Source: a virus | Reading direction: 5' to 3' (one strand) | Length of the DNA: 57,895 nt | IMG/VR virus record: IMGVR_UViG_3300037508_000466 | Coordinates: 1 to 57,895 of that record | Shown: positions 1-57,895 of the stretch, in pieces | Layout of the letters: each line of letters begins with the position of its first letter | Position numbering within the stretch: position 1 is the stretch's first letter | The notes under the pieces: generated by a model | What the model saw: the letters and a program-made list of their open reading frames with translations, nothing else | Told to the model about the DNA's origin: nothing | The model's database searches: none | Translations under genes and position numbers: made by a program

Positions 1-36
1 AGGCGGTTGGCAATGCCTTGTGTTGATAGTGAATGC

Positions 37-438
37 TCACTCTTCGTCACCTTGCAAGTAATTGTTGTACTTGGCGACCTCAGCAATGAGGACTGATTTG
101 GCTTTTTCAACGATTGATTTAGTCAGACGTTTTACATTGTATTTATCCCGTAGCTTTGACTTGCTTACAAATATGAACCCTACTTGCCCGCTATCCCAAC
201 GGCAATGAAACGGCTCTACATCAAGAGCAATGCCACTGTGTTCGTACATATACACCGGAAGGCATACGGCCAAATCATGTACTTTCTCAAAATACTTTAA
301 CATCTCACCCCACCCCGAAAATTCTTGTGATGATGGCTTGTAGTGTCCAGGCAGGTACTCCCACTTGTCGCCAATATTGTAGCGTCTATGATATAGCACC
401 ATAGAGCCAAGGTTGTCAAATTCTTCTCTTGGATTCAT
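37..438 (-). CDS. conserved phage protein of unknown function, 133 aa
   Basis: A 133-residue soluble protein with the feel of a family common in phages. The middle of the chain (about residues 50-95) carries the segments HDLAVCLPVYMYEHSGI and WDSGQVGFIFVSK, which I recognise as a conserved core seen in many phage early regions, but no function is known to me. The ATG overlaps the stop of the upstream 80-aa gene as ATGA, so translation is probably coupled. The C-terminus is acidic (ends GDEE). It is the last gene of the leftward block inside this window. The stretch from 1 to 36 holds nothing I can name. Confidence 0.85.
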   Translation of the reverse strand: MNPREEFDNLGSMVLYHRRYNIGDKWEYLPGHYKPSSQEFSGWGEMLKYFEKVHDLAVCLPVYMYEHSGIALDVEPFHCRWDSGQVGFIFVSKSKLRDKYNVKRLTKSIVEKAKSVLIAEVAKYNNYLQGDEE

Positions 439-677
439 AGTTTAGTTAGTTTATATTTTACACCATCAATTTCTACTACGCTTAGCTTTGGTCGGTTGTC
501 CTCTACATTACCATCCGAGTTCTCGAAGTAGATTTCGTTGCCTTCGGAATCGTATTCACGCTTTGACCAATACCCCTTTGAATTTTCAATGTAGATACGT
601 TTATCATTCTTGTTTCGGATTTCCAAAACCCCATTGATTTTGAAATCCCAGTTGATTTGTTGTGCGATTGTTTTCAT
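435..677 (-). CDS. small YD/ENSDG-repeat protein, 80 aa
   Basis: An 80-residue polar protein built from an imperfect tandem repeat: IYIENSKGYWSKREYDSEG followed by IYFENSDG, of the kind seen in many short phage proteins of unknown role. The start follows an AT-rich leader and one copy of the conserved intergenic module. Its last codons (reading KYKLTKL and then stop) are formed by a copy of the same leader sequence that precedes its own start, and they overlap the next gene's ATG. No enzymatic motif is visible. Function unknown. Confidence 0.8.
   Translation of the reverse strand: MKTIAQQINWDFKINGVLEIRNKNDKRIYIENSKGYWSKREYDSEGNEIYFENSDGNVEDNRPKLSVVEIDGVKYKLTKL
436..457 (-). promoter_or_regulatory. 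duplicated translation leader embedded in coding sequence
   Basis: The 18-nt AT-rich leader ATATAAACTAACTAAACT plus flanking bases, ending in an ATG, occurs identically here and at 675-696. Here it doubles as the C-terminal codons of the 80-aa gene and as the leader of the 133-aa gene. It lacks any Shine-Dalgarno motif, as is usual in Bacteroidota. Confidence 0.6.
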
Positions 678-696
678 AGTTTAGTTAGTTTATATT
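675..696 (-). promoter_or_regulatory. AT-rich leader, first copy
   Basis: Identical to the leader at 436-457, here in a normal intergenic position just upstream of the 80-aa gene start, between the conserved GC-rich block (698-725) and the ATG. Confidence 0.6.
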
Positions 697-697
697 G

Positions 698-752
698 TTG
701 CCCCGTCGTAGGTGGTAGCGTACCCTTTGTCTTGGTGTAATGTCATTACACC
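698..752 (-). repeat. intergenic module 1: conserved block plus 17-bp palindrome
   Basis: Read on the minus strand, the palindrome GTGTAATGACATTACAC (735-751, flanked by one more complementary pair) abuts the TAA of the 291-aa gene. An 8-nt spacer AAGACAAA follows, then a conserved block (698-725) that begins GGGTACGC and ends GACGGGGCAA, then the AT-rich leader of the next gene. As RNA the palindrome would form an 8-bp hairpin with a 3-nt loop. Same arrangement at four other places. Confidence 0.85.
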
Positions 753-1628
753 TTAGAATAATTTAATGTGTCGTGAGCCATTGTCAAACTCTCTGCGTAT
801 CTTTTTCATCGTATCGGATAGCCATTCCGCAGCACGTTCAGGTGTACCGAATCGAGCCTTGCTATCAGCCGCAGGCAAGTCAATCACAATCTCATCAGGC
901 GACACACGTATCCAATCACAGAACTCCTCATCATCCACAACATTACCTCTATTTTTCCCTGTCACACTGCCCCCATATGTATGGCTATACTTCTTGCCTG
1001 ATATTTTGTTAAACCCCTCGAACCAAGCAAAGCCAATGCGCCTGAAGAATGATGGATGTGTGACCGCACCAATACGCGGCACATCTACGCTTTCATTGTA
1101 ATCTTTCAACTCAATAGATTGAAGCCCCTTGCCCTCAAATACCATTTCGTTGATTATAGTGGCGGTTATCTTCGTGTCTGCCCAATCGCTAAGCACATCG
1201 CACAGCACAGCAATACACCCGCCGTGATTCAAATACTCTACATTAAAACAGCCTACCGTGTTGCACGAAAATGTAATGTGCATCTTCGGGCGACCTTGCC
1301 CTGTGCCCTCGCTTGACCACCAACACTTCATATCACCCGACAGGTATGTGGGCACATCAAGAGCGTCACCCGTGTATTTGAGCTCATCTTTAGGGCGGTC
1401 ATAGTCAATCATCCCCGCGATTATCTCTCGCTGATTGGCGATTGCCTTCGCATTGTACCCATCGTAGCACCGCTTGACCATAATATTGAAGCTCCTCGCA
1501 TCACCAAAAAAATCACCCCTCCCCAATTCGTGGCTTGACATTTCCTTATTGCCAATTTTAATAGCAGTCTGCACGAACTCCTCGAAGGTCGTGTGTATCT
1601 TAGTTAAATCACCTGTTTCGTACCTCAT
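753..1628 (-). CDS. probable partner protein of the MoxR-like ATPase, 291 aa
   Basis: A 291-residue protein encoded immediately downstream of, and overlapping (ATGA) with, the AAA+ ATPase gene. Its N-terminal half (segment GDFFGDARSFNIMVKRCYDGY, split here as GDFFGDARSF and a following helix around residues 40-56) and central segment GGCIAVLCDVLSDW (about residues 137-150) resemble the phage proteins that regularly pair with MoxR-type ATPases and that are thought to have a degenerate von Willebrand A-like fold. That fold assignment is inference; the usual DxSxS metal motif is not visible. Paired MoxR/VWA proteins generally act in remodelling of protein complexes. The TAA is followed directly by a palindrome copy. 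Confidence 0.75.
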   Translation of the reverse strand: MRYETGDLTKIHTTFEEFVQTAIKIGNKEMSSHELGRGDFFGDARSFNIMVKRCYDGYNAKAIANQREIIAGMIDYDRPKDELKYTGDALDVPTYLSGDMKCWWSSEGTGQGRPKMHITFSCNTVGCFNVEYLNHGGCIAVLCDVLSDWADTKITATIINEMVFEGKGLQSIELKDYNESVDVPRIGAVTHPSFFRRIGFAWFEGFNKISGKKYSHTYGGSVTGKNRGNVVDDEEFCDWIRVSPDEIVIDLPAADSKARFGTPERAAEWLSDTMKKIRREFDNGSRHIKLF

Positions 1629-2608
1629 TTTTTAGCAAATTTTTTGTTAGAGATTTCAGCTATATCATCGACCAATCGCCTACGGACATCATCAGCCATC
1701 ATACCCGTTATCGCATAGTCGATTGCCTGAGTTGTCGAATACCCCATATCCACCAATGTGTTAGCGTGTATGCTTTGTCGTGGGCTAATTACAATATCCA
1801 TACCTAACTCTTTGGCTTTGCTACGTATCATCTGCACGATTGTAGTAATGGGTGTATCCCCCGCAACCTTGCGCTCCATAGCATTGTCAATATCCCACGG
1901 AATAGTAACGAACCTGTTGAGCGTACTCGCATCCTGTCGCTGCGCTGCCGCATACTGCTTGCTGCCCCCGCTACCCGTAGTATTCTGGCACGCCACCACA
2001 CGAAAGTCCTCGTGTTTCTTGACTAACTCATTGTTCGGGAATAAGTACGAAGCACCCGCCAACAAGTTATTCAGCGACACGACGACCTCAGTATTTGAGC
2101 GGTCAAATTCATCCAAGCATAGCAACCCGCCAAGCTTGAACGCACGATACATAGCACTCTCATTGTAGTCGCCCTTCGCATCCATATACCCACGCAAATC
2201 CGTGCTCGTCATCTTAGCGTGAAACGACACAGGGTAAAAGTCAAGCCCCAACGCACGGGCACACTGCTCGGCTGCCGTAGACTTGCCCGAACCCGCCTCG
2301 CCTACAAGCGCAACATTTATCCCCGCACCGACCATTTTGATTAAGTGCTCGAAATTCTCGTGCACAATATCCTCCGTGTGCTTAACACCCGACGGACGAA
2401 CCACGTGCACAGTGCGCTGAACGTTAGCTATTGACAGGACGGCATCCTTAAACTCACTCGAACTAACAATCTCGTCAATCGAAAGTGCATCGCCCGACAT
2501 CTCTTCAAGTATCTTAGCGAAGGACGATTGAGTGGCTTCGACGATACTTTTTTGCGTTTGCTCCGTTGCCTTAGCGACAACTTCTGCCCAATCTTGTTTT
2601 ACTCTCAT
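1625..2608 (-). CDS. MoxR-like AAA+ ATPase, 327 aa
   Basis: An AAA+ ATPase of the MoxR/AAA_5 type. Residues 1-90 are a helical N-terminal region. Walker A is GEAGSGKST at residues 103-111, Walker B LLCLDEFD at 162-169, followed by sensor-like residues in the segment VVACQNT and an arginine-containing segment NRFVTIPW. Such ATPases use ATP hydrolysis to remodel partner complexes and usually pair with a VWA-like protein, here most likely the product of the overlapping downstream gene (ATGA junction at 1625-1628). In phages, similar pairs occur among early genes but their job is not settled. The start follows a conserved intergenic block and an AT-rich leader. Confidence 0.92.
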   Translation of the reverse strand: MRVKQDWAEVVAKATEQTQKSIVEATQSSFAKILEEMSGDALSIDEIVSSSEFKDAVLSIANVQRTVHVVRPSGVKHTEDIVHENFEHLIKMVGAGINVALVGEAGSGKSTAAEQCARALGLDFYPVSFHAKMTSTDLRGYMDAKGDYNESAMYRAFKLGGLLCLDEFDRSNTEVVVSLNNLLAGASYLFPNNELVKKHEDFRVVACQNTTGSGGSKQYAAAQRQDASTLNRFVTIPWDIDNAMERKVAGDTPITTIVQMIRSKAKELGMDIVISPRQSIHANTLVDMGYSTTQAIDYAITGMMADDVRRRLVDDIAEISNKKFAKK

Positions 2609-2626
2609 AGAATTTTATTTTATTTT

Positions 2627-2689
2627 TTGCCCCGTCGTAGGTGGTGGCATACCCTGTATTTATTTGCTCAATGTGTAATGTCATTACAC
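2627..2689 (-). repeat. intergenic module 2: conserved block plus palindrome
   Basis: The palindrome copy lies at 2673-2689 and the conserved block at 2627-2654 (one G-to-A difference from copy 1). Here the palindrome is inside the final codons of the 89-aa gene, where it reads C-N-D-I-T. The block and a T/A-rich leader then precede the ATPase start. Confidence 0.85.
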
Positions 2690-2937
2690 CCTTTCAGATA
2701 CGCATTCTTCAAATCATCTTGGCTGAACCATTGATTAGTCCCTCCACGAAAATCTTTGTAGTCCTTAGCAGTGCGCACTAAGTACGTATCGTTCCCATCG
2801 TGCCACGATATGTAGTATATCTGCCCCGAAGGCGCGGTAAAGAACCCGCTGAAGTACATGTGCCCCTTGCTAATCTTAATCTCCGTGCACCCGCGACCTT
2901 TCAAAGTTTTTTTGATAAATGAAATGTGTTCGTTCAT
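2668..2937 (-). CDS. hypothetical protein, 89 aa
   Basis: A compact 89-residue protein with a predicted alpha/beta character (segments KGHMYFSGFFTAPSGQIYYISW and TYLVRTAKDYKDF, both shorter than a known domain signature). Its ATG overlaps the stop of the RadC-like gene as ATGA, so it is co-translated. The last residues GCNDITH derive from the embedded palindrome, suggesting that the repeat replaced or extended the original C-terminus. I do not recognise a family. Confidence 0.75.
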   Translation of the reverse strand: MNEHISFIKKTLKGRGCTEIKISKGHMYFSGFFTAPSGQIYYISWHDGNDTYLVRTAKDYKDFRGGTNQWFSQDDLKNAYLKGCNDITH

Positions 2938-3374
2938 AATAAATTGTTTTGAGTGAATGAATAATAGTCTGATTGTGTCAAAATAATGTGGTCTACAACA
3001 TTGCAGTTCATGTATTTCAATACCTCCTTCACGGCATTTGTCATATTCTTGTCCGCATCACTCGCATTGAGCGTACCCGATGGATGATTGTGCACTAATA
3101 GTACATTGGATGCAAGACTATCCACGACGTGCTTACATATTACACGTACATCTGCTACCGTTGATGATACTCCACCCTTGCCGATTAGCGCCCAATGCTT
3201 GGTCTGAAGTGCGTGGTCTAACAACACAATATAGAACGACTCAACTACGTCTATGTCATTGTCGTACAAACTACGTGCGAACTTAGCCGAAACATCAGGG
3301 CTGGTAATTTTAACGGACTTTTTTGAGCCGCCCCTAACGGGCACTGAAACAATTTTTCTTTGTGTTGTTGTCAT
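2934..3374 (-). CDS. RadC-like JAB/JAMM domain protein, 146 aa
   Basis: A stand-alone MPN/JAB domain of the RadC family. The JAMM zinc motif is complete: E45 in the segment VESFYIVLLD, H95 and H97 in HNHPSG (95-100), S105 and D108 in the following loop. The helix-hairpin-helix N-terminus of full-length RadC is absent, so it is a single-domain version as often found on phages and mobile elements. JAMM proteins are metal-dependent (iso)peptidases elsewhere, but the RadC substrate is unknown. Gene overlaps both neighbours by ATGA, consistent with a coupled operon. Confidence 0.9.
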   Translation of the reverse strand: MTTTQRKIVSVPVRGGSKKSVKITSPDVSAKFARSLYDNDIDVVESFYIVLLDHALQTKHWALIGKGGVSSTVADVRVICKHVVDSLASNVLLVHNHPSGTLNASDADKNMTNAVKEVLKYMNCNVVDHIILTQSDYYSFTQNNLL

Positions 3375-3574
3375 AGTTTTTGATTTGGTGTAATGTCATT
3401 ACACATGAAACAAACTGCGTTATGCGTCCATCCTCCATTGATTTTCTCACTCACAATGTGGCGCAACGCCTGAAACTTTGTGTAGTTGTAGAACCTGCGC
3501 ACCATACACGGGCGCTGCGTCGTGTCAAGCAAGTGTATGCTGAACGACCCATCTCTGTGCTTTACGTATTTCAT
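3371..3574 (-). CDS. small basic hypothetical protein, 67 aa
   Basis: I place the start at the ATG of 3574 because it overlaps the stop of the upstream 72-aa gene as ATGA; the longer reading frame upstream of it runs antisense-like through that gene. The product begins MKYVKHRDGSFSIHLLDTT and ends CNDITPNQKL; the CNDIT part is contributed by an embedded palindrome copy (3388-3404). The stop overlaps the RadC-like start. No domain recognised. Confidence 0.65.
   Translation of the reverse strand: MKYVKHRDGSFSIHLLDTTQRPCMVRRFYNYTKFQALRHIVSEKINGGWTHNAVCFMCNDITPNQKL
3388..3404 (-). repeat. 17-bp palindrome, copy 3, inside coding sequence
   Basis: Exact GTGTAATG-N-CATTACAC palindrome located 14 nt before the RadC-like start and inside the last codons of the 67-aa gene, in the same reading phase (CNDIT) as copy 2. 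Not accompanied by the GC-rich block. Confidence 0.9.
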
Positions 3575-3789
3575 AGACAATGCACTAACGTGGTTACAAT
3601 AAGTCCAATTAAGTGCACTAACAGCACAAGGTTGCGCTGATTTTGTCCGAAATGGTCGGATGCTGAATACACGCACGCAACAGTGAGCGACGCAAACACG
3701 GATACGACAGGAGCGTATGAGGTGTCCGCTAAACACGCCCACAAGCAGGGTATAGCCGTGAGCAAAATGGTGTTGATAAGTTTTAACAT
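3571..3789 (-). CDS. small two-helix membrane protein, 72 aa
   Basis: A 72-residue protein with two hydrophobic segments: approximately residues 3-40 (NTILLTAIPCLWACLA and SVFASLTVACVYSA) and 52-70 (LVLLVHLIGLIVTTLVH). Likely an inner-membrane protein; a holin-like or superinfection-exclusion role is possible but cannot be decided from sequence. The start follows conserved block copy 3 and a leader rich in A and T. Stop overlaps the next start (ATGA). Confidence 0.65.
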   Translation of the reverse strand: MLKLINTILLTAIPCLWACLADTSYAPVVSVFASLTVACVYSASDHFGQNQRNLVLLVHLIGLIVTTLVHCL

Positions 3790-3805
3790 AAGATTTTTTT
3801 TATTG

Positions 3806-3859
3806 TTGCCCCGTCGTAGGTGGTGGCGTACCCTTTGTCTTGGTGTAATGTCATTACAC
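3806..3859 (-). repeat. intergenic module 3: conserved block plus palindrome
   Basis: Palindrome at 3843-3859, spacer AAGACAAA identical to module 1, conserved block at 3806-3833. The palindrome itself supplies the stop codon (GTG TAA) of the 48-aa gene upstream. The block precedes the 72-aa gene. Confidence 0.85.
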
Positions 3860-4000
3860 TACCTCGCATTCAACGTCAATAATGAATTGCTCCCGCGCTC
3901 GAAGCAATTCTTTCTCGTCTATTGTAAACTCTAAGCTAAGCGCAAGCGCCTCCTCGATTTGATTGAGCACCATAAGCTCATCGTAAATGGATTGAAACAT
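3854..4000 (-). CDS. small acidic protein, 48 aa
   Basis: Short gene starting at the ATG of 4000, directly after conserved block copy 4 and a leader identical in style to that of the 72-aa gene (ATCTT before the ATG). The product begins MFQSIYDELMVLNQIEEALA and ends IIDVECEVV; it is acidic and predicted helical. The last codon and TAA stop lie inside a palindrome copy. Support comes from its position between two modules and from uniform codon use; no family recognised. Confidence 0.6.
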   Translation of the reverse strand: MFQSIYDELMVLNQIEEALALSLEFTIDEKELLRAREQFIIDVECEVV

Positions 4001-4016
4001 AAGATTTTTTTTATTG

Positions 4017-4111
4017 TTGCCCCGTCGTAGGTGGTGGCGTACCCGTTGTTAAGGGCGGGGGAATCGAACCCCCGCTTGTACCATACCCTTAGTGGTGTAA
4101 TGTCATTACAC
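4017..4111 (-). repeat. intergenic module 4: block, tRNA-like minihelix and palindrome
   Basis: Palindrome at 4095-4111 supplies the TAA of the 209-aa gene. Instead of the short spacer seen in modules 1 and 3, a tRNA-like minihelix (4049-4091) sits between palindrome and conserved block (4017-4044). Confidence 0.85.
4049..4091 (-). ncRNA. tRNA-like minihelix (acceptor stem plus T-arm only)
   Basis: On the minus strand: 5' TAAGGGT pairs over 7 bp with GCCCTTA at the 3' side (one G-T pair), enclosing an 11-nt linker ATGGTACAAGC and a perfect T-arm GGGGG-TTCGATT-CCCCC, then discriminator A. D-arm and anticodon arm are completely missing, so the element is 43 nt long. The T-loop has the canonical TTCGANT sequence. 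CCA is not encoded (ACA follows). It may be a decayed tRNA or a deliberate tRNA mimic; it cannot decode. Confidence 0.6.
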
Positions 4112-4735
4112 CTGCTCCGACTTGTATTGAGCAATCATTACGCCTAATAAGCTGTACGCCTCCTCCAACTCCTCAATCGTGCCCTTATAGTGTTTGGTTT
4201 GATTTGAATCAACTCTGAACGCTATATTACGCTCCGCGCCCTCTTTGATTTCAGGCATCTTTGCGATAAATGTTATGATAGTCTGCGCATCGTACTTGCC
4301 CTCCGCTGCCTCCGCTGCCTCCTCTTCGGTCGCTCCATCCGCTATCGCTTCGCTGAACTTTTTGTTCCACGCTAACAGGCTCATAAGACCGCACTCTCTT
4401 TTTACGTCCTCATCAACCCACGACAAAAATTGTAGTAGTCGGGCATCGTCAATACGCCCCGCACGTATCAACAAATTGTGGTATTTGTTCACCTTTATTT
4501 GAACTTCGGTGAATCCACAATCCATCCAAAATTGTGTTTTCGTGTACTTTTTTGGATCGATATTTCCGACCTCTACACTTTGGGCATAAAAATCGTCGGC
4601 TTTAGCGCATTCCCGTGCGTGGTCGATTAGATAGGAAAACGCTTTGTTCCGCGCTTTTGCGCCCTGTATTTTAAGGGCTTGCGACGACTTACGAACGGCA
4701 ATGGTTACTTCTTTTACTGAAAATTGGGGTAACAT
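4106..4735 (-). CDS. hypothetical protein, 209 aa
   Basis: A mostly helical 209-residue protein; the first part (about residues 1-60) is basic and the C-terminal half acidic, with segment TEEEAAEAAEGKYDAQT. No enzymatic or DNA-binding motif that I recognise. It is the first gene of the leftward operon after the long leader and is preceded by conserved block copy 5. Its last codon and stop (CAG GTG TAA) are made by the palindrome of module 4. Position suggests an early function, but that is inference only. Confidence 0.8.
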   Translation of the reverse strand: MLPQFSVKEVTIAVRKSSQALKIQGAKARNKAFSYLIDHARECAKADDFYAQSVEVGNIDPKKYTKTQFWMDCGFTEVQIKVNKYHNLLIRAGRIDDARLLQFLSWVDEDVKRECGLMSLLAWNKKFSEAIADGATEEEAAEAAEGKYDAQTIITFIAKMPEIKEGAERNIAFRVDSNQTKHYKGTIEELEEAYSLLGVMIAQYKSEQV

Positions 4736-4754
4736 AAAATTGGGTTTATTTTTT

Positions 4755-4804
4755 TTGCCCCGTTACAAGTGGTGGCATACTTAGGTAGTGTAATGACATT
4801 ACAC
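4755..4804 (-). repeat. intergenic module 5: diverged block plus palindrome
   Basis: Palindrome (centre base opposite to copies 1-5) at 4788-4804, followed on the minus strand by a diverged block (4755-4780) that keeps CCACCAC and ACGGGGCAA, then an A-rich leader and the 209-aa start. Confidence 0.75.
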
Positions 4805-4811
4805 CACTTCG

Positions 4812-4917
4812 TAAACGGGTGGGGAATCGAACCCCAAAATATTGCTTCGTGTAGGCACGTTCGTGCCGCATTCTTCCGTACACAATATTCCACACCTGCG
4901 CCCGTTCTTTGGTTACG
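4812..4917 (-). ncRNA. 106-nt tRNA-like structure without a D-arm
   Basis: Minus strand: GAACGGG pairs with CCCGTTT (7 bp, first pair G-T); an 11-nt linker CGCAGGTGTGG; a 7-bp stem AATATTG/CAATATT enclosing TGTA/TACA and a hairpin GGCAC-GAAC-GTGCC; then a T-arm TGGGG-TTCGATT-CCCCA and discriminator A. The layout (acceptor, T-arm, no D-stem, long extra arm) recalls the tRNA-like domain of tmRNA, but the tmRNA hallmark GGATTCGAC is absent and no tag frame is obvious. It has no recognisable 7-nt anticodon loop. Confidence 0.55.
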
Positions 4918-5153
4918 TTATCGTGGTTTGCGTTACGTCTCGGCATTCTCCTATTGGATAGTTTTTTCACGTTTGATCCTATGTACGTATTCGGTTTTAT
5001 ACGTTTGTATCCGTCCTTCAATTCTATCCTCAAGTGCTTGTACGTGCCCTTGCCGCATTGACCACTTTGCACACGATACCCTCCCGATTAAAGCTCCGTT
5101 TTACGCATTTCCATTCTTGCGCTTTCTGTTATTTGTGGCGTTGCCCTATACCC

Positions 5154-5170
5154 GTGTAATGTCATTACAC
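5154..5170 (-). repeat. 17-bp palindrome, lone copy
   Basis: Exact GTGTAATG-N-CATTACAC in the non-coding leader, without the conserved block. Confidence 0.9.
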
Positions 5171-5455
5171 GCCCTCCGTATTTGCCGCCTGTTACGTTTA
5201 ACTATCTAACATAGGTTAGACCGCTCCATAACATTCCACACAAGAACTTTCGTGCTTACCTCACGTGCCTGACCTTCGTTCTTCTTTCGTGCGTCTTGCT
5301 TCCAACTTTTAGGACGTGCGCACGGCGTTCGTGCGTACTGCTTGCGCTACCCCGTTCGGTATGTTCGGTACATACCCCTGTCGGTTTTTTCCATTGGTAG
5401 CCTAAAAGTCTGAGAAATGAAATTCTACCCGTTTACGCCCGTTCCCCCGCATATA

Positions 5456-5472
5456 GTGTAATGACATTACAC
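5456..5472 (-). repeat. 17-bp palindrome, lone copy nearest the leftward promoter
   Basis: Exact palindrome in the non-coding leader about 100 nt downstream of the proposed leftward transcription start. Confidence 0.9.
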
Positions 5473-5580
5473 TGTATCCGTCCCCGCTCTGTATCAACTG
5501 CTTGCAAGCAAACCAAACAAATACCGCTATTTGTTTCGTCCCTCTTGTTTCGCCCGACCGTCTGTCGTTCCTGAACAATG

Positions 5581-5612
5581 CAATTATAGTACATTGCCAT
5601 GCCCCAATGCAA
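5581..5612 (-). promoter_or_regulatory. probable leftward early promoter
   Basis: On the minus strand a TTGCAT (5607-5612) and TATAAT (5583-5588) are separated by 18 bp, an almost perfect classical sigma-70 spacing. TATAATTG at 5581-5588 also fits the Bacteroidota -7 box with one mismatch. It points into the long leader and the leftward operon and is the only strong leftward candidate in the divergence region. Confidence 0.6.
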
Positions 5613-5838
5613 GTATTTTTTTCGTAGTACTGAAAAAAATATTAAAAAGTGAGTTTGTAGCGTTTTGAGGCGGATTAACACTGAAAAAAATATTTTTAAC
5701 ACTTGATACAAAGCAATTTAACAAAGGATAAAACACGATATAACAAAGGACGCAACAAAGGAAAAGCGCCGTAACATTAGATGAAGGAAATTAAGCCTAT
5801 ATTCGGACAATTTTGTCCGTTATTATTGCCCACTTAAT

Positions 5839-5868
5839 AGGATATTAAGACCTTTTTATCCGTTATTC
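5839..5868 (+). repeat. 30-bp direct repeat, copy A
   Basis: Identical to 5890-5919; it begins AGGATATTAAGACC and ends TATCCGTTATTC. The element TCCGTTATT also occurs a third time at about 5815, next to an inverted repeat. Confidence 0.9.
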
Positions 5869-5889
5869 CCGTGCGCCATAAGGGCAAAA

Positions 5890-5919
5890 AGGATATTAAG
5901 ACCTTTTTATCCGTTATTC
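5890..5919 (+). repeat. 30-bp direct repeat, copy B
   Basis: Second identical copy, 51 bp downstream of the first. Here it is preceded by AAAA so that AAAAAGG and CCTTTTT inside it can pair over 7 bp. Confidence 0.9.
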
Positions 5920-6106
5920 GTTGGTAGGTCTACAATAGTGGACAAAAAAGTCTAAATTTTGGGCAATGTTACAACATTAAGCTACCCCACCCACCCGACA
6001 AGGGGGGTGTTTGCGCACTCGGCACGGCATCGTGATTCGGGGGGATAACCCCCTCCTTCATACCATCTCATGTCCTTCCCCCCTCCGCCTGCCGGACACC
6101 CCCCTA

Positions 6107-6138
6107 AATATATTAGTAATATATATTACTAATATATT
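6107..6138. repeat. 32-bp perfect AT-rich palindrome
   Basis: Uninterrupted inverted repeat with half-site AATATATTAGTAATAT and no spacer. Such a sequence could be an operator, a cruciform or an easily melted origin element. Confidence 0.9.
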
Positions 6139-6155
6139 CATGCCCAAACACCCCA

Positions 6156-6250
6156 AAAATCGGCATAAAATCGTCATCAAAATCGTCATAAAATCGGCAT
6201 GAACTAGAACTCTCTCTTCTTGCAACATAGTTGCATAAAAAAATCGTCAT
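6156..6250 (+). repeat. iteron-like 11-bp repeats
   Basis: AAAATCG(G/T)CAT occurs at 6156-6166, 6167-6177, 6179-6189 and 6190-6200 in near-perfect tandem (one extra base between the second and third), and again at 6240-6250. An inverted relative (CCGATTTTATGAC) lies near 6268-6280. Iterons of this kind are bound by replication initiators or repressors. Confidence 0.8.
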
Positions 6251-6409
6251 ATCAACCCGATTTTGAACCGATTTTATGACACTTAACTCTCTGATTATGA
6301 ACAAATTCCAATTTTTTTTAAAATAATGATAAAGTTTAAAAAAAAGAGTTCTACGTATATAGAAATATGGCCAAAAAAAATCGGATTTTCGTCATGGGGT
6401 CTTTTTCCG

Positions 6410-6417
6410 TATCTTCG
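6410..6417 (+). promoter_or_regulatory. Bacteroidota-type -7 box directly before groEL
   Basis: TATCTTCG fits TAnnTTTG with one mismatch and ends only 4 bp before the groEL ATG, which would give a leaderless or nearly leaderless transcript. No clear -33 TTTG is seen. Confidence 0.4.
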
Positions 6418-6421
6418 CCCT

Positions 6422-7915
6422 ATGGTAATTTTATATAATGATGCCCGCAGTAAGCTCGCCTCGGGTATTAAGCAGATGGCTTCGGCTGTCAAGAGCACAT
6501 TAGGACCTGGTGGCAACACTGTTGTCATTGATGCTGGTCCGGAGATGAGATTTGTAGGTGGTTTCACCATCACGAAGGATGGTGTGACTGTTGCGCGGTC
6601 CATTAAGTTGGATGATCCTGTCGAGAATCTTGCTGTCCGGATTATGCGTCAGGTTTCCGAGTTGTCTGCGAGTCGTGCTGGTGATGGGACTACTACTGCT
6701 GTTGTGTTAGCGGAGGCGTTGATTAGTGCTGGGGGTGGCCTCTCTCTTTCGGAGACGCGGGAGCTTCAGCGTCTTGCGGCATCTGCTGTCAAGATACTAC
6801 GTGGTCGGGCTCGGCCTCTGGTCACTTCGGACGGTCTGTTGAGTATTGCGACGATATCTGCGAATGGTGATGCTGAGATGGGCGCTCTGATTGCTGATGC
6901 TTACGAGCATGTTGGCAAGGGTGGCATAGTTGTGGCTGAGAAGGGTCAGGGTACGACTTGTACGTTGGACAAGCGTCGTGGGGTGAGGTTCCAGCGTGGG
7001 TATGCGTCGCGTGTGTTCGTGAACGACCAGAGTAACGACTCTGTGGTCTTCGACAATGCGTTGCTGTTGGTGATTGACGGTCCTGTGAACAACATCTTGC
7101 ACATTGAGACCATCATCAGGGGGGTGATTGCGTCGGGGGATCCTCTGGTCATCATCGGTGATGTCAGCGACCAGGTGGTGATGACTCTGGCGGCTAACGT
7201 CGTGAAGAATGGCATGCGGTTCGCTGTGGTGGCTCCGCCGAGCTTCGGGTGGCGTCGTCAGGAGCTGATGGAGGACTTGGCTCTCGTTACGGGGGCTAAG
7301 TTGTTCAGTGAGCGCACTGGTGATGACTTGAGTATTGCGACTATGGCTGACCTTGGCCGTGTCAACCGCATCAGCATCACGCGTGATGAGACCACTGTGA
7401 CTCTGGGTGACATTGTCCCCGATGAGAGCCGTATTGCTCAGGTTGAGAAGCAGGGTGGTGAGAACGCTGCGGACCGGCTGGCGATGCTGCGTGGTCTGGC
7501 GTCTGTCATACAGGTGGGTGCGCACACTGACGTCGAGCAGAAGGAGCTGTACGACAGGATGGAGGACAGTATCTGTGCTGTCCGCTCTGCTATGGAGGGT
7601 GGCATCCTGCCTGGTGGTGGTGTGGCGCTGCGTGATGTAGCTGCTGACATGGAGGCTGACTTTGATGACAGCCCGGCGTTGCGTGTGCTGACTAAGGCGT
7701 TGCGTGAGCCGATGCGTGTTCTGTACGAGAACGCTGGTATGGAGCTGCCTGAGGGTCCGCTGCCACATGACTACGGCATGTGTCTGGTGACTGGTATCGC
7801 TGGTGACATGTACGACCTTGGCGTCATCGACCCGGCGTTGGTGACGATATCGGCGCTTGAGGGTGCTGTGAGTGTGGCGTCTACTGTGTTGGGGTCTAAC
7901 GCTGTGGTGCTGTGA
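6422..7915 (+). CDS. groEL: phage-encoded chaperonin GroEL, 497 aa
   Basis: A group I chaperonin that would form the ATP-driven folding ring. Start chosen at 6422 because GroEL similarity begins there (YNDARSKLASGIKQMASAVK corresponds to the GroEL N-terminal helix); the frame is open further upstream. Nucleotide-binding features are present: TLGP, ITKDGVTVA, the catalytic loop GDGTTTAVVLAEAL, GILPGGGVAL, and VIDPALVT near the C-terminus. The equatorial aspartate in RMEDSICAV is kept. It is about 50 residues shorter than bacterial GroEL, with a shortened segment between apical and intermediate parts (around EKQGGENAADRL) and no GGM tail. GC content is clearly higher than in most neighbouring genes. 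It overlaps groES (GTG start inside its stop). Presumably folds capsid or other phage proteins with the co-encoded GroES. Confidence 0.95.
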   Translation: MVILYNDARSKLASGIKQMASAVKSTLGPGGNTVVIDAGPEMRFVGGFTITKDGVTVARSIKLDDPVENLAVRIMRQVSELSASRAGDGTTTAVVLAEALISAGGGLSLSETRELQRLAASAVKILRGRARPLVTSDGLLSIATISANGDAEMGALIADAYEHVGKGGIVVAEKGQGTTCTLDKRRGVRFQRGYASRVFVNDQSNDSVVFDNALLLVIDGPVNNILHIETIIRGVIASGDPLVIIGDVSDQVVMTLAANVVKNGMRFAVVAPPSFGWRRQELMEDLALVTGAKLFSERTGDDLSIATMADLGRVNRISITRDETTVTLGDIVPDESRIAQVEKQGGENAADRLAMLRGLASVIQVGAHTDVEQKELYDRMEDSICAVRSAMEGGILPGGGVALRDVAADMEADFDDSPALRVLTKALREPMRVLYENAGMELPEGPLPHDYGMCLVTGIAGDMYDLGVIDPALVTISALEGAVSVASTVLGSNAVVL

Positions 7916-8178
7916 AGGCGGTAGGGCGATACGTTGTGGTGGACCCGGTGCAGGGTCGCCCACAGAGTGGTGAGTTGGTGCTCAGCGTCAAGGATGCTGA
8001 CGACATCAGGTACCGGCACGGTGATGTCATTGCTGTCGGTGATCAGTGCTCGCCGGTGCTTGCCCCCGGGCAGCTGGTGGCATACGACAAGAACGCTGGC
8101 TTCAGGCTGATTATTGAGGACCGTCAGTTGCTCGTGATAACTGATCGTGATATCTGTGCTGTCTTACGAGAGAGTTGA
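7912..8178 (+). CDS. groES: phage co-chaperonin GroES, 88 aa
   Basis: GroES-type lid protein for the ring encoded just upstream. Starts at a GTG that overlaps the groEL TGA. Family features: N-terminal strand GRYVVVDP, a short mobile loop containing LVL in SGELVLSVKD (the equivalent of the IVL that docks on GroEL), HGDVIAVGD, a roof region, PGQLVAYDKNAGF and the C-terminal strand DICAVLRES. At 88 residues it is slightly shorter than bacterial GroES (about 97). Physical linkage strongly suggests it works with the phage GroEL. Confidence 0.92.
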   Translation: MKAVGRYVVVDPVQGRPQSGELVLSVKDADDIRYRHGDVIAVGDQCSPVLAPGQLVAYDKNAGFRLIIEDRQLLVITDRDICAVLRES

Positions 8179-8554
8179 TGATGCGAATGCGTGTGCGCAT
8201 CTTGCGCATGCGTGTTGAGTTGGTGGGCTCGGTCATCCAGGGCACGCGCTCGGGCATGACGCGTCTTAGGGCGCACCACTCCTTGATGTCGCGTACAAGC
8301 TGGTGTCCTCTCGGGGAGAGTGAGTGAAGGCGACGGGGGGTCTCGGTGACAACTGAGATCCACCCCTCGCGGATGAGGGCGCTGGTGACATAGCCAGAGC
8401 CATCGGAGCCGGCGAAGACCTCGCGGAGTTCTCTGATGGTGAGGTAGGGTTCATCGTGCATCCAGAGCATGGCGTCTAGTTCCTTGATGGAGAGGCCATA
8501 GGTCATGGAGACGTAGTAGCGGACGGCAGTCCAGTATTTAAGTGGGTTCGTCAA
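8111..8554 (-). CDS. winged-helix (MarR-like) DNA-binding protein, antisense to groES end
   Basis: A minus-strand gene convergent with groES and overlapping its 3' end by 68 bp. The sequence KYWTAVRYYVSMTYGLSIKE followed by LDAMLWMHDEPYLTIRELRE, then GYVTSALIREGWISVVTE and LHSLSPRGHQLVRDIKEW, reads as a helix-turn-helix with a recognition helix, wing and C-terminal helix, like MarR-type phage regulators. Start uncertain: a TTG at 8554 keeps the full N-terminal helix, an ATG at 8506 is the alternative. Frame remains open far upstream but there it lies antisense to the 45-aa gene. Possibly a regulator of the structural genes; targets unknown. Confidence 0.7.
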   Translation of the reverse strand: MTNPLKYWTAVRYYVSMTYGLSIKELDAMLWMHDEPYLTIRELREVFAGSDGSGYVTSALIREGWISVVTETPRRLHSLSPRGHQLVRDIKEWCALRRVMPERVPWMTEPTNSTRMRKMRTRIRIINSLVRQHRYHDQLSRATDGPQ

Positions 8555-8562
8555 AACGTGAT

Positions 8563-8570
8563 TATATTTG
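8563..8570 (+). promoter_or_regulatory. Bacteroidota -7 promoter box
   Basis: Perfect TATATTTG 15 bp before the ATG of the 45-aa gene, in an intergenic position; probably drives the first structural-region genes. Confidence 0.6.
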
Positions 8571-8585
8571 TGGCAAAAATACGAG

Positions 8586-8723
8586 ATGCCACTAACGAAA
8601 TCTGTGTCTAAGAACATCGCCGAGCTGACGAGGGCAAACAGAAGTAAGCCCGCAGGCAAGAAGCGTAGTCGTGAGCAGATAGCGGCGATTGCATACTCGG
8701 CAGCTAAGAAGAAGAATAAATGA
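8586..8723 (+). CDS. small basic phage protein, 45 aa
   Basis: Begins MPLTKSVSKNIAELTRAN and continues RSKPAGKKRSREQIAAIAYS, ending in KKKNK. I recognise this as a short basic family frequent in environmental phages (conserved core N-I-x-E-L ... KKRSREQI-A-IA), function unknown. It lies immediately downstream of a TATATTTG box, and its TGA overlaps the next gene's ATG. Confidence 0.8.
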   Translation: MPLTKSVSKNIAELTRANRSKPAGKKRSREQIAAIAYSAAKKKNK

Positions 8724-9007
8724 ACAAGGACAGTATGCCATGTAACAAGCCTAGGCCATCGACGAGCCCAGGCAAGAAGAGGATGGTGAAGGGGTGTGAA
8801 GGTGGTCAGGAGAAGATCATACACTTCGGTGCGAAGGGGTACGGCCACAACTACAGTGATGCCGCCCGTAAGAGCTTCAAGGCGCGTCATAACTGTGACA
8901 CGGCTACGAGTAAGCTGACAGCGCGTTACTGGGCGTGTAAGAACTTGTGGGCAGGCAAGGGGGGCAGCACTGCGTCATCGCCGAAAGGTAGGAGGGGGAA
9001 GTACTGA
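8720..9007 (+). CDS. conserved phage protein with IHFGAKGYGHNYSDAARKS motif, 95 aa
   Basis: A cysteine-containing basic protein. The core IIHFGAKGYGHNYSDAARKS followed by FKARHNCDTATSKLTARYWA and CKNLW is strongly conserved in a family of environmental phage proteins, usually encoded near structural genes; function unknown. Start at the ATGA overlap (8720) or at the internal Met at 8735 (MPCNKPRPS), which matches the usual family N-terminus. Probably a minor virion or DNA-associated protein, by inference from position and charge. Confidence 0.85.
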   Translation: MNKDSMPCNKPRPSTSPGKKRMVKGCEGGQEKIIHFGAKGYGHNYSDAARKSFKARHNCDTATSKLTARYWACKNLWAGKGGSTASSPKGRRGKY

Positions 9008-9231
9008 TGAGGAAGACGGCGAGATATTACGCGGACAATCCTGGCGCTAGGCGCAGGAAGGTGGAGTACGACAAAAAGTATCACAGCACGCCTGAGCGTA
9101 GGCGTTACAGAGCGGAGTTGGTGCAGAAGAACCGCGAGATGGGCACCAAGGGTGATGGCATGGACGTGTCGCACCAGAAGGGCGGTAAGGTCATTCTTGA
9201 GAAACAATCAACAAACAGAGCAAGGAAATGA
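9007..9231 (+). CDS. small basic conserved phage protein, 74 aa
   Basis: Very basic, beginning MRKTARYYADNPGARRRKVE and containing GDGMDVSHQKGGKVILEKQS. This family occurs next to the IHFGAKGYGH protein in many environmental phages. The charge suggests nucleic-acid contact; function unknown. One-base overlap with the upstream TGA (TGATG) and an ATGA overlap with the next gene. Confidence 0.8.
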   Translation: MRKTARYYADNPGARRRKVEYDKKYHSTPERRRYRAELVQKNREMGTKGDGMDVSHQKGGKVILEKQSTNRARK

Positions 9232-9509
9232 AAGAGTTACTGAATGAAATCGGTATTAACCTATCGCTGACATTAGCTGGACTTGGTGGCAGTATTGTCA
9301 CGCTGTGGGCAAAGCGTAAGACGATGAACTGGATGGAGCAGGCGGTCACTATATTCTCGGGCACATTGTCTGCGAACTACCTGACGCCACTCGTTGTGTC
9401 GTACTTAAATATGAAGCCGGAGGCTGAGTATGGCGTAGCGTTCATCATAGGATTCGGAGGACTTAAAGCTGTTGAATATGTCTACGACAAGTACTTCTCA
9501 AAAAAATAA
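9228..9509 (+). CDS. putative holin / small membrane protein, 93 aa
   Basis: Hydrophobic segments at about residues 10-29 (INLSLTLAGLGGSIVTLWA), 38-60 (AVTIFSGTLSANYLTPLVVSY) and 69-82 (YGVAFIIGFGGLKAV) followed by a charged tail (DKYFSKK). Size and topology fit a class I holin, and lysis-related spanin lies downstream, but other small membrane roles are possible. Overlaps the following gene by 38 bp. Confidence 0.6.
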   Translation: MKELLNEIGINLSLTLAGLGGSIVTLWAKRKTMNWMEQAVTIFSGTLSANYLTPLVVSYLNMKPEAEYGVAFIIGFGGLKAVEYVYDKYFSKK

Positions 9510-9663
9510 TGACAAGGGTGCTGGCGACACGCTGGCGCGGATCTTCACGATGACTGGCGTGAAGAAGGCAGTCGAGGTGATATCGGAAGCAACCGGTATT
9601 GAATGTGGCTGCGACAAGAGGCAAGAGCAACTAAACAAAATATTTCCATATAAACAACAATAA
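9472..9663 (+). CDS. small phage protein with GIECGCDKRQEQLNKIFPY tail, 63 aa
   Basis: Conserved C-terminal motif: C-G-C followed by RQEQLNKIFPY, preceded by a helical segment TMTGVKKAVEVISEATG. Such proteins follow small membrane proteins in the lysis/structural cassettes of environmental phages. The cysteines may bind metal. Function unknown. It overlaps the putative holin out of frame; an alternative Met at 9478 is possible. Confidence 0.7.
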   Translation: MNMSTTSTSQKNNDKGAGDTLARIFTMTGVKKAVEVISEATGIECGCDKRQEQLNKIFPYKQQ

Positions 9664-9665
9664 AC

Positions 9666-12656
9666 ATGGCACTAGAACAAGTATCAGCTTATATTTTCAC
9701 TCCTTCGGTAACTACTGGAACTCAGCAGTATGCCGCTCAGTTGGTTATTCCGGGGAGATGGAATATTGGACAAATCCGGAGGATTGTCAATTCAACGAGG
9801 AACAAGCTGATGTACAGCGATGAGCACGAGAAACTCATTGGCACGATAACATTCAACACATACAACCAGACGATTCCAACTGGAATGCCGACAACTCTTG
9901 TGCAGAGGGCTGGTGGGGTGACTATGTTCAATTTGCTCATGGACACGTCGTATATGCAAGCAACGGATGTTCTTGAGATTTTGGTTGAAAAGAAGGAGCA
10001 GGTTATGCGGCCATTTGACTTTGGAACGGACGCTATTGAGCGCATTCGTGTGTCTGATCCCAAGTCAATGATTGATGCTGACTTTGAGTATGGCTTGCAG
10101 CCCACAAAATGGGCGTCTTACGGCTTAAACCGGTACTTCCCATCAATTCTTGAGCTTCAGAGTAATGACCTTGTCGTTACGGCCATATCATCCGATGGAA
10201 CGACTACTTCAAGTACAAATTCGTTGATTACAGTTACGACATCAAGTGCGCATGGTATCACAACGGCTGGAACTCCAATCCACGTCGCTGGTACAAGTCA
10301 AACTGTTGCCCTTGGCGTAGGTGGTTCAGATGGTGGGTTTTTAGTTGAGACGTTTGGTAGTCCGACTCAGTTTACATACAGGGCTAAAACAACCGTAACA
10401 TCGGGCTCGATTTTAGCAGACAATATTGTCCTTCGTAGGTGTGTGTTTGCTACAAACGTTAGTATTCCAATTACCAACCCAACAGGGATACATACTGCCG
10501 GAACATCAGTGACAATCACGTCAACAAGCCCTCACAACCTTGTGCCTGGCACGCCTATTCTCGTTAGGGTTACTAGTGGAACTAATACCCTTCAGGCTCA
10601 AGGGTCATTTTATGTGGCGTCAGTGCCAACAGCGACAACATTTACATTTGTAACTAGGCAGTGGACATCTGGAACTGGAGGCAGTGCCGTTGACTTTACC
10701 GGCTGTACAATGACAGTCACAACTAACTCAGATGGATTGGCACAGCCTAGACCTTGGGATGGTGGCGTACAGATTTATGCGGCTAGTGCATCGCATGGTG
10801 CTTGTATTGTTCGTTCAACGAAGAAATATAACCGTTATCAGTCTGGTAAAGGGTATCTGTGGTCATCCGGCGTATTGTTCAGGCCAAATTATGACATTCG
10901 TAGCATTTCAGCTAATGGAACGGCTATTGGCTCTACCGTTACTGTTACTGTTGATGGAGTGCCTCACGGCCTTCAATCTGGTGCAACAGTTAGAATAGTA
11001 GGCATATCTACATCTGGATACGATGGAACGTATACTGTGGCAACCGTAGCAACAAGTCCATATGTTTTCACATTTGCAAATACAGCAACCCTTGGTTCAA
11101 TAACAACTACTTATACACCGGGAACTGATCCTAAAGTTATTGTAACTGCTTGGTCTGGTTCTGTTGTTCGTGCTGGTCCTTTTGATGACCAGAATGGCAT
11201 GTTCTTCGAATACGATGGGGCTACATTCTGGGCTGTTCGCCGAAGTGCTGTATTTCAACTTGTTGGTACACTGGCTATAACTGCTGGAAGTACGACAGTT
11301 ACTGGTACTGATACTAAATTTATTGAGCAACTTCGTGTTGGTACCAAGATTGTAATCAAGGGCATGACATATTTGGTTGCTTCAATATCCAGCAACACTT
11401 CGATGACTATCTCTCCGGATTATCGCCCAAGTATAAATGCCTCTGGAGTAAAGGGGAGTATTGTTCGTGAAACTCGTATTTCTCAAGCCAACTGGAACAT
11501 TGATACCTGCGATGGCACTGGCGGCATAAACAACCCAAGTGGATTTCTACTTGACTTAAACACCATGCAAATGGTGGGCATTCAGTACACATGGTATGGT
11601 GCAGGATTTATTGACTGGATGATTCGTGGTGCTGACGGTAATTGGCTAATGGTTCATAGGCTCAAGAACAACAACGTCAACTACGAGGCGCACATGCGTA
11701 CAGGTAACTTGCCGGTTCGTTATTCTGTTGAGAATGAAGGAGCATATACCTATTTGACCGCATCGCTTGCGGCTGGAGCAACTACTGCAACTGTTGCTAG
11801 TACGGCGGAGTTCCCTGGGTCGGGCACGCTTCTGATTGACCAAGAGATTATTAGTTACACCGGAAAAACATCAAGTCCGCCTACATTTACCGGATTAACC
11901 AGAGCTGCAACATTGAGTAAGTTCCAAGGGGGTCTATTAAGAAGCTTTACCGGTTCCGTAGATAGCACACACAATACACCAACAGCAGGTGCTACAAACG
12001 GCCCTGGAGTAGTTCTTATCCGAAACACTTGCAGCCCATCGCTTGTACACTGGGGCTCGGCTCTTGTAATGGATGGCGGCTTTGACTCTGACCGTGGTTA
12101 TATCTTCAACTATCAAAGAGTAGGTCTATCATTAACAACGGCTACTCAAACTGCATTTTTGATTCGATTAGCACCATCCGTGTCGGCTGGTCTTGTAGGT
12201 GTTCTTGGAAATAGAGACCTCATTAACAGAGCTCAATTTTTGTTGCAAGCCGTAGGGGTTGACGTGGATAATGGTGTTAATGCTGGCGCTGTGATTATTG
12301 AGGGTGTTGTTAACCCAACGAATATTAGTGCAGTAACGTGGCTTGATGTGAATGCTACGGCACAGGGATCACAGCCATCATTTGCCCAGGTTGCAACGTC
12401 TTGGACGGGAGGTGTTGCTACTGGTGGTGAGCAAATTTTCGCCTTTGCCGCTCCGGCTCCATCAGGAACCTCTTCACAATGGGGGGCAGTAAACGACAGG
12501 CTTGATTTGAGTCCGTTGAAAGAGTTGACAAATTCGCCGATTGGTGGAGATGGCGTATATCCGGATGGACCTGAAGTTCTTGCCATAAACGTAAGGCTTA
12601 GAAACGGAACCGCTAACGGAACTGTACTCCTCAGATGGTCAGAAGCGCAGGCATAA
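9666..12656 (+). CDS. large virion structural protein with HG/HN beta modules, 996 aa
   Basis: A 996-residue beta-rich protein rich in Thr, Ser and Gly. The N-terminus (YIFTPSVTTGTQQYAAQLV, residues about 8-26) begins a domain of about 170 residues. Then come at least three copies of a module with a His-Gly or His-Asn turn: SAHGITTAGTPIHV (near residue 197), SPHNLVPGTPILV (near 289) and VPHGLQSGATVRIV (near 428), each ended by a T-x-F-T/V-F strand. A further related stretch is VTGTDTKFIEQLRVG. The same module is inserted into one of the small paralogs at 24690. Probably a virion or tail-associated protein; I cannot name its role. The stop overlaps the spanin gene by 22 bp. Confidence 0.8.
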   Translation: MALEQVSAYIFTPSVTTGTQQYAAQLVIPGRWNIGQIRRIVNSTRNKLMYSDEHEKLIGTITFNTYNQTIPTGMPTTLVQRAGGVTMFNLLMDTSYMQATDVLEILVEKKEQVMRPFDFGTDAIERIRVSDPKSMIDADFEYGLQPTKWASYGLNRYFPSILELQSNDLVVTAISSDGTTTSSTNSLITVTTSSAHGITTAGTPIHVAGTSQTVALGVGGSDGGFLVETFGSPTQFTYRAKTTVTSGSILADNIVLRRCVFATNVSIPITNPTGIHTAGTSVTITSTSPHNLVPGTPILVRVTSGTNTLQAQGSFYVASVPTATTFTFVTRQWTSGTGGSAVDFTGCTMTVTTNSDGLAQPRPWDGGVQIYAASASHGACIVRSTKKYNRYQSGKGYLWSSGVLFRPNYDIRSISANGTAIGSTVTVTVDGVPHGLQSGATVRIVGISTSGYDGTYTVATVATSPYVFTFANTATLGSITTTYTPGTDPKVIVTAWSGSVVRAGPFDDQNGMFFEYDGATFWAVRRSAVFQLVGTLAITAGSTTVTGTDTKFIEQLRVGTKIVIKGMTYLVASISSNTSMTISPDYRPSINASGVKGSIVRETRISQANWNIDTCDGTGGINNPSGFLLDLNTMQMVGIQYTWYGAGFIDWMIRGADGNWLMVHRLKNNNVNYEAHMRTGNLPVRYSVENEGAYTYLTASLAAGATTATVASTAEFPGSGTLLIDQEIISYTGKTSSPPTFTGLTRAATLSKFQGGLLRSFTGSVDSTHNTPTAGATNGPGVVLIRNTCSPSLVHWGSALVMDGGFDSDRGYIFNYQRVGLSLTTATQTAFLIRLAPSVSAGLVGVLGNRDLINRAQFLLQAVGVDVDNGVNAGAVIIEGVVNPTNISAVTWLDVNATAQGSQPSFAQVATSWTGGVATGGEQIFAFAAPAPSGTSSQWGAVNDRLDLSPLKELTNSPIGGDGVYPDGPEVLAINVRLRNGTANGTVLLRWSEAQA

Positions 12657-13021
12657 TAGTCCTGCTTCTTCTTGCCTCTTGCAGTCGCAAGGCGACGGTT
12701 ACGGAGTACGTGAAGCAGATTCAGATCGACACGATACAGATGCCGGTCTACACGACGACATACATCCCGGTTGAGTGTGACTCAGCCGGGGTGTTGAAGG
12801 CTTTTAAATACGAAACAGCATCAGGTCCTGTTAAGGTCTCTTTATTTTCAGACAGCGGCAGGGTTGTCGTGAAGTTGAAGGTTGACACTGTCGTTCAGCG
12901 ATATCGAGGGGATACTGTCTATCGTGAGATTGTGAAGACTAAGACTGTTGTGCCTAAGTGGGTTTTCGCTGTCGTTGCGCTTTGTGTTATATTTGTGGCA
13001 TTAACCATAGTGTTTAGGTGA
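12635..13021 (+). CDS. unimolecular spanin (u-spanin), 128 aa
   Basis: N-terminal lipoprotein signal GIIVLLLLASC with cleavage before Cys16, a periplasmic stretch with predicted beta strands (residues about 20-105), and a C-terminal transmembrane helix WVFAVVALCVIFVALTIVF. Outer-membrane lipid anchor plus inner-membrane C-terminal helix in one chain of about 130 residues is exactly the design of the T1 gp11 u-spanin, which fuses inner and outer membranes in the last step of lysis. Overlaps the upstream structural gene out of frame and the following gene by one base. Confidence 0.85.
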   Translation: MVRSAGIIVLLLLASCSRKATVTEYVKQIQIDTIQMPVYTTTYIPVECDSAGVLKAFKYETASGPVKVSLFSDSGRVVVKLKVDTVVQRYRGDTVYREIVKTKTVVPKWVFAVVALCVIFVALTIVFR

Positions 13022-13224
13022 TGAAGAAAACCCCTGGTCCATTTTCTCACAAGAAGAATCCGATAGACTTGGTTCGTAATGGCAGGAAGATTGGAGAGGC
13101 CACTGGTGGTGAGTATATTCTAAATCCCAGTCAAGTGTCCAAGATTAAGGGGCTGGCCGTAAAAAATAACAAGGATGGATTACATAGTTATATTTGCAGC
13201 ATCATTAAAAAATTCGAGAAATGA
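13021..13224 (+). CDS. small conserved phage protein, 67 aa
   Basis: Starts at an ATG that shares its A with the spanin TGA (a GTG three bases earlier is the alternative). Contains the segment GEATGGEYILNPSQVSKIKG, a pattern I have seen in short proteins of environmental phages, and ends IIKKFEK. Basic; role unknown. A TATATTTG at about 13187-13194 inside the gene might be a promoter or chance. Confidence 0.65.
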   Translation: MKKTPGPFSHKKNPIDLVRNGRKIGEATGGEYILNPSQVSKIKGLAVKNNKDGLHSYICSIIKKFEK

Positions 13225-13382
13225 AAGGCTGTTCAAAATGCAAAAACAAAACCTGTACCTGTGATATGAAAAACACCAAGTATGCTAAGGGCGGTAAGAC
13301 GCCAATGAAACCCACCACCTATGCTAAAGGCGGTAAGTCTCCTCTACCTGGAATGAAAAAGCCTAAATCATCTTGCAAATGA
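13221..13382 (+). CDS. Cys-rich small protein with YAKGGK repeats, 53 aa
   Basis: Short gene with ATGA overlaps at both ends. It begins MKGCSKCKNKTCTCDMKNT (five cysteines counting the C-terminal one, in a C-x2-C-x4-C-x-C pattern) and contains the repeated motif YAKGGKTPM / YAKGGKSPL. Cys clusters suggest metal binding or disulfide links. YAKGGK-type motifs recur in virion-region proteins of environmental phages; function unknown. Confidence 0.7.
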   Translation: MKGCSKCKNKTCTCDMKNTKYAKGGKTPMKPTTYAKGGKSPLPGMKKPKSSCK

Positions 13383-13813
13383 AAAAGAAATCATATAGTA
13401 CTGGAGGTAAAGTAACTCCATTTGGCCAGGCTTTCTCTGGTGCTAGAAAAGCAGGCAAAGAGACATTCACATTTGGTGGTAAGTCATATCACACTAGAAC
13501 AAAGGAGGAAGAGGATGCTAGGATAGCATCTGGTAGACCGTCATCCTACATCCCTATTGAGAAAATGCCGAGTGGTAAAATGGCGACTTCTGTGACGAGC
13601 TCTTCTGTTAATAATAAAGTGGCTACAGAGCTAAAGTCAGCTCCCGCCGCAAAAAAAGCGACTACAGAGCCAAAATCAGCCACATCAATGGACAGAAAAG
13701 CGTATAGAGAACAGGCTAAAAGCTCTGTCCCAACAAGAAAGGAAGCGAGATTTGAAAGATTCAAAGATCGTGTTGATGCAAGAATGGAAAGGAAAAGAAA
13801 AAGAAGATCGTAA
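13379..13813 (+). CDS. basic low-complexity structural-region protein, 144 aa
   Basis: Start set at the ATG (13379) overlapping the previous stop. N-terminus KKKSYSTGGKVTPFGQAF, then FTFGGKSYHTRTKEE, a Ser/Thr/Ala-rich middle with two copies of ATTEPKSA-like text, and a very basic C-terminus (RMERKRKRRS). Similar GGK-motif proteins accompany virion genes in environmental phages. Could bind DNA or the capsid interior; no clear domain. Confidence 0.7.
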   Translation: MKKKSYSTGGKVTPFGQAFSGARKAGKETFTFGGKSYHTRTKEEEDARIASGRPSSYIPIEKMPSGKMATSVTSSSVNNKVATELKSAPAAKKATTEPKSATSMDRKAYREQAKSSVPTRKEARFERFKDRVDARMERKRKRRS

Positions 13814-14361
13814 TGCCTAAGATAAGTACATATCCTGTAGTTCCTTTAGAGCCCGGAGATTATATATTGATTAGCGATGCTAGCGACAGCAACGCTACCA
13901 AAAATGTTCTTGCCTCATCTGTAACAGGCGTTTCCGTTTCTTATACGGAAATGAGCTCTACTACTGGAAACCAAGCCGTTACTCAGTCTACATGGATTAA
14001 AATGACCATGACCACAGCAGTTGGCCTTACAAATGACTCATCTTTGGTGGTTGCAACTACTAATAGAATAACAAACATTGGACAATTAAGAAGGTACTGG
14101 GTTACGTATTCACTTACTGCGTCAGCTGCTAGTAATAATAACATTATGTTCAGAATTGCATTGGATGGAAATATTAATTCAATTGTAAAATCTGAGATTG
14201 ACATTGTTTGTGGCGGAGGGGGTGCAAAAGGAGGGAGTGGTTCCGGATCGTTTATTGTGGATATTCCGCAAAATTCATATATTGAACTATGGACTCAGAA
14301 TGCAAGTTCTGGGACTACAGTGACTTTAGAGCATTTTAACCTTGTAATAAGACAAATATGA
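13813..14361 (+). CDS. fibre/appendage-like protein with C-terminal jelly roll, 182 aa
   Basis: N-terminal segment PLEPGDYILISDASDSNATK is typical of short tail-fibre-like proteins. The C-terminal 130 residues (from about MSSTTGNQAV to VTLEHFNLVIRQ) alternate short hydrophobic strands with Ser/Gly/Asn loops, including a GGGGAKGGSGSGS loop and IPQNSYIELW, consistent with a TNF/C1q-like jelly roll. ATG shares its A with the preceding TAA. Likely a host-contact or capsid appendage; assignment by style, not by a named family. Confidence 0.6.
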   Translation: MPKISTYPVVPLEPGDYILISDASDSNATKNVLASSVTGVSVSYTEMSSTTGNQAVTQSTWIKMTMTTAVGLTNDSSLVVATTNRITNIGQLRRYWVTYSLTASAASNNNIMFRIALDGNINSIVKSEIDIVCGGGGAKGGSGSGSFIVDIPQNSYIELWTQNASSGTTVTLEHFNLVIRQI

Positions 14362-14567
14362 TGAAACCAAAACCCACTGCAAAAGACCGCATGATGATGC
14401 TTAAGAAGAAGCATGTTCGCGATGTTGAGAAAGACACCAATAGATATCCTGATGGCACTGTTGAAAAGTCCAAGAGCGTATTCAGGAAGGATGGAGGTCA
14501 GAAAGTTAAGGTAAAAACCACCTCCCCTAATGGTGAGGTTAAGAAGACGAAGATTGTCCGCAAGTGA
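14358..14567 (+). CDS. small basic protein, 69 aa
   Basis: Lysine-rich (KKKHVRDVEKDTNRY, KVKVKTTSPNGEVKKTKIV), ATGA overlap with the previous gene. No domain recognised; charge suggests nucleic-acid or virion interior contact. Confidence 0.65.
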   Translation: MMKPKPTAKDRMMMLKKKHVRDVEKDTNRYPDGTVEKSKSVFRKDGGQKVKVKTTSPNGEVKKTKIVRK

Positions 14568-14899
14568 AAGACGCCTGTTACAGAAAGGTCAAGGCTCAGT
14601 ATGATGTCTTCCCTTCTGCAAGGGCATCGCAGGCTATTGCCAAGTGCCGGAAGCAATCTGGCTCTGTGCGCAAGGGAGAGGCTGGGTCAAATCTGAAACG
14701 CTGGGAAGCGGAGAAGTGGAAGGACACAAGAACTGGCAAGGCTTGTGGTGCAGGTGGGAGCAACGAATACTGCCGTCCTAGTCGCAGGGTGTCATCAAAT
14801 ACGCCAAAGACTGCATCTGAAGTCGGTAGTGCTAAGTTAGCGGCAAAAAAGAGGGAGAAGGCACGGGTGGGGATGGGAAATAGAGTTAAACCAATTTAA
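14564..14899 (+). CDS. DUF5872-like conserved phage protein, 111 aa
   Basis: GTG start overlapping the previous TGA. The sequence VKAQYDVFPSARASQAIAKC ... LKRWEAEKWKDTRTGKACGAGG and EYCRPSRRVSSNTPKTASE is a well-marked family that I associate with DUF5872, found in many algal-virus and phage genomes; the function is unknown. Four conserved cysteines (in AIAKC, GKAC, NEYC and near the N-terminus DAC) suggest a zinc or disulfide core. Confidence 0.8.
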   Translation: MKDACYRKVKAQYDVFPSARASQAIAKCRKQSGSVRKGEAGSNLKRWEAEKWKDTRTGKACGAGGSNEYCRPSRRVSSNTPKTASEVGSAKLAAKKREKARVGMGNRVKPI

Positions 14900-14900
14900 T

Positions 14901-15122
14901 ATGATACGAAAAGTAGGAATAGGCCAGGATTACAAGAATGGCATGCATTACGAGCTCAATCAGCCTGTAATCAACAAGACTGGCGATTTTAGGATATCCT
15001 TAATTAAGAAGGATTCATCAGGCGGCATTAAGATACACATCTCGAACTCACGCAATGAGCACATGCTCTGGAAGGAGTTTAATGCCTGTATGCCGATATC
15101 AATCGAGTATGAAGTTATCTGA
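14901..15122 (+). CDS. small conserved phage protein, 73 aa
   Basis: Begins MIRKVGIGQDYKNGMHYELN and ends LWKEFNACMPISIEYEVI, a pattern (DYK-x2-MHY ... WK-x-FN-x3-PI-x-IEY) recurrent in environmental phages between chaperone-like and terminase genes. Function unknown. Overlaps the next gene by one base. Confidence 0.75.
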   Translation: MIRKVGIGQDYKNGMHYELNQPVINKTGDFRISLIKKDSSGGIKIHISNSRNEHMLWKEFNACMPISIEYEVI

Positions 15123-15685
15123 TGCGTTCGCCATTTCAGTTTATCGTCAGGCCGAAGGGAGATCGGCGTTATGACAACACCCGGGATTGGGGTGTTGACT
15201 TCATTGTAAGTGTTTCTCAAGAAGACCACAGATTCTCAAATAGGTATGCCGAGGTCATCAGCACGCCAATGGACTACAGCGGTCCTATCAAGCCTGGGGA
15301 TACGCTGATTGTTCACCACAATGTATTCAAGTTCTACTATGATATGTATGGTAGGCAGAAGAGTGGCAAGTCTTTCTTTGGGGAGAATACGTTTGTGTTA
15401 GACTACGATCAGTTCTTCTTGTTTAAGTCTGATGATGGTAGGTGGCATGCTCACGATAAGTACTGTTTCATAAAGCCTTCGGATGAGAAGGAGTGGGTGC
15501 TGTATAAGGGCGGCAATTCGGAGCCACTGCATGGAACTATCCGTTATATTAATGATGAGTTGATAGCACTTGGGCTGAAGGAAGGCGATGAGGTCATTTA
15601 TCAACCAGAGAGCGAGTATGAGTTCGAGGTTGATGGGGAGGTGCTATATCGTATGTTTACCAGTAACATTGCCATCAAGATATGA
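15122..15685 (+). CDS. possible GroES-like (Gp31-type) protein, 187 aa
   Basis: The segment RPKGDRRYDNTRDWGVDFIV ... YAEVISTPMDYSGPIKPGDT followed by LIVHHNVFKFYYDMYG has the GroES order: N-terminal strand, a loop ending in a hydrophobic triplet, a G/A-x-V-x2-TP strand, IKPGD and a following strand. The chain then continues for about 90 residues beyond the usual GroES end. I infer a GroES/Gp31-like barrel, perhaps a second co-chaperonin used for capsid folding; similarity is weak and the assignment needs structure prediction. Located just before the terminase genes. Confidence 0.55.
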   Translation: MRSPFQFIVRPKGDRRYDNTRDWGVDFIVSVSQEDHRFSNRYAEVISTPMDYSGPIKPGDTLIVHHNVFKFYYDMYGRQKSGKSFFGENTFVLDYDQFFLFKSDDGRWHAHDKYCFIKPSDEKEWVLYKGGNSEPLHGTIRYINDELIALGLKEGDEVIYQPESEYEFEVDGEVLYRMFTSNIAIKI

Positions 15686-15957
15686 AGACTAATGAGCAGT
15701 ACAAGAGGGATATAATAAAAGCTGGGCGCAAGGCTGTGGAGCATCTCATTAAGGTTGCTGAGCAGGAGATTATTACTGGCGGGGAGGATGAGTTGAGTGC
15801 CGATAGGATGAAGAATGCCGCCGCCACCAAGAAACTAGCGATTATGGATGCATTCGATATATTGACGAGGATACAACAGGAGGAGGACATACTGAATGCT
15901 CCTATGGCATCTAATGAAACGCATGGACAGGGATTTGCAGAAAGACGTTCAAAATAG
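15682..15957 (+). CDS. putative terminase small subunit, 91 aa
   Basis: A helical 91-residue protein (segment ADRMKNAAATKKLAIMDAFD near residues 40-60, ending GFAERRSK), encoded directly upstream of, and overlapping, the large terminase gene. Position, size and helical content fit a small terminase subunit for this phage type, although no HTH is evident. ATGA overlap with the upstream gene. Confidence 0.6.
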   Translation: MKTNEQYKRDIIKAGRKAVEHLIKVAEQEIITGGEDELSADRMKNAAATKKLAIMDAFDILTRIQQEEDILNAPMASNETHGQGFAERRSK

Positions 15958-18163
15958 CCTATACAGAGTGCTGCCTGCGCCCGTTCAGAAGAAGAAGTGG
16001 GTGTATGGGTATAATAGGGAGTATGACATTGTCGTTATTTCTAAGGATGGCACTCTCGGGGCTGTATATGAGATATCTGGGTTGAAGATAGGCATACCCG
16101 AGGTGCCTAAGCAGGTGTATCAACGGTCAAGCAAGAAGTCTGAGCAGTATTGGGAGCGGGTGAACTGTCCGCCTCAATTAGAAAAGATAAAGTCAATATT
16201 TCAATGGAATGAGATGCCGCGTGACTTCAAGGAGTCATATGCGCCATACATTGAGTCTGAGTTTGATAAGAGAGATGCAGGAACGTGGTTTATGAACAAT
16301 GGGGTGCCAACATACATGACTGGGGCATACTACATGTACCTTCAGTGGAGTAAGATTGACGTTGGATACCCTGACTTCCGGGAGGCTAATAGGATTTTCT
16401 TCATTTTCTGGGAGGCATGTATGGCTGATAATAGGTCATTCGGTATGTGCTACTTAAAGATTAGGCGTTCCGGGTTCTCGTTTATGAGTTCGTCAATGGC
16501 TGTTAACCTTGGCACATTGTCACGCAATGCTCGTATTGGCATACTATCCAAGACTGGTGCTGATGCCAAGAAGATGTTTACCGATAAGGTCGTGCCTATA
16601 TCAACGAACTACCCGTTCTTCTTCAAGCCAATACAGGATGGTATGGACAAGCCGAAGATGGAACTCGCCTATCGACTACCGGCATCGAAGATAACCCGCA
16701 AGAATATTCACGAGGTTATGTCTGACTCATCGCCGGATGGGCTGAATACGACTATTGACTGGCGCAATACCGCTGACAACAGCTATGACGGTGAGAAGTT
16801 ATTGCTTCTGATACATGATGAAAGTGGAAAGTGGCTGCCACCAGAGAATATCCTCAATAACTGGCGGGTTACTAAAACGACTCTGCGTATAGGCAGTAAG
16901 ATTGTCGGCAAGTGCATGATGGGCTCTACCTGCAATGCCAAGGCTAAAGGAGGCGGGAACTTCAAGGAGTTGTACGATGACTCTGATGTGACCAAGCGAA
17001 ATGCCAATGGTCAGACCAAGAGTGGTATGTACAAGCTGTTCATCCCTATGGAGTGGAACTTCGAGGGGTATATTGATAAGCATGGATGGCCCGTCATTAA
17101 CTCGCCGGCATCCCCTATTGTTGGCGTTGATGATATGGAGATTTATACCGGTGCTGTCAACTATTGGGAGAATGAAGTTCAGTCGCTCAAGTCGGACCAG
17201 GATGCGCTGAATGAGTTTTACAGGCAGTTCCCGCGCACGGAGGCGCATGCGTTTCGTGATGAAAGCCGAATGTCGCTATTCAATCTGACCAAGATATATC
17301 AGCAGATTGACTTCAATGACGGCATTATGATTAACACAACGCTAACTCGTGGGTCGTTTCATTGGGCGAACGGCATTCAGGATAGCCGTGTGATATGGAC
17401 TCCTAATAAGACTGGGCGATTCTTAGTCAGTTGGATACCACCCGCTGGGCTTCAAAATAGGGTTATTGACCGCAATGGCAGGAAGTATCCTGGCAATGAG
17501 CACATAGGGTCTTTTGGCTGTGACTCATACGACATATCGGGTGTTGTGGGTGGAGGAGGGTCTAATGGTGCATTACATGGCTTGACTAAGTTCAATGTTG
17601 ATGACGCGCCCAGTGGCATGTTTTTCTTAGAGTACATCGCTCGACCTCAGACTGCTGAGATATTCTTCGAAGATGTGCTGATGGCTTGTGTGTTCTACGG
17701 GATGCCTGTTCTTGCCGAGAACAACAAGCCGAGGCTGTTATACCACTTTAAGAACAGGGGATATAGGGCGTTCTCGCTGAATAGACCTGACAAGCATATA
17801 TCGAAACTATCCAAGACGGAGATTGAACTCGGTGGCATTCCGAACACATCGGAAGATGTCAAGCAGGCTCATGCTGCTGCTATTGAGTCTTACATCGAGA
17901 AGCATGTTGGCTTTGATACCGAGGGCACATATAGAGATCCTGACGACTGTGGGTCTATGTATTTCAACAAAACGCTGATGGACTGGGCTGCGTTTGATAT
18001 CACCAATAGAACGAGGCACGATGCGTCTATAAGCTCTGGACTGGCAATTATGGCGAACCAGAAGCACTTGTATGTGTCAGAAATTAAGTCCTCTAAAATA
18101 AGTATTAACTTTGCCAGATATAATAATGAGAGTTCCTTCAGCCGCATAGAGAAGAATGGATAA
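15914..18163 (+). CDS. terminase large subunit, about 749 aa
   Basis: The DNA-packaging ATPase-nuclease. The ATPase half holds YLKIRRSGFSFMSSSMA (about residue 185), a deviant Walker A, and Walker B LLLLIHDESGKW (about 310), then MGSTCNA as coupling motif. The nuclease half has GCDSYDISG (about 545) with the first acidic residue, a second acidic motif in EIFFEDVLMACVFYGMPVLAENN, and DWAAFD toward the C-terminus. It overlaps the small-subunit candidate out of frame; the exact start among 15896, 15914 and 15923 is uncertain. Unusually long compared with typical 450-650 residue terminases. Confidence 0.88.
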   Translation: MKRMDRDLQKDVQNSLYRVLPAPVQKKKWVYGYNREYDIVVISKDGTLGAVYEISGLKIGIPEVPKQVYQRSSKKSEQYWERVNCPPQLEKIKSIFQWNEMPRDFKESYAPYIESEFDKRDAGTWFMNNGVPTYMTGAYYMYLQWSKIDVGYPDFREANRIFFIFWEACMADNRSFGMCYLKIRRSGFSFMSSSMAVNLGTLSRNARIGILSKTGADAKKMFTDKVVPISTNYPFFFKPIQDGMDKPKMELAYRLPASKITRKNIHEVMSDSSPDGLNTTIDWRNTADNSYDGEKLLLLIHDESGKWLPPENILNNWRVTKTTLRIGSKIVGKCMMGSTCNAKAKGGGNFKELYDDSDVTKRNANGQTKSGMYKLFIPMEWNFEGYIDKHGWPVINSPASPIVGVDDMEIYTGAVNYWENEVQSLKSDQDALNEFYRQFPRTEAHAFRDESRMSLFNLTKIYQQIDFNDGIMINTTLTRGSFHWANGIQDSRVIWTPNKTGRFLVSWIPPAGLQNRVIDRNGRKYPGNEHIGSFGCDSYDISGVVGGGGSNGALHGLTKFNVDDAPSGMFFLEYIARPQTAEIFFEDVLMACVFYGMPVLAENNKPRLLYHFKNRGYRAFSLNRPDKHISKLSKTEIELGGIPNTSEDVKQAHAAAIESYIEKHVGFDTEGTYRDPDDCGSMYFNKTLMDWAAFDITNRTRHDASISSGLAIMANQKHLYVSEIKSSKISINFARYNNESSFSRIEKNG

Positions 18164-20585
18164 ACCAATAATCAATCCTACGTCATTTCCAAACCAATAT
18201 GTGTCCGACATTGAGAAGGGCACGAAGGAGTTTGGACTAAGGATAGGTCAGGCTATTCAGTACGAATGGTTTAGGAAAGACTCTTCTTCGGCGAGGTACT
18301 ACTCTCAGTGGAGGGACATGCACCGACTGCGTTTATACGCACGTGGAGAGCAGTCTGTACAGAAATACAAGGATGAACTCGCTGTTAACGGCGATTTGTC
18401 ATATATGAATCTTGACTGGACCCCAGTGCCAGTGCTACCTAAGTTTGTTGATATCGTGGTGAATGGGATGGGGGACAGGCTGTTCAAGGTTAAGGCGAGG
18501 GCGCAAGACTCTGCGTCTATTCAGAAGCGCCGGGACTTCCAAGAGTCGGTTGAGGTGCAGATGGCTGGTAAGGACATTTTTATGGCTGCTCAGGAGAATT
18601 TCGGTGTCAATCCATGGACTGTCAATCCTGCTGATCTTCCAGAGAATGATGATGAGTTGCAGTTGTTCATGGAGATGAACTACAAGCCTTCTGTTGAGAT
18701 TGCTCAGGAGGAGGCGCTGAATACCATACTTGAGGACAGCAGATATCAGGATGTACGCAGGAGGGTTGAGTATGACCTTATGGTTCTTGGCATCGGGATA
18801 TCGAAGCATGAGTTCAACCCTGGCGATGGGGTTAGGGTTCAGTATGTAGACCCTGCCAATGTGGTGTACAGCTATACTGAAGACCCATACTTCCGTGACT
18901 GCTTCTATTGGGGGGAAGTCAAGACTATCCCTATCTCTGAGCTTACTAAGCTGGACCCTAATCTGACTATTGAGCAGATGCAGGAGATTAGTAAGTATAG
19001 CCAGAATTGGTATGATTACTACAATGTAGCTCAGTTCTACAATAACAGCCTATTTAGGAACGACACTGCAACGCTCTTGTTCTTCAACTACAAGACTACG
19101 CACACTTTTGTGTACAAGAAGAAGACTACCGAGATGGGCGGCTCTCGTATTATTGAGAAGGACGAGAACTTCAATCCTCCTGCCGATATGATGGAGGAGC
19201 AGGGCTTTGAGCGCATCACCAAGACAATCGAGGTGTGGTATGAGGGCGTTATGGTGATGGGCACTAACATTATGTTGCGTTGGCAGTTGATGGAGAATAT
19301 GGTTCGTCCTAAGTCTGCATCTCAAAATGCTATGCCCAACTATGTGGCGTGTGCCCCTAGAATGTATAAGGGCAATATTGAGTCATTGGTACGAAGGATG
19401 ATTCCATTCGTTGACTTGATACAGCTCACTCACCTGAAGATGCAGCAGGTCATCGCTCGTGTTGTCCCTGATGGTGTCTTTATCGACGCTGATGGCATCA
19501 ATGAAGTTGACCTAGGCACAGGCGGCAAGTACACTCCGGAGGATGCGTTGAGGCTATACTTCCAAACGGGTAGTGTTGTTGGTCGTAGTTTCACGCAAGA
19601 TGGCGAGTTCAACCATGCTCGTATTCCTATCCAAGAGCTGACGACAAGTTCTGGCGGTCAGAAACTACAAGCTTTGATTGCGAACTACAATCACTACATG
19701 GACATGATTAGAGCTGTCACTGGTCTTAATGAGGCTCGTGATGCGAGTGTCCCTGATTCGAGGACGTTGGTTGGCGTTCAGAAACTCGCTGCACTTAATT
19801 CCAACACCGCTACGCGACATATTCTTGATGCATCGCTGTACATCACAAAGACGTTGTCAGAAGGACTGGCATGCCGTGTTGCTGACATCCTTGAGTACGC
19901 TCCATTCCGCGAAGAGTTCATAGGTCAGATAGGTAGGTACAATGTGACTATTCTCGATGTTCTGAAGGACTTGTATATCTATGACTTCGGTATCTTCATT
20001 GAGGTTTCTCCGGATGCTGAGGAGCGAGAGCGTATGGAGGCTAGTATACAGATGGCATTGCAGAAAGGGGATATCAACTTAGAGGATGCCATTGACATTC
20101 GTGAAATTAGAAATACGAAGCTGGCGAATCAGTTGCTGAAGATTAAGCGAAAGCAGAAGTTGGAGTCGGACCGCGCCTTCAAGATGCAGGAGCAGCAGAT
20201 GCAGGTTCAGGGGCAGATGGAAACTCAGCGCATGGCTGCGCAGTCGGCTATGCAGAAGATAGAACTTGAGGCTCAGGCTGAAATACGCATTGAGCAAGCG
20301 AAGGTTGCGTTTGCTATTGAGAAGATGAACGCTGAGGCGCAGCAGAAGGCTATGCTGATGGAAAGGGAGTTTCAGTATAACTTACAGTTAGGCAAGATGC
20401 AGAGTGATATGTTGCAACAGCGTGAAACATACAAAGAAGATGAGAAGACAAAGCGTATTGGTATACAGAATAGCCAGCAGTCTAAACTGATAGACCAGCG
20501 CAAGAACAATCTTCCACCATTGTCTTTTGAGAGTAATGAGGACAGCCTTGATGGGTTTGATTTAGCAGAATTTAGCCCTCGTTAG
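18156..20585 (+). CDS. portal protein, 809 aa
   Basis: Dodecameric portal at the DNA-packaging vertex, assigned from position after terminase, length and content. N-terminal region includes WRDMHRLRLYARGEQSVQKY and NLDWTPVPVLPKFVDIVVNG; the middle contains RMIPFVDLIQLTHLKMQQVI and NHYMDMIRAVTGLNEARDA typical of portal stem/wing segments. Residues about 640-770 form a long Gln/Met-rich coiled coil (internal barrel). Starts 8 bp before the terminase stop. Confidence 0.88.
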   Translation: MDKPIINPTSFPNQYVSDIEKGTKEFGLRIGQAIQYEWFRKDSSSARYYSQWRDMHRLRLYARGEQSVQKYKDELAVNGDLSYMNLDWTPVPVLPKFVDIVVNGMGDRLFKVKARAQDSASIQKRRDFQESVEVQMAGKDIFMAAQENFGVNPWTVNPADLPENDDELQLFMEMNYKPSVEIAQEEALNTILEDSRYQDVRRRVEYDLMVLGIGISKHEFNPGDGVRVQYVDPANVVYSYTEDPYFRDCFYWGEVKTIPISELTKLDPNLTIEQMQEISKYSQNWYDYYNVAQFYNNSLFRNDTATLLFFNYKTTHTFVYKKKTTEMGGSRIIEKDENFNPPADMMEEQGFERITKTIEVWYEGVMVMGTNIMLRWQLMENMVRPKSASQNAMPNYVACAPRMYKGNIESLVRRMIPFVDLIQLTHLKMQQVIARVVPDGVFIDADGINEVDLGTGGKYTPEDALRLYFQTGSVVGRSFTQDGEFNHARIPIQELTTSSGGQKLQALIANYNHYMDMIRAVTGLNEARDASVPDSRTLVGVQKLAALNSNTATRHILDASLYITKTLSEGLACRVADILEYAPFREEFIGQIGRYNVTILDVLKDLYIYDFGIFIEVSPDAEERERMEASIQMALQKGDINLEDAIDIREIRNTKLANQLLKIKRKQKLESDRAFKMQEQQMQVQGQMETQRMAAQSAMQKIELEAQAEIRIEQAKVAFAIEKMNAEAQQKAMLMEREFQYNLQLGKMQSDMLQQRETYKEDEKTKRIGIQNSQQSKLIDQRKNNLPPLSFESNEDSLDGFDLAEFSPR

Positions 20586-20594
20586 AAATTGTTA

Positions 20595-20602
20595 TATATT
20601 TG
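20595..20602 (+). promoter_or_regulatory. Bacteroidota -7 promoter box
   Basis: TATATTTG in the 35-bp gap between portal and scaffold genes, 18 bp before the scaffold ATG. Probably a promoter for the scaffold-capsid segment. Confidence 0.6.
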
Positions 20603-20620
20603 CACGAAATTTAATATACT

Positions 20621-21679
20621 ATGAAAGTAAGGATATTGACTGATGAAGAGGTGAAAAACCCTTCTGTCCAAGAAAGAGAAGTAGAAGCTCAGAAGGAGCT
20701 AGAACAAAATATGGCGCCGGATCCCGCTCCTAATCCGCAGCCAGAGCAAAAACAGATTGAGGAGCATGACGTTCTTTCATTTATCAAGGAAAGGTACAAA
20801 AAGCCTATCGAAACTCTCGATGAGCTGTTTGAGGCTAGACAGCAGGAGCAGATGCCAGAGGATGTCGCTGCATTCTTCCGTTACAAGAAGGAGACAGGGC
20901 GTGGCATTGAGGACTATGTTAAGCTGAACAGGAACTATGATGAAATTGATGCGGACCAGCTACTTGCTGAGTACACATTAGCTACTGATGAGTTCATCGA
21001 GCGTGAAGATGTAGCCGACGTGTTGGCGGAGAAGTTTGGATATGATGAGGATGCGGATGACGCAGACACAATCAAGAAGAGGAAGTCCGCCAAGAAGCGT
21101 GAGGTTGCGAAGGCTAAGAAATACTTCAATGGTCTTAAGGAGCAGTATAGAGTTCCTGTTGAGTCAACTGCGAACTCGCCGATTGAGACTGAAGATTATA
21201 AACAGTACAAAGAGTACCTAGACAGAGCATCCAGTGAACAGCAGGAGGCTCAGCGTAAGAGTGAGTGGTTCAAGAAAAAGACAGAGGAGCTTTTTTCGCC
21301 TGATTTCAAAGGTTTTGATTTCAGTATTGGAGAGAAAAAGCTCACCTTCATTCCGGCTGATGCGTCTGAGGTCAAGACTCAAAACTCTTCTCCAATGAAT
21401 TTCATATCGAAGTTTTTGGATGAGCAGGGTTTGATAAAAGATCCGGCTGGTTATCACAGGTCTCTATCAATTGCGATGAACCCAGAGAAGTTCGCTAAGT
21501 TCTTTTATGAACAAGGCGCTGCTGACGCGACGCAGGATTTGGCTCAAAAGAGTAAGAATATAAATATGGACATTCGGACTTTTGGACAGCCTGTTAGTAC
21601 TGGTGGATTCAAGGTTGCTGCTGCATCTCCGTCATCGTCTAGAACGGGGGGACTTACCATAAAATCTTTTAAACCTTAA
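20621..21679 (+). CDS. putative scaffolding protein, 352 aa
   Basis: A strongly charged, mostly helical protein located between portal and major capsid genes, the usual place of a head scaffold. It has a Pro/Gln-rich stretch (residues about 30-48), acidic blocks (DEDADDADT), long Lys/Glu helices (KKRKSAKKREVAKAKKYF) and a flexible Ser/Gly-rich C-terminus ending GGLTIKSFKP. No protease motif is visible. Preceded by its own TATATTTG promoter. Confidence 0.75.
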   Translation: MKVRILTDEEVKNPSVQEREVEAQKELEQNMAPDPAPNPQPEQKQIEEHDVLSFIKERYKKPIETLDELFEARQQEQMPEDVAAFFRYKKETGRGIEDYVKLNRNYDEIDADQLLAEYTLATDEFIEREDVADVLAEKFGYDEDADDADTIKKRKSAKKREVAKAKKYFNGLKEQYRVPVESTANSPIETEDYKQYKEYLDRASSEQQEAQRKSEWFKKKTEELFSPDFKGFDFSIGEKKLTFIPADASEVKTQNSSPMNFISKFLDEQGLIKDPAGYHRSLSIAMNPEKFAKFFYEQGAADATQDLAQKSKNINMDIRTFGQPVSTGGFKVAAASPSSSRTGGLTIKSFKP

Positions 21680-21691
21680 AAAAACTAAACC

Positions 21692-23179
21692 ATGCCAGTT
21701 AACGCATCCCCTTCATTTGCTTTACAGCCTGCTGCATATAGGCAGACTATTAATACCAATTACATTGGTAGTTCTTCTTTCAACTTTTTAAACCAATATC
21801 TGCCTGACCTCTATGAGAAGGAGTTTGAACGCTACGGCAATCGTAGTATCTCTGGCTTCATGCGTATGGTCGGTGCAGAAATGCCCTGCGCTTCTGACCT
21901 TATTAAATGGGCGGAGCAAGGCCGACTTCACACTAAGTATACCTCATGTACCTGTGCTGCTGCTGCCTCTGGAGCCACCACCCTGACCATTCCTGTGAGC
22001 AACAATAACGCTGCCTCTGGGTATCCACAAGCCAGTCAGCAGGCGCTTACTACGTCTACTACCCCTGGAACTAACTTCAACATTCGTATTGGTCAGACAT
22101 TGCTTCTTCAGAGAGAGAATGGAGCGGGTACTTTTCACGCTGTTGTTTCTGCGATTACTTACGCAAACTCTCTTGCCGCACAAACTGCAACTCTTCAGAT
22201 TTATGAGGATACCAGCACTATTGCTGGAGGCGGCCTTGACACTGGCTCCTGGACGGTGTGGGTATATGGATCTGAGTTTAAGAAGGGCACATCATCTATG
22301 GCAGAGTCATTGATGCCATATGATTTCATCTTTGAAAACAATCCAATCATTTTGAAGGATAAGTACTCTGTGACGGGTTCTGATATGACTCAGATTGGAT
22401 GGGTCGAAGTTACTGGTGAGAACGGTGTTTCGGGATACCTGTGGTATATGAAAGCTGAGCACGACTCTCGCCTTCGTTTCGACGACTACTTGGAGTCTTC
22501 TATGCTTGAGGCAATCCCTGTTGGAGCTGCAAATAGTGGTGCGCTTAGTAATGGCTTCAAAGGAACCAGTGGCGTTTTCCATGCCGTTCAAAATCGCGGC
22601 AATGTATTCAGTGGCGGATTCCCAACTAGCCTTGTTGATTTCGATGCCATCGTGCAGCGTCTTGACAAGCAGGGTGCTATTGAAGAGAACGCGTTGTTCG
22701 TGAACCGCGCTGCCTCATTCGCTATGGATGACTTCTTGGCTGCTCAGAACTCTTACGGTACCGGTGGAACATCTTACGGTCTGTTTGACAATAACGAGCA
22801 GATGGCACTGAACCTCGGATTCCGTGGATTCCGCCGTGGTTATGACTTCTACAAGACTGACTGGAAGTACCTGAATGACCCCACTATGCGTGGTCAGGGC
22901 ACTGCATCAGGAACTGTAGGTGGCGCAATCAATGGTATGCTTGTACCTGCCGGGACAACTAACGTCTATGACGAGGTCATGGGGCAGAATGCTAAGCGTC
23001 CATTCTTGCACGTTCGCTATCGTCAGACAGAGTCCGAAGATCGCAAGTTCAAGACTTGGGTTACTGGGTCTGCTGGTGGTGTTGCAACGACTGGTGATGA
23101 CGTTATGGAAGTGCATTACTTGTCTGAGCGTTGTGTGTGTACCCTTGGCGCAAACAACTTCTTCATCTTTCAATCTTAG
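21692..23179 (+). CDS. major capsid protein, 495 aa
   Basis: Assigned by position after the scaffold, size, composition and strong terminator behind it. N-terminus ends a short arm (PVNASPSFALQPAAYRQ), then NQYLPDLYEKEFERYGNRSI resembles the N-terminal helix region of HK97-fold capsids of crAss-like and related phages; later segments include FDDYLESSMLEAI and VRYRQTESEDRKFKTW. Cys-containing CTCAAAASG lies near residue 88. The HK97 fold itself is inference. Confidence 0.85.
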   Translation: MPVNASPSFALQPAAYRQTINTNYIGSSSFNFLNQYLPDLYEKEFERYGNRSISGFMRMVGAEMPCASDLIKWAEQGRLHTKYTSCTCAAAASGATTLTIPVSNNNAASGYPQASQQALTTSTTPGTNFNIRIGQTLLLQRENGAGTFHAVVSAITYANSLAAQTATLQIYEDTSTIAGGGLDTGSWTVWVYGSEFKKGTSSMAESLMPYDFIFENNPIILKDKYSVTGSDMTQIGWVEVTGENGVSGYLWYMKAEHDSRLRFDDYLESSMLEAIPVGAANSGALSNGFKGTSGVFHAVQNRGNVFSGGFPTSLVDFDAIVQRLDKQGAIEENALFVNRAASFAMDDFLAAQNSYGTGGTSYGLFDNNEQMALNLGFRGFRRGYDFYKTDWKYLNDPTMRGQGTASGTVGGAINGMLVPAGTTNVYDEVMGQNAKRPFLHVRYRQTESEDRKFKTWVTGSAGGVATTGDDVMEVHYLSERCVCTLGANNFFIFQS

Positions 23180-23189
23180 TAATTAGTCA

Positions 23190-23228
23190 GAGAGGGGGTC
23201 ATTATGACTCCCTCTCATTTTTTTTTCT
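23190..23228 (+). terminator. rho-independent terminator after the capsid gene
   Basis: An 11-bp stem GAGAGGGGGTC / GACTCCCTCTC (one G-T pair) with loop ATTAT, followed by a run of ten T. It would reduce read-through from the highly expressed capsid gene into downstream genes. Confidence 0.9.
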
Positions 23229-23241
23229 TAAAACCAATTAA

Positions 23242-23961
23242 ATGAAAACTACAGTATACAAACTCATTGGGGGAGCTGCCCCAGACAGTTTCTACCTCGC
23301 AACTAGAAACACGACAGCTAGAAGGCTATATCATTTCGATGGCAAAACAAACAGGGCGCTCCGATATGCGAGGAACCAAAAGAGCCCCTTCGAGGATGAG
23401 CAAGACGGAAACTTTATCTTAGAGCCTATTGTCTTTGAGAACGGGTTTTTAACTGTTTATGAGGACAACCCGGTGTTGCAGCACTTCCTCAGTGTACATC
23501 CTGACAATGGCAAGTTGTTTGAGGAGGTGAATCATCAGAAAGACGCCCAGGAAGAGATTGACTACTACGAGCTTGAGCATGAGGCTACCGCCCGTGTACG
23601 CAGTATGGACATCTCTACATTGGAGAGTATTGCGCGTGTGGCATTGGAGATTGATCCGTCGAAGATGACTACATCAGAACTGAAGCGTGATATGTACCGA
23701 TTCGCCAGAAACAATCCTCAAGACCTCTTGTCTATGGCTAACGACCCGCAAATTGCTCACGAGGGCTTTGTTGCTAAGTTGTTTGATGAGGGGGTTTTGT
23801 CTGCTCGTAAGAATGCTGTGCATTACAACCTCCCAACCAATAAGTCCAAGATGTTGACTGTTCCATTGGACCAGACGCATCATAGTGCTGTCAGTTCGTT
23901 CTTTTTGACTGAAGAGGGTGCTGATGCTATGAAGGTGCTGGAAAAATTCGTCTCGGTCTAA
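23242..23961 (+). CDS. head-region protein, 239 aa
   Basis: Begins MKTTVYKLIGGAAPDSFYLA and reads as a soluble protein with an N-terminal beta part (YHFDGKTNRALRYAR, FEDEQDGNFILEP) and a helical C-terminal half with LESIARVALEID and MYRFARNNPQDLL. Similar proteins follow the major capsid gene in related environmental phages; a capsid-associated or accessory role is likely. No enzymatic motif. Confidence 0.7.
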   Translation: MKTTVYKLIGGAAPDSFYLATRNTTARRLYHFDGKTNRALRYARNQKSPFEDEQDGNFILEPIVFENGFLTVYEDNPVLQHFLSVHPDNGKLFEEVNHQKDAQEEIDYYELEHEATARVRSMDISTLESIARVALEIDPSKMTTSELKRDMYRFARNNPQDLLSMANDPQIAHEGFVAKLFDEGVLSARKNAVHYNLPTNKSKMLTVPLDQTHHSAVSSFFLTEEGADAMKVLEKFVSV

Positions 23962-23968
23962 ATCGTAT

Positions 23969-23976
23969 TATATTTG
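23969..23976 (+). promoter_or_regulatory. Bacteroidota -7 promoter box
   Basis: TATATTTG in the 29-bp gap before the first tandem paralog, 14 bp before its ATG. Confidence 0.6.
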
Positions 23977-23990
23977 CCTAAAATTTAGAT

Positions 23991-24350
23991 ATGGTTAGAT
24001 TTTTAAGAATACCCACCTCTGTTTTAAACTCAGGTGCTGCTGCCGCCACTCAAAGCAATTTATGCCCTATTTATATCAACACTTCTAACTTTGACTTGAT
24101 GTATTCAGCGGATGTTTCTGGGGCGCAAAATTTTACTGATAATCAATTAGTGGTTTCTGCTAGAGGCGGATCTTCGGCATGTGACACTATTGCGTTTGTA
24201 TTTAATTCGGCGGACGCAACGAGGGCTACTCACGCGGCTATTATAAATGCAATTGTAGCATCAAGAAGCGCATCTTCTTCTGGACCTAATAACTATTATG
24301 AGATGCCGGAACTCCCCGGCGGCAGAACGCTTACTATAAACATATCATAA
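23991..24350 (+). CDS. small virion-type protein, tandem paralog 1, 119 aa
   Basis: First of four tandem related genes. N-terminus MVRFLRIPTSVL; C-terminal signature VFNSADATRATHAAIINAIV followed by a Ser-rich linker and YYEMPELPGGRTLTINI. Beta-rich with a helix before the tail. Likely a decoration or minor virion protein given location between capsid and connector genes; unnamed family. Downstream of a TATATTTG promoter. Confidence 0.8.
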   Translation: MVRFLRIPTSVLNSGAAAATQSNLCPIYINTSNFDLMYSADVSGAQNFTDNQLVVSARGGSSACDTIAFVFNSADATRATHAAIINAIVASRSASSSGPNNYYEMPELPGGRTLTINIS

Positions 24351-24351
24351 A

Positions 24352-24687
24352 ATGGCAAGATTTTTAAGAATACCTAGCGCAACGGTAACAACCGGAACTG
24401 GAGGAGCTGATAATTATATCAACGCCGATTACATTTCAGATATCAGGGCCTTGACTGATGGTGGTCAAATTAAAGTCAGGGTATTTTTTAATGTTTACAA
24501 CACTGCTGCTATTCCTGGGGATCAGTTACTAATGACGATGAGCTCTGCTGATACCACTGGATTTAGTCAAAATGTTATTATCAACAAGTTTATTGAAACT
24601 CAGTCTAATCGACTTGCCCCGACAACAGTAGTAACTTTAGACACTTCTGAAATTGGCAACAGGACAACTACTTTAACTTTTAGCTAA
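24352..24687 (+). CDS. small virion-type protein, tandem paralog 2, 111 aa
   Basis: Paralog of the preceding gene: MARFLRIPSATV at the N-terminus and MSSADTTGFSQNVIINKFIE at the helix, ending NRTTTLTFS. The DNA of the two starts is nearly identical (AGATTTTTAAGAATACC), showing a duplication. One base separates the two genes. Confidence 0.8.
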   Translation: MARFLRIPSATVTTGTGGADNYINADYISDIRALTDGGQIKVRVFFNVYNTAAIPGDQLLMTMSSADTTGFSQNVIINKFIETQSNRLAPTTVVTLDTSEIGNRTTTLTFS

Positions 24688-24689
24688 TC

Positions 24690-25289
24690 ATGGGAAAATA
24701 TATATCATTTACACCTCTTGTTAGAGGGCCGATTATCACTCAAGCCGTAGATTATACTGGGGCAGCCCCATCTGCTGGAACAAGTTATAATGGAAGCACT
24801 GATGAAATGACGATTACAACAACAAATAGCCATAATCTTGTTGTAGGAAATCCGATTTTAGTTACTTGCGTAGGTGGAGCTGGAGGATGGACTAGTTTAA
24901 CTGGGGAGTATTTTGTTTATGCGACTCCTACTGCTACTACATTCACCATCGTGCCTAAAGCTGGAACAGGATTAACCGTTGGCACTGTTACTGTCGCATC
25001 GGCAAACAGCTCTATTGCATTGCCCACTCTTATAGATGTGGATAATATATTTAGAATGGCTAGAATTAGTGATCTTATATTAGGAATATATCTAGTGGGT
25101 ATTTATGATAGCAATAAGGTTATTAGGGTCGTATTTAATAGCGCGGATTCAACTGGTGCTACGCATAATTTTATCATGAATGAAATAGCAAAATGTAGCA
25201 ACAATGCCTATTTAAGCGGGTTGCCTATCTATGAAATTAATTCGTTGCCTGGTGGCAGAACTTGTAATTTTATTTTTACTCTCACTTAA
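24690..25289 (+). CDS. small virion-type protein, paralog 3 with inserted HN module, 199 aa
   Basis: N-terminus MGKYISFTPLVRG and C-terminal signature VFNSADSTGATHNFIMNEIA ... YEINSLPGGRTCNFIFTL match paralogs 1 and 2. Residues about 28-105 are an insertion, MTITTTNSHNLVVGNPILVT ... TATTFTIVPKAG, that matches the HG/HN beta modules of the 996-aa protein (9666-12656), for instance SPHNLVPGTPILV and TATTFTFV. Clear domain swapping between two virion genes. Confidence 0.82.
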   Translation: MGKYISFTPLVRGPIITQAVDYTGAAPSAGTSYNGSTDEMTITTTNSHNLVVGNPILVTCVGGAGGWTSLTGEYFVYATPTATTFTIVPKAGTGLTVGTVTVASANSSIALPTLIDVDNIFRMARISDLILGIYLVGIYDSNKVIRVVFNSADSTGATHNFIMNEIAKCSNNAYLSGLPIYEINSLPGGRTCNFIFTLT

Positions 25290-25309
25290 TAGTTTTTTTT
25301 TTGATAGCG

Positions 25310-25346
25310 GCCACCCTCTGATTTTTCGGGGGGTGGCTTTTTGTTT
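25310..25346 (+). terminator. rho-independent terminator
   Basis: Stem GCCACCC / GGGTGGC (plus T-G pair) at 25310-25337 followed by TTTTT; ends the paralog 1-3 segment and overlaps the leader of paralog 4. Confidence 0.85.
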
Positions 25347-25358
25347 TATTTTTGTGTC

Positions 25359-25664
25359 GTGGCAAACTATATTTTATTCACGAATGTAACCAACAAGAGC
25401 GGGACGTCCGTACTATTGAGTATTTCTTCTAGTTTCCAGGGGTATTTTTGGCAAAAGTCAAGTACTACTCAGATGGAGTTGGTGGCAAATGCATTTTCAG
25501 TACTTAGTATAGAGTTTTCTGTTGCTGATTCTACGTATTCGTTACATAATTGGCTTATAGGAGAATTTGTAAAGGCTCTTGATTATGTAGACTCTCAAAC
25601 ATATGTGCTGCCTCAATTGCCTGTTGTCAGTGGAGTTCAGGCTTATATAAAAGACATTTTATGA
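25359..25664 (+). CDS. small virion-type protein, tandem paralog 4, 101 aa
   Basis: I choose the GTG at 25359 because it gives the paralog-like N-terminus (V/M)ANYILFTNVTN and leaves the terminator upstream untranslated; the frame is open to 25341. The helix signature FSVADSTYSLHNWLIGEFVK and the tail YVLPQLPVVSGVQAYI align with the other three paralogs. Most diverged member. Overlaps the next gene by 4 bp. Confidence 0.75.
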   Translation: MANYILFTNVTNKSGTSVLLSISSSFQGYFWQKSSTTQMELVANAFSVLSIEFSVADSTYSLHNWLIGEFVKALDYVDSQTYVLPQLPVVSGVQAYIKDIL

Positions 25665-26380
25665 TAAATGAAGTACGTGCCGCTGTATTGGCTGTTGTTA
25701 ACAAGAACAACTACGGGTATATAACTCCCGGGGATTTTAATCTGTACGCTTACCAAGCGCAGATGGATTTATTCACTGAGTATTTCGATAACTACAACAC
25801 GCTTGTGGCTGCTGAGAATATCCGTAGAGTTGGCACTGAATACGCAGGGCTTAAGCAGATTGCAGAAGAAGTTATTGATAGCTTTAGGGTTGAGTTTACT
25901 CCTACGTTGAGTGGTGGGTTCTTCTTGATTCCTGCCAACTGCTACTACCTGACCAATGTGTACTACGGGAGTAGAGATGTAGAGCGTGTATCTCAATCAA
26001 AGTTGAATATGCTCAATACGTCTAACATTACTGCGCCATCCGTTACGTTTCCGGCATATACGATGACGGGCAGTCCGAATTTAGTTAGCGACACTCTAGA
26101 CTCTAAAATCAAGGTCTATCCAGCGACTATAACTACTGGAGTGACTATTAGTTATGTGAGATATCCTAAGACGCCTAATTGGACATACCTAAGTTTCGGG
26201 CCGCAAAACGACCCTATATTCAATCCCACAGCTCTTGACTACCAGGACTTTGAATTACCTGATTCTGACATACCGAACTTAGTGAGCAAGATATTACAAT
26301 ACGCTGGCGTATCTATCCGCGAGGAGAACGTATATGCATTTGGTACTAAACTAGAACAGAAAGGAGCGCAACCGCAATGA
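25661..26380 (+). CDS. putative connector / ring protein, 239 aa
   Basis: Begins with helices (EVRAAVLAVVNKNNYGYITP; AYQAQMDLFTEYFDNYNTL), then a beta part with GGFFLIPANCYYLTNVYYG, VERVSQSKLNML and VTISYVRYPKTPNWTY, then a C-terminal helix. This order matches head-tail ring proteins of crAss-like and related podoviruses. Stop overlaps the next start. Assigned from gene order and sequence style. Confidence 0.7.
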   Translation: MINEVRAAVLAVVNKNNYGYITPGDFNLYAYQAQMDLFTEYFDNYNTLVAAENIRRVGTEYAGLKQIAEEVIDSFRVEFTPTLSGGFFLIPANCYYLTNVYYGSRDVERVSQSKLNMLNTSNITAPSVTFPAYTMTGSPNLVSDTLDSKIKVYPATITTGVTISYVRYPKTPNWTYLSFGPQNDPIFNPTALDYQDFELPDSDIPNLVSKILQYAGVSIREENVYAFGTKLEQKGAQPQ

Positions 26381-27297
26381 GTATAACGCAATATGAGTAT
26401 TACGAGAATAATGGCATCTCACCACAGGATGCCAACTGGGGTAGTTATCAGTATGTCAGCCTCAAGGACATAGTCAATAACTTCATGTTGATGTACCAGG
26501 GCAATAATGAGGCCATCAACAACATCAACAGGTATCAAGTCATCTTCCATGCCAAACGTGGCATACAGGAGCTCAATTACGATGCTATGAAGGAGGACAA
26601 AATCTTAGAGCTGCCTGTTGGTAGTGATTTGAAGATTATCCTGCCATCTGACTACGTCAACTGGACGCGGATATCTGCTGAAATCAATGGTGTCTTATTC
26701 CCACTCAGCGAGAACATACAGACTAACTACGCTAGGGCTTATCTACAGGACAATGCAGGCAATCTACTCTTTGACCAGAACGGCAATGTGTTATCTCCTC
26801 AGTTTTCAGAACTTGAACTTGGCCGTATCAACAACACTGCGCCTAGTATCTACCTAAACCCAAACAGCCCTTATAACGGGTATCAGGGGTGGTGCATTGA
26901 CGACGTGTGGTATTTCCGGTATGGCATTGGTGGGCGGTATGGCTTGAACACAGAAACAGCAAATGCCAACCCTACGTTCGTTGTTGACAAGCGTGGCGGT
27001 GTCATTAACTTCAGCTCAGACATGAGTGGGCTGTTGTGTGTCATCGAGTATGTGTCTGATGGCCTTGAGTCTGGTGATGATACTGCGATTAGCATAAATA
27101 AGATGTTTGAGGCGTATATTTATGCCTACATCAAGTACATGATACTATCCAATAAGGCAGGGACTCAAGAGTACTTAGTGAGGAGGGCGCAGAATGAAAT
27201 GCGAGCTGCTTATAGGAATGCCAAGATTAGATTGAGTAATATTCACCCGGGTCGTCTGCTTATGAATATGCGTGGACGTGACAAAATAATTAAATAA
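26377..27297 (+). CDS. putative tail tube / ring protein, 306 aa
   Basis: Characteristic segment RYQVIFHAKRGIQELNYDAM then LKIILPSDYVNWTRISAEIN, followed by beta structure and the helical C-terminus YIYAYIKYMILSNKAGTQEY. Similar proteins sit between the portal-side ring and the gp10-like stabilisation protein in crAss-like phages, where they form the short tail. Overlaps both neighbours by a few bases. Confidence 0.75.
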   Translation: MSITQYEYYENNGISPQDANWGSYQYVSLKDIVNNFMLMYQGNNEAINNINRYQVIFHAKRGIQELNYDAMKEDKILELPVGSDLKIILPSDYVNWTRISAEINGVLFPLSENIQTNYARAYLQDNAGNLLFDQNGNVLSPQFSELELGRINNTAPSIYLNPNSPYNGYQGWCIDDVWYFRYGIGGRYGLNTETANANPTFVVDKRGGVINFSSDMSGLLCVIEYVSDGLESGDDTAISINKMFEAYIYAYIKYMILSNKAGTQEYLVRRAQNEMRAAYRNAKIRLSNIHPGRLLMNMRGRDKIIK

Positions 27298-30200
27298 TGA
27301 AGGAAACGTACAATTTTATTGGCGGCAAGATGAATCATGACCTTGATCCAAGGATGATTCCCCAGGGTGATTATATGTATGCCATTAATGCTAGGATCAC
27401 ATCTCCTGATAATTTAAGTGAAAGTGGAGCCTTAAGGACGGCTCCAGGTACATCCACTTTGACTTCCTTGGAGTACAATGGAACTCCTATAGATTCTACA
27501 AAGGTAAAAACAAGGTGTATAGGAGCCTATAAGGATGAGTCTAACAATACTGTATATTGGTTCGTTCACTGCGAAGAGCTTAATACGCCATTTACAGAGT
27601 TCCCTAGTGGGACTCTTGACCTTATAATGTCGTATAATGAAGATAATGGCACTCTGACATACCATGTAGTAGATGATAAGGGCGTTCTTAATTTTAGTTT
27701 TGATTATACCATAACAGGAATATCATTAATTGATGATTTGTTATACTTTACTGATAATTTGAACTCACCTAAGAAAATCAATGTGAAGTTCACGTATACT
27801 GATTACTTCACTGATTACAGGCTCGATGTCATAGTTTCTCCACCAAAATCTGCTCCATCTATAGAATTTATAACGACCACATCTACGTCTGATTATATAG
27901 AGGATAGATTTCTGGCTTTTTCATATCGTTATAAATATGAAAATGGAGAGTATAGCGCATTATCTCAGTATAGTGAAATAGCATTTAGACCAGGGTTATT
28001 TTTTTTAGATCCATCAACTTTGTTAAATGATGGTATGAAAAATAAGTTTCTGGCCGTTAGGATTTCTTTCAATACCGGAGGGAAGTGGGTTACGGATATA
28101 GAATTATGCGTTAAGGCGGCTGATTCTAATGAAGTGTATGTGGTCCAAAGCTGGAATAAAAGAAGGGAAAATTGGGGAGACAACATATTGAGATTCGTTG
28201 ACTTTACTGGAGATAAGTCATATTCGGTACTGCCTTCTACTGAATGGGTTAGGTTATATGACAATGTGCCGAGACGGGCGCTAGCTCAAGTTATTATGGG
28301 CAACAGGTTGATGTATGGTAATTATTTAGAAAATTACAATATAAGCACAAAGTTTCTTTACGGTGGCCAGGCAAATTTTATTGATGTTGAGTCGAAGTCT
28401 ATATTAGGAACGCTGTCATCATACATATACAAAGATAACTGGTATCAAACTGTTGCGCCACAAACCGTTTCTTCTGCCCAGTTCAGCTTTAATATGGCTC
28501 AATACGCTACTGGAGTGCCTATTGGCACTGAAATTTCGTTTGCAGTACCAGTAGCATCTGCAAGAGTAGTTGGTAATCCATTGACTCCGCCAAACTATTT
28601 ATTCCCTGTAACATGGAATAGATTTTTTGTATTTTATTTTCAGGCACCAAGAAACTATACATCTTTATTAGATTTAATTAATGATGCTGCGTTTAAAAGA
28701 AAGTTAGGGGCGGATGCTAATTATTATAACTATCCTATTACGTATAATGTGCTAGGAATACCAAATAACTGTTCTTTTGGTGGGTCTATAACGGATGAAT
28801 TTATATGTGCCATAGGAGGCACTAGAAATGGATTCACAATGGCTGTTGTTGGCGGAAACTCACTCATTGATAATGGTTTCCAGGTGTCATTAGCTGGCAG
28901 TGTCATGAATTTTATTTTACCTGCCGTTGGGTATAGTAATGGTGCTGGAGCTTATAGGCACGAGTATTTCTATGTGACCGGAGCTCCAACAATAAATATA
29001 AACATACCTGCAACAAACAAGAGTCTCCATAGTAATAGAACGTATGAATTGGGTATGGTTTATATGGACGAATGGGGTAGGTCTTCAACCGTGCAGTTGT
29101 CTAAAAATTCAACAATAGAGATACCTGCATTTAATTCTAATACCGCCAACTATATAAAAGCCACAATACCAAGGACTCAATTACCTCCTCCTTGGGCAAA
29201 AAAATACAAGTGGGTGTTGAAGCCCACAAAAATGGGGTATGACACCATATATTCTAGCATCTACTATAAAGATGGCGATAGGGCGTGGATAAAACTGGAT
29301 GGAGAATCTCAAAATAAAGTAGAGGTTGGTGACATTCTGTATGTTAAAAGAGATTCTGCTGGAGCCACTCTTCGGAATGTAAAGGTAGAGGTGCTTGATA
29401 AAGAGGTCAAGCCCGATCAATGGGGTGGTGGCAGAATCCCTGGGGTATACATGAGGGTTAAGCTAGATGGATGGACGGCGAACTTTGATCAAAGCAATAT
29501 AAGGACAGTCACTGGAGATGTTTCTGAGCAAAACTCAAGCGCATGGAATGGATATGGAGGCGTCGTTCTTGACTTATTTGACGCCGGTCCTCCTACCGTA
29601 GTCAGGTGGCCTGTAAATGCTGGTGCGTTAGTTGAGATTTATATTAGGGTGTGGAGAAATGGCAGAAATTGTGGTGGAAGTAGCAGAAATTGCGGACAGC
29701 GATCATCTCTATTTCACTACAAGAACTATGTGTCATCCGCAAATTATGATGACTTCAAGCAATTTTGGGAAGGGGAAGGCATTGATATAAATCTATCTAC
29801 AAAAGATGGCGGATCCTGTCCTGATGATGCGGGCCAATGTGTTGATGCATATAATAGCTCTTTCTTAATTGCCAATGTGCCTCCTGCTATTGATTTGACA
29901 AATCAATACCAGTTTTCTATACAGGCCGCTGGTCAGCAGCTTAATAACAATGCGCCATTGCAGTTTATTATAAGGAGTGGCACCAAGTCATGTGCTTGGC
30001 CAGGTCCTAGGACAAGTAATATAGAGGCTCGTATTGTCATACAAAATAATCCTCAGTTTTTAGTTTTTGAAACAGAGCCAAATGATGCTGCCGCTAATCT
30101 GTTTTACGAAAATGAAGAAGTTTTCGATATATTGAATGGCTATCATCAGGGTAATGTTCAAAATCAAACGGGATTAACTTCTGCTATCAGTAACTTGGGA

Positions 30201-31931
30201 TTCTATGACTGCTGGACTTTTGGCAATGGAATAGAAAGTTACAAGATTAAAGATAGTATAACGGGAAGGTCTTTTGGTCTTGGACAAAAGGTTCATGCAT
30301 CTTCAGTGGTCCCATATAGGGAGGAGCGAAGATTATCCGATATTATTTATAGCGGAGTTTACAATAGGGAAACCAATTTAAATAAACTAAATGAATTTAA
30401 TATAGGTCTGCTGAATTTCAAGTCCTTAGAAGCGTCATATGCTAGTATACAAAGGATGCACCAGCGTGAAACTGACATCCTGGTATTTCAAGAGGACAGA
30501 GTATCAAGGGTTCTTGTTGGTAAAAATATAATTAGTGATGTCGTTGGCGGTGGCGCCCTTGCGTCTGTTCCAGAGGTTCTTGGAAATCAAATTGTGATAT
30601 CTCAGGAGAATGGAATTAGTACTCACCCTCAGTCATTCGCTAGTTATGGAGATAGGATTTATTTTACTGACGTCAAGAGAAGTGTTGTTCTTCAATTGAT
30701 TGGAGATCAGTTGAAAAATGTATCTGACGCGGGTATGATATCTTTCTTTAAGAAAACTTTTGATTCTATAGGAAGCGGTCCTGTGAGAGGGGGATTTGAT
30801 CCATATTCTAGGGAGTATGTATTATCCGTTCCGGCATTTCCTACTGAGATTATTGAAGACTTAGTCTGTGGATTTTCTAAGAATATAACCAATACCAATA
30901 GCGTTACCGCGTATATCATTAATGTTGATATATCTAGTGTGCCGCTTGGGGATGTGCTCATATCATGGTCTGCATCGACTGGGGAGGATGGATTTGGGGA
31001 TATATTTTATAATGGCGCACTTGTATACAGTATCGTTGATTTCTTGGCGCCAGGTAGTTTTAACCTTACCAAAATTTTTGGTGTTGATACGCTTACGATT
31101 TATATATATCCTAATATACCTCCCGATGCAAACTACTTTTCTATTTCACTTCAAGTTGGGTGCCCTGTGCCTAGTGAAATAGAGGTGATACTTGTCACGG
31201 TGACATCGCCTGAATTTACTGGACAGACTATCGAGCATTATTATAATGGTCAGTCCGCCATTGTTACCCTTGGACCCAATGTAACGACTACATATCCTAT
31301 AGTGGCTCAATGGACGTCTTTAGGGCCTGTGGCGCAAGGAGGGTGGCTTCCAGCTAATGGAGGTGCCATTAAGATGCATACCGTAAAAGGGCCTTTGAGT
31401 ACATACAATCCAAATATTTCATTAGATAAATTTAGGCGGTTAAGAACAAATACTACTTATCCGGCAACATCTACTGGAGCGGCTAACCTTCTTGCGGCTT
31501 CTACTATATTGCCGTCATTAACTGTTGACACAGACTACGCCCCATACCCTGGATGGGCTAGCACATTCAATCTTCCTACTACTGGGAGTAAGCTGTATTT
31601 AATATGGGATTATAGAAGGGCCACTCTAACTGATGCGTGTTACAATGCGGAAGGATCTCCAGAGACTGTGTGCTGTAGCTGCGCGTCCTCATGTCCTTCG
31701 TGCACGATGTGGCAGTCAAGTGGCATATTCCTCAGTTCTGTTCAGGCTTGTGCGGCGCCTATTGTAATGACTATATATTCCGATTCGACGTTATCTTTGG
31801 GGAGTAAAGTGTATTTTGATGAGGAATGCTCTTTCACTGCATATCCGGGATTTTATCAAGTGGCCCCCCCTGGTAAATTTATTCAAGTCGATGGATCTGG
31901 AACTATAATTCAAACTCTCACAAGCTGTTAA
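27297..31931 (+). CDS. tail stabilisation / adhesion protein (P22 gp10-like), 1544 aa
   Basis: N-terminus NFIGGKMNHDLDPRMIPQGD and YMYAINARI followed by LIDDLLYFTDNLNSPKKINV is the hallmark of the P22 gp10-like tail stabilisation proteins of crAss-like phages, which form the tail hub. Middle parts contain fibronectin-like and mostly beta segments with MRVKLDGW, and a hub signature ETDILVFQEDRVSRVLVG / YFTDVKRSVVLQL (about residues 1060-1140). The C-terminal 130 residues are cysteine-rich (CCSCASSCPSC) and end with a GFYQVAPPGKFIQVDGSGTI motif shared with the next gene product. Probably contacts the cell surface. Confidence 0.82.
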   Translation: MKETYNFIGGKMNHDLDPRMIPQGDYMYAINARITSPDNLSESGALRTAPGTSTLTSLEYNGTPIDSTKVKTRCIGAYKDESNNTVYWFVHCEELNTPFTEFPSGTLDLIMSYNEDNGTLTYHVVDDKGVLNFSFDYTITGISLIDDLLYFTDNLNSPKKINVKFTYTDYFTDYRLDVIVSPPKSAPSIEFITTTSTSDYIEDRFLAFSYRYKYENGEYSALSQYSEIAFRPGLFFLDPSTLLNDGMKNKFLAVRISFNTGGKWVTDIELCVKAADSNEVYVVQSWNKRRENWGDNILRFVDFTGDKSYSVLPSTEWVRLYDNVPRRALAQVIMGNRLMYGNYLENYNISTKFLYGGQANFIDVESKSILGTLSSYIYKDNWYQTVAPQTVSSAQFSFNMAQYATGVPIGTEISFAVPVASARVVGNPLTPPNYLFPVTWNRFFVFYFQAPRNYTSLLDLINDAAFKRKLGADANYYNYPITYNVLGIPNNCSFGGSITDEFICAIGGTRNGFTMAVVGGNSLIDNGFQVSLAGSVMNFILPAVGYSNGAGAYRHEYFYVTGAPTININIPATNKSLHSNRTYELGMVYMDEWGRSSTVQLSKNSTIEIPAFNSNTANYIKATIPRTQLPPPWAKKYKWVLKPTKMGYDTIYSSIYYKDGDRAWIKLDGESQNKVEVGDILYVKRDSAGATLRNVKVEVLDKEVKPDQWGGGRIPGVYMRVKLDGWTANFDQSNIRTVTGDVSEQNSSAWNGYGGVVLDLFDAGPPTVVRWPVNAGALVEIYIRVWRNGRNCGGSSRNCGQRSSLFHYKNYVSSANYDDFKQFWEGEGIDINLSTKDGGSCPDDAGQCVDAYNSSFLIANVPPAIDLTNQYQFSIQAAGQQLNNNAPLQFIIRSGTKSCAWPGPRTSNIEARIVIQNNPQFLVFETEPNDAAANLFYENEEVFDILNGYHQGNVQNQTGLTSAISNLGFYDCWTFGNGIESYKIKDSITGRSFGLGQKVHASSVVPYREERRLSDIIYSGVYNRETNLNKLNEFNIGLLNFKSLEASYASIQRMHQRETDILVFQEDRVSRVLVGKNIISDVVGGGALASVPEVLGNQIVISQENGISTHPQSFASYGDRIYFTDVKRSVVLQLIGDQLKNVSDAGMISFFKKTFDSIGSGPVRGGFDPYSREYVLSVPAFPTEIIEDLVCGFSKNITNTNSVTAYIINVDISSVPLGDVLISWSASTGEDGFGDIFYNGALVYSIVDFLAPGSFNLTKIFGVDTLTIYIYPNIPPDANYFSISLQVGCPVPSEIEVILVTVTSPEFTGQTIEHYYNGQSAIVTLGPNVTTTYPIVAQWTSLGPVAQGGWLPANGGAIKMHTVKGPLSTYNPNISLDKFRRLRTNTTYPATSTGAANLLAASTILPSLTVDTDYAPYPGWASTFNLPTTGSKLYLIWDYRRATLTDACYNAEGSPETVCCSCASSCPSCTMWQSSGIFLSSVQACAAPIVMTIYSDSTLSLGSKVYFDEECSFTAYPGFYQVAPPGKFIQVDGSGTIIQTLTSC

Positions 31932-31932
31932 T

Positions 31933-32883
31933 ATGCCTAATGTTTACATGGATACTAGTTCTTTTGCTACCGCAACTGCACTATGGAGTAATGCTACTTT
32001 AACCACTAAATCTCCTGATGGTGTTTACGCCATATGCGGATATTGGCGTAGGCAAACGGCGGGAGTTTTAGAGCCTGGTATATACAAGTGCAGTGGCGAG
32101 TGTGCAATTCCATGCGGGACAATTACGGAGGAAACTGACGACTCTAAAGGGTGGTTTAAGTCGTCTTATGACACTGGGAGTGCGCTAGGTGCAATAAGAA
32201 TAGAAATGACAAATATTTCCGACCAGCCAGTATATTACATGTGCGAGTTAGGCCCATTGGCATTCCCTGATTTTAGCGTTATCAGGAGGAGGGGACGTAC
32301 ATATTCAGATGGGGCTGGCGCAGGTGATTATATTAACAAGGCGTACACATTTTCTGCGGCTGTTACTTTGTGCGATCCTGAAGTTAATACTATAACGAAC
32401 TTGCAGGTATATAAAATCGGGGGGGGTACATGGACTCCTACTGGAGGTACTGAAACTGAATATGTTACAAATATGACCTCAATAATGGCTGGTGTCACGT
32501 TAATCATGTACATCCCAAAGGTCACAAACACGTATAGCATATTAGACTGGGTAATAATTCAACCATGCGCCAGTGGTTATCAGTCTTCACTGTTTGCACA
32601 CTGTCCCGTTCTGTTGCCAGAGATGAAGGTTAATGGCCCGCACGTTAGTGCGGATGATGCGTGTAATTCTACTGGATATCCGTTAGCTGTATATCAGGGG
32701 CATACAAATGGAACTCCAGGCGTAACTTGGGGTCTTTATGACTGGGTATTTTTAGATCCATATTCCGAAAAAATTGCGCCTGATGGATGGTATAAGGCAC
32801 TTCCAGGTACGATACCAGCCCCAGATGATGTATTTTATTTGGAAGATGGCGTTATCCGATTTTTTGCTAGTTGTCCACCTTAA
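31933..32883 (+). CDS. Cys-containing tail/adhesion protein, 316 aa
   Basis: Starts one base after the stop of the 1544-aa protein. Beta-rich with many paired cysteines (CSGECAIPCG). The last 75 residues, from DDACNSTGYPLAVYQGH to GVIRFFASC, repeat the architecture of the C-terminus of the upstream protein (an ACA/DAC start, a GxYD or GSKVYFD middle, an APDGWYKA or GFYQVA turn, and a final Gly-x-I ... C). Likely a disulfide-stabilised host-contact module; no named family. Confidence 0.7.
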   Translation: MPNVYMDTSSFATATALWSNATLTTKSPDGVYAICGYWRRQTAGVLEPGIYKCSGECAIPCGTITEETDDSKGWFKSSYDTGSALGAIRIEMTNISDQPVYYMCELGPLAFPDFSVIRRRGRTYSDGAGAGDYINKAYTFSAAVTLCDPEVNTITNLQVYKIGGGTWTPTGGTETEYVTNMTSIMAGVTLIMYIPKVTNTYSILDWVIIQPCASGYQSSLFAHCPVLLPEMKVNGPHVSADDACNSTGYPLAVYQGHTNGTPGVTWGLYDWVFLDPYSEKIAPDGWYKALPGTIPAPDDVFYLEDGVIRFFASCPP

Positions 32884-32892
32884 AAAAAAAAT

Positions 32893-33702
32893 ATGCCTGT
32901 ATTATCTTATAGCGAACTATCATCAGGATGGCCAACATACTACACGTTTTACCCCGAGTGGATGATTGGCGTAAATAATAATTTTTACAGTTTCCAAGAT
33001 GGCAATTTGATTAAACATAATGATGTTTATAGCCCTAATATGTATGGCGTTGCAATTCAATCCGCCATAACATTTTGTGCCAATAAAACTCCTCTTGTAA
33101 ATAAATTATTCAAGGCCGTTTCTTTGGATGCTAGTGCTCCGTGTGATTTTTTCATAAGTTCTACGTGGGCAAATCTTGTTGCGCAGCCCGGACCACTTCT
33201 CCAAGATGCCGATGGTTCTGGGCAGATTCTTAGTAGCTATTTCGTGAAAAAAGAGTCGATGTGGTTTTCAAACATCTCTTTATTCGCTCCTTCTTCTCTT
33301 TCGTATAGAAACATGACTGGTATGGGAATAGCCAGTAATGTTACTACAGTAGGGTCGAATAGTGTTTTCATTTTTACAACTCCAATCAGCGAAACTATTT
33401 CAGTTGGTGATTTTTATGGATATGTAACACTGCCATCTGCTGTTGTATCGTCTGAAATTGGCACAATCACCGCTATAAGCAATGATAGACTTATTGTATC
33501 TACCATGAATCTTCTCCCTGCTCCTGTTGTTAACGATTTTATATTTAGTTACAAGAATATTAACGCCGAGTCTTATGGCTATTTAGCATCGGCACCAGTA
33601 GTAGGTCTTACAATAGCTGTTTACGTGCCTCCGGCTTTTAATGAGACTAAGGTAAATGAGATATTTTCTGTTGAATTTGACGTAATGAAGTCGTTCCCAT
33701 GA
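32893..33702 (+). CDS. tail structural protein, 269 aa
   Basis: N-terminal part contains FYPEWMIGVNNNFYSFQDGN and LIKHNDVY, text that in crAss-like phages is found near the end of the gp10-like stabilisation protein, so this may be a split-off part of that protein. The remainder is beta-rich. ATG preceded by an A-rich leader (AAAAAAAAAT). Overlaps the acetyltransferase gene by 4 bp. Confidence 0.7.
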   Translation: MPVLSYSELSSGWPTYYTFYPEWMIGVNNNFYSFQDGNLIKHNDVYSPNMYGVAIQSAITFCANKTPLVNKLFKAVSLDASAPCDFFISSTWANLVAQPGPLLQDADGSGQILSSYFVKKESMWFSNISLFAPSSLSYRNMTGMGIASNVTTVGSNSVFIFTTPISETISVGDFYGYVTLPSAVVSSEIGTITAISNDRLIVSTMNLLPAPVVNDFIFSYKNINAESYGYLASAPVVGLTIAVYVPPAFNETKVNEIFSVEFDVMKSFP

Positions 33703-34094
33703 TAGTAGTGCCTATGCGAGATGGGGACTACGAGTCTTTGCTGACGCCATGGTGGAAGGACTGGGGTTGGGTGCCACCGGCTAAGGACTATTTGCCAAAT
33801 ACCGGGTTTATCCTTTATGACGAAGACACGCCGGTATGTGCTGCATTCCTGTATATGACTAACTCGAAGGTGGCATGGATTGAATGGCTTGTGTCTAACA
33901 AGAGTTACAGAAAAAAACCAGGGAGACGCGAAGGTATATTATTTTTGCTAAGTTATATGATTGAGGTCGCTAAGCAGTCTGGATACACTTACATCACCGC
34001 TATCGCAGAGAATCAGCATGCCATAAACATATACGAAACACTAGGATTCATTTCAGATAAAGGGAAGTCACAAACACTTATATTATGGCAATAG
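33699..34094 (+). CDS. GNAT-family N-acetyltransferase, 131 aa
   Basis: A compact GNAT fold: strand TGFILYDEDTPVCAAFLYM, strand AWIEWLVSNKSYRKKPGRRE (the acetyl-CoA pyrophosphate loop region, although the usual Q/R-x-x-G-x-G/A is irregular), helix GILFLLSYMIEVAKQ, strand YTYITAIAENQHAINIYETL and GFISDK, the classical N-x-x-A-x-x-x-Y-x-x-x-GF end. Transfers an acetyl group from acetyl-CoA to an amine; target unknown. Unexpected inside a tail/ejection cluster, which suggests modification of a virion or host cell-surface component. Confidence 0.88.
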   Translation: MIVVPMRDGDYESLLTPWWKDWGWVPPAKDYLPNTGFILYDEDTPVCAAFLYMTNSKVAWIEWLVSNKSYRKKPGRREGILFLLSYMIEVAKQSGYTYITAIAENQHAINIYETLGFISDKGKSQTLILWQ

Positions 34095-34873
34095 CAACGG
34101 CAACAGCAATATCATTAGGTATAGCCGCAGCGGGAACAGCAGGCTCATTCGCACAAGCATCGAAGCAATCTAAATTGGCCAAACAAGCGAAGGCTGATGC
34201 TCAGAAATATGTCGAAGAGGCCAAGCGTCAGGCTAGTATTAACTACATGGATGAGTTGGCATTAGCCAAGGAGCCTTATGATATACAACAGAGAGCGTTG
34301 CAACAGCAGGGTGCTGACATTATGCAACAAGCTGCCGAGGGTGAAACCCGTGGCGTGGGTGCTGCTGCTAGTCGCATTATGGCTGCGCAGACACAGGCGC
34401 AGGAGCAGCAGAGAGCGCAGATGGCTGCCGACATCCAAGCCCTTGAGATGACCAAGAGGCAGGAAGACGCTCGTATCGCCCAGTCGTTGGCGGGCATATC
34501 GTTAGGTGAGGCAACTGGGGCGCAGATGGCCGCTCGTGATGCGGAAAGAGCCAGGGCCGCTGCCATTCAATCCGGAGTTGAAGGCTTATCTAGCATGGCC
34601 ATGACTGGTTTAGATGCCGCGAGTCCACTATATCCAGATCAGGGCAATAAAGGGCCAATAGGTGGCAAGGTCGCCCAAGGAGATGCGGGACAACAAACAT
34701 TTAGACCTGGGTACACTCCTGGCGGACGCATGGATAGAAGGGACTATAGACGGCAAGCTAGGGCAAATATGATGAATGACAATCTTTCTACGCGTTTAAG
34801 CGGTGTTCTTATGCCTGGGGAAGAGGTCGGAAGTGAAATATTCGGAAGTGAAATGTGGGGCTCTTTTGATTAA
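34085..34873 (+). CDS. internal virion protein, T7 gp14-like, 262 aa
   Basis: N-terminal hydrophobic Ala-rich helix (ISLGIAAAGTAGSFAQ), then long Gln/Ala coiled-coil helices (ALQQQGADIMQQAAEGETRG, AQTQAQEQQRAQMAADIQAL) and a flexible C-terminus. This composition and its place right before two further internal proteins match T7 gp14, the first ejection protein that forms the outer-membrane part of the DNA ejection channel. Overlaps the GNAT gene by 10 bp. Confidence 0.75.
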   Translation: MAIATATAISLGIAAAGTAGSFAQASKQSKLAKQAKADAQKYVEEAKRQASINYMDELALAKEPYDIQQRALQQQGADIMQQAAEGETRGVGAAASRIMAAQTQAQEQQRAQMAADIQALEMTKRQEDARIAQSLAGISLGEATGAQMAARDAERARAAAIQSGVEGLSSMAMTGLDAASPLYPDQGNKGPIGGKVAQGDAGQQTFRPGYTPGGRMDRRDYRRQARANMMNDNLSTRLSGVLMPGEEVGSEIFGSEMWGSFD

Positions 34874-34895
34874 CAAACAAATAACGCATTGATTT

Positions 34896-36353
34896 ATGTC
34901 ATATTATGGATATGTAGAGAGGAAGCCTGAAGATGTGCAGGTAAACTGGGGAGAGATATCCCAGGGGATAATCAAGTCTGTGCAGGACTGGGAGAAGGGC
35001 AGGGAAGATCTTAAGGAGAAGCTGGATAAGGAAACCAGAGAAACGCAGAAGGCGATATCTGAAATTCCGGAAACTAAAAGCGAGCCGATTCAGACGTGGA
35101 TTCTCGACACAGCAACCACGGCTTCCGAAAGATTGGCTGAATTGAATAGAAAGCTGAAGAGTAATCAGATTACCCCTCGTAATTACAATTTATTGAGGTC
35201 GAACATAATGTCTGATGTCACTGGCGTGTATGCATTTGCAAAAGCCTACGATCAGGGATATGCCGCTAAACTTCAGCGCGTATCTGATGGTAAGGCGGGG
35301 TATGTAGAAAGGAAAACTGCTGAAGATACAGAGAATTTCATAGGCAATAGTTTAAGTGATTTGACGCCATTTATAGATGAAACTGGCACTTTGATGTATA
35401 AAAAGCCCGATGGCAGCTCAATGAGTTATAGGCAGATAGTAAAAAACTCTTCTATAAAGCAGGATAATAAAAATGCAGTTTTAAACATCACGAAGTATGC
35501 TCAATCAATGAAGGCTCATGAGGTTCGGCAACCGGATGGCAGCTACAAGTCATCCCCTTCGCTTAATGAAGATGCCAAAAGAGCCATAGATTCTTATGCG
35601 GCTCAGTTTCTTATCAATCCAAACGATGTCGCGGACATATTATTTGATGCTGGCAAAAGAGAGGGATTTGAAATTAAGGATGGGAATGTCGTGATAACCG
35701 ACAAAGATCGTCAAGATGCAAAGCAGGTGTTGATTGATGCGGCATATGGTACTTTCGGTATGCAAGTGACCCCTGCCCCTAGGGAATCGATAGCATCTAG
35801 CGGATCTAGCGGGGATAAGCCGGATAAGCCGACGGAAGCTGATGAAAAGGCGATAAGATATGGACAGGCTTTAAAAAACCTTACAACCAATGCCAATAAA
35901 TCTGTGCTTTCCCAAAACATAGGCATGCCGAAGGGGACGTATGATGGAACGAACAAAGTGCTTACTACGTATGATAAAGATGGGAAGAAATATGTCACTC
36001 GGTTTAACAGCGGAGTGGAGGCCATGGATTTTCTTATTACACAATCAGGATATGATCCGGCATATGTAAAGAGAGGGCTTGGGAACGCCAATTCTTTGGG
36101 TGGATTTTCTTGGGATTTTTCAGCCAAGCAGGAGACTCCAAAGCCAAAGGTTGTTGATTTAGTAAAGGAAAGTGATGATTTGGAGAATTGGGCATATAAA
36201 CTAAACGAAAAGGATTCAAATACTAAGGGTAAAATATATTATTCTAAAAATAAGACCATTGTCGTAAAATACCCCGACGGCACTTATGGCGAAAGCGATG
36301 ACTTGGAAGAAATAAATGAGTACATAAAGAAATACAACAGACTAACGAGATAA
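34896..36353 (+). CDS. internal virion protein, T7 gp15-like position, 485 aa
   Basis: A charged, mainly helical protein (residues 1-280) with a low-complexity Ser/Lys/Pro linker (ASSGSSGDKPDKPTEAD, about 303-319) and a C-terminal part with WDFSAKQETPKP. It sits between the gp14-like and the giant internal protein, the same order as gp14-gp15-gp16 of T7, so a component of the ejectosome is likely. Stop shares one base with the next ATG (TAATG). Confidence 0.7.
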   Translation: MSYYGYVERKPEDVQVNWGEISQGIIKSVQDWEKGREDLKEKLDKETRETQKAISEIPETKSEPIQTWILDTATTASERLAELNRKLKSNQITPRNYNLLRSNIMSDVTGVYAFAKAYDQGYAAKLQRVSDGKAGYVERKTAEDTENFIGNSLSDLTPFIDETGTLMYKKPDGSSMSYRQIVKNSSIKQDNKNAVLNITKYAQSMKAHEVRQPDGSYKSSPSLNEDAKRAIDSYAAQFLINPNDVADILFDAGKREGFEIKDGNVVITDKDRQDAKQVLIDAAYGTFGMQVTPAPRESIASSGSSGDKPDKPTEADEKAIRYGQALKNLTTNANKSVLSQNIGMPKGTYDGTNKVLTTYDKDGKKYVTRFNSGVEAMDFLITQSGYDPAYVKRGLGNANSLGGFSWDFSAKQETPKPKVVDLVKESDDLENWAYKLNEKDSNTKGKIYYSKNKTIVVKYPDGTYGESDDLEEINEYIKKYNRLTR

Positions 36354-39300
36354 TGGCAAAGCAGCCCACTAAACTACCATCTATTCCTAATCTCAGTCAG
36401 CTATCCGAGGCCGGAAGGGCATTGTCACCGCCTGTTGTCAGTGTCCCTATTGACGAGCTGTCTAAAGAAAGATTGAAACCTAAAAAGGAGCCGGTAACAA
36501 CGCCTCTTGGCAGACCTATAGTTAAGCCATTCGCCCCAGACGTTCAGCAGCGTATTGAGGAGAGGTTATCCGAAGAGGCCGACAAAGAAATAGCGGAAAT
36601 AGACTACTCCGCAGAGCCTATAGATCGCGCTTATCAAATGGATGTTGAAGAGGAGGGGCTTTTAGATGAGGTGTTGGATGATGCTTTTTTGAAGATGACG
36701 GCTCCTGAGCCATTTGTTGAAGACTTAGCGATGGGGGTCAGCTCTCCTGTGAAAAAAAAGCCATCGGCAAAAGACATCACCCGATACTTAAACCTAAACT
36801 TAGGGAAGTATGGCATTGTCTTCGATGTAGATGAGTTGAATAATATAGAGGCTAGGGCTGGCGACAAAAGCATAAAAGTTGATTTGAGTAGCGGGTTCTT
36901 AAAGTCTTCGGAAGGACAGAGGTCGGAAATAAAGAGACTCAAAGATTTCGTTGTCAAGGAGGCTGTTACCCCTGAAGTTGGGGTATCAATCAGTAATGAA
37001 AACCGGATAAAAAATGAGCTCGCACAAGAGCTGGGTGTCAATCAGCGGGAAGCCTATGATGTTTACAATAGGCGCAAGTCAATCAGAAATTTGATTAAAT
37101 ATATCGATGAGAATGAGCAGAATGAAAGCGCAATGGCCTCTCTCGAGAAGAAATACAAAAAGGGCAGGTTTGAACTTTTGCAGGATTTGAAAAAAGAGGC
37201 AGAGGATATATCGCCAACTGCTGATGCATACGAAAGAGATTATATTTTAGAAGTGGATAAAAGACTTGAAGCTCAGGTCAAGGAATCTACAGCCCAGGCG
37301 ATTAAGCTGAGAAATATCGGGGAGTCATTGACAAAGAGTAGTGCAGACAGGTTTAAGGCAGTAACTGGAGTTGACCTAACGCCAGATAATGTTAAGAACT
37401 TAAAGTTTGCTAACAAAGATCAGTACGATTCGGTGGCAGAGATATTGAATGATTACGCTAAAGGCATCGACGTTCAGAAGCAGGCATTCAATAAATATGA
37501 GGATGCCAAAATGTACTTTAATCAAAAGACGAACAAGCAAATCCAAGAGGAAACCGTTGGGTTTATAGAGGGGGTTTCTAATAGCATTAAGAATGCCTAT
37601 TATAGTACTAAAGGTGCTAAGGAGTATGTCAAGTATGCATCAGGACTGATAACCCAAGAGGAAGCCAATAAAAGGATGGCGTACTATAGCTCAAAGCCGC
37701 AGTTGCCGTTGAGCAAGACTCAGTTGATGTTGATGCAGAGAATGGAAGAAGAGGGCACGTTTGATTTTCTCGGATACCTTTCAGATCCTACGGTATTGTT
37801 GCCTGCTGCTACCACCTTAGCTGCCGATGCTCTCACTCAGATGATAACGATGACGGGAGGGGAGATGTTGAGTATTCAGGCTGCGGGTGGTGTCATTGGT
37901 GCTGGCGTAGGGCTTCTCGCCACCAAGACTCCCGCTGGCGCGGCTGCTGGCTTTAGAATGGGGATGTCTGCTGCGGGTACATTCAACGCATATGTTGGCA
38001 ATGTCGTTTCTAATGTGGCATTAGAGGTTGGCTTGAATGTCTTTCAGGCAATGAAAGAGAAATACACCCCAGAACAAATACGCAGAGGCGAGTGGGTCAA
38101 CGATCCCGAAATTGAAGAAAAGGCAATGAAGGGGTTGATTAAGGGCGGTGCTATAGCCGGCACTGAGATTATACTACAGGCTATGCTTGATAAATTCAGG
38201 ATATCATCCATTGCATCTGCCGCCAACAGGGTGTCTAGAACAGTGGTCAAGAACGCAGCGTTTGAAACTATACAGGAGGGGGGTGGAGAGGCCATAGGGC
38301 AGCTTGCTGCATATGGTGAATTGAATGGAAATGAAGTAGTGGCCGAGATGCTTGGTGCCGGGGGGATGGTGGCATCAAACCCATTTGGGTTTTATAGAGA
38401 GGTCTACATGCAGCTTCGCAACAATTACTACGAGGACCTTGCTGATAATATGTCTAAAAGTAGGGCATTCATCAACAACACTGGAGATGATATCAATAAG
38501 GTTCAAGAGTGGACCGGAAACATGAGGAAGCTGGGCAAGATTACCGAGGAAACGGAGCGCAAGATTGTCGAGAACATTGCTGACATCCGTCAGGCTCGCA
38601 TTGCGCTAAGCAGCCTTGATGACACTGATGCGCAGCGGACTAAGACCATCGAGAAGGGCACGAATACCAAGGCAGAAGACAGGCTCGCTGACTTATATGC
38701 CGCCAAGAGGAAGTTAGAGAGAACGCCGGCACTTAATAAGCCATTGCAGCAGTCGATACAGAATGAAATAGACAGCATTGTGCTGAACAAGAAGGTGCCC
38801 AAAGAGGTCCTGAATCTATCGCCCATTATTGGCACTGGACCTGTGTATAAGGTTGATGGCGAGTATGTGGGCAAGAGGTATCTTGATATGATAGTGAAAC
38901 GTATGCCGCCATCGGTTCTGTCTCGCATGAATATTGAGATTGAGAATGACGACGCTATGAGCAGGGCAGTGGCGGAGAAGATTGAAGATGATGTGTCGTT
39001 TAATGCGGCAGACTATGGCGATGACAAGATTACGTTCGTGGCTAACGACCTCGATGGACTGCCCCCGAGGTTTAGAGATAAGGCTAATTACAATAATTCA
39101 ACGCGTAAGTACGAGGTTGAGGTCGACAAGTCGGAATTGGCTAAGCCAAGCAAGGATGTGTCGGATGCTGACTACGAAGCGTTTAAGCAGGGCCAAGTTA
39201 ACGACGATGTCTTGGCGTCTATTGCTGATGATATTAGCGAGGGAAGACGCCCCACTGCTCGACAACTTGAGATATACAATGCCAATAAAGATGCGGTTAA

Positions 39301-42300
39301 TGCTAAAGTTGGCGCTGAGTATACTGTTGTTGACCCGTCTTCAAATTACTTTGGCGCTCTTAGGAAGGTGCAGATGGGTGGAGTGGTGTATGCTAAAAAT
39401 AAAATCACTGGCAGGGTTTATGAGGTCAAAACGAAAAACGCATTAGACTTAGCGTATAACTCAGGGGCAAGGATAACCGCAGAAAAGCCAGTGCGGAAAG
39501 TTTCAGGAGAATTTACAACCCAAATAGTATATGGACAAAAAGCAGCAGAACGAGGTAACAGACTCTTTAATGAGCCCATCCCGGAAGTTTCGAAAATTGC
39601 GGATAGATATTTTGAAGCAACTTTCGGAAGACCGCGCCCGCGCTGGTATGGCTCGAGAAAACTCGACAAAGAAAGGGCGAAAAGAATAGCGAAAGCGTAT
39701 GAAGAGATGGAGGACAATCCACTCGACCCAATGGTGAAGGCGGCTTATGAGGCATTGGCAAATGAAACCATGGCGCAGTATAGGTATATGCTCGACGCTG
39801 GCTATGTCATTGAAATCAATAATGAAGAGCCGTACACAAGCTCTGCTGATATGATTGCCGATGTCAGGGACAATAAAAGAATGAAGATATATTCTACCGA
39901 ATCTGGATACGGGAATGAGGGCATAACTCCAGAGCAGAGAGAGAGGAACATTCTTTTGCATGACTCCGGTTATAAAGATGTCAACGGACAGACGCTGCTG
40001 GTCAATGACGTGTTTAGGGCTGTTCACGATTTCTTTGGTCATGCTGCATTGGGAAATTCATTTGGAGCCACTGGTGAAGAGAACGCATGGAATCTTCACG
40101 CGAGGATGTATTCTCCATTGGCAAGACAGGCTGCAACAGCGGAACTTAGAGGCCAGAACTCATATACCAATTTTTCTGGCGTTAATGAAAGAATGGAGGC
40201 TCTAAGACAGGAGGCGGCAAAGCTAAGAGAAGAAGGTAAGTTCGATGAAGCGGCGGCTATAGTTCAAAAGGTGTATGACACCATTAAGTTTGCTGAGCAG
40301 AAGCAGGGATTATTACCGGAGGAGTTCTCAATGGTAGATGAGTCTGATACCGGTGACGAGAAGTTCATGCTAATAGTTGACGGACAAGAGGTGTTAAGCC
40401 CAGAGGGGGTTGATGAGTTCAAGAAGTTTGCTGCGTCAGTGGCCTCTAGGATTGGCATTAGCGTTGAGTTTATAAACGATGAAAGGGCTTTATTCAAAGG
40501 AAAGTACATACCCTCTAAAAAAAGGGCTGTCATTAACTTGGCCTACGCCAATGCTGAGACCGTTTTTCATGAGATACTCGGGCACCCGATCATTGAAGCT
40601 ATGCGCAATGACCCTGAGTATAGTGAGTTGTATGAAAATTTGAAGAATGAAATAGAGACGACTGAATTGGGGCAAGAGGTATTGAGCAATGTAAAAAATA
40701 AGTATAAGTTTGAAGATCCGGATGATTACATTGATGAGGCGATAGTCACATTGCTTGGCATAATGACTGACAAGGTGTTTAAGGAAAAGCAAAACACTAA
40801 GTTATTGGGAATGCTTAAGGAGATGCTGAAAAAAATGGCAAGTTTTGTTCAGTCTCTGGTAAAAAATGACTTTATACTTTTGAGCGACATTCCGTCAAAC
40901 GCCACCATTAAAGATATTGCTACTATAATAGGCGCGTCGGAGTCGAAAATAGTACTGCCAAGAGAAGGACTATCCAAAAGGCTTAGTGGGGATGCGCTCT
41001 TAAATGCCCAGGATTTATCTAATGAGCTGCTTGATAATGGTGCCAAAATAGACGCGGATGGCTTAGTGACGGTTTATCATAGAACGACAGATGATAAAAA
41101 AGCGCAAATAGAACAATCCGGCATAATGCTTGGATTAGAGGATGGCCTTTTCTTTTCTACGAAAGAAAGTGGACAGGCGGAAGGCTATGGAGATGCTGTG
41201 ATACAATTAAGGATTCCTATTGAGAAGCTACAACTTGACGATACTTTTGGCGATGAGGCTCATGTCAGAATCCCTACATCCAAGCCAAGGCAATCTGTAG
41301 ATGTTTCTGCTTATTTGACTCAGCCTACAAGCGAAGAGATAGGCATGCGCGACGGAAGGGAAATGTACCAAGTAGAGGGGTGGCACGGGTCTCCTTACGA
41401 ATTTGATAAGTTTACAACTGAAAAGATAGGCACGGGAGAAGGAGCGCAGGCATTTGGCTGGGGGCTGTACTTTACGGACTTGAAGAGTATTGCGGAGATG
41501 TATGCAAAAAAGCTATCGGGGGACGAGTATTCTTATGACGGAAAATTAATAAGCAAAGATGCCTACAGTTACTTATTTCTTGCGGATGACAGTTATGGAG
41601 ATAATTTTAACGAAAACACGATAAGGGATATTGCTAAAGTAGCAATAAACAAGATAAAAAAAGAATACATACCTGACTTAAAGGAAATTGCCAAAACGTC
41701 TCGCTCTGAAAAACAGAGAAGTGAGATGCCTAATGAAATAAAAAAACTAAAGGGTATTATTAAAGAACTTGAGAACATAATATCTAGCAAGGAAATTAAG
41801 TTAGAAAAGAACAAGATGCTCTACAAGGTAACACTCCACAAGGGGAAGACCCCTGACCAATACGATTGGCTGGAGTGGGATAAGCCGATTAGCGATTTAA
41901 ATAGAAATAAAATTAACTCGCAATTTGAAAAAGAAAATTTACCTAAAGAAGTAAGTGATTCGGGTGCAAATGAAACTATGCGTCTTTTGGGCAAAAAGAC
42001 AGACTATAAAATATATAGGCCACGACCAATATCAGGCAGTGGAAAAGATTTCTATAATGATTTAACGAAATACTTTTATGAAAGTGGTATAAAAAATCCA
42101 CAAAAAGAAGCCTCTTTATTTTTACTTCGCGCTGGAATTGATGGCGTAAAATACCCCGCAGAGAGTATAGCACGAGGCGTAACAAGCGATACCGCTAGAG
42201 GCTTCAACTATGTTGTGTTTGACGAAAATGCCATTACCATAGATGATCGCACTCAATTTCAAAAGACATCTGAAATGGAGGGGGCATCTCAGGAGTATGT

Positions 42301-45300
42301 TGAGAAAGTGCTGTCGACAATGATGGCCAAGTTCAATGTGCCGTATCAGATAGTAAACGAGCCATCAGACAGCAGGCTTGGGTGGACTAGCTGGGACTCC
42401 ATGGGCAACCCAACGGTGTACGTCAACATGGCGCAGAAAGTGGGGTTTGACACCCCTATTCACGAATATGGACACGTTTTCATTCATATGATTAAGAATG
42501 GGAATAAGAATGCATGGTCTCAGATATTAAAAGAGCTGAAATATGGTGATGGCAAGCAAGAGCTTGAAAGAGTAAAGCGAGAATATCCTGAGCTAGATGA
42601 ATCGGGGGCTTTCATGGAAGCCGCAGCATCTCTGCTCGGTAAATATGGCGCTGAACAACTAGACCCGAAGACAGGTGAGTATAGACTGGCAGAAAAAATA
42701 TGGACTGCTGTAAAGCAGGTTATAAATGATTTCTTGAAAGCATCGGGAATCAAATATAAGTTAAATGTGGCCCAAGTACCTGCAAGCATCAACGCTGCTA
42801 GTACATTGCAAATGCTTTCTCTGTTGTTGACTGACCCTGATTTTAGTCTTACCGGGGGCGGGGTTGGTATGGCTAAGGTACCGTTTCAGCTTTCTGCCGA
42901 GGCAAACAATATGCTGCAATATATTTCAAATAGGTTTGAATCAACTATTGTTTCATCGGATTCTTATGAACAAACCAAATTTATATTTAGCATCAAAAGT
43001 TTGAATAGATTTAGGAATCAAGTAGTAAACAAGAGATTTAGGGAAAAGAATAATAAGTTTGTAGAAGCTCTTAAAAATAAATCCGATAGGAATCTTCTTA
43101 TTGATGTGCTTAAGAATGTCCGCCAAATACTTGATGATAACGAACACAATTCAGGTCCTCTCCATGACGTAGAATTATTAAGAGCTTTTAGTGAGCTAGA
43201 TCGGCTAAGCGTTCATAGTTATGGGTATTCAGATGCCGTGTCTTTTCTGGGTGATTTATTTTTAATTCATCACGGAAATTTGTTAAAAATATTACGCAAT
43301 TCAGTTCTTAAATATCCGCCTGCTATGCTCGGGTTAATGAATTTACGGCGGCTTATATCCGGGTCGAATTTTGATGATGTTTCTACCCAAGACAATAAAG
43401 CAGTACGCACATTTTTAATGCCAAATAAGGGCGAAGATGTTTTTGCTGATATAATCAGTAGTATTGAACTTGATGAAATTACCGAGTTTACTGACGAAGA
43501 TTCGGCTAATCAGGATTTAGTGAATTATATAGCTGAAGATTTTGCAACTTTAACTGCTATGAGGGGCCTTTCCATGACTCGTTATGCTCAAGAAACTTAT
43601 ATTAGGGTTGGAAGTGGCGACCCTATAAATACTCTTGCCAGCACCTATTATGTGGCCACGAACGTAAGCGGCGATTTTAATCTGTCAGATGCGATATACC
43701 GGGATCCAAGTCGTCTAGCGATGTCGGAGGAGTTTGATGATTTAATATTAGGGAATATTTATGGATTTTCTGCTGACTATGTGCTTGTTGATTTGCTTAC
43801 CGGTGATGCGGGGAAGGTTCTCCCATCCGATGACTCAGTCATAGAGTCTGTAAAAAATGCCCTTACGTCTAGAGAAAAGGAGGCATACGATAATAGTGCG
43901 GCAAATCAGGCTTCAAATTACAGGAAGGGTACATTCGAATATTTCCATAAAGGAACGAATAGGATGGAGGGCATAGAGGTTACTGGAAATTATAGTGAAT
44001 ACAACAAATCAATAGGGATTAGCTTTACTAACAATGGACCGACTTATAGTGGGTATACAGATAATAAAGCAGGTATGACTGTAATGCCACTTGTCGTCAA
44101 GAAGATCATAGAGATGTTCTCTGACGTTGAGTATGACTCTATAAATTTCACGCCCTTAAGCAATGATGGCGTTAATCAAAAAATAAAACAAGATTCTCAG
44201 GGCAAAAATGTGAACAACAGGCTAAACATGTACAACGTGTATGCAATAAGGCTATTTGGAGAGTATAGTCTTATTAAAATAGATGATGATTATCAGCGTT
44301 CAATTCCAATACCTGAAGTATTCAAGACCAAGGTATTAAGAGACGTGGTTCAGGACCAACGGCCTTCATCTAGCAACACGGAATGGGCTGTTAATAGTGC
44401 GCCGAGCAATGTAGTGGAGCTTGCTAAGTTTCTCAATCATGCCTTCCCGGGAGTAGAGGTATTCATGAGTGCAGATGAGTTCAATAGGATGCGTGAGAAC
44501 GGGGAACTCGATATGGTTGGCGAAGTGTATGGCATGACAAAAGATGGGAAGATTTATATCAACCCAGATGTTCATAACTCGGAGTCAGAGCTGTTTAACA
44601 CCTTAATCCATGAGTTTGGGCACATATGGCTGAACTACATCAAGGTCCACAACAGCGCACTCTATGCGCGTGGTATCGAGTTGGTCAAGTCAACCAAAGA
44701 GTACAAGGCAGAATTAGCTAAGGGCAAGTCGCCTAATCAGGCAGCGGATGAAGCACTCGCCATCATCATCGGAAACCGGGGAGCAGAGGTAGTAAACCCG
44801 AAGATGAAAAACTGGCTTAAGTCTTTATGGAGGTACATCACGAAGTATCTGGGCCCTATTGAAACCATGACGCTCGATGACTTCATCAACACGGCTCTTA
44901 GTGACCTGTTGAGTGGCAAGCCAATACCACAGTCATCAGAAGCGTTTGAGGTCACGCTCATCCCTAATCCTCAGTTTAGAGAGGACAGAGATATCATAGA
45001 CATCGTGAGGGACGCTAGAGATAGAGGGTATACAGATGATGCGATTAAAAGGTATCTGCAAATCAATAAGTATGAACAGGACGACATAACCATGTTTATG
45101 AGTGGCCTCGGGAATGTTATTACCAACATAAAATCCCCTGAACTAATGCCATTTCCTCCTGCGTTTGCCAATGTGCCAGGAGGATACCACGAGGGGCTGG
45201 CGGTGTGGAATAGAGTGAGAACGGTAGGTGTAGACCTATACAGAAACAGGAAGAAGCGCAAGGCTATAAAGGGGCAAAAAGGTCTTGGAGATACTATTGT

Positions 45301-48280
45301 AGATGCTATGATGGAGGCGCTTAAGGCGGAGCCCGCATACATAAATGCAACGATTGACGTCAAGAAACAGATGATGGTAGGGTTGCTTAACTCGAGCGAC
45401 ATCAGAATGAGCCGGAATATGAGGGCGTCTCTGCGCAGGTTGGCAATAGAAGCTAAGAGCATAGTCCGGGGCGGGAAGATAGCGAACACTGCTAAGGCTC
45501 AATTGGTGTCTTACATTATTGCTAGTCTGCCCAAATCAAAGTACACCACTAAAGAGGTTAAGTCTTTGCTTGAAAAAGTCAAAAAGGCTACAACCACAAA
45601 TATGGCGCAGATTATAGACGAGGTGCGGGATACAATTGCGACCATAAAGAACAGAGATCTTAAGTCTAGCATATCCAAAATGCTGGAAACAAAGATAACG
45701 AGTAAGAAAAAGGGCGTAATCTTAGGCAGGACGACTGTCGATGCTCAAGTTTTGCTGAACGCCCTAAATGGGGGTATGCTCATGAGTGAAGATAGCCCAG
45801 CGGCAAACATTGAGGCCAAAATAGCAGAGCAGTCTGTTGCCCTCGACACTCTACTTAATGAGATTAGTGCTCAGCCGTATGAAGTCCAAGAAGAGATACA
45901 AAGGAACATAGAGGCTCTTACGATAGCGGTTAAATACAATGCATCCTTGCTTATGGATGACAGCAATGATGGCAAGACGGACGTGCTAAAAGAAGTTGAC
46001 GATGAGTTGAAAAGAATACTCCGAGGAGAGAGAGCAAAGTTCTTAGAGGATAAGATTTCAAAGGCTAAGCGTAGAAATGAGTTAGCTGCAATTATGGCAT
46101 CAGACATCCTGCAAGTTGATGCAGATGAGCTGATGGCATTAATTGACGACAAGGAAGAGCTTGATAAATTAAAGCAAAGACTTTCCGATAGAACTGCGAA
46201 AAGAGAACAGAGATTCGTCCAAAGGTTTATAGATACGATAGTTGGCTTCTTGTCTGGGACGACGGAAGACTTCACCGGCATCATAAACAAGGTGTCTATT
46301 TCGGCAGTATCGTTATTTGAAGGTCTCGCATATGATATGACTGTAAGGAGGATATCCGATGCTCAAAAGGAATACGATAGACTTAATATACTCACACAGG
46401 ATATGCTTCAAGATGCAGCCAAGAGGATATTTGGTCCTAAGTGGGAAAGGGTGCTTGCCAACAACGCTAAACAAAACATTTCCTTCCCTGGGTTTGACCA
46501 AAAATTTAGCGTCAATCAACTGTACTACATATACAATCAGTATAAAAATCCGGCAAATCAAGAGTCCGTATTAAGTTCATTCAAAGATGCTGCCTCTAAA
46601 TATGGGATGTCGGAGTTGGAGTTTTTTGAATATATGTTAGACTTCCTTGCGAGAAACCACCCTGATGTTATTGAGTGGGCTGACTGGCAGGTTGATGAGT
46701 ACTTCCCTGCTGTATACGAACTGTATAGCCCTGTGTATGAGCGTGTGTTTGGCAGTCCACTCCCATGGGAGAGGCATTATGCAGGAATGTTAGTAAGAGA
46801 AGGGGTGTCGTCAACTCCTGAAATTTCAACTCTCTTTAGTGAGTTTAGATTGATAAGCCCAACTGTAGCGGGGGCGTCTACAAAGTCTAGGGTTAAATCA
46901 AAGTCTTCCATTAAGTTCATGGATGGGGATAGCATACTAAAGAAATACACCAGAGAGATGAATTTCTTTGCGTCTTTTGAAGAAGCTATCCGTGATGTTG
47001 CAAGCATATTTAACAATCAGCTTGTCAAGAAAGCCATAGAAGCCACTTCTGGCAAAAAAGTTTACAACAGCCTTGTTACGATGATAGAACGAATACAAGG
47101 AACGGGGTATGTGGAAGATCCTGCGTCTTTCATTATCACAGGTACTAAACAATTTGCAATAGCCAAGTTGGCGGGGAACTTTAGGGTGTTCCTGTCTCAG
47201 ATGACTACTGGAATGGGGTATGTCGCTGATATAGGGGCTGTAAAATTTGGCGTATATGCAGGAAAGATTCTCGGCGATCCATTCAAGATAAAGAGCATGG
47301 TCGATGAAATGAAGGAGTATAATGCCACCCTAAAGTCAAGGCTTGATGGTATTGATCTCAACGTCCTGTTAGGGGCATTGGGCAAAACTGATGACAATTT
47401 CTGGATCCCTCAAAAGTGGGTTCAGCACATGATGATTTTGGCTAGACTGGGTGACAAGTATGGTATCTTGACTGGCCTCCCGTTATATGCATACTACAAG
47501 GACAAGTACTTAAAGCAAGGCGTGAATGAGGAGTCTGCAAAGAAATTAGCTGCCGAGAAGTTTATGACTATAACTTCAAATGTCGCTCAGAGCAACAACC
47601 CTCAGAACAAAGGGCTGACTCAAACGGCAAGTGGCGGGATTGGAGACTCTATATTAAAGTCATTTACGCTGTTTGCATCTCAGCCGTTGCAATATCTTCG
47701 TATAGAAATCATGTCCATTAGGAATATGTATAGAATACTCTTAAGCACAGGGCCAAAAGGAGTTAAGTCAGAGGAGTTTGCAAAAAATTTGAGATCGTTT
47801 ATAGCTTTTCACTTTGTGATGCCGCTATTCTATAACTATGTGTTCTTGCTTGGCATGCCCGGTATTCTCAATAAATGGGATGATGATGACGAGAAAGACA
47901 TGATACTAACCGGCATTTTAGGCAATATTACCGCATTGATACTTATTGGCGATGTCATAGAGTCGTTTAAGGACTGGTACACCGGTAAGCCATGGGCATC
48001 TGACATGAGGAATACTCCATTCCTGATGGCGGCCAAAGACATCGTGAAGTCACTTCAAGATTATAACCGTGCCAAATCAGATTCTAAAAGGCAGTCGGCT
48101 ATGATAAAAATTGCGGCAAATATTACCGACTTGTCCGGCATCCCGGCGGGTACTACGCTCAAATACTACAAGATAATAGAAGAGATGATTGACGGCAAAA
48201 GTAAATTTGGCAAGAAAATATACGATTTATTCAACATGGAAGAAGAGGTCAAAAAAGGTCCGCCACCTCCTCCTATGTAG
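36353..48280 (+). CDS. giant internal virion (ejection) protein with three zincin motifs and ART-like segments, 3975 aa
   Basis: Position analogous to T7 gp16. Visible order: charged helical N-terminus with a Pro-rich start; hydrophobic/membrane-active region about residues 475-660 (ALTQMITMTGG, VIGAGVGLLATK, GGAIAGTEIILQ); an uncharacterised polyvalent-type domain with DVFRAVHDFFGHA (His1225, His1230) and AELRGQNSY; zincin 1 HEILGH at 1406-1411; first ART-like segment VYHRTT at 1574 and LFFSTKESG; second ART-PolyVal-like segment EGWHGSPYEFDKF from about 1675 with GWGLYFTD and FNYVVFDENAITI near 1948; zincin 2 HEYGH at 2037-2041; zincin 3 HEFGH at 2753-2757; long helical region; C-terminal membrane segments MPLFYNYVFLLGMPGIL and MILTGILGNITALILIGDVI; poly-Pro end. 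Proteases and ADP-ribosyltransferases injected with DNA could attack the wall or host defences (inference). Confidence 0.9.
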   Translation: MAKQPTKLPSIPNLSQLSEAGRALSPPVVSVPIDELSKERLKPKKEPVTTPLGRPIVKPFAPDVQQRIEERLSEEADKEIAEIDYSAEPIDRAYQMDVEEEGLLDEVLDDAFLKMTAPEPFVEDLAMGVSSPVKKKPSAKDITRYLNLNLGKYGIVFDVDELNNIEARAGDKSIKVDLSSGFLKSSEGQRSEIKRLKDFVVKEAVTPEVGVSISNENRIKNELAQELGVNQREAYDVYNRRKSIRNLIKYIDENEQNESAMASLEKKYKKGRFELLQDLKKEAEDISPTADAYERDYILEVDKRLEAQVKESTAQAIKLRNIGESLTKSSADRFKAVTGVDLTPDNVKNLKFANKDQYDSVAEILNDYAKGIDVQKQAFNKYEDAKMYFNQKTNKQIQEETVGFIEGVSNSIKNAYYSTKGAKEYVKYASGLITQEEANKRMAYYSSKPQLPLSKTQLMLMQRMEEEGTFDFLGYLSDPTVLLPAATTLAADALTQMITMTGGEMLSIQAAGGVIGAGVGLLATKTPAGAAAGFRMGMSAAGTFNAYVGNVVSNVALEVGLNVFQAMKEKYTPEQIRRGEWVNDPEIEEKAMKGLIKGGAIAGTEIILQAMLDKFRISSIASAANRVSRTVVKNAAFETIQEGGGEAIGQLAAYGELNGNEVVAEMLGAGGMVASNPFGFYREVYMQLRNNYYEDLADNMSKSRAFINNTGDDINKVQEWTGNMRKLGKITEETERKIVENIADIRQARIALSSLDDTDAQRTKTIEKGTNTKAEDRLADLYAAKRKLERTPALNKPLQQSIQNEIDSIVLNKKVPKEVLNLSPIIGTGPVYKVDGEYVGKRYLDMIVKRMPPSVLSRMNIEIENDDAMSRAVAEKIEDDVSFNAADYGDDKITFVANDLDGLPPRFRDKANYNNSTRKYEVEVDKSELAKPSKDVSDADYEAFKQGQVNDDVLASIADDISEGRRPTARQLEIYNANKDAVNAKVGAEYTVVDPSSNYFGALRKVQMGGVVYAKNKITGRVYEVKTKNALDLAYNSGARITAEKPVRKVSGEFTTQIVYGQKAAERGNRLFNEPIPEVSKIADRYFEATFGRPRPRWYGSRKLDKERAKRIAKAYEEMEDNPLDPMVKAAYEALANETMAQYRYMLDAGYVIEINNEEPYTSSADMIADVRDNKRMKIYSTESGYGNEGITPEQRERNILLHDSGYKDVNGQTLLVNDVFRAVHDFFGHAALGNSFGATGEENAWNLHARMYSPLARQAATAELRGQNSYTNFSGVNERMEALRQEAAKLREEGKFDEAAAIVQKVYDTIKFAEQKQGLLPEEFSMVDESDTGDEKFMLIVDGQEVLSPEGVDEFKKFAASVASRIGISVEFINDERALFKGKYIPSKKRAVINLAYANAETVFHEILGHPIIEAMRNDPEYSELYENLKNEIETTELGQEVLSNVKNKYKFEDPDDYIDEAIVTLLGIMTDKVFKEKQNTKLLGMLKEMLKKMASFVQSLVKNDFILLSDIPSNATIKDIATIIGASESKIVLPREGLSKRLSGDALLNAQDLSNELLDNGAKIDADGLVTVYHRTTDDKKAQIEQSGIMLGLEDGLFFSTKESGQAEGYGDAVIQLRIPIEKLQLDDTFGDEAHVRIPTSKPRQSVDVSAYLTQPTSEEIGMRDGREMYQVEGWHGSPYEFDKFTTEKIGTGEGAQAFGWGLYFTDLKSIAEMYAKKLSGDEYSYDGKLISKDAYSYLFLADDSYGDNFNENTIRDIAKVAINKIKKEYIPDLKEIAKTSRSEKQRSEMPNEIKKLKGIIKELENIISSKEIKLEKNKMLYKVTLHKGKTPDQYDWLEWDKPISDLNRNKINSQFEKENLPKEVSDSGANETMRLLGKKTDYKIYRPRPISGSGKDFYNDLTKYFYESGIKNPQKEASLFLLRAGIDGVKYPAESIARGVTSDTARGFNYVVFDENAITIDDRTQFQKTSEMEGASQEYVEKVLSTMMAKFNVPYQIVNEPSDSRLGWTSWDSMGNPTVYVNMAQKVGFDTPIHEYGHVFIHMIKNGNKNAWSQILKELKYGDGKQELERVKREYPELDESGAFMEAAASLLGKYGAEQLDPKTGEYRLAEKIWTAVKQVINDFLKASGIKYKLNVAQVPASINAASTLQMLSLLLTDPDFSLTGGGVGMAKVPFQLSAEANNMLQYISNRFESTIVSSDSYEQTKFIFSIKSLNRFRNQVVNKRFREKNNKFVEALKNKSDRNLLIDVLKNVRQILDDNEHNSGPLHDVELLRAFSELDRLSVHSYGYSDAVSFLGDLFLIHHGNLLKILRNSVLKYPPAMLGLMNLRRLISGSNFDDVSTQDNKAVRTFLMPNKGEDVFADIISSIELDEITEFTDEDSANQDLVNYIAEDFATLTAMRGLSMTRYAQETYIRVGSGDPINTLASTYYVATNVSGDFNLSDAIYRDPSRLAMSEEFDDLILGNIYGFSADYVLVDLLTGDAGKVLPSDDSVIESVKNALTSREKEAYDNSAANQASNYRKGTFEYFHKGTNRMEGIEVTGNYSEYNKSIGISFTNNGPTYSGYTDNKAGMTVMPLVVKKIIEMFSDVEYDSINFTPLSNDGVNQKIKQDSQGKNVNNRLNMYNVYAIRLFGEYSLIKIDDDYQRSIPIPEVFKTKVLRDVVQDQRPSSSNTEWAVNSAPSNVVELAKFLNHAFPGVEVFMSADEFNRMRENGELDMVGEVYGMTKDGKIYINPDVHNSESELFNTLIHEFGHIWLNYIKVHNSALYARGIELVKSTKEYKAELAKGKSPNQAADEALAIIIGNRGAEVVNPKMKNWLKSLWRYITKYLGPIETMTLDDFINTALSDLLSGKPIPQSSEAFEVTLIPNPQFREDRDIIDIVRDARDRGYTDDAIKRYLQINKYEQDDITMFMSGLGNVITNIKSPELMPFPPAFANVPGGYHEGLAVWNRVRTVGVDLYRNRKKRKAIKGQKGLGDTIVDAMMEALKAEPAYINATIDVKKQMMVGLLNSSDIRMSRNMRASLRRLAIEAKSIVRGGKIANTAKAQLVSYIIASLPKSKYTTKEVKSLLEKVKKATTTNMAQIIDEVRDTIATIKNRDLKSSISKMLETKITSKKKGVILGRTTVDAQVLLNALNGGMLMSEDSPAANIEAKIAEQSVALDTLLNEISAQPYEVQEEIQRNIEALTIAVKYNASLLMDDSNDGKTDVLKEVDDELKRILRGERAKFLEDKISKAKRRNELAAIMASDILQVDADELMALIDDKEELDKLKQRLSDRTAKREQRFVQRFIDTIVGFLSGTTEDFTGIINKVSISAVSLFEGLAYDMTVRRISDAQKEYDRLNILTQDMLQDAAKRIFGPKWERVLANNAKQNISFPGFDQKFSVNQLYYIYNQYKNPANQESVLSSFKDAASKYGMSELEFFEYMLDFLARNHPDVIEWADWQVDEYFPAVYELYSPVYERVFGSPLPWERHYAGMLVREGVSSTPEISTLFSEFRLISPTVAGASTKSRVKSKSSIKFMDGDSILKKYTREMNFFASFEEAIRDVASIFNNQLVKKAIEATSGKKVYNSLVTMIERIQGTGYVEDPASFIITGTKQFAIAKLAGNFRVFLSQMTTGMGYVADIGAVKFGVYAGKILGDPFKIKSMVDEMKEYNATLKSRLDGIDLNVLLGALGKTDDNFWIPQKWVQHMMILARLGDKYGILTGLPLYAYYKDKYLKQGVNEESAKKLAAEKFMTITSNVAQSNNPQNKGLTQTASGGIGDSILKSFTLFASQPLQYLRIEIMSIRNMYRILLSTGPKGVKSEEFAKNLRSFIAFHFVMPLFYNYVFLLGMPGILNKWDDDDEKDMILTGILGNITALILIGDVIESFKDWYTGKPWASDMRNTPFLMAAKDIVKSLQDYNRAKSDSKRQSAMIKIAANITDLSGIPAGTTLKYYKIIEEMIDGKSKFGKKIYDLFNMEEEVKKGPPPPPM

Positions 48281-48296
48281 TGTAATGTCATTACAC
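48280..48296 (+). repeat. 17-bp palindrome at the end of the late operon
   Basis: Exact copy of the leftward-operon palindrome; its first G is the last base of the TAG stop of the giant gene. It lies 11 bp from the tRNA-like gene on the other strand. Confidence 0.9.
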
Positions 48297-48306
48297 CATT
48301 CATTTA

Positions 48307-48402
48307 GCGCCGAGGTGGGGTTCGAACCCACATTTACAACTTCTGTTCACGGTCGGGGTGCGCACTCCCTAATCGTCGTTTTACCACTTAAACTACTCGG
48401 CT
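48307..48402 (-). tRNA. tRNA-like gene with abnormal central region (type unassigned)
   Basis: Minus strand: acceptor AGCCGAG/CTCGGCG (six good pairs, A-G at the first), TA, D-arm GTTT-AAGTGGTA-AAAC, a 46-nt centre, T-arm GTGGG-TTCGAAC-CCCAC, discriminator C. No 5-7-5 anticodon arm can be folded at the normal place; instead the centre holds a GGGAGTGCGCACCCC-type hairpin, and GTTGT near its end can pair with ACGAC next to the D-arm around a long loop. C73 and a GTG triplet hint at His but this is not decisive. On the plus strand the acceptor stem followed by seven T may also act as a terminator for the late operon. Confidence 0.5.
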
Positions 48403-48409
48403 TTTTTTG

Positions 48410-48544
48410 TAGTCAGGACAGGATTCGAACCTGTGGTGCAAGTTATTAGGTGAAGTAATACTCTTCATTCATCAGACTGAGCTGAACCTCTCATTACCTT
48501 GCCGACTTGTAGTAGTTGCGTCTAACCAATTCCGCCACCTGACT
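48410..48544 (-). tRNA. tRNA-Leu-like gene with about 45 nt of extra central sequence
   Basis: Minus strand: perfect acceptor AGTCAGG/CCTGACT, TG, Leu-like D-arm GCG-GAATTGGTTAGA-CGC, perfect T-arm ACAGG-TTCGAAT-CCTGT and discriminator A. Between D- and T-arm there are 83 nt instead of about 35-40. GCAAG (or CAAGT) can pair with CTTGC (or ACTTG) near the T-arm and GTAAT with ATTAC inside, so the insertion is structured. No normal anticodon loop is found; decoding identity cannot be given. CCA is not encoded. Confidence 0.5.
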
Positions 48545-48552
48545 GTTTAATC

Positions 48553-48867
48553 CTAAAGATGCTCCCCGAATCCGTGTTGAGTGGCTACCAACCGAGGGTT
48601 TTCCAAGTAGCGACCAATCTCTTTGTATGCAGCCTCAATGCTTGTGAACGCAATGCTCTTGCATCCGACCTTGACAATACATCCCCTGTCCAATGGAAGG
48701 ATGCCAATCTCCCAGCGTTTTAGGATGTCGAGCTTTCTGCGCTCATCTATTTGCTCTTCGCTTTCGCAAGGTTCGATTGGTGTCTTGCACACTGGCATCT
48801 CTTCGAGGCATTGTGGCATTTCTTGTTCAGGCTCTGGTAATGGCCTTGGTACATGGGCATGAATCAT
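48553..48867 (-). CDS. small Pro/Glu/Cys-containing protein, 104 aa
   Basis: Start at the ATG of 48867, which follows the leader AACCTAAACCAAAATAAA that is also found before the DUF2829 gene. N-terminal half is a Pro/Glu/Cys linker (PRPLPEPEQEMPQCLEEMPV); the C-terminal half (RWEIGILPLDRGCIVKVGCK and a helix AAYKEIGRYLENP) looks folded. Function unknown. Last gene of the leftward block before the tRNA-like genes. Confidence 0.75.
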   Translation of the reverse strand: MIHAHVPRPLPEPEQEMPQCLEEMPVCKTPIEPCESEEQIDERRKLDILKRWEIGILPLDRGCIVKVGCKSIAFTSIEAAYKEIGRYLENPRLVATQHGFGEHL

Positions 48868-48884
48868 TTTATTTTGGTTTAGGT

Positions 48885-49223
48885 TTAATTTACTATAATG
48901 TTCCAGTCTTCCGCAAGCATATCTGTCTGAGATGCCAGCCAACCGGTTAGAATTTTTCTGTCAGCAGTAAACATTCTGATACTGCCAAGCGCCTCAAATG
49001 TTTCTCCGCCTACCTGCTCTTCAATAACCTGGCGAAGTGCGGGGTCATGAATGGCTTTTGTTGGGACAGTCCCTGCTGGAAGTAAAAACAAAAACATATT
49101 CTTGCCATTCCAGCCACTGCGTGCAACACGGTGTCCTTGTTTGAGTGCCTCAAGGGCCTCACCAAATGTGCCTCTTCCGACGTGAAGTAGGCCAAAAGGT
49201 CCGGGTGATGTTAATTGTTCCAT
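48885..49223 (-). CDS. DUF2829 / Tad2-like protein, 112 aa
   Basis: Clear DUF2829 signature: TFGEALEALKQGHRVARSGW followed by NGKNMFLFLLP near residues 19-46 and the C-terminal LTGWLASQTDMLAEDWNII. Members include Tad2, a phage anti-Thoeris protein that sequesters the cyclic ADP-ribose signal; whether this copy does the same is inference. Start at 49223 after the leader AACCTAAACCAAAATAAA; its own TATATTTG promoter lies 20 bp further upstream. The first 18 residues (MEQLTSPGPFGLLHVGRG) are an extension relative to the minimal domain. Confidence 0.85.
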   Translation of the reverse strand: MEQLTSPGPFGLLHVGRGTFGEALEALKQGHRVARSGWNGKNMFLFLLPAGTVPTKAIHDPALRQVIEEQVGGETFEALGSIRMFTADRKILTGWLASQTDMLAEDWNIIVN

Positions 49224-49244
49224 TTTATTTTGGTTTAGGTTACA

Positions 49245-49252
49245 CAAATATA
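49245..49252 (-). promoter_or_regulatory. Bacteroidota -7 promoter box before the Tad2-like gene
   Basis: TATATTTG on the minus strand, 22 bp before the ATG at 49223, in a 31-bp intergenic gap. Confidence 0.65.
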
Positions 49253-49254
49253 CA

Positions 49255-49506
49255 CTACTTCTCCCCAATCTCCCCCTTCAACTTCTCAACGTAGACCGCC
49301 GCATCCATCAACTCCTCTTGCAAGTGCTGCAACCACTGCATCAGCGTCAGGTCATCGCGCTCCATCGTAGTTCCGTACTTCTCTTTGCCATTTTTCGCTC
49401 TTGTCCTAAGTTGGGCAACAACGGCCTCGGTGATTGCTCTTGTGCGAAGTTGGGCAACAACGGCTTCCGTGATTGCGTCAGTCATTGGATATATGCTATC
49501 TGACAT
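49255..49506 (-). CDS. small protein with in-frame duplication, 83 aa
   Basis: The C-terminal part KEKYGTTMERDDLTLMQWLQ and HLQEELMDAAVYVEKLK matches a short family common in phages (a helical segment reminiscent of MazG/dATP-pyrophosphohydrolase helices). Residues about 11-36 are a perfect 13-residue tandem duplication, AITEAVVAQLRTR twice, from a 39-bp DNA duplication. Overlaps the upstream MazG-like gene by 11 bp. Confidence 0.75.
   Translation of the reverse strand: MSDSIYPMTDAITEAVVAQLRTRAITEAVVAQLRTRAKNGKEKYGTTMERDDLTLMQWLQHLQEELMDAAVYVEKLKGEIGEK
49397..49474 (-). repeat. 39-bp tandem duplication inside a coding sequence
   Basis: Two units, 49397-49435 and 49436-49474, differ at only a few bases and keep the reading frame. 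Confidence 0.85.
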
Positions 49507-49948
49507 CTTTCACAAATTGACCGTTGACCATTTTTCCTGTCCTGCTCTTAATCACATTGTACGCAGACTCAAGGCAGTCCTCAACAGACATCCCCTGCAT
49601 CTTAGCCTGTATGATAATAGTCACCAATATATCGCCAATAGCATCTTTAATGTCATCTGCTTTGTTCTCGTAAATAGCAACAACTAATTCCGATACCTCC
49701 TCAACAGTCTTCATAGCCTGGGCAAATGGGGTGGCTTTTTCGAGTATGCCCTTGTCCATCGCCCATTTCTCCACATTGCGCTCCATGGTCTTGTACTTAG
49801 ACATATGAGTGAACAAATCAACTCTGCTATATCCGGCTCTCTGTGACACATCTATAAGCATATCGCATAGCTTTTCAACGCTAACATTCGCTGCGTCTGT
49901 TTCTACGGAAGAGTGAACTCCGTCCTTTACTATAGTTACTTTCATCAT
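49496..49948 (-). CDS. MazG-like nucleotide pyrophosphohydrolase, 150 aa
   Basis: The all-alpha NTP-PPase signature is visible: KTVEEVSELVVAIYENKADD (about residues 80-99) with the E-E-x-x-E pattern, and IKDAIGDILVTIIIQAKMQG with the DAIGD metal motif. Such enzymes hydrolyse (d)NTPs to monophosphates and pyrophosphate and may lower alarmone or abnormal-nucleotide levels in infected cells. N-terminal 60 residues are an extra region. ATGA overlap with the 68-aa gene upstream. Confidence 0.85.
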   Translation of the reverse strand: MMKVTIVKDGVHSSVETDAANVSVEKLCDMLIDVSQRAGYSRVDLFTHMSKYKTMERNVEKWAMDKGILEKATPFAQAMKTVEEVSELVVAIYENKADDIKDAIGDILVTIIIQAKMQGMSVEDCLESAYNVIKSRTGKMVNGQFVKDVR

Positions 49949-50151
49949 TGTTCTAGTAGTTGAGATTGCATAAGGGCCATGTCCATACTCGCGCCTAAGT
50001 TATAGGCAATGAAGCTGGCATTAGTGATTGTCAGATTACCGAAACTGGTTTCCGACTCTAAGATCGGGATGATTTTACTCCTAATCTCTTGGTTTAATAC
50101 AGCCAACTTGTGGTGCATTTCTGGCCGAAGCCTTTGATAAAGTGTTTTCAT
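49945..50151 (-). CDS. hypothetical protein, 68 aa
   Basis: A small helical protein (RLRPEMHHKLAVLNQEIRSK, then ITNASFIAYNLGASMDMALM) linked by ATGA overlaps on both sides. No family recognised. Confidence 0.7.
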   Translation of the reverse strand: MKTLYQRLRPEMHHKLAVLNQEIRSKIIPILESETSFGNLTITNASFIAYNLGASMDMALMQSQLLEQ

Positions 50152-50555
50152 GTATTTGAATTTAAACTTAAAATAGGGACAATAACTCTGCCATGCGCGT
50201 TAGCGTAGGCACTATCATAGTGAGCGAAGAAACCATACATGTTGCCTTCTTCACTAAGCGTGTAGCCTATCACGCGCCTAGACTTATATGTAGATTCAAT
50301 GCTGTCGTACAGCCGCTTATACTTACTGTCATACGACATGTAACCCTCGTGAGTGGTTATGTAGTACATAACCGTCGTGTGATTATTGAGATTCAGTTCA
50401 TTAGCAATCTCCTGAAGAGTCAACAGCGTGTGCTTACGCATTATCGCCGAACACAGCCTCCTTGCCATCACTGCATCTTTAGACCTGTGCGTAGATGTTA
50501 TTTGTTCATACGGGACTCCCGTCCTCTCTGATACTATCTTGACTATTAATTCCAT
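50148..50555 (-). CDS. DnaA domain IV-like DNA-binding protein, 135 aa
   Basis: Residues about 5-75 follow the C-terminal DNA-binding domain of DnaA: VSERTGVPYEQITSTHRSKD then AVMARRLCSAIMRKHTLLTL QEIA and NHTTVMYYITTHEGY, the last matching the DnaA signature ...DHTTVLHA. The AAA+ part of DnaA is absent. Such orphan domains bind DnaA boxes and may steer replication initiation or block host DnaA. ATG at 50555 chosen because the longer frame starts only at a TTG. Overlaps the amidase gene by 50 bp. Confidence 0.82.
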   Translation of the reverse strand: MELIVKIVSERTGVPYEQITSTHRSKDAVMARRLCSAIMRKHTLLTLQEIANELNLNNHTTVMYYITTHEGYMSYDSKYKRLYDSIESTYKSRRVIGYTLSEEGNMYGFFAHYDSAYANAHGRVIVPILSLNSNT

Positions 50556-50955
50556 TATATTCTTTTTTAGCGTCAAACGATGGGCAGGCTTTATTCACCC
50601 CGGGGAAGTCCTTATGCCCTTGGATTATTGCGGTGGGGTACTTTTTTTTCCAGCTATGAAGCACTTGGAGGAGGGCTTCCTTCTGACCGCCCGTTCTATT
50701 GTCGAGTGGATTAAGCCTCGAATCGACACCTCCGATATAACTAACATGAAGTGAAACAGAATTATGCCCAGCGACCCCGTTACATACCGTTTCATCCGAA
50801 GCCAATGTGATAACCTCCCCATTTGGCTTTACAATTTTATGATAGCCAGGTGATTTCCATTTTAATTGCTCTTTCCAATACTTAACAATAGCATCAACGG
50901 AAGTCGCTTGAGGCGTTGCCGTGCAGTGAACGACTATGTATTTGATGTTTCTCAT
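50506..50955 (-). CDS. N-acetylmuramoyl-L-alanine amidase (T7 lysozyme-like endolysin), 149 aa
   Basis: Amidase_2 fold that cuts the bond between N-acetylmuramate and L-alanine in peptidoglycan. Zinc ligands by comparison with T7 lysozyme: His10 in YIVVHCTAT, His114 in IIQGHKDF and Cys124 in NKACPSFD; catalytic Tyr38 (SPGYHK) and Lys122 are also present. Central motif GHNSVSLHVSYIGGVD is typical. Length matches T7 gp3.5 (about 151). Start at the ATG 50955, just after a TACTTTTG promoter box. Works with a holin and the u-spanin in lysis. Confidence 0.95.
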   Translation of the reverse strand: MRNIKYIVVHCTATPQATSVDAIVKYWKEQLKWKSPGYHKIVKPNGEVITLASDETVCNGVAGHNSVSLHVSYIGGVDSRLNPLDNRTGGQKEALLQVLHSWKKKYPTAIIQGHKDFPGVNKACPSFDAKKEYNGINSQDSIREDGSPV

Positions 50956-50964
50956 ACTCTGATA

Positions 50965-50972
50965 CAAAAGTA
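50965..50972 (-). promoter_or_regulatory. Bacteroidota -7 promoter box before the endolysin
   Basis: TACTTTTG (TAnnTTTG) on the minus strand, 9 bp before the endolysin ATG. The remaining gap up to 51108 also contains a half-copy of the palindrome (TGACATTACACC near 51056-51067) but nothing else that I can name. Confidence 0.6.
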
Positions 50973-51108
50973 ATTATTTTCCATTTCAGTTTTACACAAT
51001 ATTTGTGTCATACTATGTAAAGCCATCCCATTGTTTGTGTCGTCAAGGTATTGCTTGACATTACACCCGATAAGGTATGAATCGCTGTGTTTACCCCTTA
51101 TTTACACC

Positions 51109-52002
51109 CTATCGGGTACTCGTAGTCGTAAACCGAGCATCTATAATACGATTATCAACGCCATCCATCCTCATCTTACAGTATTTCAGCTTCATCCAGT
51201 AGCCTCCTAATGGCTTAGGCGGCCTGCCTCTCTCAACGTGGAAGCCACCCACTCCTCCCTGATACTCCTCCTTGTATGTCGCTGTACGAATTTGGTGTAG
51301 AGGCCGTTGTTTAATCAGATAGTCCTTCCTGTTTAGGTATGTAACCATGTTGATATGATGATACAACTCGTGAACGTGACCCTGCCAAGTACAGTCATAA
51401 CCTTCTACCATCGCCATAATCCTTTGGTCTTGAATAACCCCTTTTGTTACTGAACCGCCTCCGCCCGAGCCGTGGTAGTAGTACATAGCGAAACGGTTGT
51501 AATGCTTCGCAACTGTGCCGTTACGGAATCCAAACAAGATTGCCCCACCGTATCCTCCAATCTGAACATTGGTCTTGCACTCGTGATTGAGTAGGGTTAC
51601 AAACATCTGTAGGGCATCGAACTCTACATTTTTTATTACACCCGTTTCATGGTTTCCATACCCTATAAGGATGATATGATGAGCATATGGCTTAAACCAT
51701 TCGACAGCACTATTGACAACAGCCTGAAGGTAGTTGCCCACATTATGCTCAGGTCTTATCTCGTTCTTGTTCCTGCGCGGATCCCCACGCCCCTGCATTA
51801 AACAAAAGAAGTCCCCATTTACGATAATCCCCGCACCACGTTCTACTGCCTCATCGAGGTGTTTTTTGAGTAAGACCCTATCGCAATGAGGATTGTCCCA
51901 ATGAAGGTCGCTTATCAACAAGAACTCCGCCTCTCTCCCCTCTAAGTCAACGGTATGTACGTTGGCCGAATGCCTGGTTATCGTTTTTCCCAAATGCTCC
52001 AC
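51109..52002 (-). CDS. calcineurin-like metallophosphoesterase, 297 aa
   Basis: Two-metal phosphoesterase with all blocks: SDLHWD (D32, H34), NGDFF (D64), GYGNHET (N117, H118), the His in MYYYHGSG (H177) and GHVHE (H209, H211). Hydrolyses a phosphodiester or phosphomonoester; the substrate (nucleic acid, nucleotide or cyclic nucleotide) cannot be read from sequence. Related proteins are common in phage replication clusters. Overlaps the small holin gene by 25 bp. Confidence 0.9.
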   Translation of the reverse strand: MEHLGKTITRHSANVHTVDLEGREAEFLLISDLHWDNPHCDRVLLKKHLDEAVERGAGIIVNGDFFCLMQGRGDPRRNKNEIRPEHNVGNYLQAVVNSAVEWFKPYAHHIILIGYGNHETGVIKNVEFDALQMFVTLLNHECKTNVQIGGYGGAILFGFRNGTVAKHYNRFAMYYYHGSGGGGSVTKGVIQDQRIMAMVEGYDCTWQGHVHELYHHINMVTYLNRKDYLIKQRPLHQIRTATYKEEYQGGVGGFHVERGRPPKPLGGYWMKLKYCKMRMDGVDNRIIDARFTTTSTR

Positions 52003-52139
52003 ACGGCAGCAAATAATGTTATGATTAACCCAATTAGCTGTTCAGCATCTTGAGCATCAATATGGCCTTTGTAGATGGCAAATCCTCCGATAGCAGATAG
52101 CGCATGGCGCAAAATTCCTAGTAACTGAGTTTGTTTCAT
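51978..52139 (-). CDS. small holin-like protein (Pam3-gp28 style), 53 aa
   Basis: Short gene with sequence MKQTQLLGILRHALSAIGGF, then a short polar loop (KGHIDAQDAEQ) and a second helix LIGLIITLFAAVWSIWEKR. Two membrane helices, short loop and basic end match the Pam3-gp28 group of putative phage holins (LRH-x-L-x-x-x-GG core). Preceded by TATATTTG and by an ATGA overlap with the zinc-ribbon gene. Near the endolysin, which supports a lysis role. Confidence 0.75.
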   Translation of the reverse strand: MKQTQLLGILRHALSAIGGFAIYKGHIDAQDAEQLIGLIITLFAAVWSIWEKR

Positions 52140-52306
52140 GTGCCAAATATACTGCTTTTTCTGCGCCCCTTTGGTTTTTCACTGATTACTGCATTGTCTA
52201 AAGCAGATAGGCAGAATGGACAGTGAGCGCCTCTAATAACAAACAGATCCTTCTTCACTTCGTGCGACACCATCCCATGCTTCGGGCAAGTCCCTATGTA
52301 CCTCAT
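52136..52306 (-). CDS. small zinc-ribbon protein, 56 aa
   Basis: Begins MRYIGTCPKHGMVSHEVKKD and contains CPFC about 25 residues later, giving a C-x2-H ... C-x2-C zinc-ribbon pattern, then a basic tail (KPKGRRKSS). ATGA overlap with the holin-like gene downstream and with the gene upstream. Function unknown. Confidence 0.65.
   Translation of the reverse strand: MRYIGTCPKHGMVSHEVKKDLFVIRGAHCPFCLSALDNAVISEKPKGRRKSSIFGT
52144..52151 (-). promoter_or_regulatory. Bacteroidota -7 promoter box
   Basis: TATATTTG on the minus strand, only 4 bp before the holin-like ATG and inside the end of the zinc-ribbon gene; would give a leaderless transcript. Confidence 0.5.
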
Positions 52307-52467
52307 TTTGTCCTCTTTTGAATTTCATTTTGAATGATGCTCATCTTTTCGCTGGCATGAGTTTTGGCCACGCCAAAGTCAATGACCCATTGGACATTTT
52401 GCCGCTCCTGCTCAAGGCGGATGTTGCTCAGATTGCTGAGCCATTCTGCATATGCTTGATTACTCAT
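52303..52467 (-). CDS. small helical protein, 54 aa
   Basis: MSNQAYAEWLSNLSNIRLEQ followed by a charged helix, ending EIQKRTK. Stop overlaps the zinc-ribbon ATG, start overlaps the 65-aa gene. No family recognised; supported by the chain of overlaps. Confidence 0.6.
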   Translation of the reverse strand: MSNQAYAEWLSNLSNIRLEQERQNVQWVIDFGVAKTHASEKMSIIQNEIQKRTK

Positions 52468-52657
52468 CTGTTATTGAAATTAAAATAGATTTTAGCTTCT
52501 TCTGTAATGACTTGATGACTGATATGGCTTCCGACTCTTCTTCATCTATCAGCGCCTCATACAGTGCTGATGTTGAGTCGTGAATATCATTCATAAGCGC
52601 ATTGATGTGTTTGACTCTTGCGCTATTCGTTACGATAGACGTATGCTTTGACTCCAT
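52460..52657 (-). CDS. hypothetical helical protein, 65 aa
   Basis: Acidic helices (HDSTSALYEALIDEEESEAI). Overlaps the VRR-NUC gene by 35 bp and the next gene by 8 bp. No family recognised. Confidence 0.6.
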   Translation of the reverse strand: MESKHTSIVTNSARVKHINALMNDIHDSTSALYEALIDEEESEAISVIKSLQKKLKSILISITDE

Positions 52658-52865
52658 GTTCTGACAATTCCTTTATGCGATATTTCTGAAGTTCGCTCAA
52701 CCGACCGGTTGGCGTCTTTACTTCAACGAACAGCGCATCAGAATCTTTTGGTATGGCTACGAGGTCAGGGATGCCATTCTTGTTGGTCTTAATCAACTTA
52801 ATGACATAATACCCTTGCGACTCTAGATATTTAATATGCTTCGATTGTATCTGTTGCTCCGTCAT
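52623..52865 (-). CDS. VRR-NUC domain nuclease, 80 aa
   Basis: Minimal VRR-NUC (PD-(D/E)xK) nuclease: an N-terminal EQQIQSKHIKYLESQGYYV helix, the motif GIPDLVAI (about residues 31-38), then FVEVKTPTGRLSELQ with the E-x-K catalytic pair and the conserved Gln. Phage stand-alone VRR-NUC proteins cut branched DNA such as Holliday junctions or flaps. Encoded next to, and overlapping, the SF2 helicase, suggesting joint work in replication or recombination. Confidence 0.9.
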   Translation of the reverse strand: MTEQQIQSKHIKYLESQGYYVIKLIKTNKNGIPDLVAIPKDSDALFVEVKTPTGRLSELQKYRIKELSEHGVKAYVYRNE

Positions 52866-54132
52866 TGAATAGCAAATTTACATCTTTATTGAAGTGATAT
52901 AAAGTATAGTCCTTCTTCTTGGTAACAGCAGCATAGACCTTGTCCTCAATGCCTCCTGCCGTGAACACCCAGTACACGTGATTGTGCATTCTCTCAAGCG
53001 TTGTCATCCTGTCCCTGGACTGCCAGTATGATGTTGCGCTGAAGTCTATGTTGTAGTAGACCAATGCATCTGCATGACGCAAAGAGATACCCTCTCTCCC
53101 CGACACAATCTGCAATGCTATGTGCCTGTCCGTGGTTTCGAACTCCGTAAGATCATCAGTCAGCTTGTCTTTGAACACCGCCTTGAGCACGTCATACTCT
53201 TTACGGAACTTATAGAATATGCCAATCTTCATTCCCGCAAATCTCTTGGCAATGAAGTCAGCCTTGTATGTGCTTATCACAAGACCATCCTTGGCATCCT
53301 CAGTCAGCACCGTGCCGCCACATAACTGGTGCATCTTACTCATCAGCTTAACCCCACTGTCTGCAAGGATGGCACCCTCTGGCAGTTCGCATACCTTGTG
53401 CACTTTGAGCCTTTGGATGATGCTCCATATTTCAGATGGGGCAGACACATGCAATATGTGCTCTTCAATCTTGGTATCGAAACCGGCCTCCTCTTGCGTG
53501 TATGAGATTGTATATGGCTGCATCATCTGAATGACCGCCTCGCTCGCCTTTGAATAGTCCTTGATGTCAAACCCGTTTATTTTTTTGGTCCTGACATCAA
53601 CATAAGCATGTGCAAACTGATAGAAGTTTCGGAATCGAGCCATTGGATTGCCCGGAATGCCATACACCTGATGGTATATCTGTGAGTAAGACTCAGGCGT
53701 TGGCGTACCCGACATCAATACCACGTAGTACTTATAACGATAGATTAAGTCAGCCACTAACTTCGCCCTGTTACTCGGCTTGGGGAATGCCCCCAGCGCG
53801 TGGGCTTCATCCAAAATGAGCACATTATAGCGACTTGTAGGCATCTTCGACAATGAGTCGTAGTTTATGTAGTCCACGTCTAGATGTGGGCTCCCATAGG
53901 CTTCTATGTCTTTCTTGATGCCTGTTAGCGCCTTCTTCTTAGTGACAAATAATACGTTAAGAATACGGCCTAACTTGATGGCAAGGTTCTCGCAAGTGGC
54001 GATGCTCGTGAGTGTCTTTCCGGTGCGCACCTGCATAGACAGATACACGAATCTGTGTTTAGATATAATCGTACTCGCCTCCTGAGCTATGGACTGCTGA
54101 TAGTCTCGCAGTCGAATTGATGTAGTAGTCAT
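52831..54132 (-). CDS. SF2 (SNF2-like) DNA helicase, 433 aa
   Basis: ATP-dependent helicase/translocase. Motifs with numbering from the ATG at 54132: Q-like LRDYQ at 8-12, motif I MQVRTGKT near 33-40, motif II DEAH at 108-111, motif III SGTPTP at 141-146, motif V VSGREGISL and motif VI QSRDRMTTLER near the C-terminus. Length and short insertions resemble the compact phage SNF2-type helicases in replication modules. A TTG six bases upstream is an alternative start. Overlaps VRR-NUC (35 bp) and, out of frame, the 64-aa gene. Confidence 0.92.
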   Translation of the reverse strand: MTTTSIRLRDYQQSIAQEASTIISKHRFVYLSMQVRTGKTLTSIATCENLAIKLGRILNVLFVTKKKALTGIKKDIEAYGSPHLDVDYINYDSLSKMPTSRYNVLILDEAHALGAFPKPSNRAKLVADLIYRYKYYVVLMSGTPTPESYSQIYHQVYGIPGNPMARFRNFYQFAHAYVDVRTKKINGFDIKDYSKASEAVIQMMQPYTISYTQEEAGFDTKIEEHILHVSAPSEIWSIIQRLKVHKVCELPEGAILADSGVKLMSKMHQLCGGTVLTEDAKDGLVISTYKADFIAKRFAGMKIGIFYKFRKEYDVLKAVFKDKLTDDLTEFETTDRHIALQIVSGREGISLRHADALVYYNIDFSATSYWQSRDRMTTLERMHNHVYWVFTAGGIEDKVYAAVTKKKDYTLYHFNKDVNLLFNDGATDTIEAY

Positions 54133-54253
54133 TGTCAATTAAAGTAGAATTACAGTGTGTGGAGTAAGGGCAGTCCACAGCAAGAGTAATCGTGCCGTCA
54201 TCTTCGGCAAACTCTTCTGGGAACTCTTCGATGTATTCGTATACTATTTGCAT
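54059..54253 (-). CDS. small acidic protein overlapping the helicase start, 64 aa
   Basis: Begins MQIVYEYIEEFPEEFAEDDG and has two cysteines (VDCPYSTHC). Its last 24 codons lie in another frame over the 5' end of the helicase gene, an unusually long overlap, so only the first 40 residues are freely selected. ATG follows a normal overlap with the upstream 82-aa gene. Confidence 0.5.
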   Translation of the reverse strand: MQIVYEYIEEFPEEFAEDDGTITLAVDCPYSTHCNSTLIDNDYYINSTARLSAVHSSGGEYDYI

Positions 54254-54492
54254 TTTATTCCGTAGTTTATCACAAATAACGCAGTTTCTTGGGTGGCTTG
54301 GGCTTCAGGGATGTTAAATTTTTCGCTGAATTGCTTAGCACAGAAAGCGTACCATTGCTTAAACTGCTCGGAAGTCATAGTATACTTGTTCTTCCAGTCA
54401 GGGTCATCGAGGATGTCCTGATGTGTGACGCCATCATATCCGGCTATGCGGAATAGTTCGTCAATGCATTCTAAATAAACTTGTTCTCTCAT
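54244..54492 (-). CDS. hypothetical protein, 82 aa
   Basis: Helical protein with the segment ILDDPDWKNKYTMTSEQFKQ and WYAFCAKQFSEKF. Similar small proteins occur in phage replication clusters but I know no function. ATGA overlap with the primase-helicase gene. Confidence 0.7.
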   Translation of the reverse strand: MREQVYLECIDELFRIAGYDGVTHQDILDDPDWKNKYTMTSEQFKQWYAFCAKQFSEKFNIPEAQATQETALFVINYGIKCK

Positions 54493-56879
54493 AGTTTTTC
54501 ATCATAGATTAGCCACCTACCCGACAGGTCTTTGCCATCGGTAGGCATGCGGTTATACTTAAATTTACCATACTCATCAAGCCACCTGTAGAACTTAGTT
54601 CGCGATATGGTCATCCTTGACTTAGGCCCATAGTCAGGATTGTCACGCACAAACTCTTCATACAGAGTATTCTTGTATAATCTAATGCCCGGAACAAGCA
54701 ACGGATTCTCATTTGCGCCCGGGACAACGCCACACCATTCAATGAACTCATGGCAAGTGGCGGCACTGAATTGACGGATATTCAAATTAACAAACGTGCT
54801 TTGAACCAACCCTGTCTTGAGGTAATTCTTCAGACATTTAACCATATAGTCATCAAACTTACGCCAGTCAAACTCATCCCAATCATCAAACATTAACCTA
54901 CCGAACTCATCGAGAGGTGTTCTGCTTTTGGTGTAGTACTGATAAAGCTCAAGCTCCCACTTGCGCCGGGCGAATGAGTTGCCAGTCCCCTTTATGGCGT
55001 AGTTGGTAGTGATTGCAATTTTGGGGGAGCGAGAGAACGGAATCTTAATGGCATCCTTGTTCTTCTTTTCTAATGTCAAGCCCTCAGTAACAACGCTGAA
55101 CAAACGCTCGAAGTCAAAGTGTTTGCGCACGTCATCGAATAGAAGTATCTGCGTGTCTGCACTCACAAGTTGATATGCAAACGAATGCTCAAACGTGAAG
55201 CTCTTGCCATCAATAGTGACCATCTTCTTCATCTGACTAAGACCCTTCATAAACAAGCCCTTGCCAGTTCCACCTTCAGGGTTGTCTGATATCTGCTCAT
55301 CATTGAGGATGACAGCAGGGCAGTACCCTTGATTCTTGTAGGCGTGTAGCATAAATCCAATCGTGCTCTCCATAGCAGCAATGCGGCTCATATCGCCATG
55401 GCATATGTTCATAATGAAGTGCTGGTAGTCGTTCTCGTGGTATCCCTCCAAGAGCACGAAATCTCTGTCGATTACATTGTCCTTCCACACATATCCCCCT
55501 AACTCAAAGTAATCAACAGGAATAAATGAATCCTTCGTCACCCTTACCGCGCAGTTTCGATAGTATAGGTGCGCCACATCTTTGGTATCGGCAACAAGGT
55601 TTATGTCGATACTATCGAGCAGAGTCAGAAAGTCCTCCTTGAAATACTTGGTATACTCAGCGAAGTAATTGTATACAGCCATATCGCCAAGTTCGTACAA
55701 GAAGTTTAGCACAAAGTCCTTGATAATCTTCTCGCTCGTATGCTCAACCAAGTTGTGCTGAACCCTTACAAAAATGAAATTAACAGATCCAGATGGGGCG
55801 TACTTAAAGAAGCCATTGTCCTCTAAGAATTTCTTGAACTCTATGTGGACAATTTTAATAGCATTGTTCTTGCCTTGCTTCTCCCAAAATGTGGGTGTGC
55901 CATCAATGACCGATGCGGAAACAACCTCCATCACGTTGTCAATAGTAGCGGAATCAATGTCATCGGCCTCAAGTTGACTCCGCAATTCTTTTTTTGGCAC
56001 TCCCCTCCTATACGCTGACTTTATCTCACTCATCCTTTCCTCATCTTCGTAGTACTTAGTGCCGAAGTTTTTCACCTGGCTATACGCACTATTTATGGTT
56101 GTGCGAATTTCAGATGCCGGAAAGTCGGGGGCAGCGTATCTCATCAGCACTTCTTCAGCCATAGACTTGTCAACACCAAAGTCATTAAACGCCGCAGACA
56201 ACACATAGGCATGCTGGTTTCTCACGCCTTCGGTCATTGGATACTTGCGTTCCCACCACTTGAGTAAAATATCTATAATCTTACTCTCATCTCGAATGGG
56301 TATAGATGCTAAGTCCACCTGCCCTGTCTGTTGCTCCCGCTCCTTGAGTTCTACCTTATCAAACACTAACGAGTCTTTGTTTAGGTACATCTTGGGGTCG
56401 TAGCTCTCGTAACACACTCTGCTGACATTGAGCGAAGTCTTGTCGAATCGCTTGTTAGCGAAGTGCTTATCGAGTCCTTGAAAATACTCTCTGTGCTGCT
56501 CTACATTAGGGGGTATCTTCACGATGACCTTCAAGCCATCTCCTCCTGGGCTCGTGAATATGGCATAGGTATACGGGTCTGCCATAATCTTCTGCCTGTC
56601 TTGCAACATCTGCTTAGCGTTGTCATAGTTATCAAAGTCAAGACATATGAATCCGCTATGCTGAATGATGGCGGAGTCGGCTCGCTTCTTGAACGTACCA
56701 CTGAAACATATTGCAGGGAGTTTTTTCTTAAGTTCTTGGCGGGCTTGCTTGCTCTTTTCAGCACGGACCGCTTGGACTAACGACTCGCTCGCACCTAACT
56801 TAATCCTATTGAGGATGAAGTCAATATCCCGGTAGAAGGGAGTGCTAGTTTCGTGTATGTTTCTGAATATCGTTATCAT
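54489..56879 (-). CDS. primase-helicase with BT4734/VirE-like N-terminus and SF3 helicase, 796 aa
   Basis: Replicative primase-helicase. N-terminal 200 residues match the BT4734/VirE N-terminal type primase domain: SGFICLDFDNYD (D81, D83) and TSPGGDGLKVIVKI (about 109-122). Middle part contains a PriCT-like segment (MTEGVRNQHAYVLSAAFNDF). The helicase has Walker A GGTGKG at about residues 534-539, Walker B ILLFDDV at about 570, and AITTNYAIKGTG as sensor 1, as in D5/SF3 helicases. The C-terminus holds a winged-helix-like FYRWLDEYGKF. Start ATG 56879. Together with DnaA-like, VRR-NUC, SF2 helicase and MPE genes it forms the replication cluster; no DNA polymerase is visible in the window. Confidence 0.88.
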   Translation of the reverse strand: MITIFRNIHETSTPFYRDIDFILNRIKLGASESLVQAVRAEKSKQARQELKKKLPAICFSGTFKKRADSAIIQHSGFICLDFDNYDNAKQMLQDRQKIMADPYTYAIFTSPGGDGLKVIVKIPPNVEQHREYFQGLDKHFANKRFDKTSLNVSRVCYESYDPKMYLNKDSLVFDKVELKEREQQTGQVDLASIPIRDESKIIDILLKWWERKYPMTEGVRNQHAYVLSAAFNDFGVDKSMAEEVLMRYAAPDFPASEIRTTINSAYSQVKNFGTKYYEDEERMSEIKSAYRRGVPKKELRSQLEADDIDSATIDNVMEVVSASVIDGTPTFWEKQGKNNAIKIVHIEFKKFLEDNGFFKYAPSGSVNFIFVRVQHNLVEHTSEKIIKDFVLNFLYELGDMAVYNYFAEYTKYFKEDFLTLLDSIDINLVADTKDVAHLYYRNCAVRVTKDSFIPVDYFELGGYVWKDNVIDRDFVLLEGYHENDYQHFIMNICHGDMSRIAAMESTIGFMLHAYKNQGYCPAVILNDEQISDNPEGGTGKGLFMKGLSQMKKMVTIDGKSFTFEHSFAYQLVSADTQILLFDDVRKHFDFERLFSVVTEGLTLEKKNKDAIKIPFSRSPKIAITTNYAIKGTGNSFARRKWELELYQYYTKSRTPLDEFGRLMFDDWDEFDWRKFDDYMVKCLKNYLKTGLVQSTFVNLNIRQFSAATCHEFIEWCGVVPGANENPLLVPGIRLYKNTLYEEFVRDNPDYGPKSRMTISRTKFYRWLDEYGKFKYNRMPTDGKDLSGRWLIYDEKL

Positions 56880-56898
56880 CTGACGAAGTTTTCGTGGC

Positions 56899-57156
56899 TC
56901 ATTGTTTTGGGTTTATGGCCGGCATTGGAAGAGGTGTTGATGATCGTTGGAAACGGATAAATCGAAACCAGTCTCGGTACTGATTTCGCCATATCGACTC
57001 GGTGATTTGACGTATTCGCGTTGGGTTGGCATTGGCCTTGAAGTTGTATTCGACATGAAGCGCATACATTCCGCTAGGCAACTTATGGACATACGCCTCA
57101 ACGATATTGCCGTTGTCCATCGTGATCGGGGTGTGGGTAATAATTTCGTGATTCAT
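56899..57156 (-). CDS. hypothetical protein, 85 aa
   Basis: Beta strands at the N-terminus (EIITHTPITMDNGNIVEAYV and YALHVEYNFKA) and a basic Trp/Arg-rich C-terminal half (IWRNQYRDWFRFIRFQRSS). Starts after the leader GCCAACCT. Function unknown. Confidence 0.65.
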   Translation of the reverse strand: MNHEIITHTPITMDNGNIVEAYVHKLPSGMYALHVEYNFKANANPTRIRQITESIWRNQYRDWFRFIRFQRSSTPLPMPAINPKQ

Positions 57157-57174
57157 AGGTTGGCTGGGTAAAGG

Positions 57175-57417
57175 TTAGTTGAAATATTCGGCGGATTGGA
57201 TCTCTGCCTGTTCGTTAGTCCAAGCCTGCATCATTTGCATGCCATCAGGTGCGGTGAATGTCGTGAGTTGTGAATACTCGCCTGACTGGTCAAAGTCTTC
57301 GCCAACTGGCTTGCCGTCAATTTCGAGCATAGCATCAGCGAGGGTGTTGTAAAATCCGACAAGGCATCCCGATTCATTGCGGTAACTGTCGACGCGGTAA
57401 AGGGTGTTGGTTTTCAT
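57175..57417 (-). CDS. hypothetical acidic protein, 80 aa
   Basis: Compact protein with LYRVDSYRNESGCLVGFYNT and an acidic end. Starts after the leader AAGCCAACCA; ATGA overlap with the upstream gene. No family recognised. Confidence 0.7.
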   Translation of the reverse strand: MKTNTLYRVDSYRNESGCLVGFYNTLADAMLEIDGKPVGEDFDQSGEYSQLTTFTAPDGMQMMQAWTNEQAEIQSAEYFN

Positions 57418-57653
57418 TGGTTGGCTTGGTTAAAGGTTTCGTTGTAGTAATTTTCGGCATAGACAGTGGCATAGGCATCGCGAGCCACTCTTGCGTTGAT
57501 TATCTCATCCCTGTGCATCTCTCTTGCCGTTGCGATGATGTCGATTTCAGCACTACTCGTTTGGCTCACTTGGTTCAGCACTCGTTGAAAGTCTTTAGCT
57601 TTTTGCAGTTGGCTAATAAGCCAGTCTATGCTGGTTTGTCTATTGCTGCTCAT
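57414..57653 (-). CDS. hypothetical helical protein, 79 aa
   Basis: Helical, hydrophilic (DWLISQLQKAKDFQRVLNQV; TAREMHRDEI). Starts after AACCAAACCAACCA and overlaps the stop of the alanine-rich gene (ATGA). Function unknown. Confidence 0.7.
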   Translation of the reverse strand: MSSNRQTSIDWLISQLQKAKDFQRVLNQVSQTSSAEIDIIATAREMHRDEIINARVARDAYATVYAENYYNETFNQANQ

Positions 57654-57895
57654 TGGTTGGTTTGGTTTAGTTGTTGGTTAACTTTTTCAATAATTAATTC
57701 ACCGATGTATTTTCGACAGATGTCAGCGGTTTGCTGCTGATTGGCAGCGGCATCGGCAGCGGAAGCGGAAGCGGCATAGGCAGCGTCAGCGTCAGCGGCA
57801 GCGTCAGCGGAATAGGCAGCGGCATAGGCAGCGGAAGTAGCGGCATCTAATTCATCCCGCGTAGCTCTGCCCTCGCCAAAAGCTATGGCAACATC
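57650..57895 (-). CDS. alanine-rich repeat protein, 5'-truncated by the window end
   Basis: Only the last 81 codons are in the window. The text VAIAFGEGRATRDELDAATS, then a run of AAY/ADA/AAS repeats of about 30 residues, then QQQTADICRKYIGELIIEKV resembles alanine-rich phage proteins related to Imm-5-like immunity proteins, which have an AT-x-EL motif and Ala-rich helical repeats. Function unknown. If the genome is circular the frame continues open into bases 1-36 up to the stop of the 133-aa gene but has no ATG, GTG or TTG there. Confidence 0.75.
   Translation of the reverse strand, partial: DVAIAFGEGRATRDELDAATSAAYAAAYSADAAADADAAYAASASAADAAANQQQTADICRKYIGELIIEKVNQQLNQTNQ

Follow-up and report, generated by a model that had tools for sequence, protein, structure and literature searches.

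Polyvalent proteins of phages and conjugative elements are an established class of multi-enzyme chains that are predicted to be injected into the host (Iyer et al. 2017, PMC5512222). They carry one to five copies of a zincin metallopeptidase (MPTase) domain, and an HExxxH variant of the motif has been described for these zincins (PMC5512222). The timing of cleavage differs between described systems: P1 DdrB is cut before packaging, whereas N4 vRNAP is packaged whole (PMC5512222). The latter is a virion-borne protein of ~3,500 aa with one zincin-type motif ~1,270 aa before its C-terminus (PMC12633501). In the podovirus ejection protein T7 gp16, hydrophobic regions are found close to each end of the chain, and the central part is located in the cytoplasm of the host (PMC8954989).

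Here, we analyzed a virus record of 57,895 bases (the window), in which one open reading frame at 36353-48280 (+ strand) starts with ATG and encodes 3,975 aa without an internal stop, in agreement with the preliminary description of this DNA. A copy that is 100% identical over all 3,975 residues exists in IMG/VR. The encoded protein, hereafter the giant, resembles the polyvalent class in several ways. It is encoded by a phage with terminase and portal genes, and the gene order gives it a virion context. It combines several disparate enzyme domains on one chain, namely zincin copies that include an HExxxH variant, an ADP-ribosyltransferase (ART) domain with an H-Y-D triad, and an HDxxGH module, and its C-terminal half matches proteins named polyvalent. 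It differs from the class in that the HDxxGH module is absent from Pfam and NCBIfam and in that it has three zincins, whereas each of 77 other giants has one. Judged from its sequence, the giant belongs as a new member to the known class of polyvalent proteins, in which its number of zincins is unusual and one of its modules has no name.

Genomic context of the giant gene

The genes that place the phage encode the terminase, the portal and virion structural proteins (15896-31931, + strand). Using PHROG profiles, the terminase matched phrog_6681 at 3.6e-169 and the portal matched phrog_6547 at 1.1e-137. By terminase and portal, the phage is closest among annotated genomes to MW202828 (69% and 67% identity, respectively), Maribacter phage Panino, the Flavobacterium elemo phages, Cellulophaga phages phi38:1 and phi40:1, and Tenacibaculum phage Gundel_1. 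It is a short-tailed podovirus, and the hosts of these relatives make it likely that its own host is one of the Bacteroidota. A clear GroEL is encoded at 6326-7915, and elemo, phi38:1 and MW202828 likewise have an annotated phage-borne GroEL. The window also contains an intergenic repeat, GCCCCGTCGTAGGTGG, that is perhaps regulatory (689-751, 2618-2680, 3797-3859 and 4008-4070); TGGTGTAATGTCATTACAC comes after two of its copies. An imperfect tandem repeat with a 12-base unit is found at 57733-57857, near the record end.

The giant gene is the terminal gene of the virion operon. Elemo, phi38:1/phi40:1, Panino and MW202828 have the same order, a terminase-portal-virion operon closed by one very large gene; the Gundel_1 giant closes a separate virion block immediately ahead of the terminase. 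The phi40:1 protein that is syntenic with the window giant, gp101 (1,691 aa), has virion MS/MS support (experimental annotation). Together, the terminal position and this virion protein uphold the ejection-protein slot that had been proposed for the giant. A direct profile match between the window giant and phi40:1 gp101 was not found, nor did the frame profiles described below match gp101 of phi38:1 or phi40:1. The two are linked by synteny and through the giant of Gundel_1, gp074, whose N-terminal half matches gp101 and whose zincin and C-terminus match the window giant (hhalign E 1e-33 for the HExGH zincin and 5e-47 for C2). A zincin-like region was also detected in elemo gp18 (prob 88). 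The cargo of these same-slot giants (Gundel_1 gp074, elemo gp18, MW202828 UOF82488 and phi40:1 gp101) differs from that of the window. In the phi38:1 infection proteomics study (PMC13288928), no passage on gp101 was found. Packaging of the giant in the virion and its delivery into the host, both of which we infer, are most likely.

Three genes lie immediately upstream of the giant (131, 262 and 485 aa; 33699-36353, + strand). They had been described as gp14- and gp15-like virion genes, which their position and size fit, but only the 131-aa gene (33699-34094) matches a phi40:1 virion protein (gp098, at 1e-6); the 262-aa and 485-aa genes have no match in phi40:1. The 34085-34873 gene matches the virion structural family phrog_13764. 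Weak acetyltransferase PHROG matches were also obtained for the 131-aa gene.

Like T7 gp16 and the ejection proteins of other podoviruses (PMC8954989), the giant follows smaller virion genes in the gene order, is hydrophobic in regions close to its two ends and evolves as a mosaic; the comparison covered position and hydropathy. It is, however, three times larger than T7 gp16 and has no transglycosylase family match. No peptidoglycan-hydrolase family was matched in the giant with Pfam or PHROG profiles. Hydropathy analysis predicted TM-like segments at residues 505-523, 3816-3834 and 3851-3869, and the N-terminal region N2 is Gly/Ala-rich. Such segments were not found in most relatives tested, and those that pass have them at the C-terminal end. 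Pfam T4SS_pilin matches in 17 of 27 C-termini were taken as hydrophobic-pattern noise.

Zincin copies and the conserved frame

The motifs HDFFGH, HEILGH, HEYGH and HEFGH start at residues 1225, 1406, 2037 and 2753, exactly where they had been placed, with HDxxGH ahead of the HE copies. From the protein's own composition, 0.016 HExxH and 0.002 HE-(x/xx)-GH motifs would be expected by chance. One profile of the HEYGH/HEFGH family matches all three HE regions (1394-1493, i-E 2.4e-8; 2019-2101, i-E 2.5e-21; 2730-2829, i-E 2.9e-30), showing that the motifs are not coincidental. In the copy at 2753, hereafter the frame zincin (residues 2680-2870; 44390-44962, + strand), H2753, E2754, H2757 and the downstream E2800 are invariant in 50/50 aligned relatives. 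The copies at 1406 and 2037 also keep H-E-...-H plus a downstream E-A. Given the common profile and these retained residues, we regard the three copies as homologous zincin domains. The proposal that the motifs lie in metallopeptidase-like domains stands for all three by profile, but HEILGH has to be corrected to HExxxH, not HExxH. This divergent copy (motif at 1406-1411) covers residues 1331-1535 by profile (40343-40957, + strand), and the second HExGH zincin, delimited by profile and the downstream Glu, covers residues 1976-2190 (42278-42922, + strand).

The frame zincin matches the metallo-protease family phrog_87 at 1e-3. All AF2 models had mean pLDDT values of 64-70; the model with the frame zincin had a mean of 69.8, with its zincin part mostly at 67-93 by blocks. 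The elements of the model (H14-25, E30-32, E55-58, E61-64, H72-94 with HEFGH and H122-142 with E2800) correspond to the topology described for zincins of polyvalent proteins (PMC5512222): a helix with the HExxH motif, a helix with the downstream Glu and a three-stranded sheet after an N-terminal helix. For the 1406 copy, the model has a zincin-like order of elements at low pLDDT. Fold prediction, which had been suggested as a check, thus agrees with a zincin for the frame copy.

A scan of IMG/VR with four HExGH domains led to 80 loci, and the giant ORFs examined there number 79, including two near-copies of the window protein. It should be noted that HExGH is found in all of these giants by construction, since the loci were selected for it; this is not the case for the shared flanks. 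N2 (residues 480-800; 37790-38752, + strand; from profile and hydropathy), HExGH, C1 and C2 recur in most giants, and the N2 profile was found in 60 ORFs of the set. The distance from the motif to the C-terminus is 1,348 ± 129 aa in 58 distinct giants and 1,222 aa in the window. A window-type terminase, mostly near 70% identity, was present in 41 of the 49 contigs with the frame. The frame thus delimited would comprise a hydrophobic N-terminal segment, one HExGH zincin and a helical C-terminus of ~1,100 residues (C1 and C2, residues 2871-3975; 44963-48277, + strand; from profiles, AF2 and Foldseek), holding unrelated cargo.

Searching BFVD by Foldseek with the zincin + C-terminus model returned 60 matches to viral proteins at E<=1e-3; they come from podo-, myo- and siphoviruses, and most of those listed have TM ~0.3-0.5. 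Several were named ART-PolyVal or large polyvalent protein, and the matches point to the zincin and C-terminus together as a shared polyvalent-protein architecture. In the PDB, the 1,200-residue zincin + C-terminus model had no Foldseek match at E<=0.001, and the whole-model search was swamped by helices. Sequence searches against solved structures gave nothing convincing.

The preliminary description suggested an injected effector that might act on host defences, wall or repressors; read in this way, each of the three zincins would enter the host and cleave proteins there, for example those of defence. Host-directed action is one option for polyvalent zincins (PMC5512222), and it would suit the 1406 and 2037 copies, which appear to be lineage-specific extras: by the same profile test that gave one copy in each of the 77 other giants, three copies occur only in the window protein and in relatives nearly identical to it. 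The 2753 copy, in contrast, corresponds to the one copy that the other giants have, and its nearly fixed distance from the C-terminus argues that it is a part of the frame and not an exchangeable effector. A role as a protease in processing or packaging explains this copy better, and we find it unlikely that all three copies are effectors. What stands of the injected multi-enzyme effector proposed earlier is the presence of enzyme modules on one chain, in line with an established class; the 2753 zincin would better be left out of it.

Somewhat less probable still is that the zincin and C-terminus of the frame are homologous to C1-C2 of N4 vRNAP, which would make the giant a distant vRNAP relative with other cargo. 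N4 vRNAP has its HELVH motif at residue 2228, with 1,272 aa remaining up to the C-terminus and a large helical C2 downstream (PMC12633501), and it is over this HELVH site that the zincin profile scores best in the protein (i-E 0.0013; in a second comparison, E ~0.001 and prob 22). This homology is not significant, however, in sequence or in fold (N4 structure 9pnr in the PDB Foldseek search, E 2.1, prob 0.03), and no RNA polymerase family match was found in the giant.

Exchangeable modules

Two ART-like segments had been reported between the first two HE motifs. The segment at residues 1665-1975 (41345-42277, + strand) matches Pfam ART-PolyVal (PF18760) at 4e-4 with 21.5 bits; as this is under the gathering cut-off of 31.2 bits, it is not filed as a member of this family. 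Its triad, H1678, Y1706 and D1957, is invariant in 15 sequences and fits the H-Y-D of the ART-PolyVal / HYD clade, where these residues belong to strands 1, 2 and 5, and relatives were found in 29 other IMG/VR loci. The assignment as an ART is supported by this triad and these relatives. The other segment, residues 1536-1664 (40958-41344, + strand), is ART-like by eye only and has no profile similarity to the ART alignment (E 0.3), so that this part of the earlier proposal is not supported. It recurs with 60-72% identity in five other contigs and 41% in a sixth, and we take it to be a real mobile module. An ART relative is also carried by the giant of the methanogen virus vir555 (BK063671, locus L135, 2564-8488); this giant belongs to phrog_9880, which matches the window C-terminus as well.

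Comparison of the giants indicates that the cargo is exchanged as whole modules. In two of them (G004 and G008), the HDxxGH module is the only part in common with the window, and in another (G005) only residues 1537-1664 are shared, at 63%. L175 is 57% identical to the window in the HDxxGH module and 24-30% in the C-terminal frame. In L002 (IMGVR_UViG_3300008120_000321), whose gene is 95-99% identical, exactly the HDxxGH module is missing, in frame, with GGT shared at the junction. Such module-exact exchange, as read from the aligned genes, would be new here. A separate 50-nt deletion in L002 (~12300-12360), real or an assembly error, splits its giant gene into two frames near residue 773. The window segment at residues 2191-2679 (42923-44389, + strand) has no detectable relatives in similarity searches. 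Ten cargo segments of relatives had no Pfam match, and the PHROG search of the relatives' cargo segments yielded one clear match, to a family without an assigned function.

The HDxxGH module, a predicted metalloenzyme (residues 1068-1330; 39554-40342, + strand), matches phrog_3170 and was modelled by AF2 at pLDDT ~80-98. Its invariant residues include H1225, D1226, H1230, E1242, H1249 and E1264. Relatives are encoded in >590 IMG/VR stretches, and most phage ORFs with HDxxGH (88/97) exceed 1,000 aa. No Pfam or NCBIfam family was found above cut-off, and Pfam MATCAP appeared in 2/37 rows for the HDxxGH relatives (best 0.008). The model of HDxxGH plus HEILGH gave weak, non-significant Foldseek matches in the PDB, with IrrE first (E 0.11), followed by other zincins (selecase/abylysin-type) and, lower in the list, MATCAP and tryptophan hydroxylase (E 1.3); these matches come from a two-domain model and are not assigned to either domain. 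HDxxGH differs from IrrE, the selecase/abylysin-type zincins and MATCAP in that Asp replaces the catalytic Glu. An aromatic amino acid hydroxylase, considered from the likeness of the motif, was rejected, tryptophan hydroxylase being only a weak match.

Bacterial genomes also encode HDxxGH as a protein of ~220-310 aa. In nine genomes (L356, L347, L340, L346, L376 and four more), the cellular HDxxGH gene adjoins a conserved gene for an SAH-hydrolase-type NAD-domain protein. The cluster usually adjoins DUF3293, which is fused to HDxxGH in one case. DUF3293 is also present in the elemo giant and, together with HDxxGH, in one further giant; our literature search found no mention of DUF3293. In actinobacteria, HDxxGH has a conserved neighbour in nine loci (3542-5635, - strand, in L375, and eight more), the one member tested being an N6 DNA methylase. 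We tentatively suggest that HDxxGH might be an undescribed metalloenzyme domain taken by phages from a bacterial cluster (SAH-hydrolase-like NAD protein, HDxxGH and DUF3293), and that many phages would carry it as a virion-delivered effector.

That the giant is a purely structural ejection or conduit protein, with enzyme-like modules that are decayed or mere packing mass, is the least probable of the readings weighed here: the homologues of T7 gp16 diverge rapidly and come in different sizes (PMC8954989), and the cargo is wholly different between relatives, with those ten segments lacking a Pfam match, but the frame zincin, the ART triad and the HDxxGH module all have invariant catalytic residues, and conservation of the last far exceeds that of the frame.

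Proposed role of the giant

We propose, with a probability of about three in four, that the giant serves as the ejection protein at the gp16 position of a podovirus and has the build of a polyvalent protein, whose frame packs and forms a conduit, whose modules are delivered and whose frame zincin cuts the chain. We infer its membrane topology, chain cleavage, enzyme activity and host targets as follows. The frame, with its Gly/Ala-rich hydrophobic N-segment, HExGH zincin, ~1,100 helical residues and hydrophobic end pair, would pack the giant in the head and take part in a DNA conduit at the inner membrane. The modules between the N-segment and the frame zincin (HDxxGH, the HExxxH zincin, the mobile module, the ART and the second HExGH) would enter with the DNA. 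By analogy with T7 gp16, and given the TM-like segments, this cargo would sit on the cytoplasmic side. The frame zincin would most likely cut the chain, in the virion or soon after entry, thereby maturing the frame or freeing the modules; both timings are possible, as P1 DdrB and N4 vRNAP differ in this respect. A search for a cleavage site in the giant found none. During the first minutes, the ART and HDxxGH modules may then modify targets in the host.

The giant is ordinary in kind and useful in detail. New here are the three zincin copies, the module-exact exchange and an HDxxGH domain without a Pfam or NCBIfam entry, which is a widespread conserved domain without an assigned function. At the sequence level, the giant shows how a polyvalent protein is assembled: a conserved frame carries a protease whose place hardly varies, and whole enzyme modules are gained or lost between nearly identical phages. 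The role of injected phage enzymes thereby becomes testable one module at a time.
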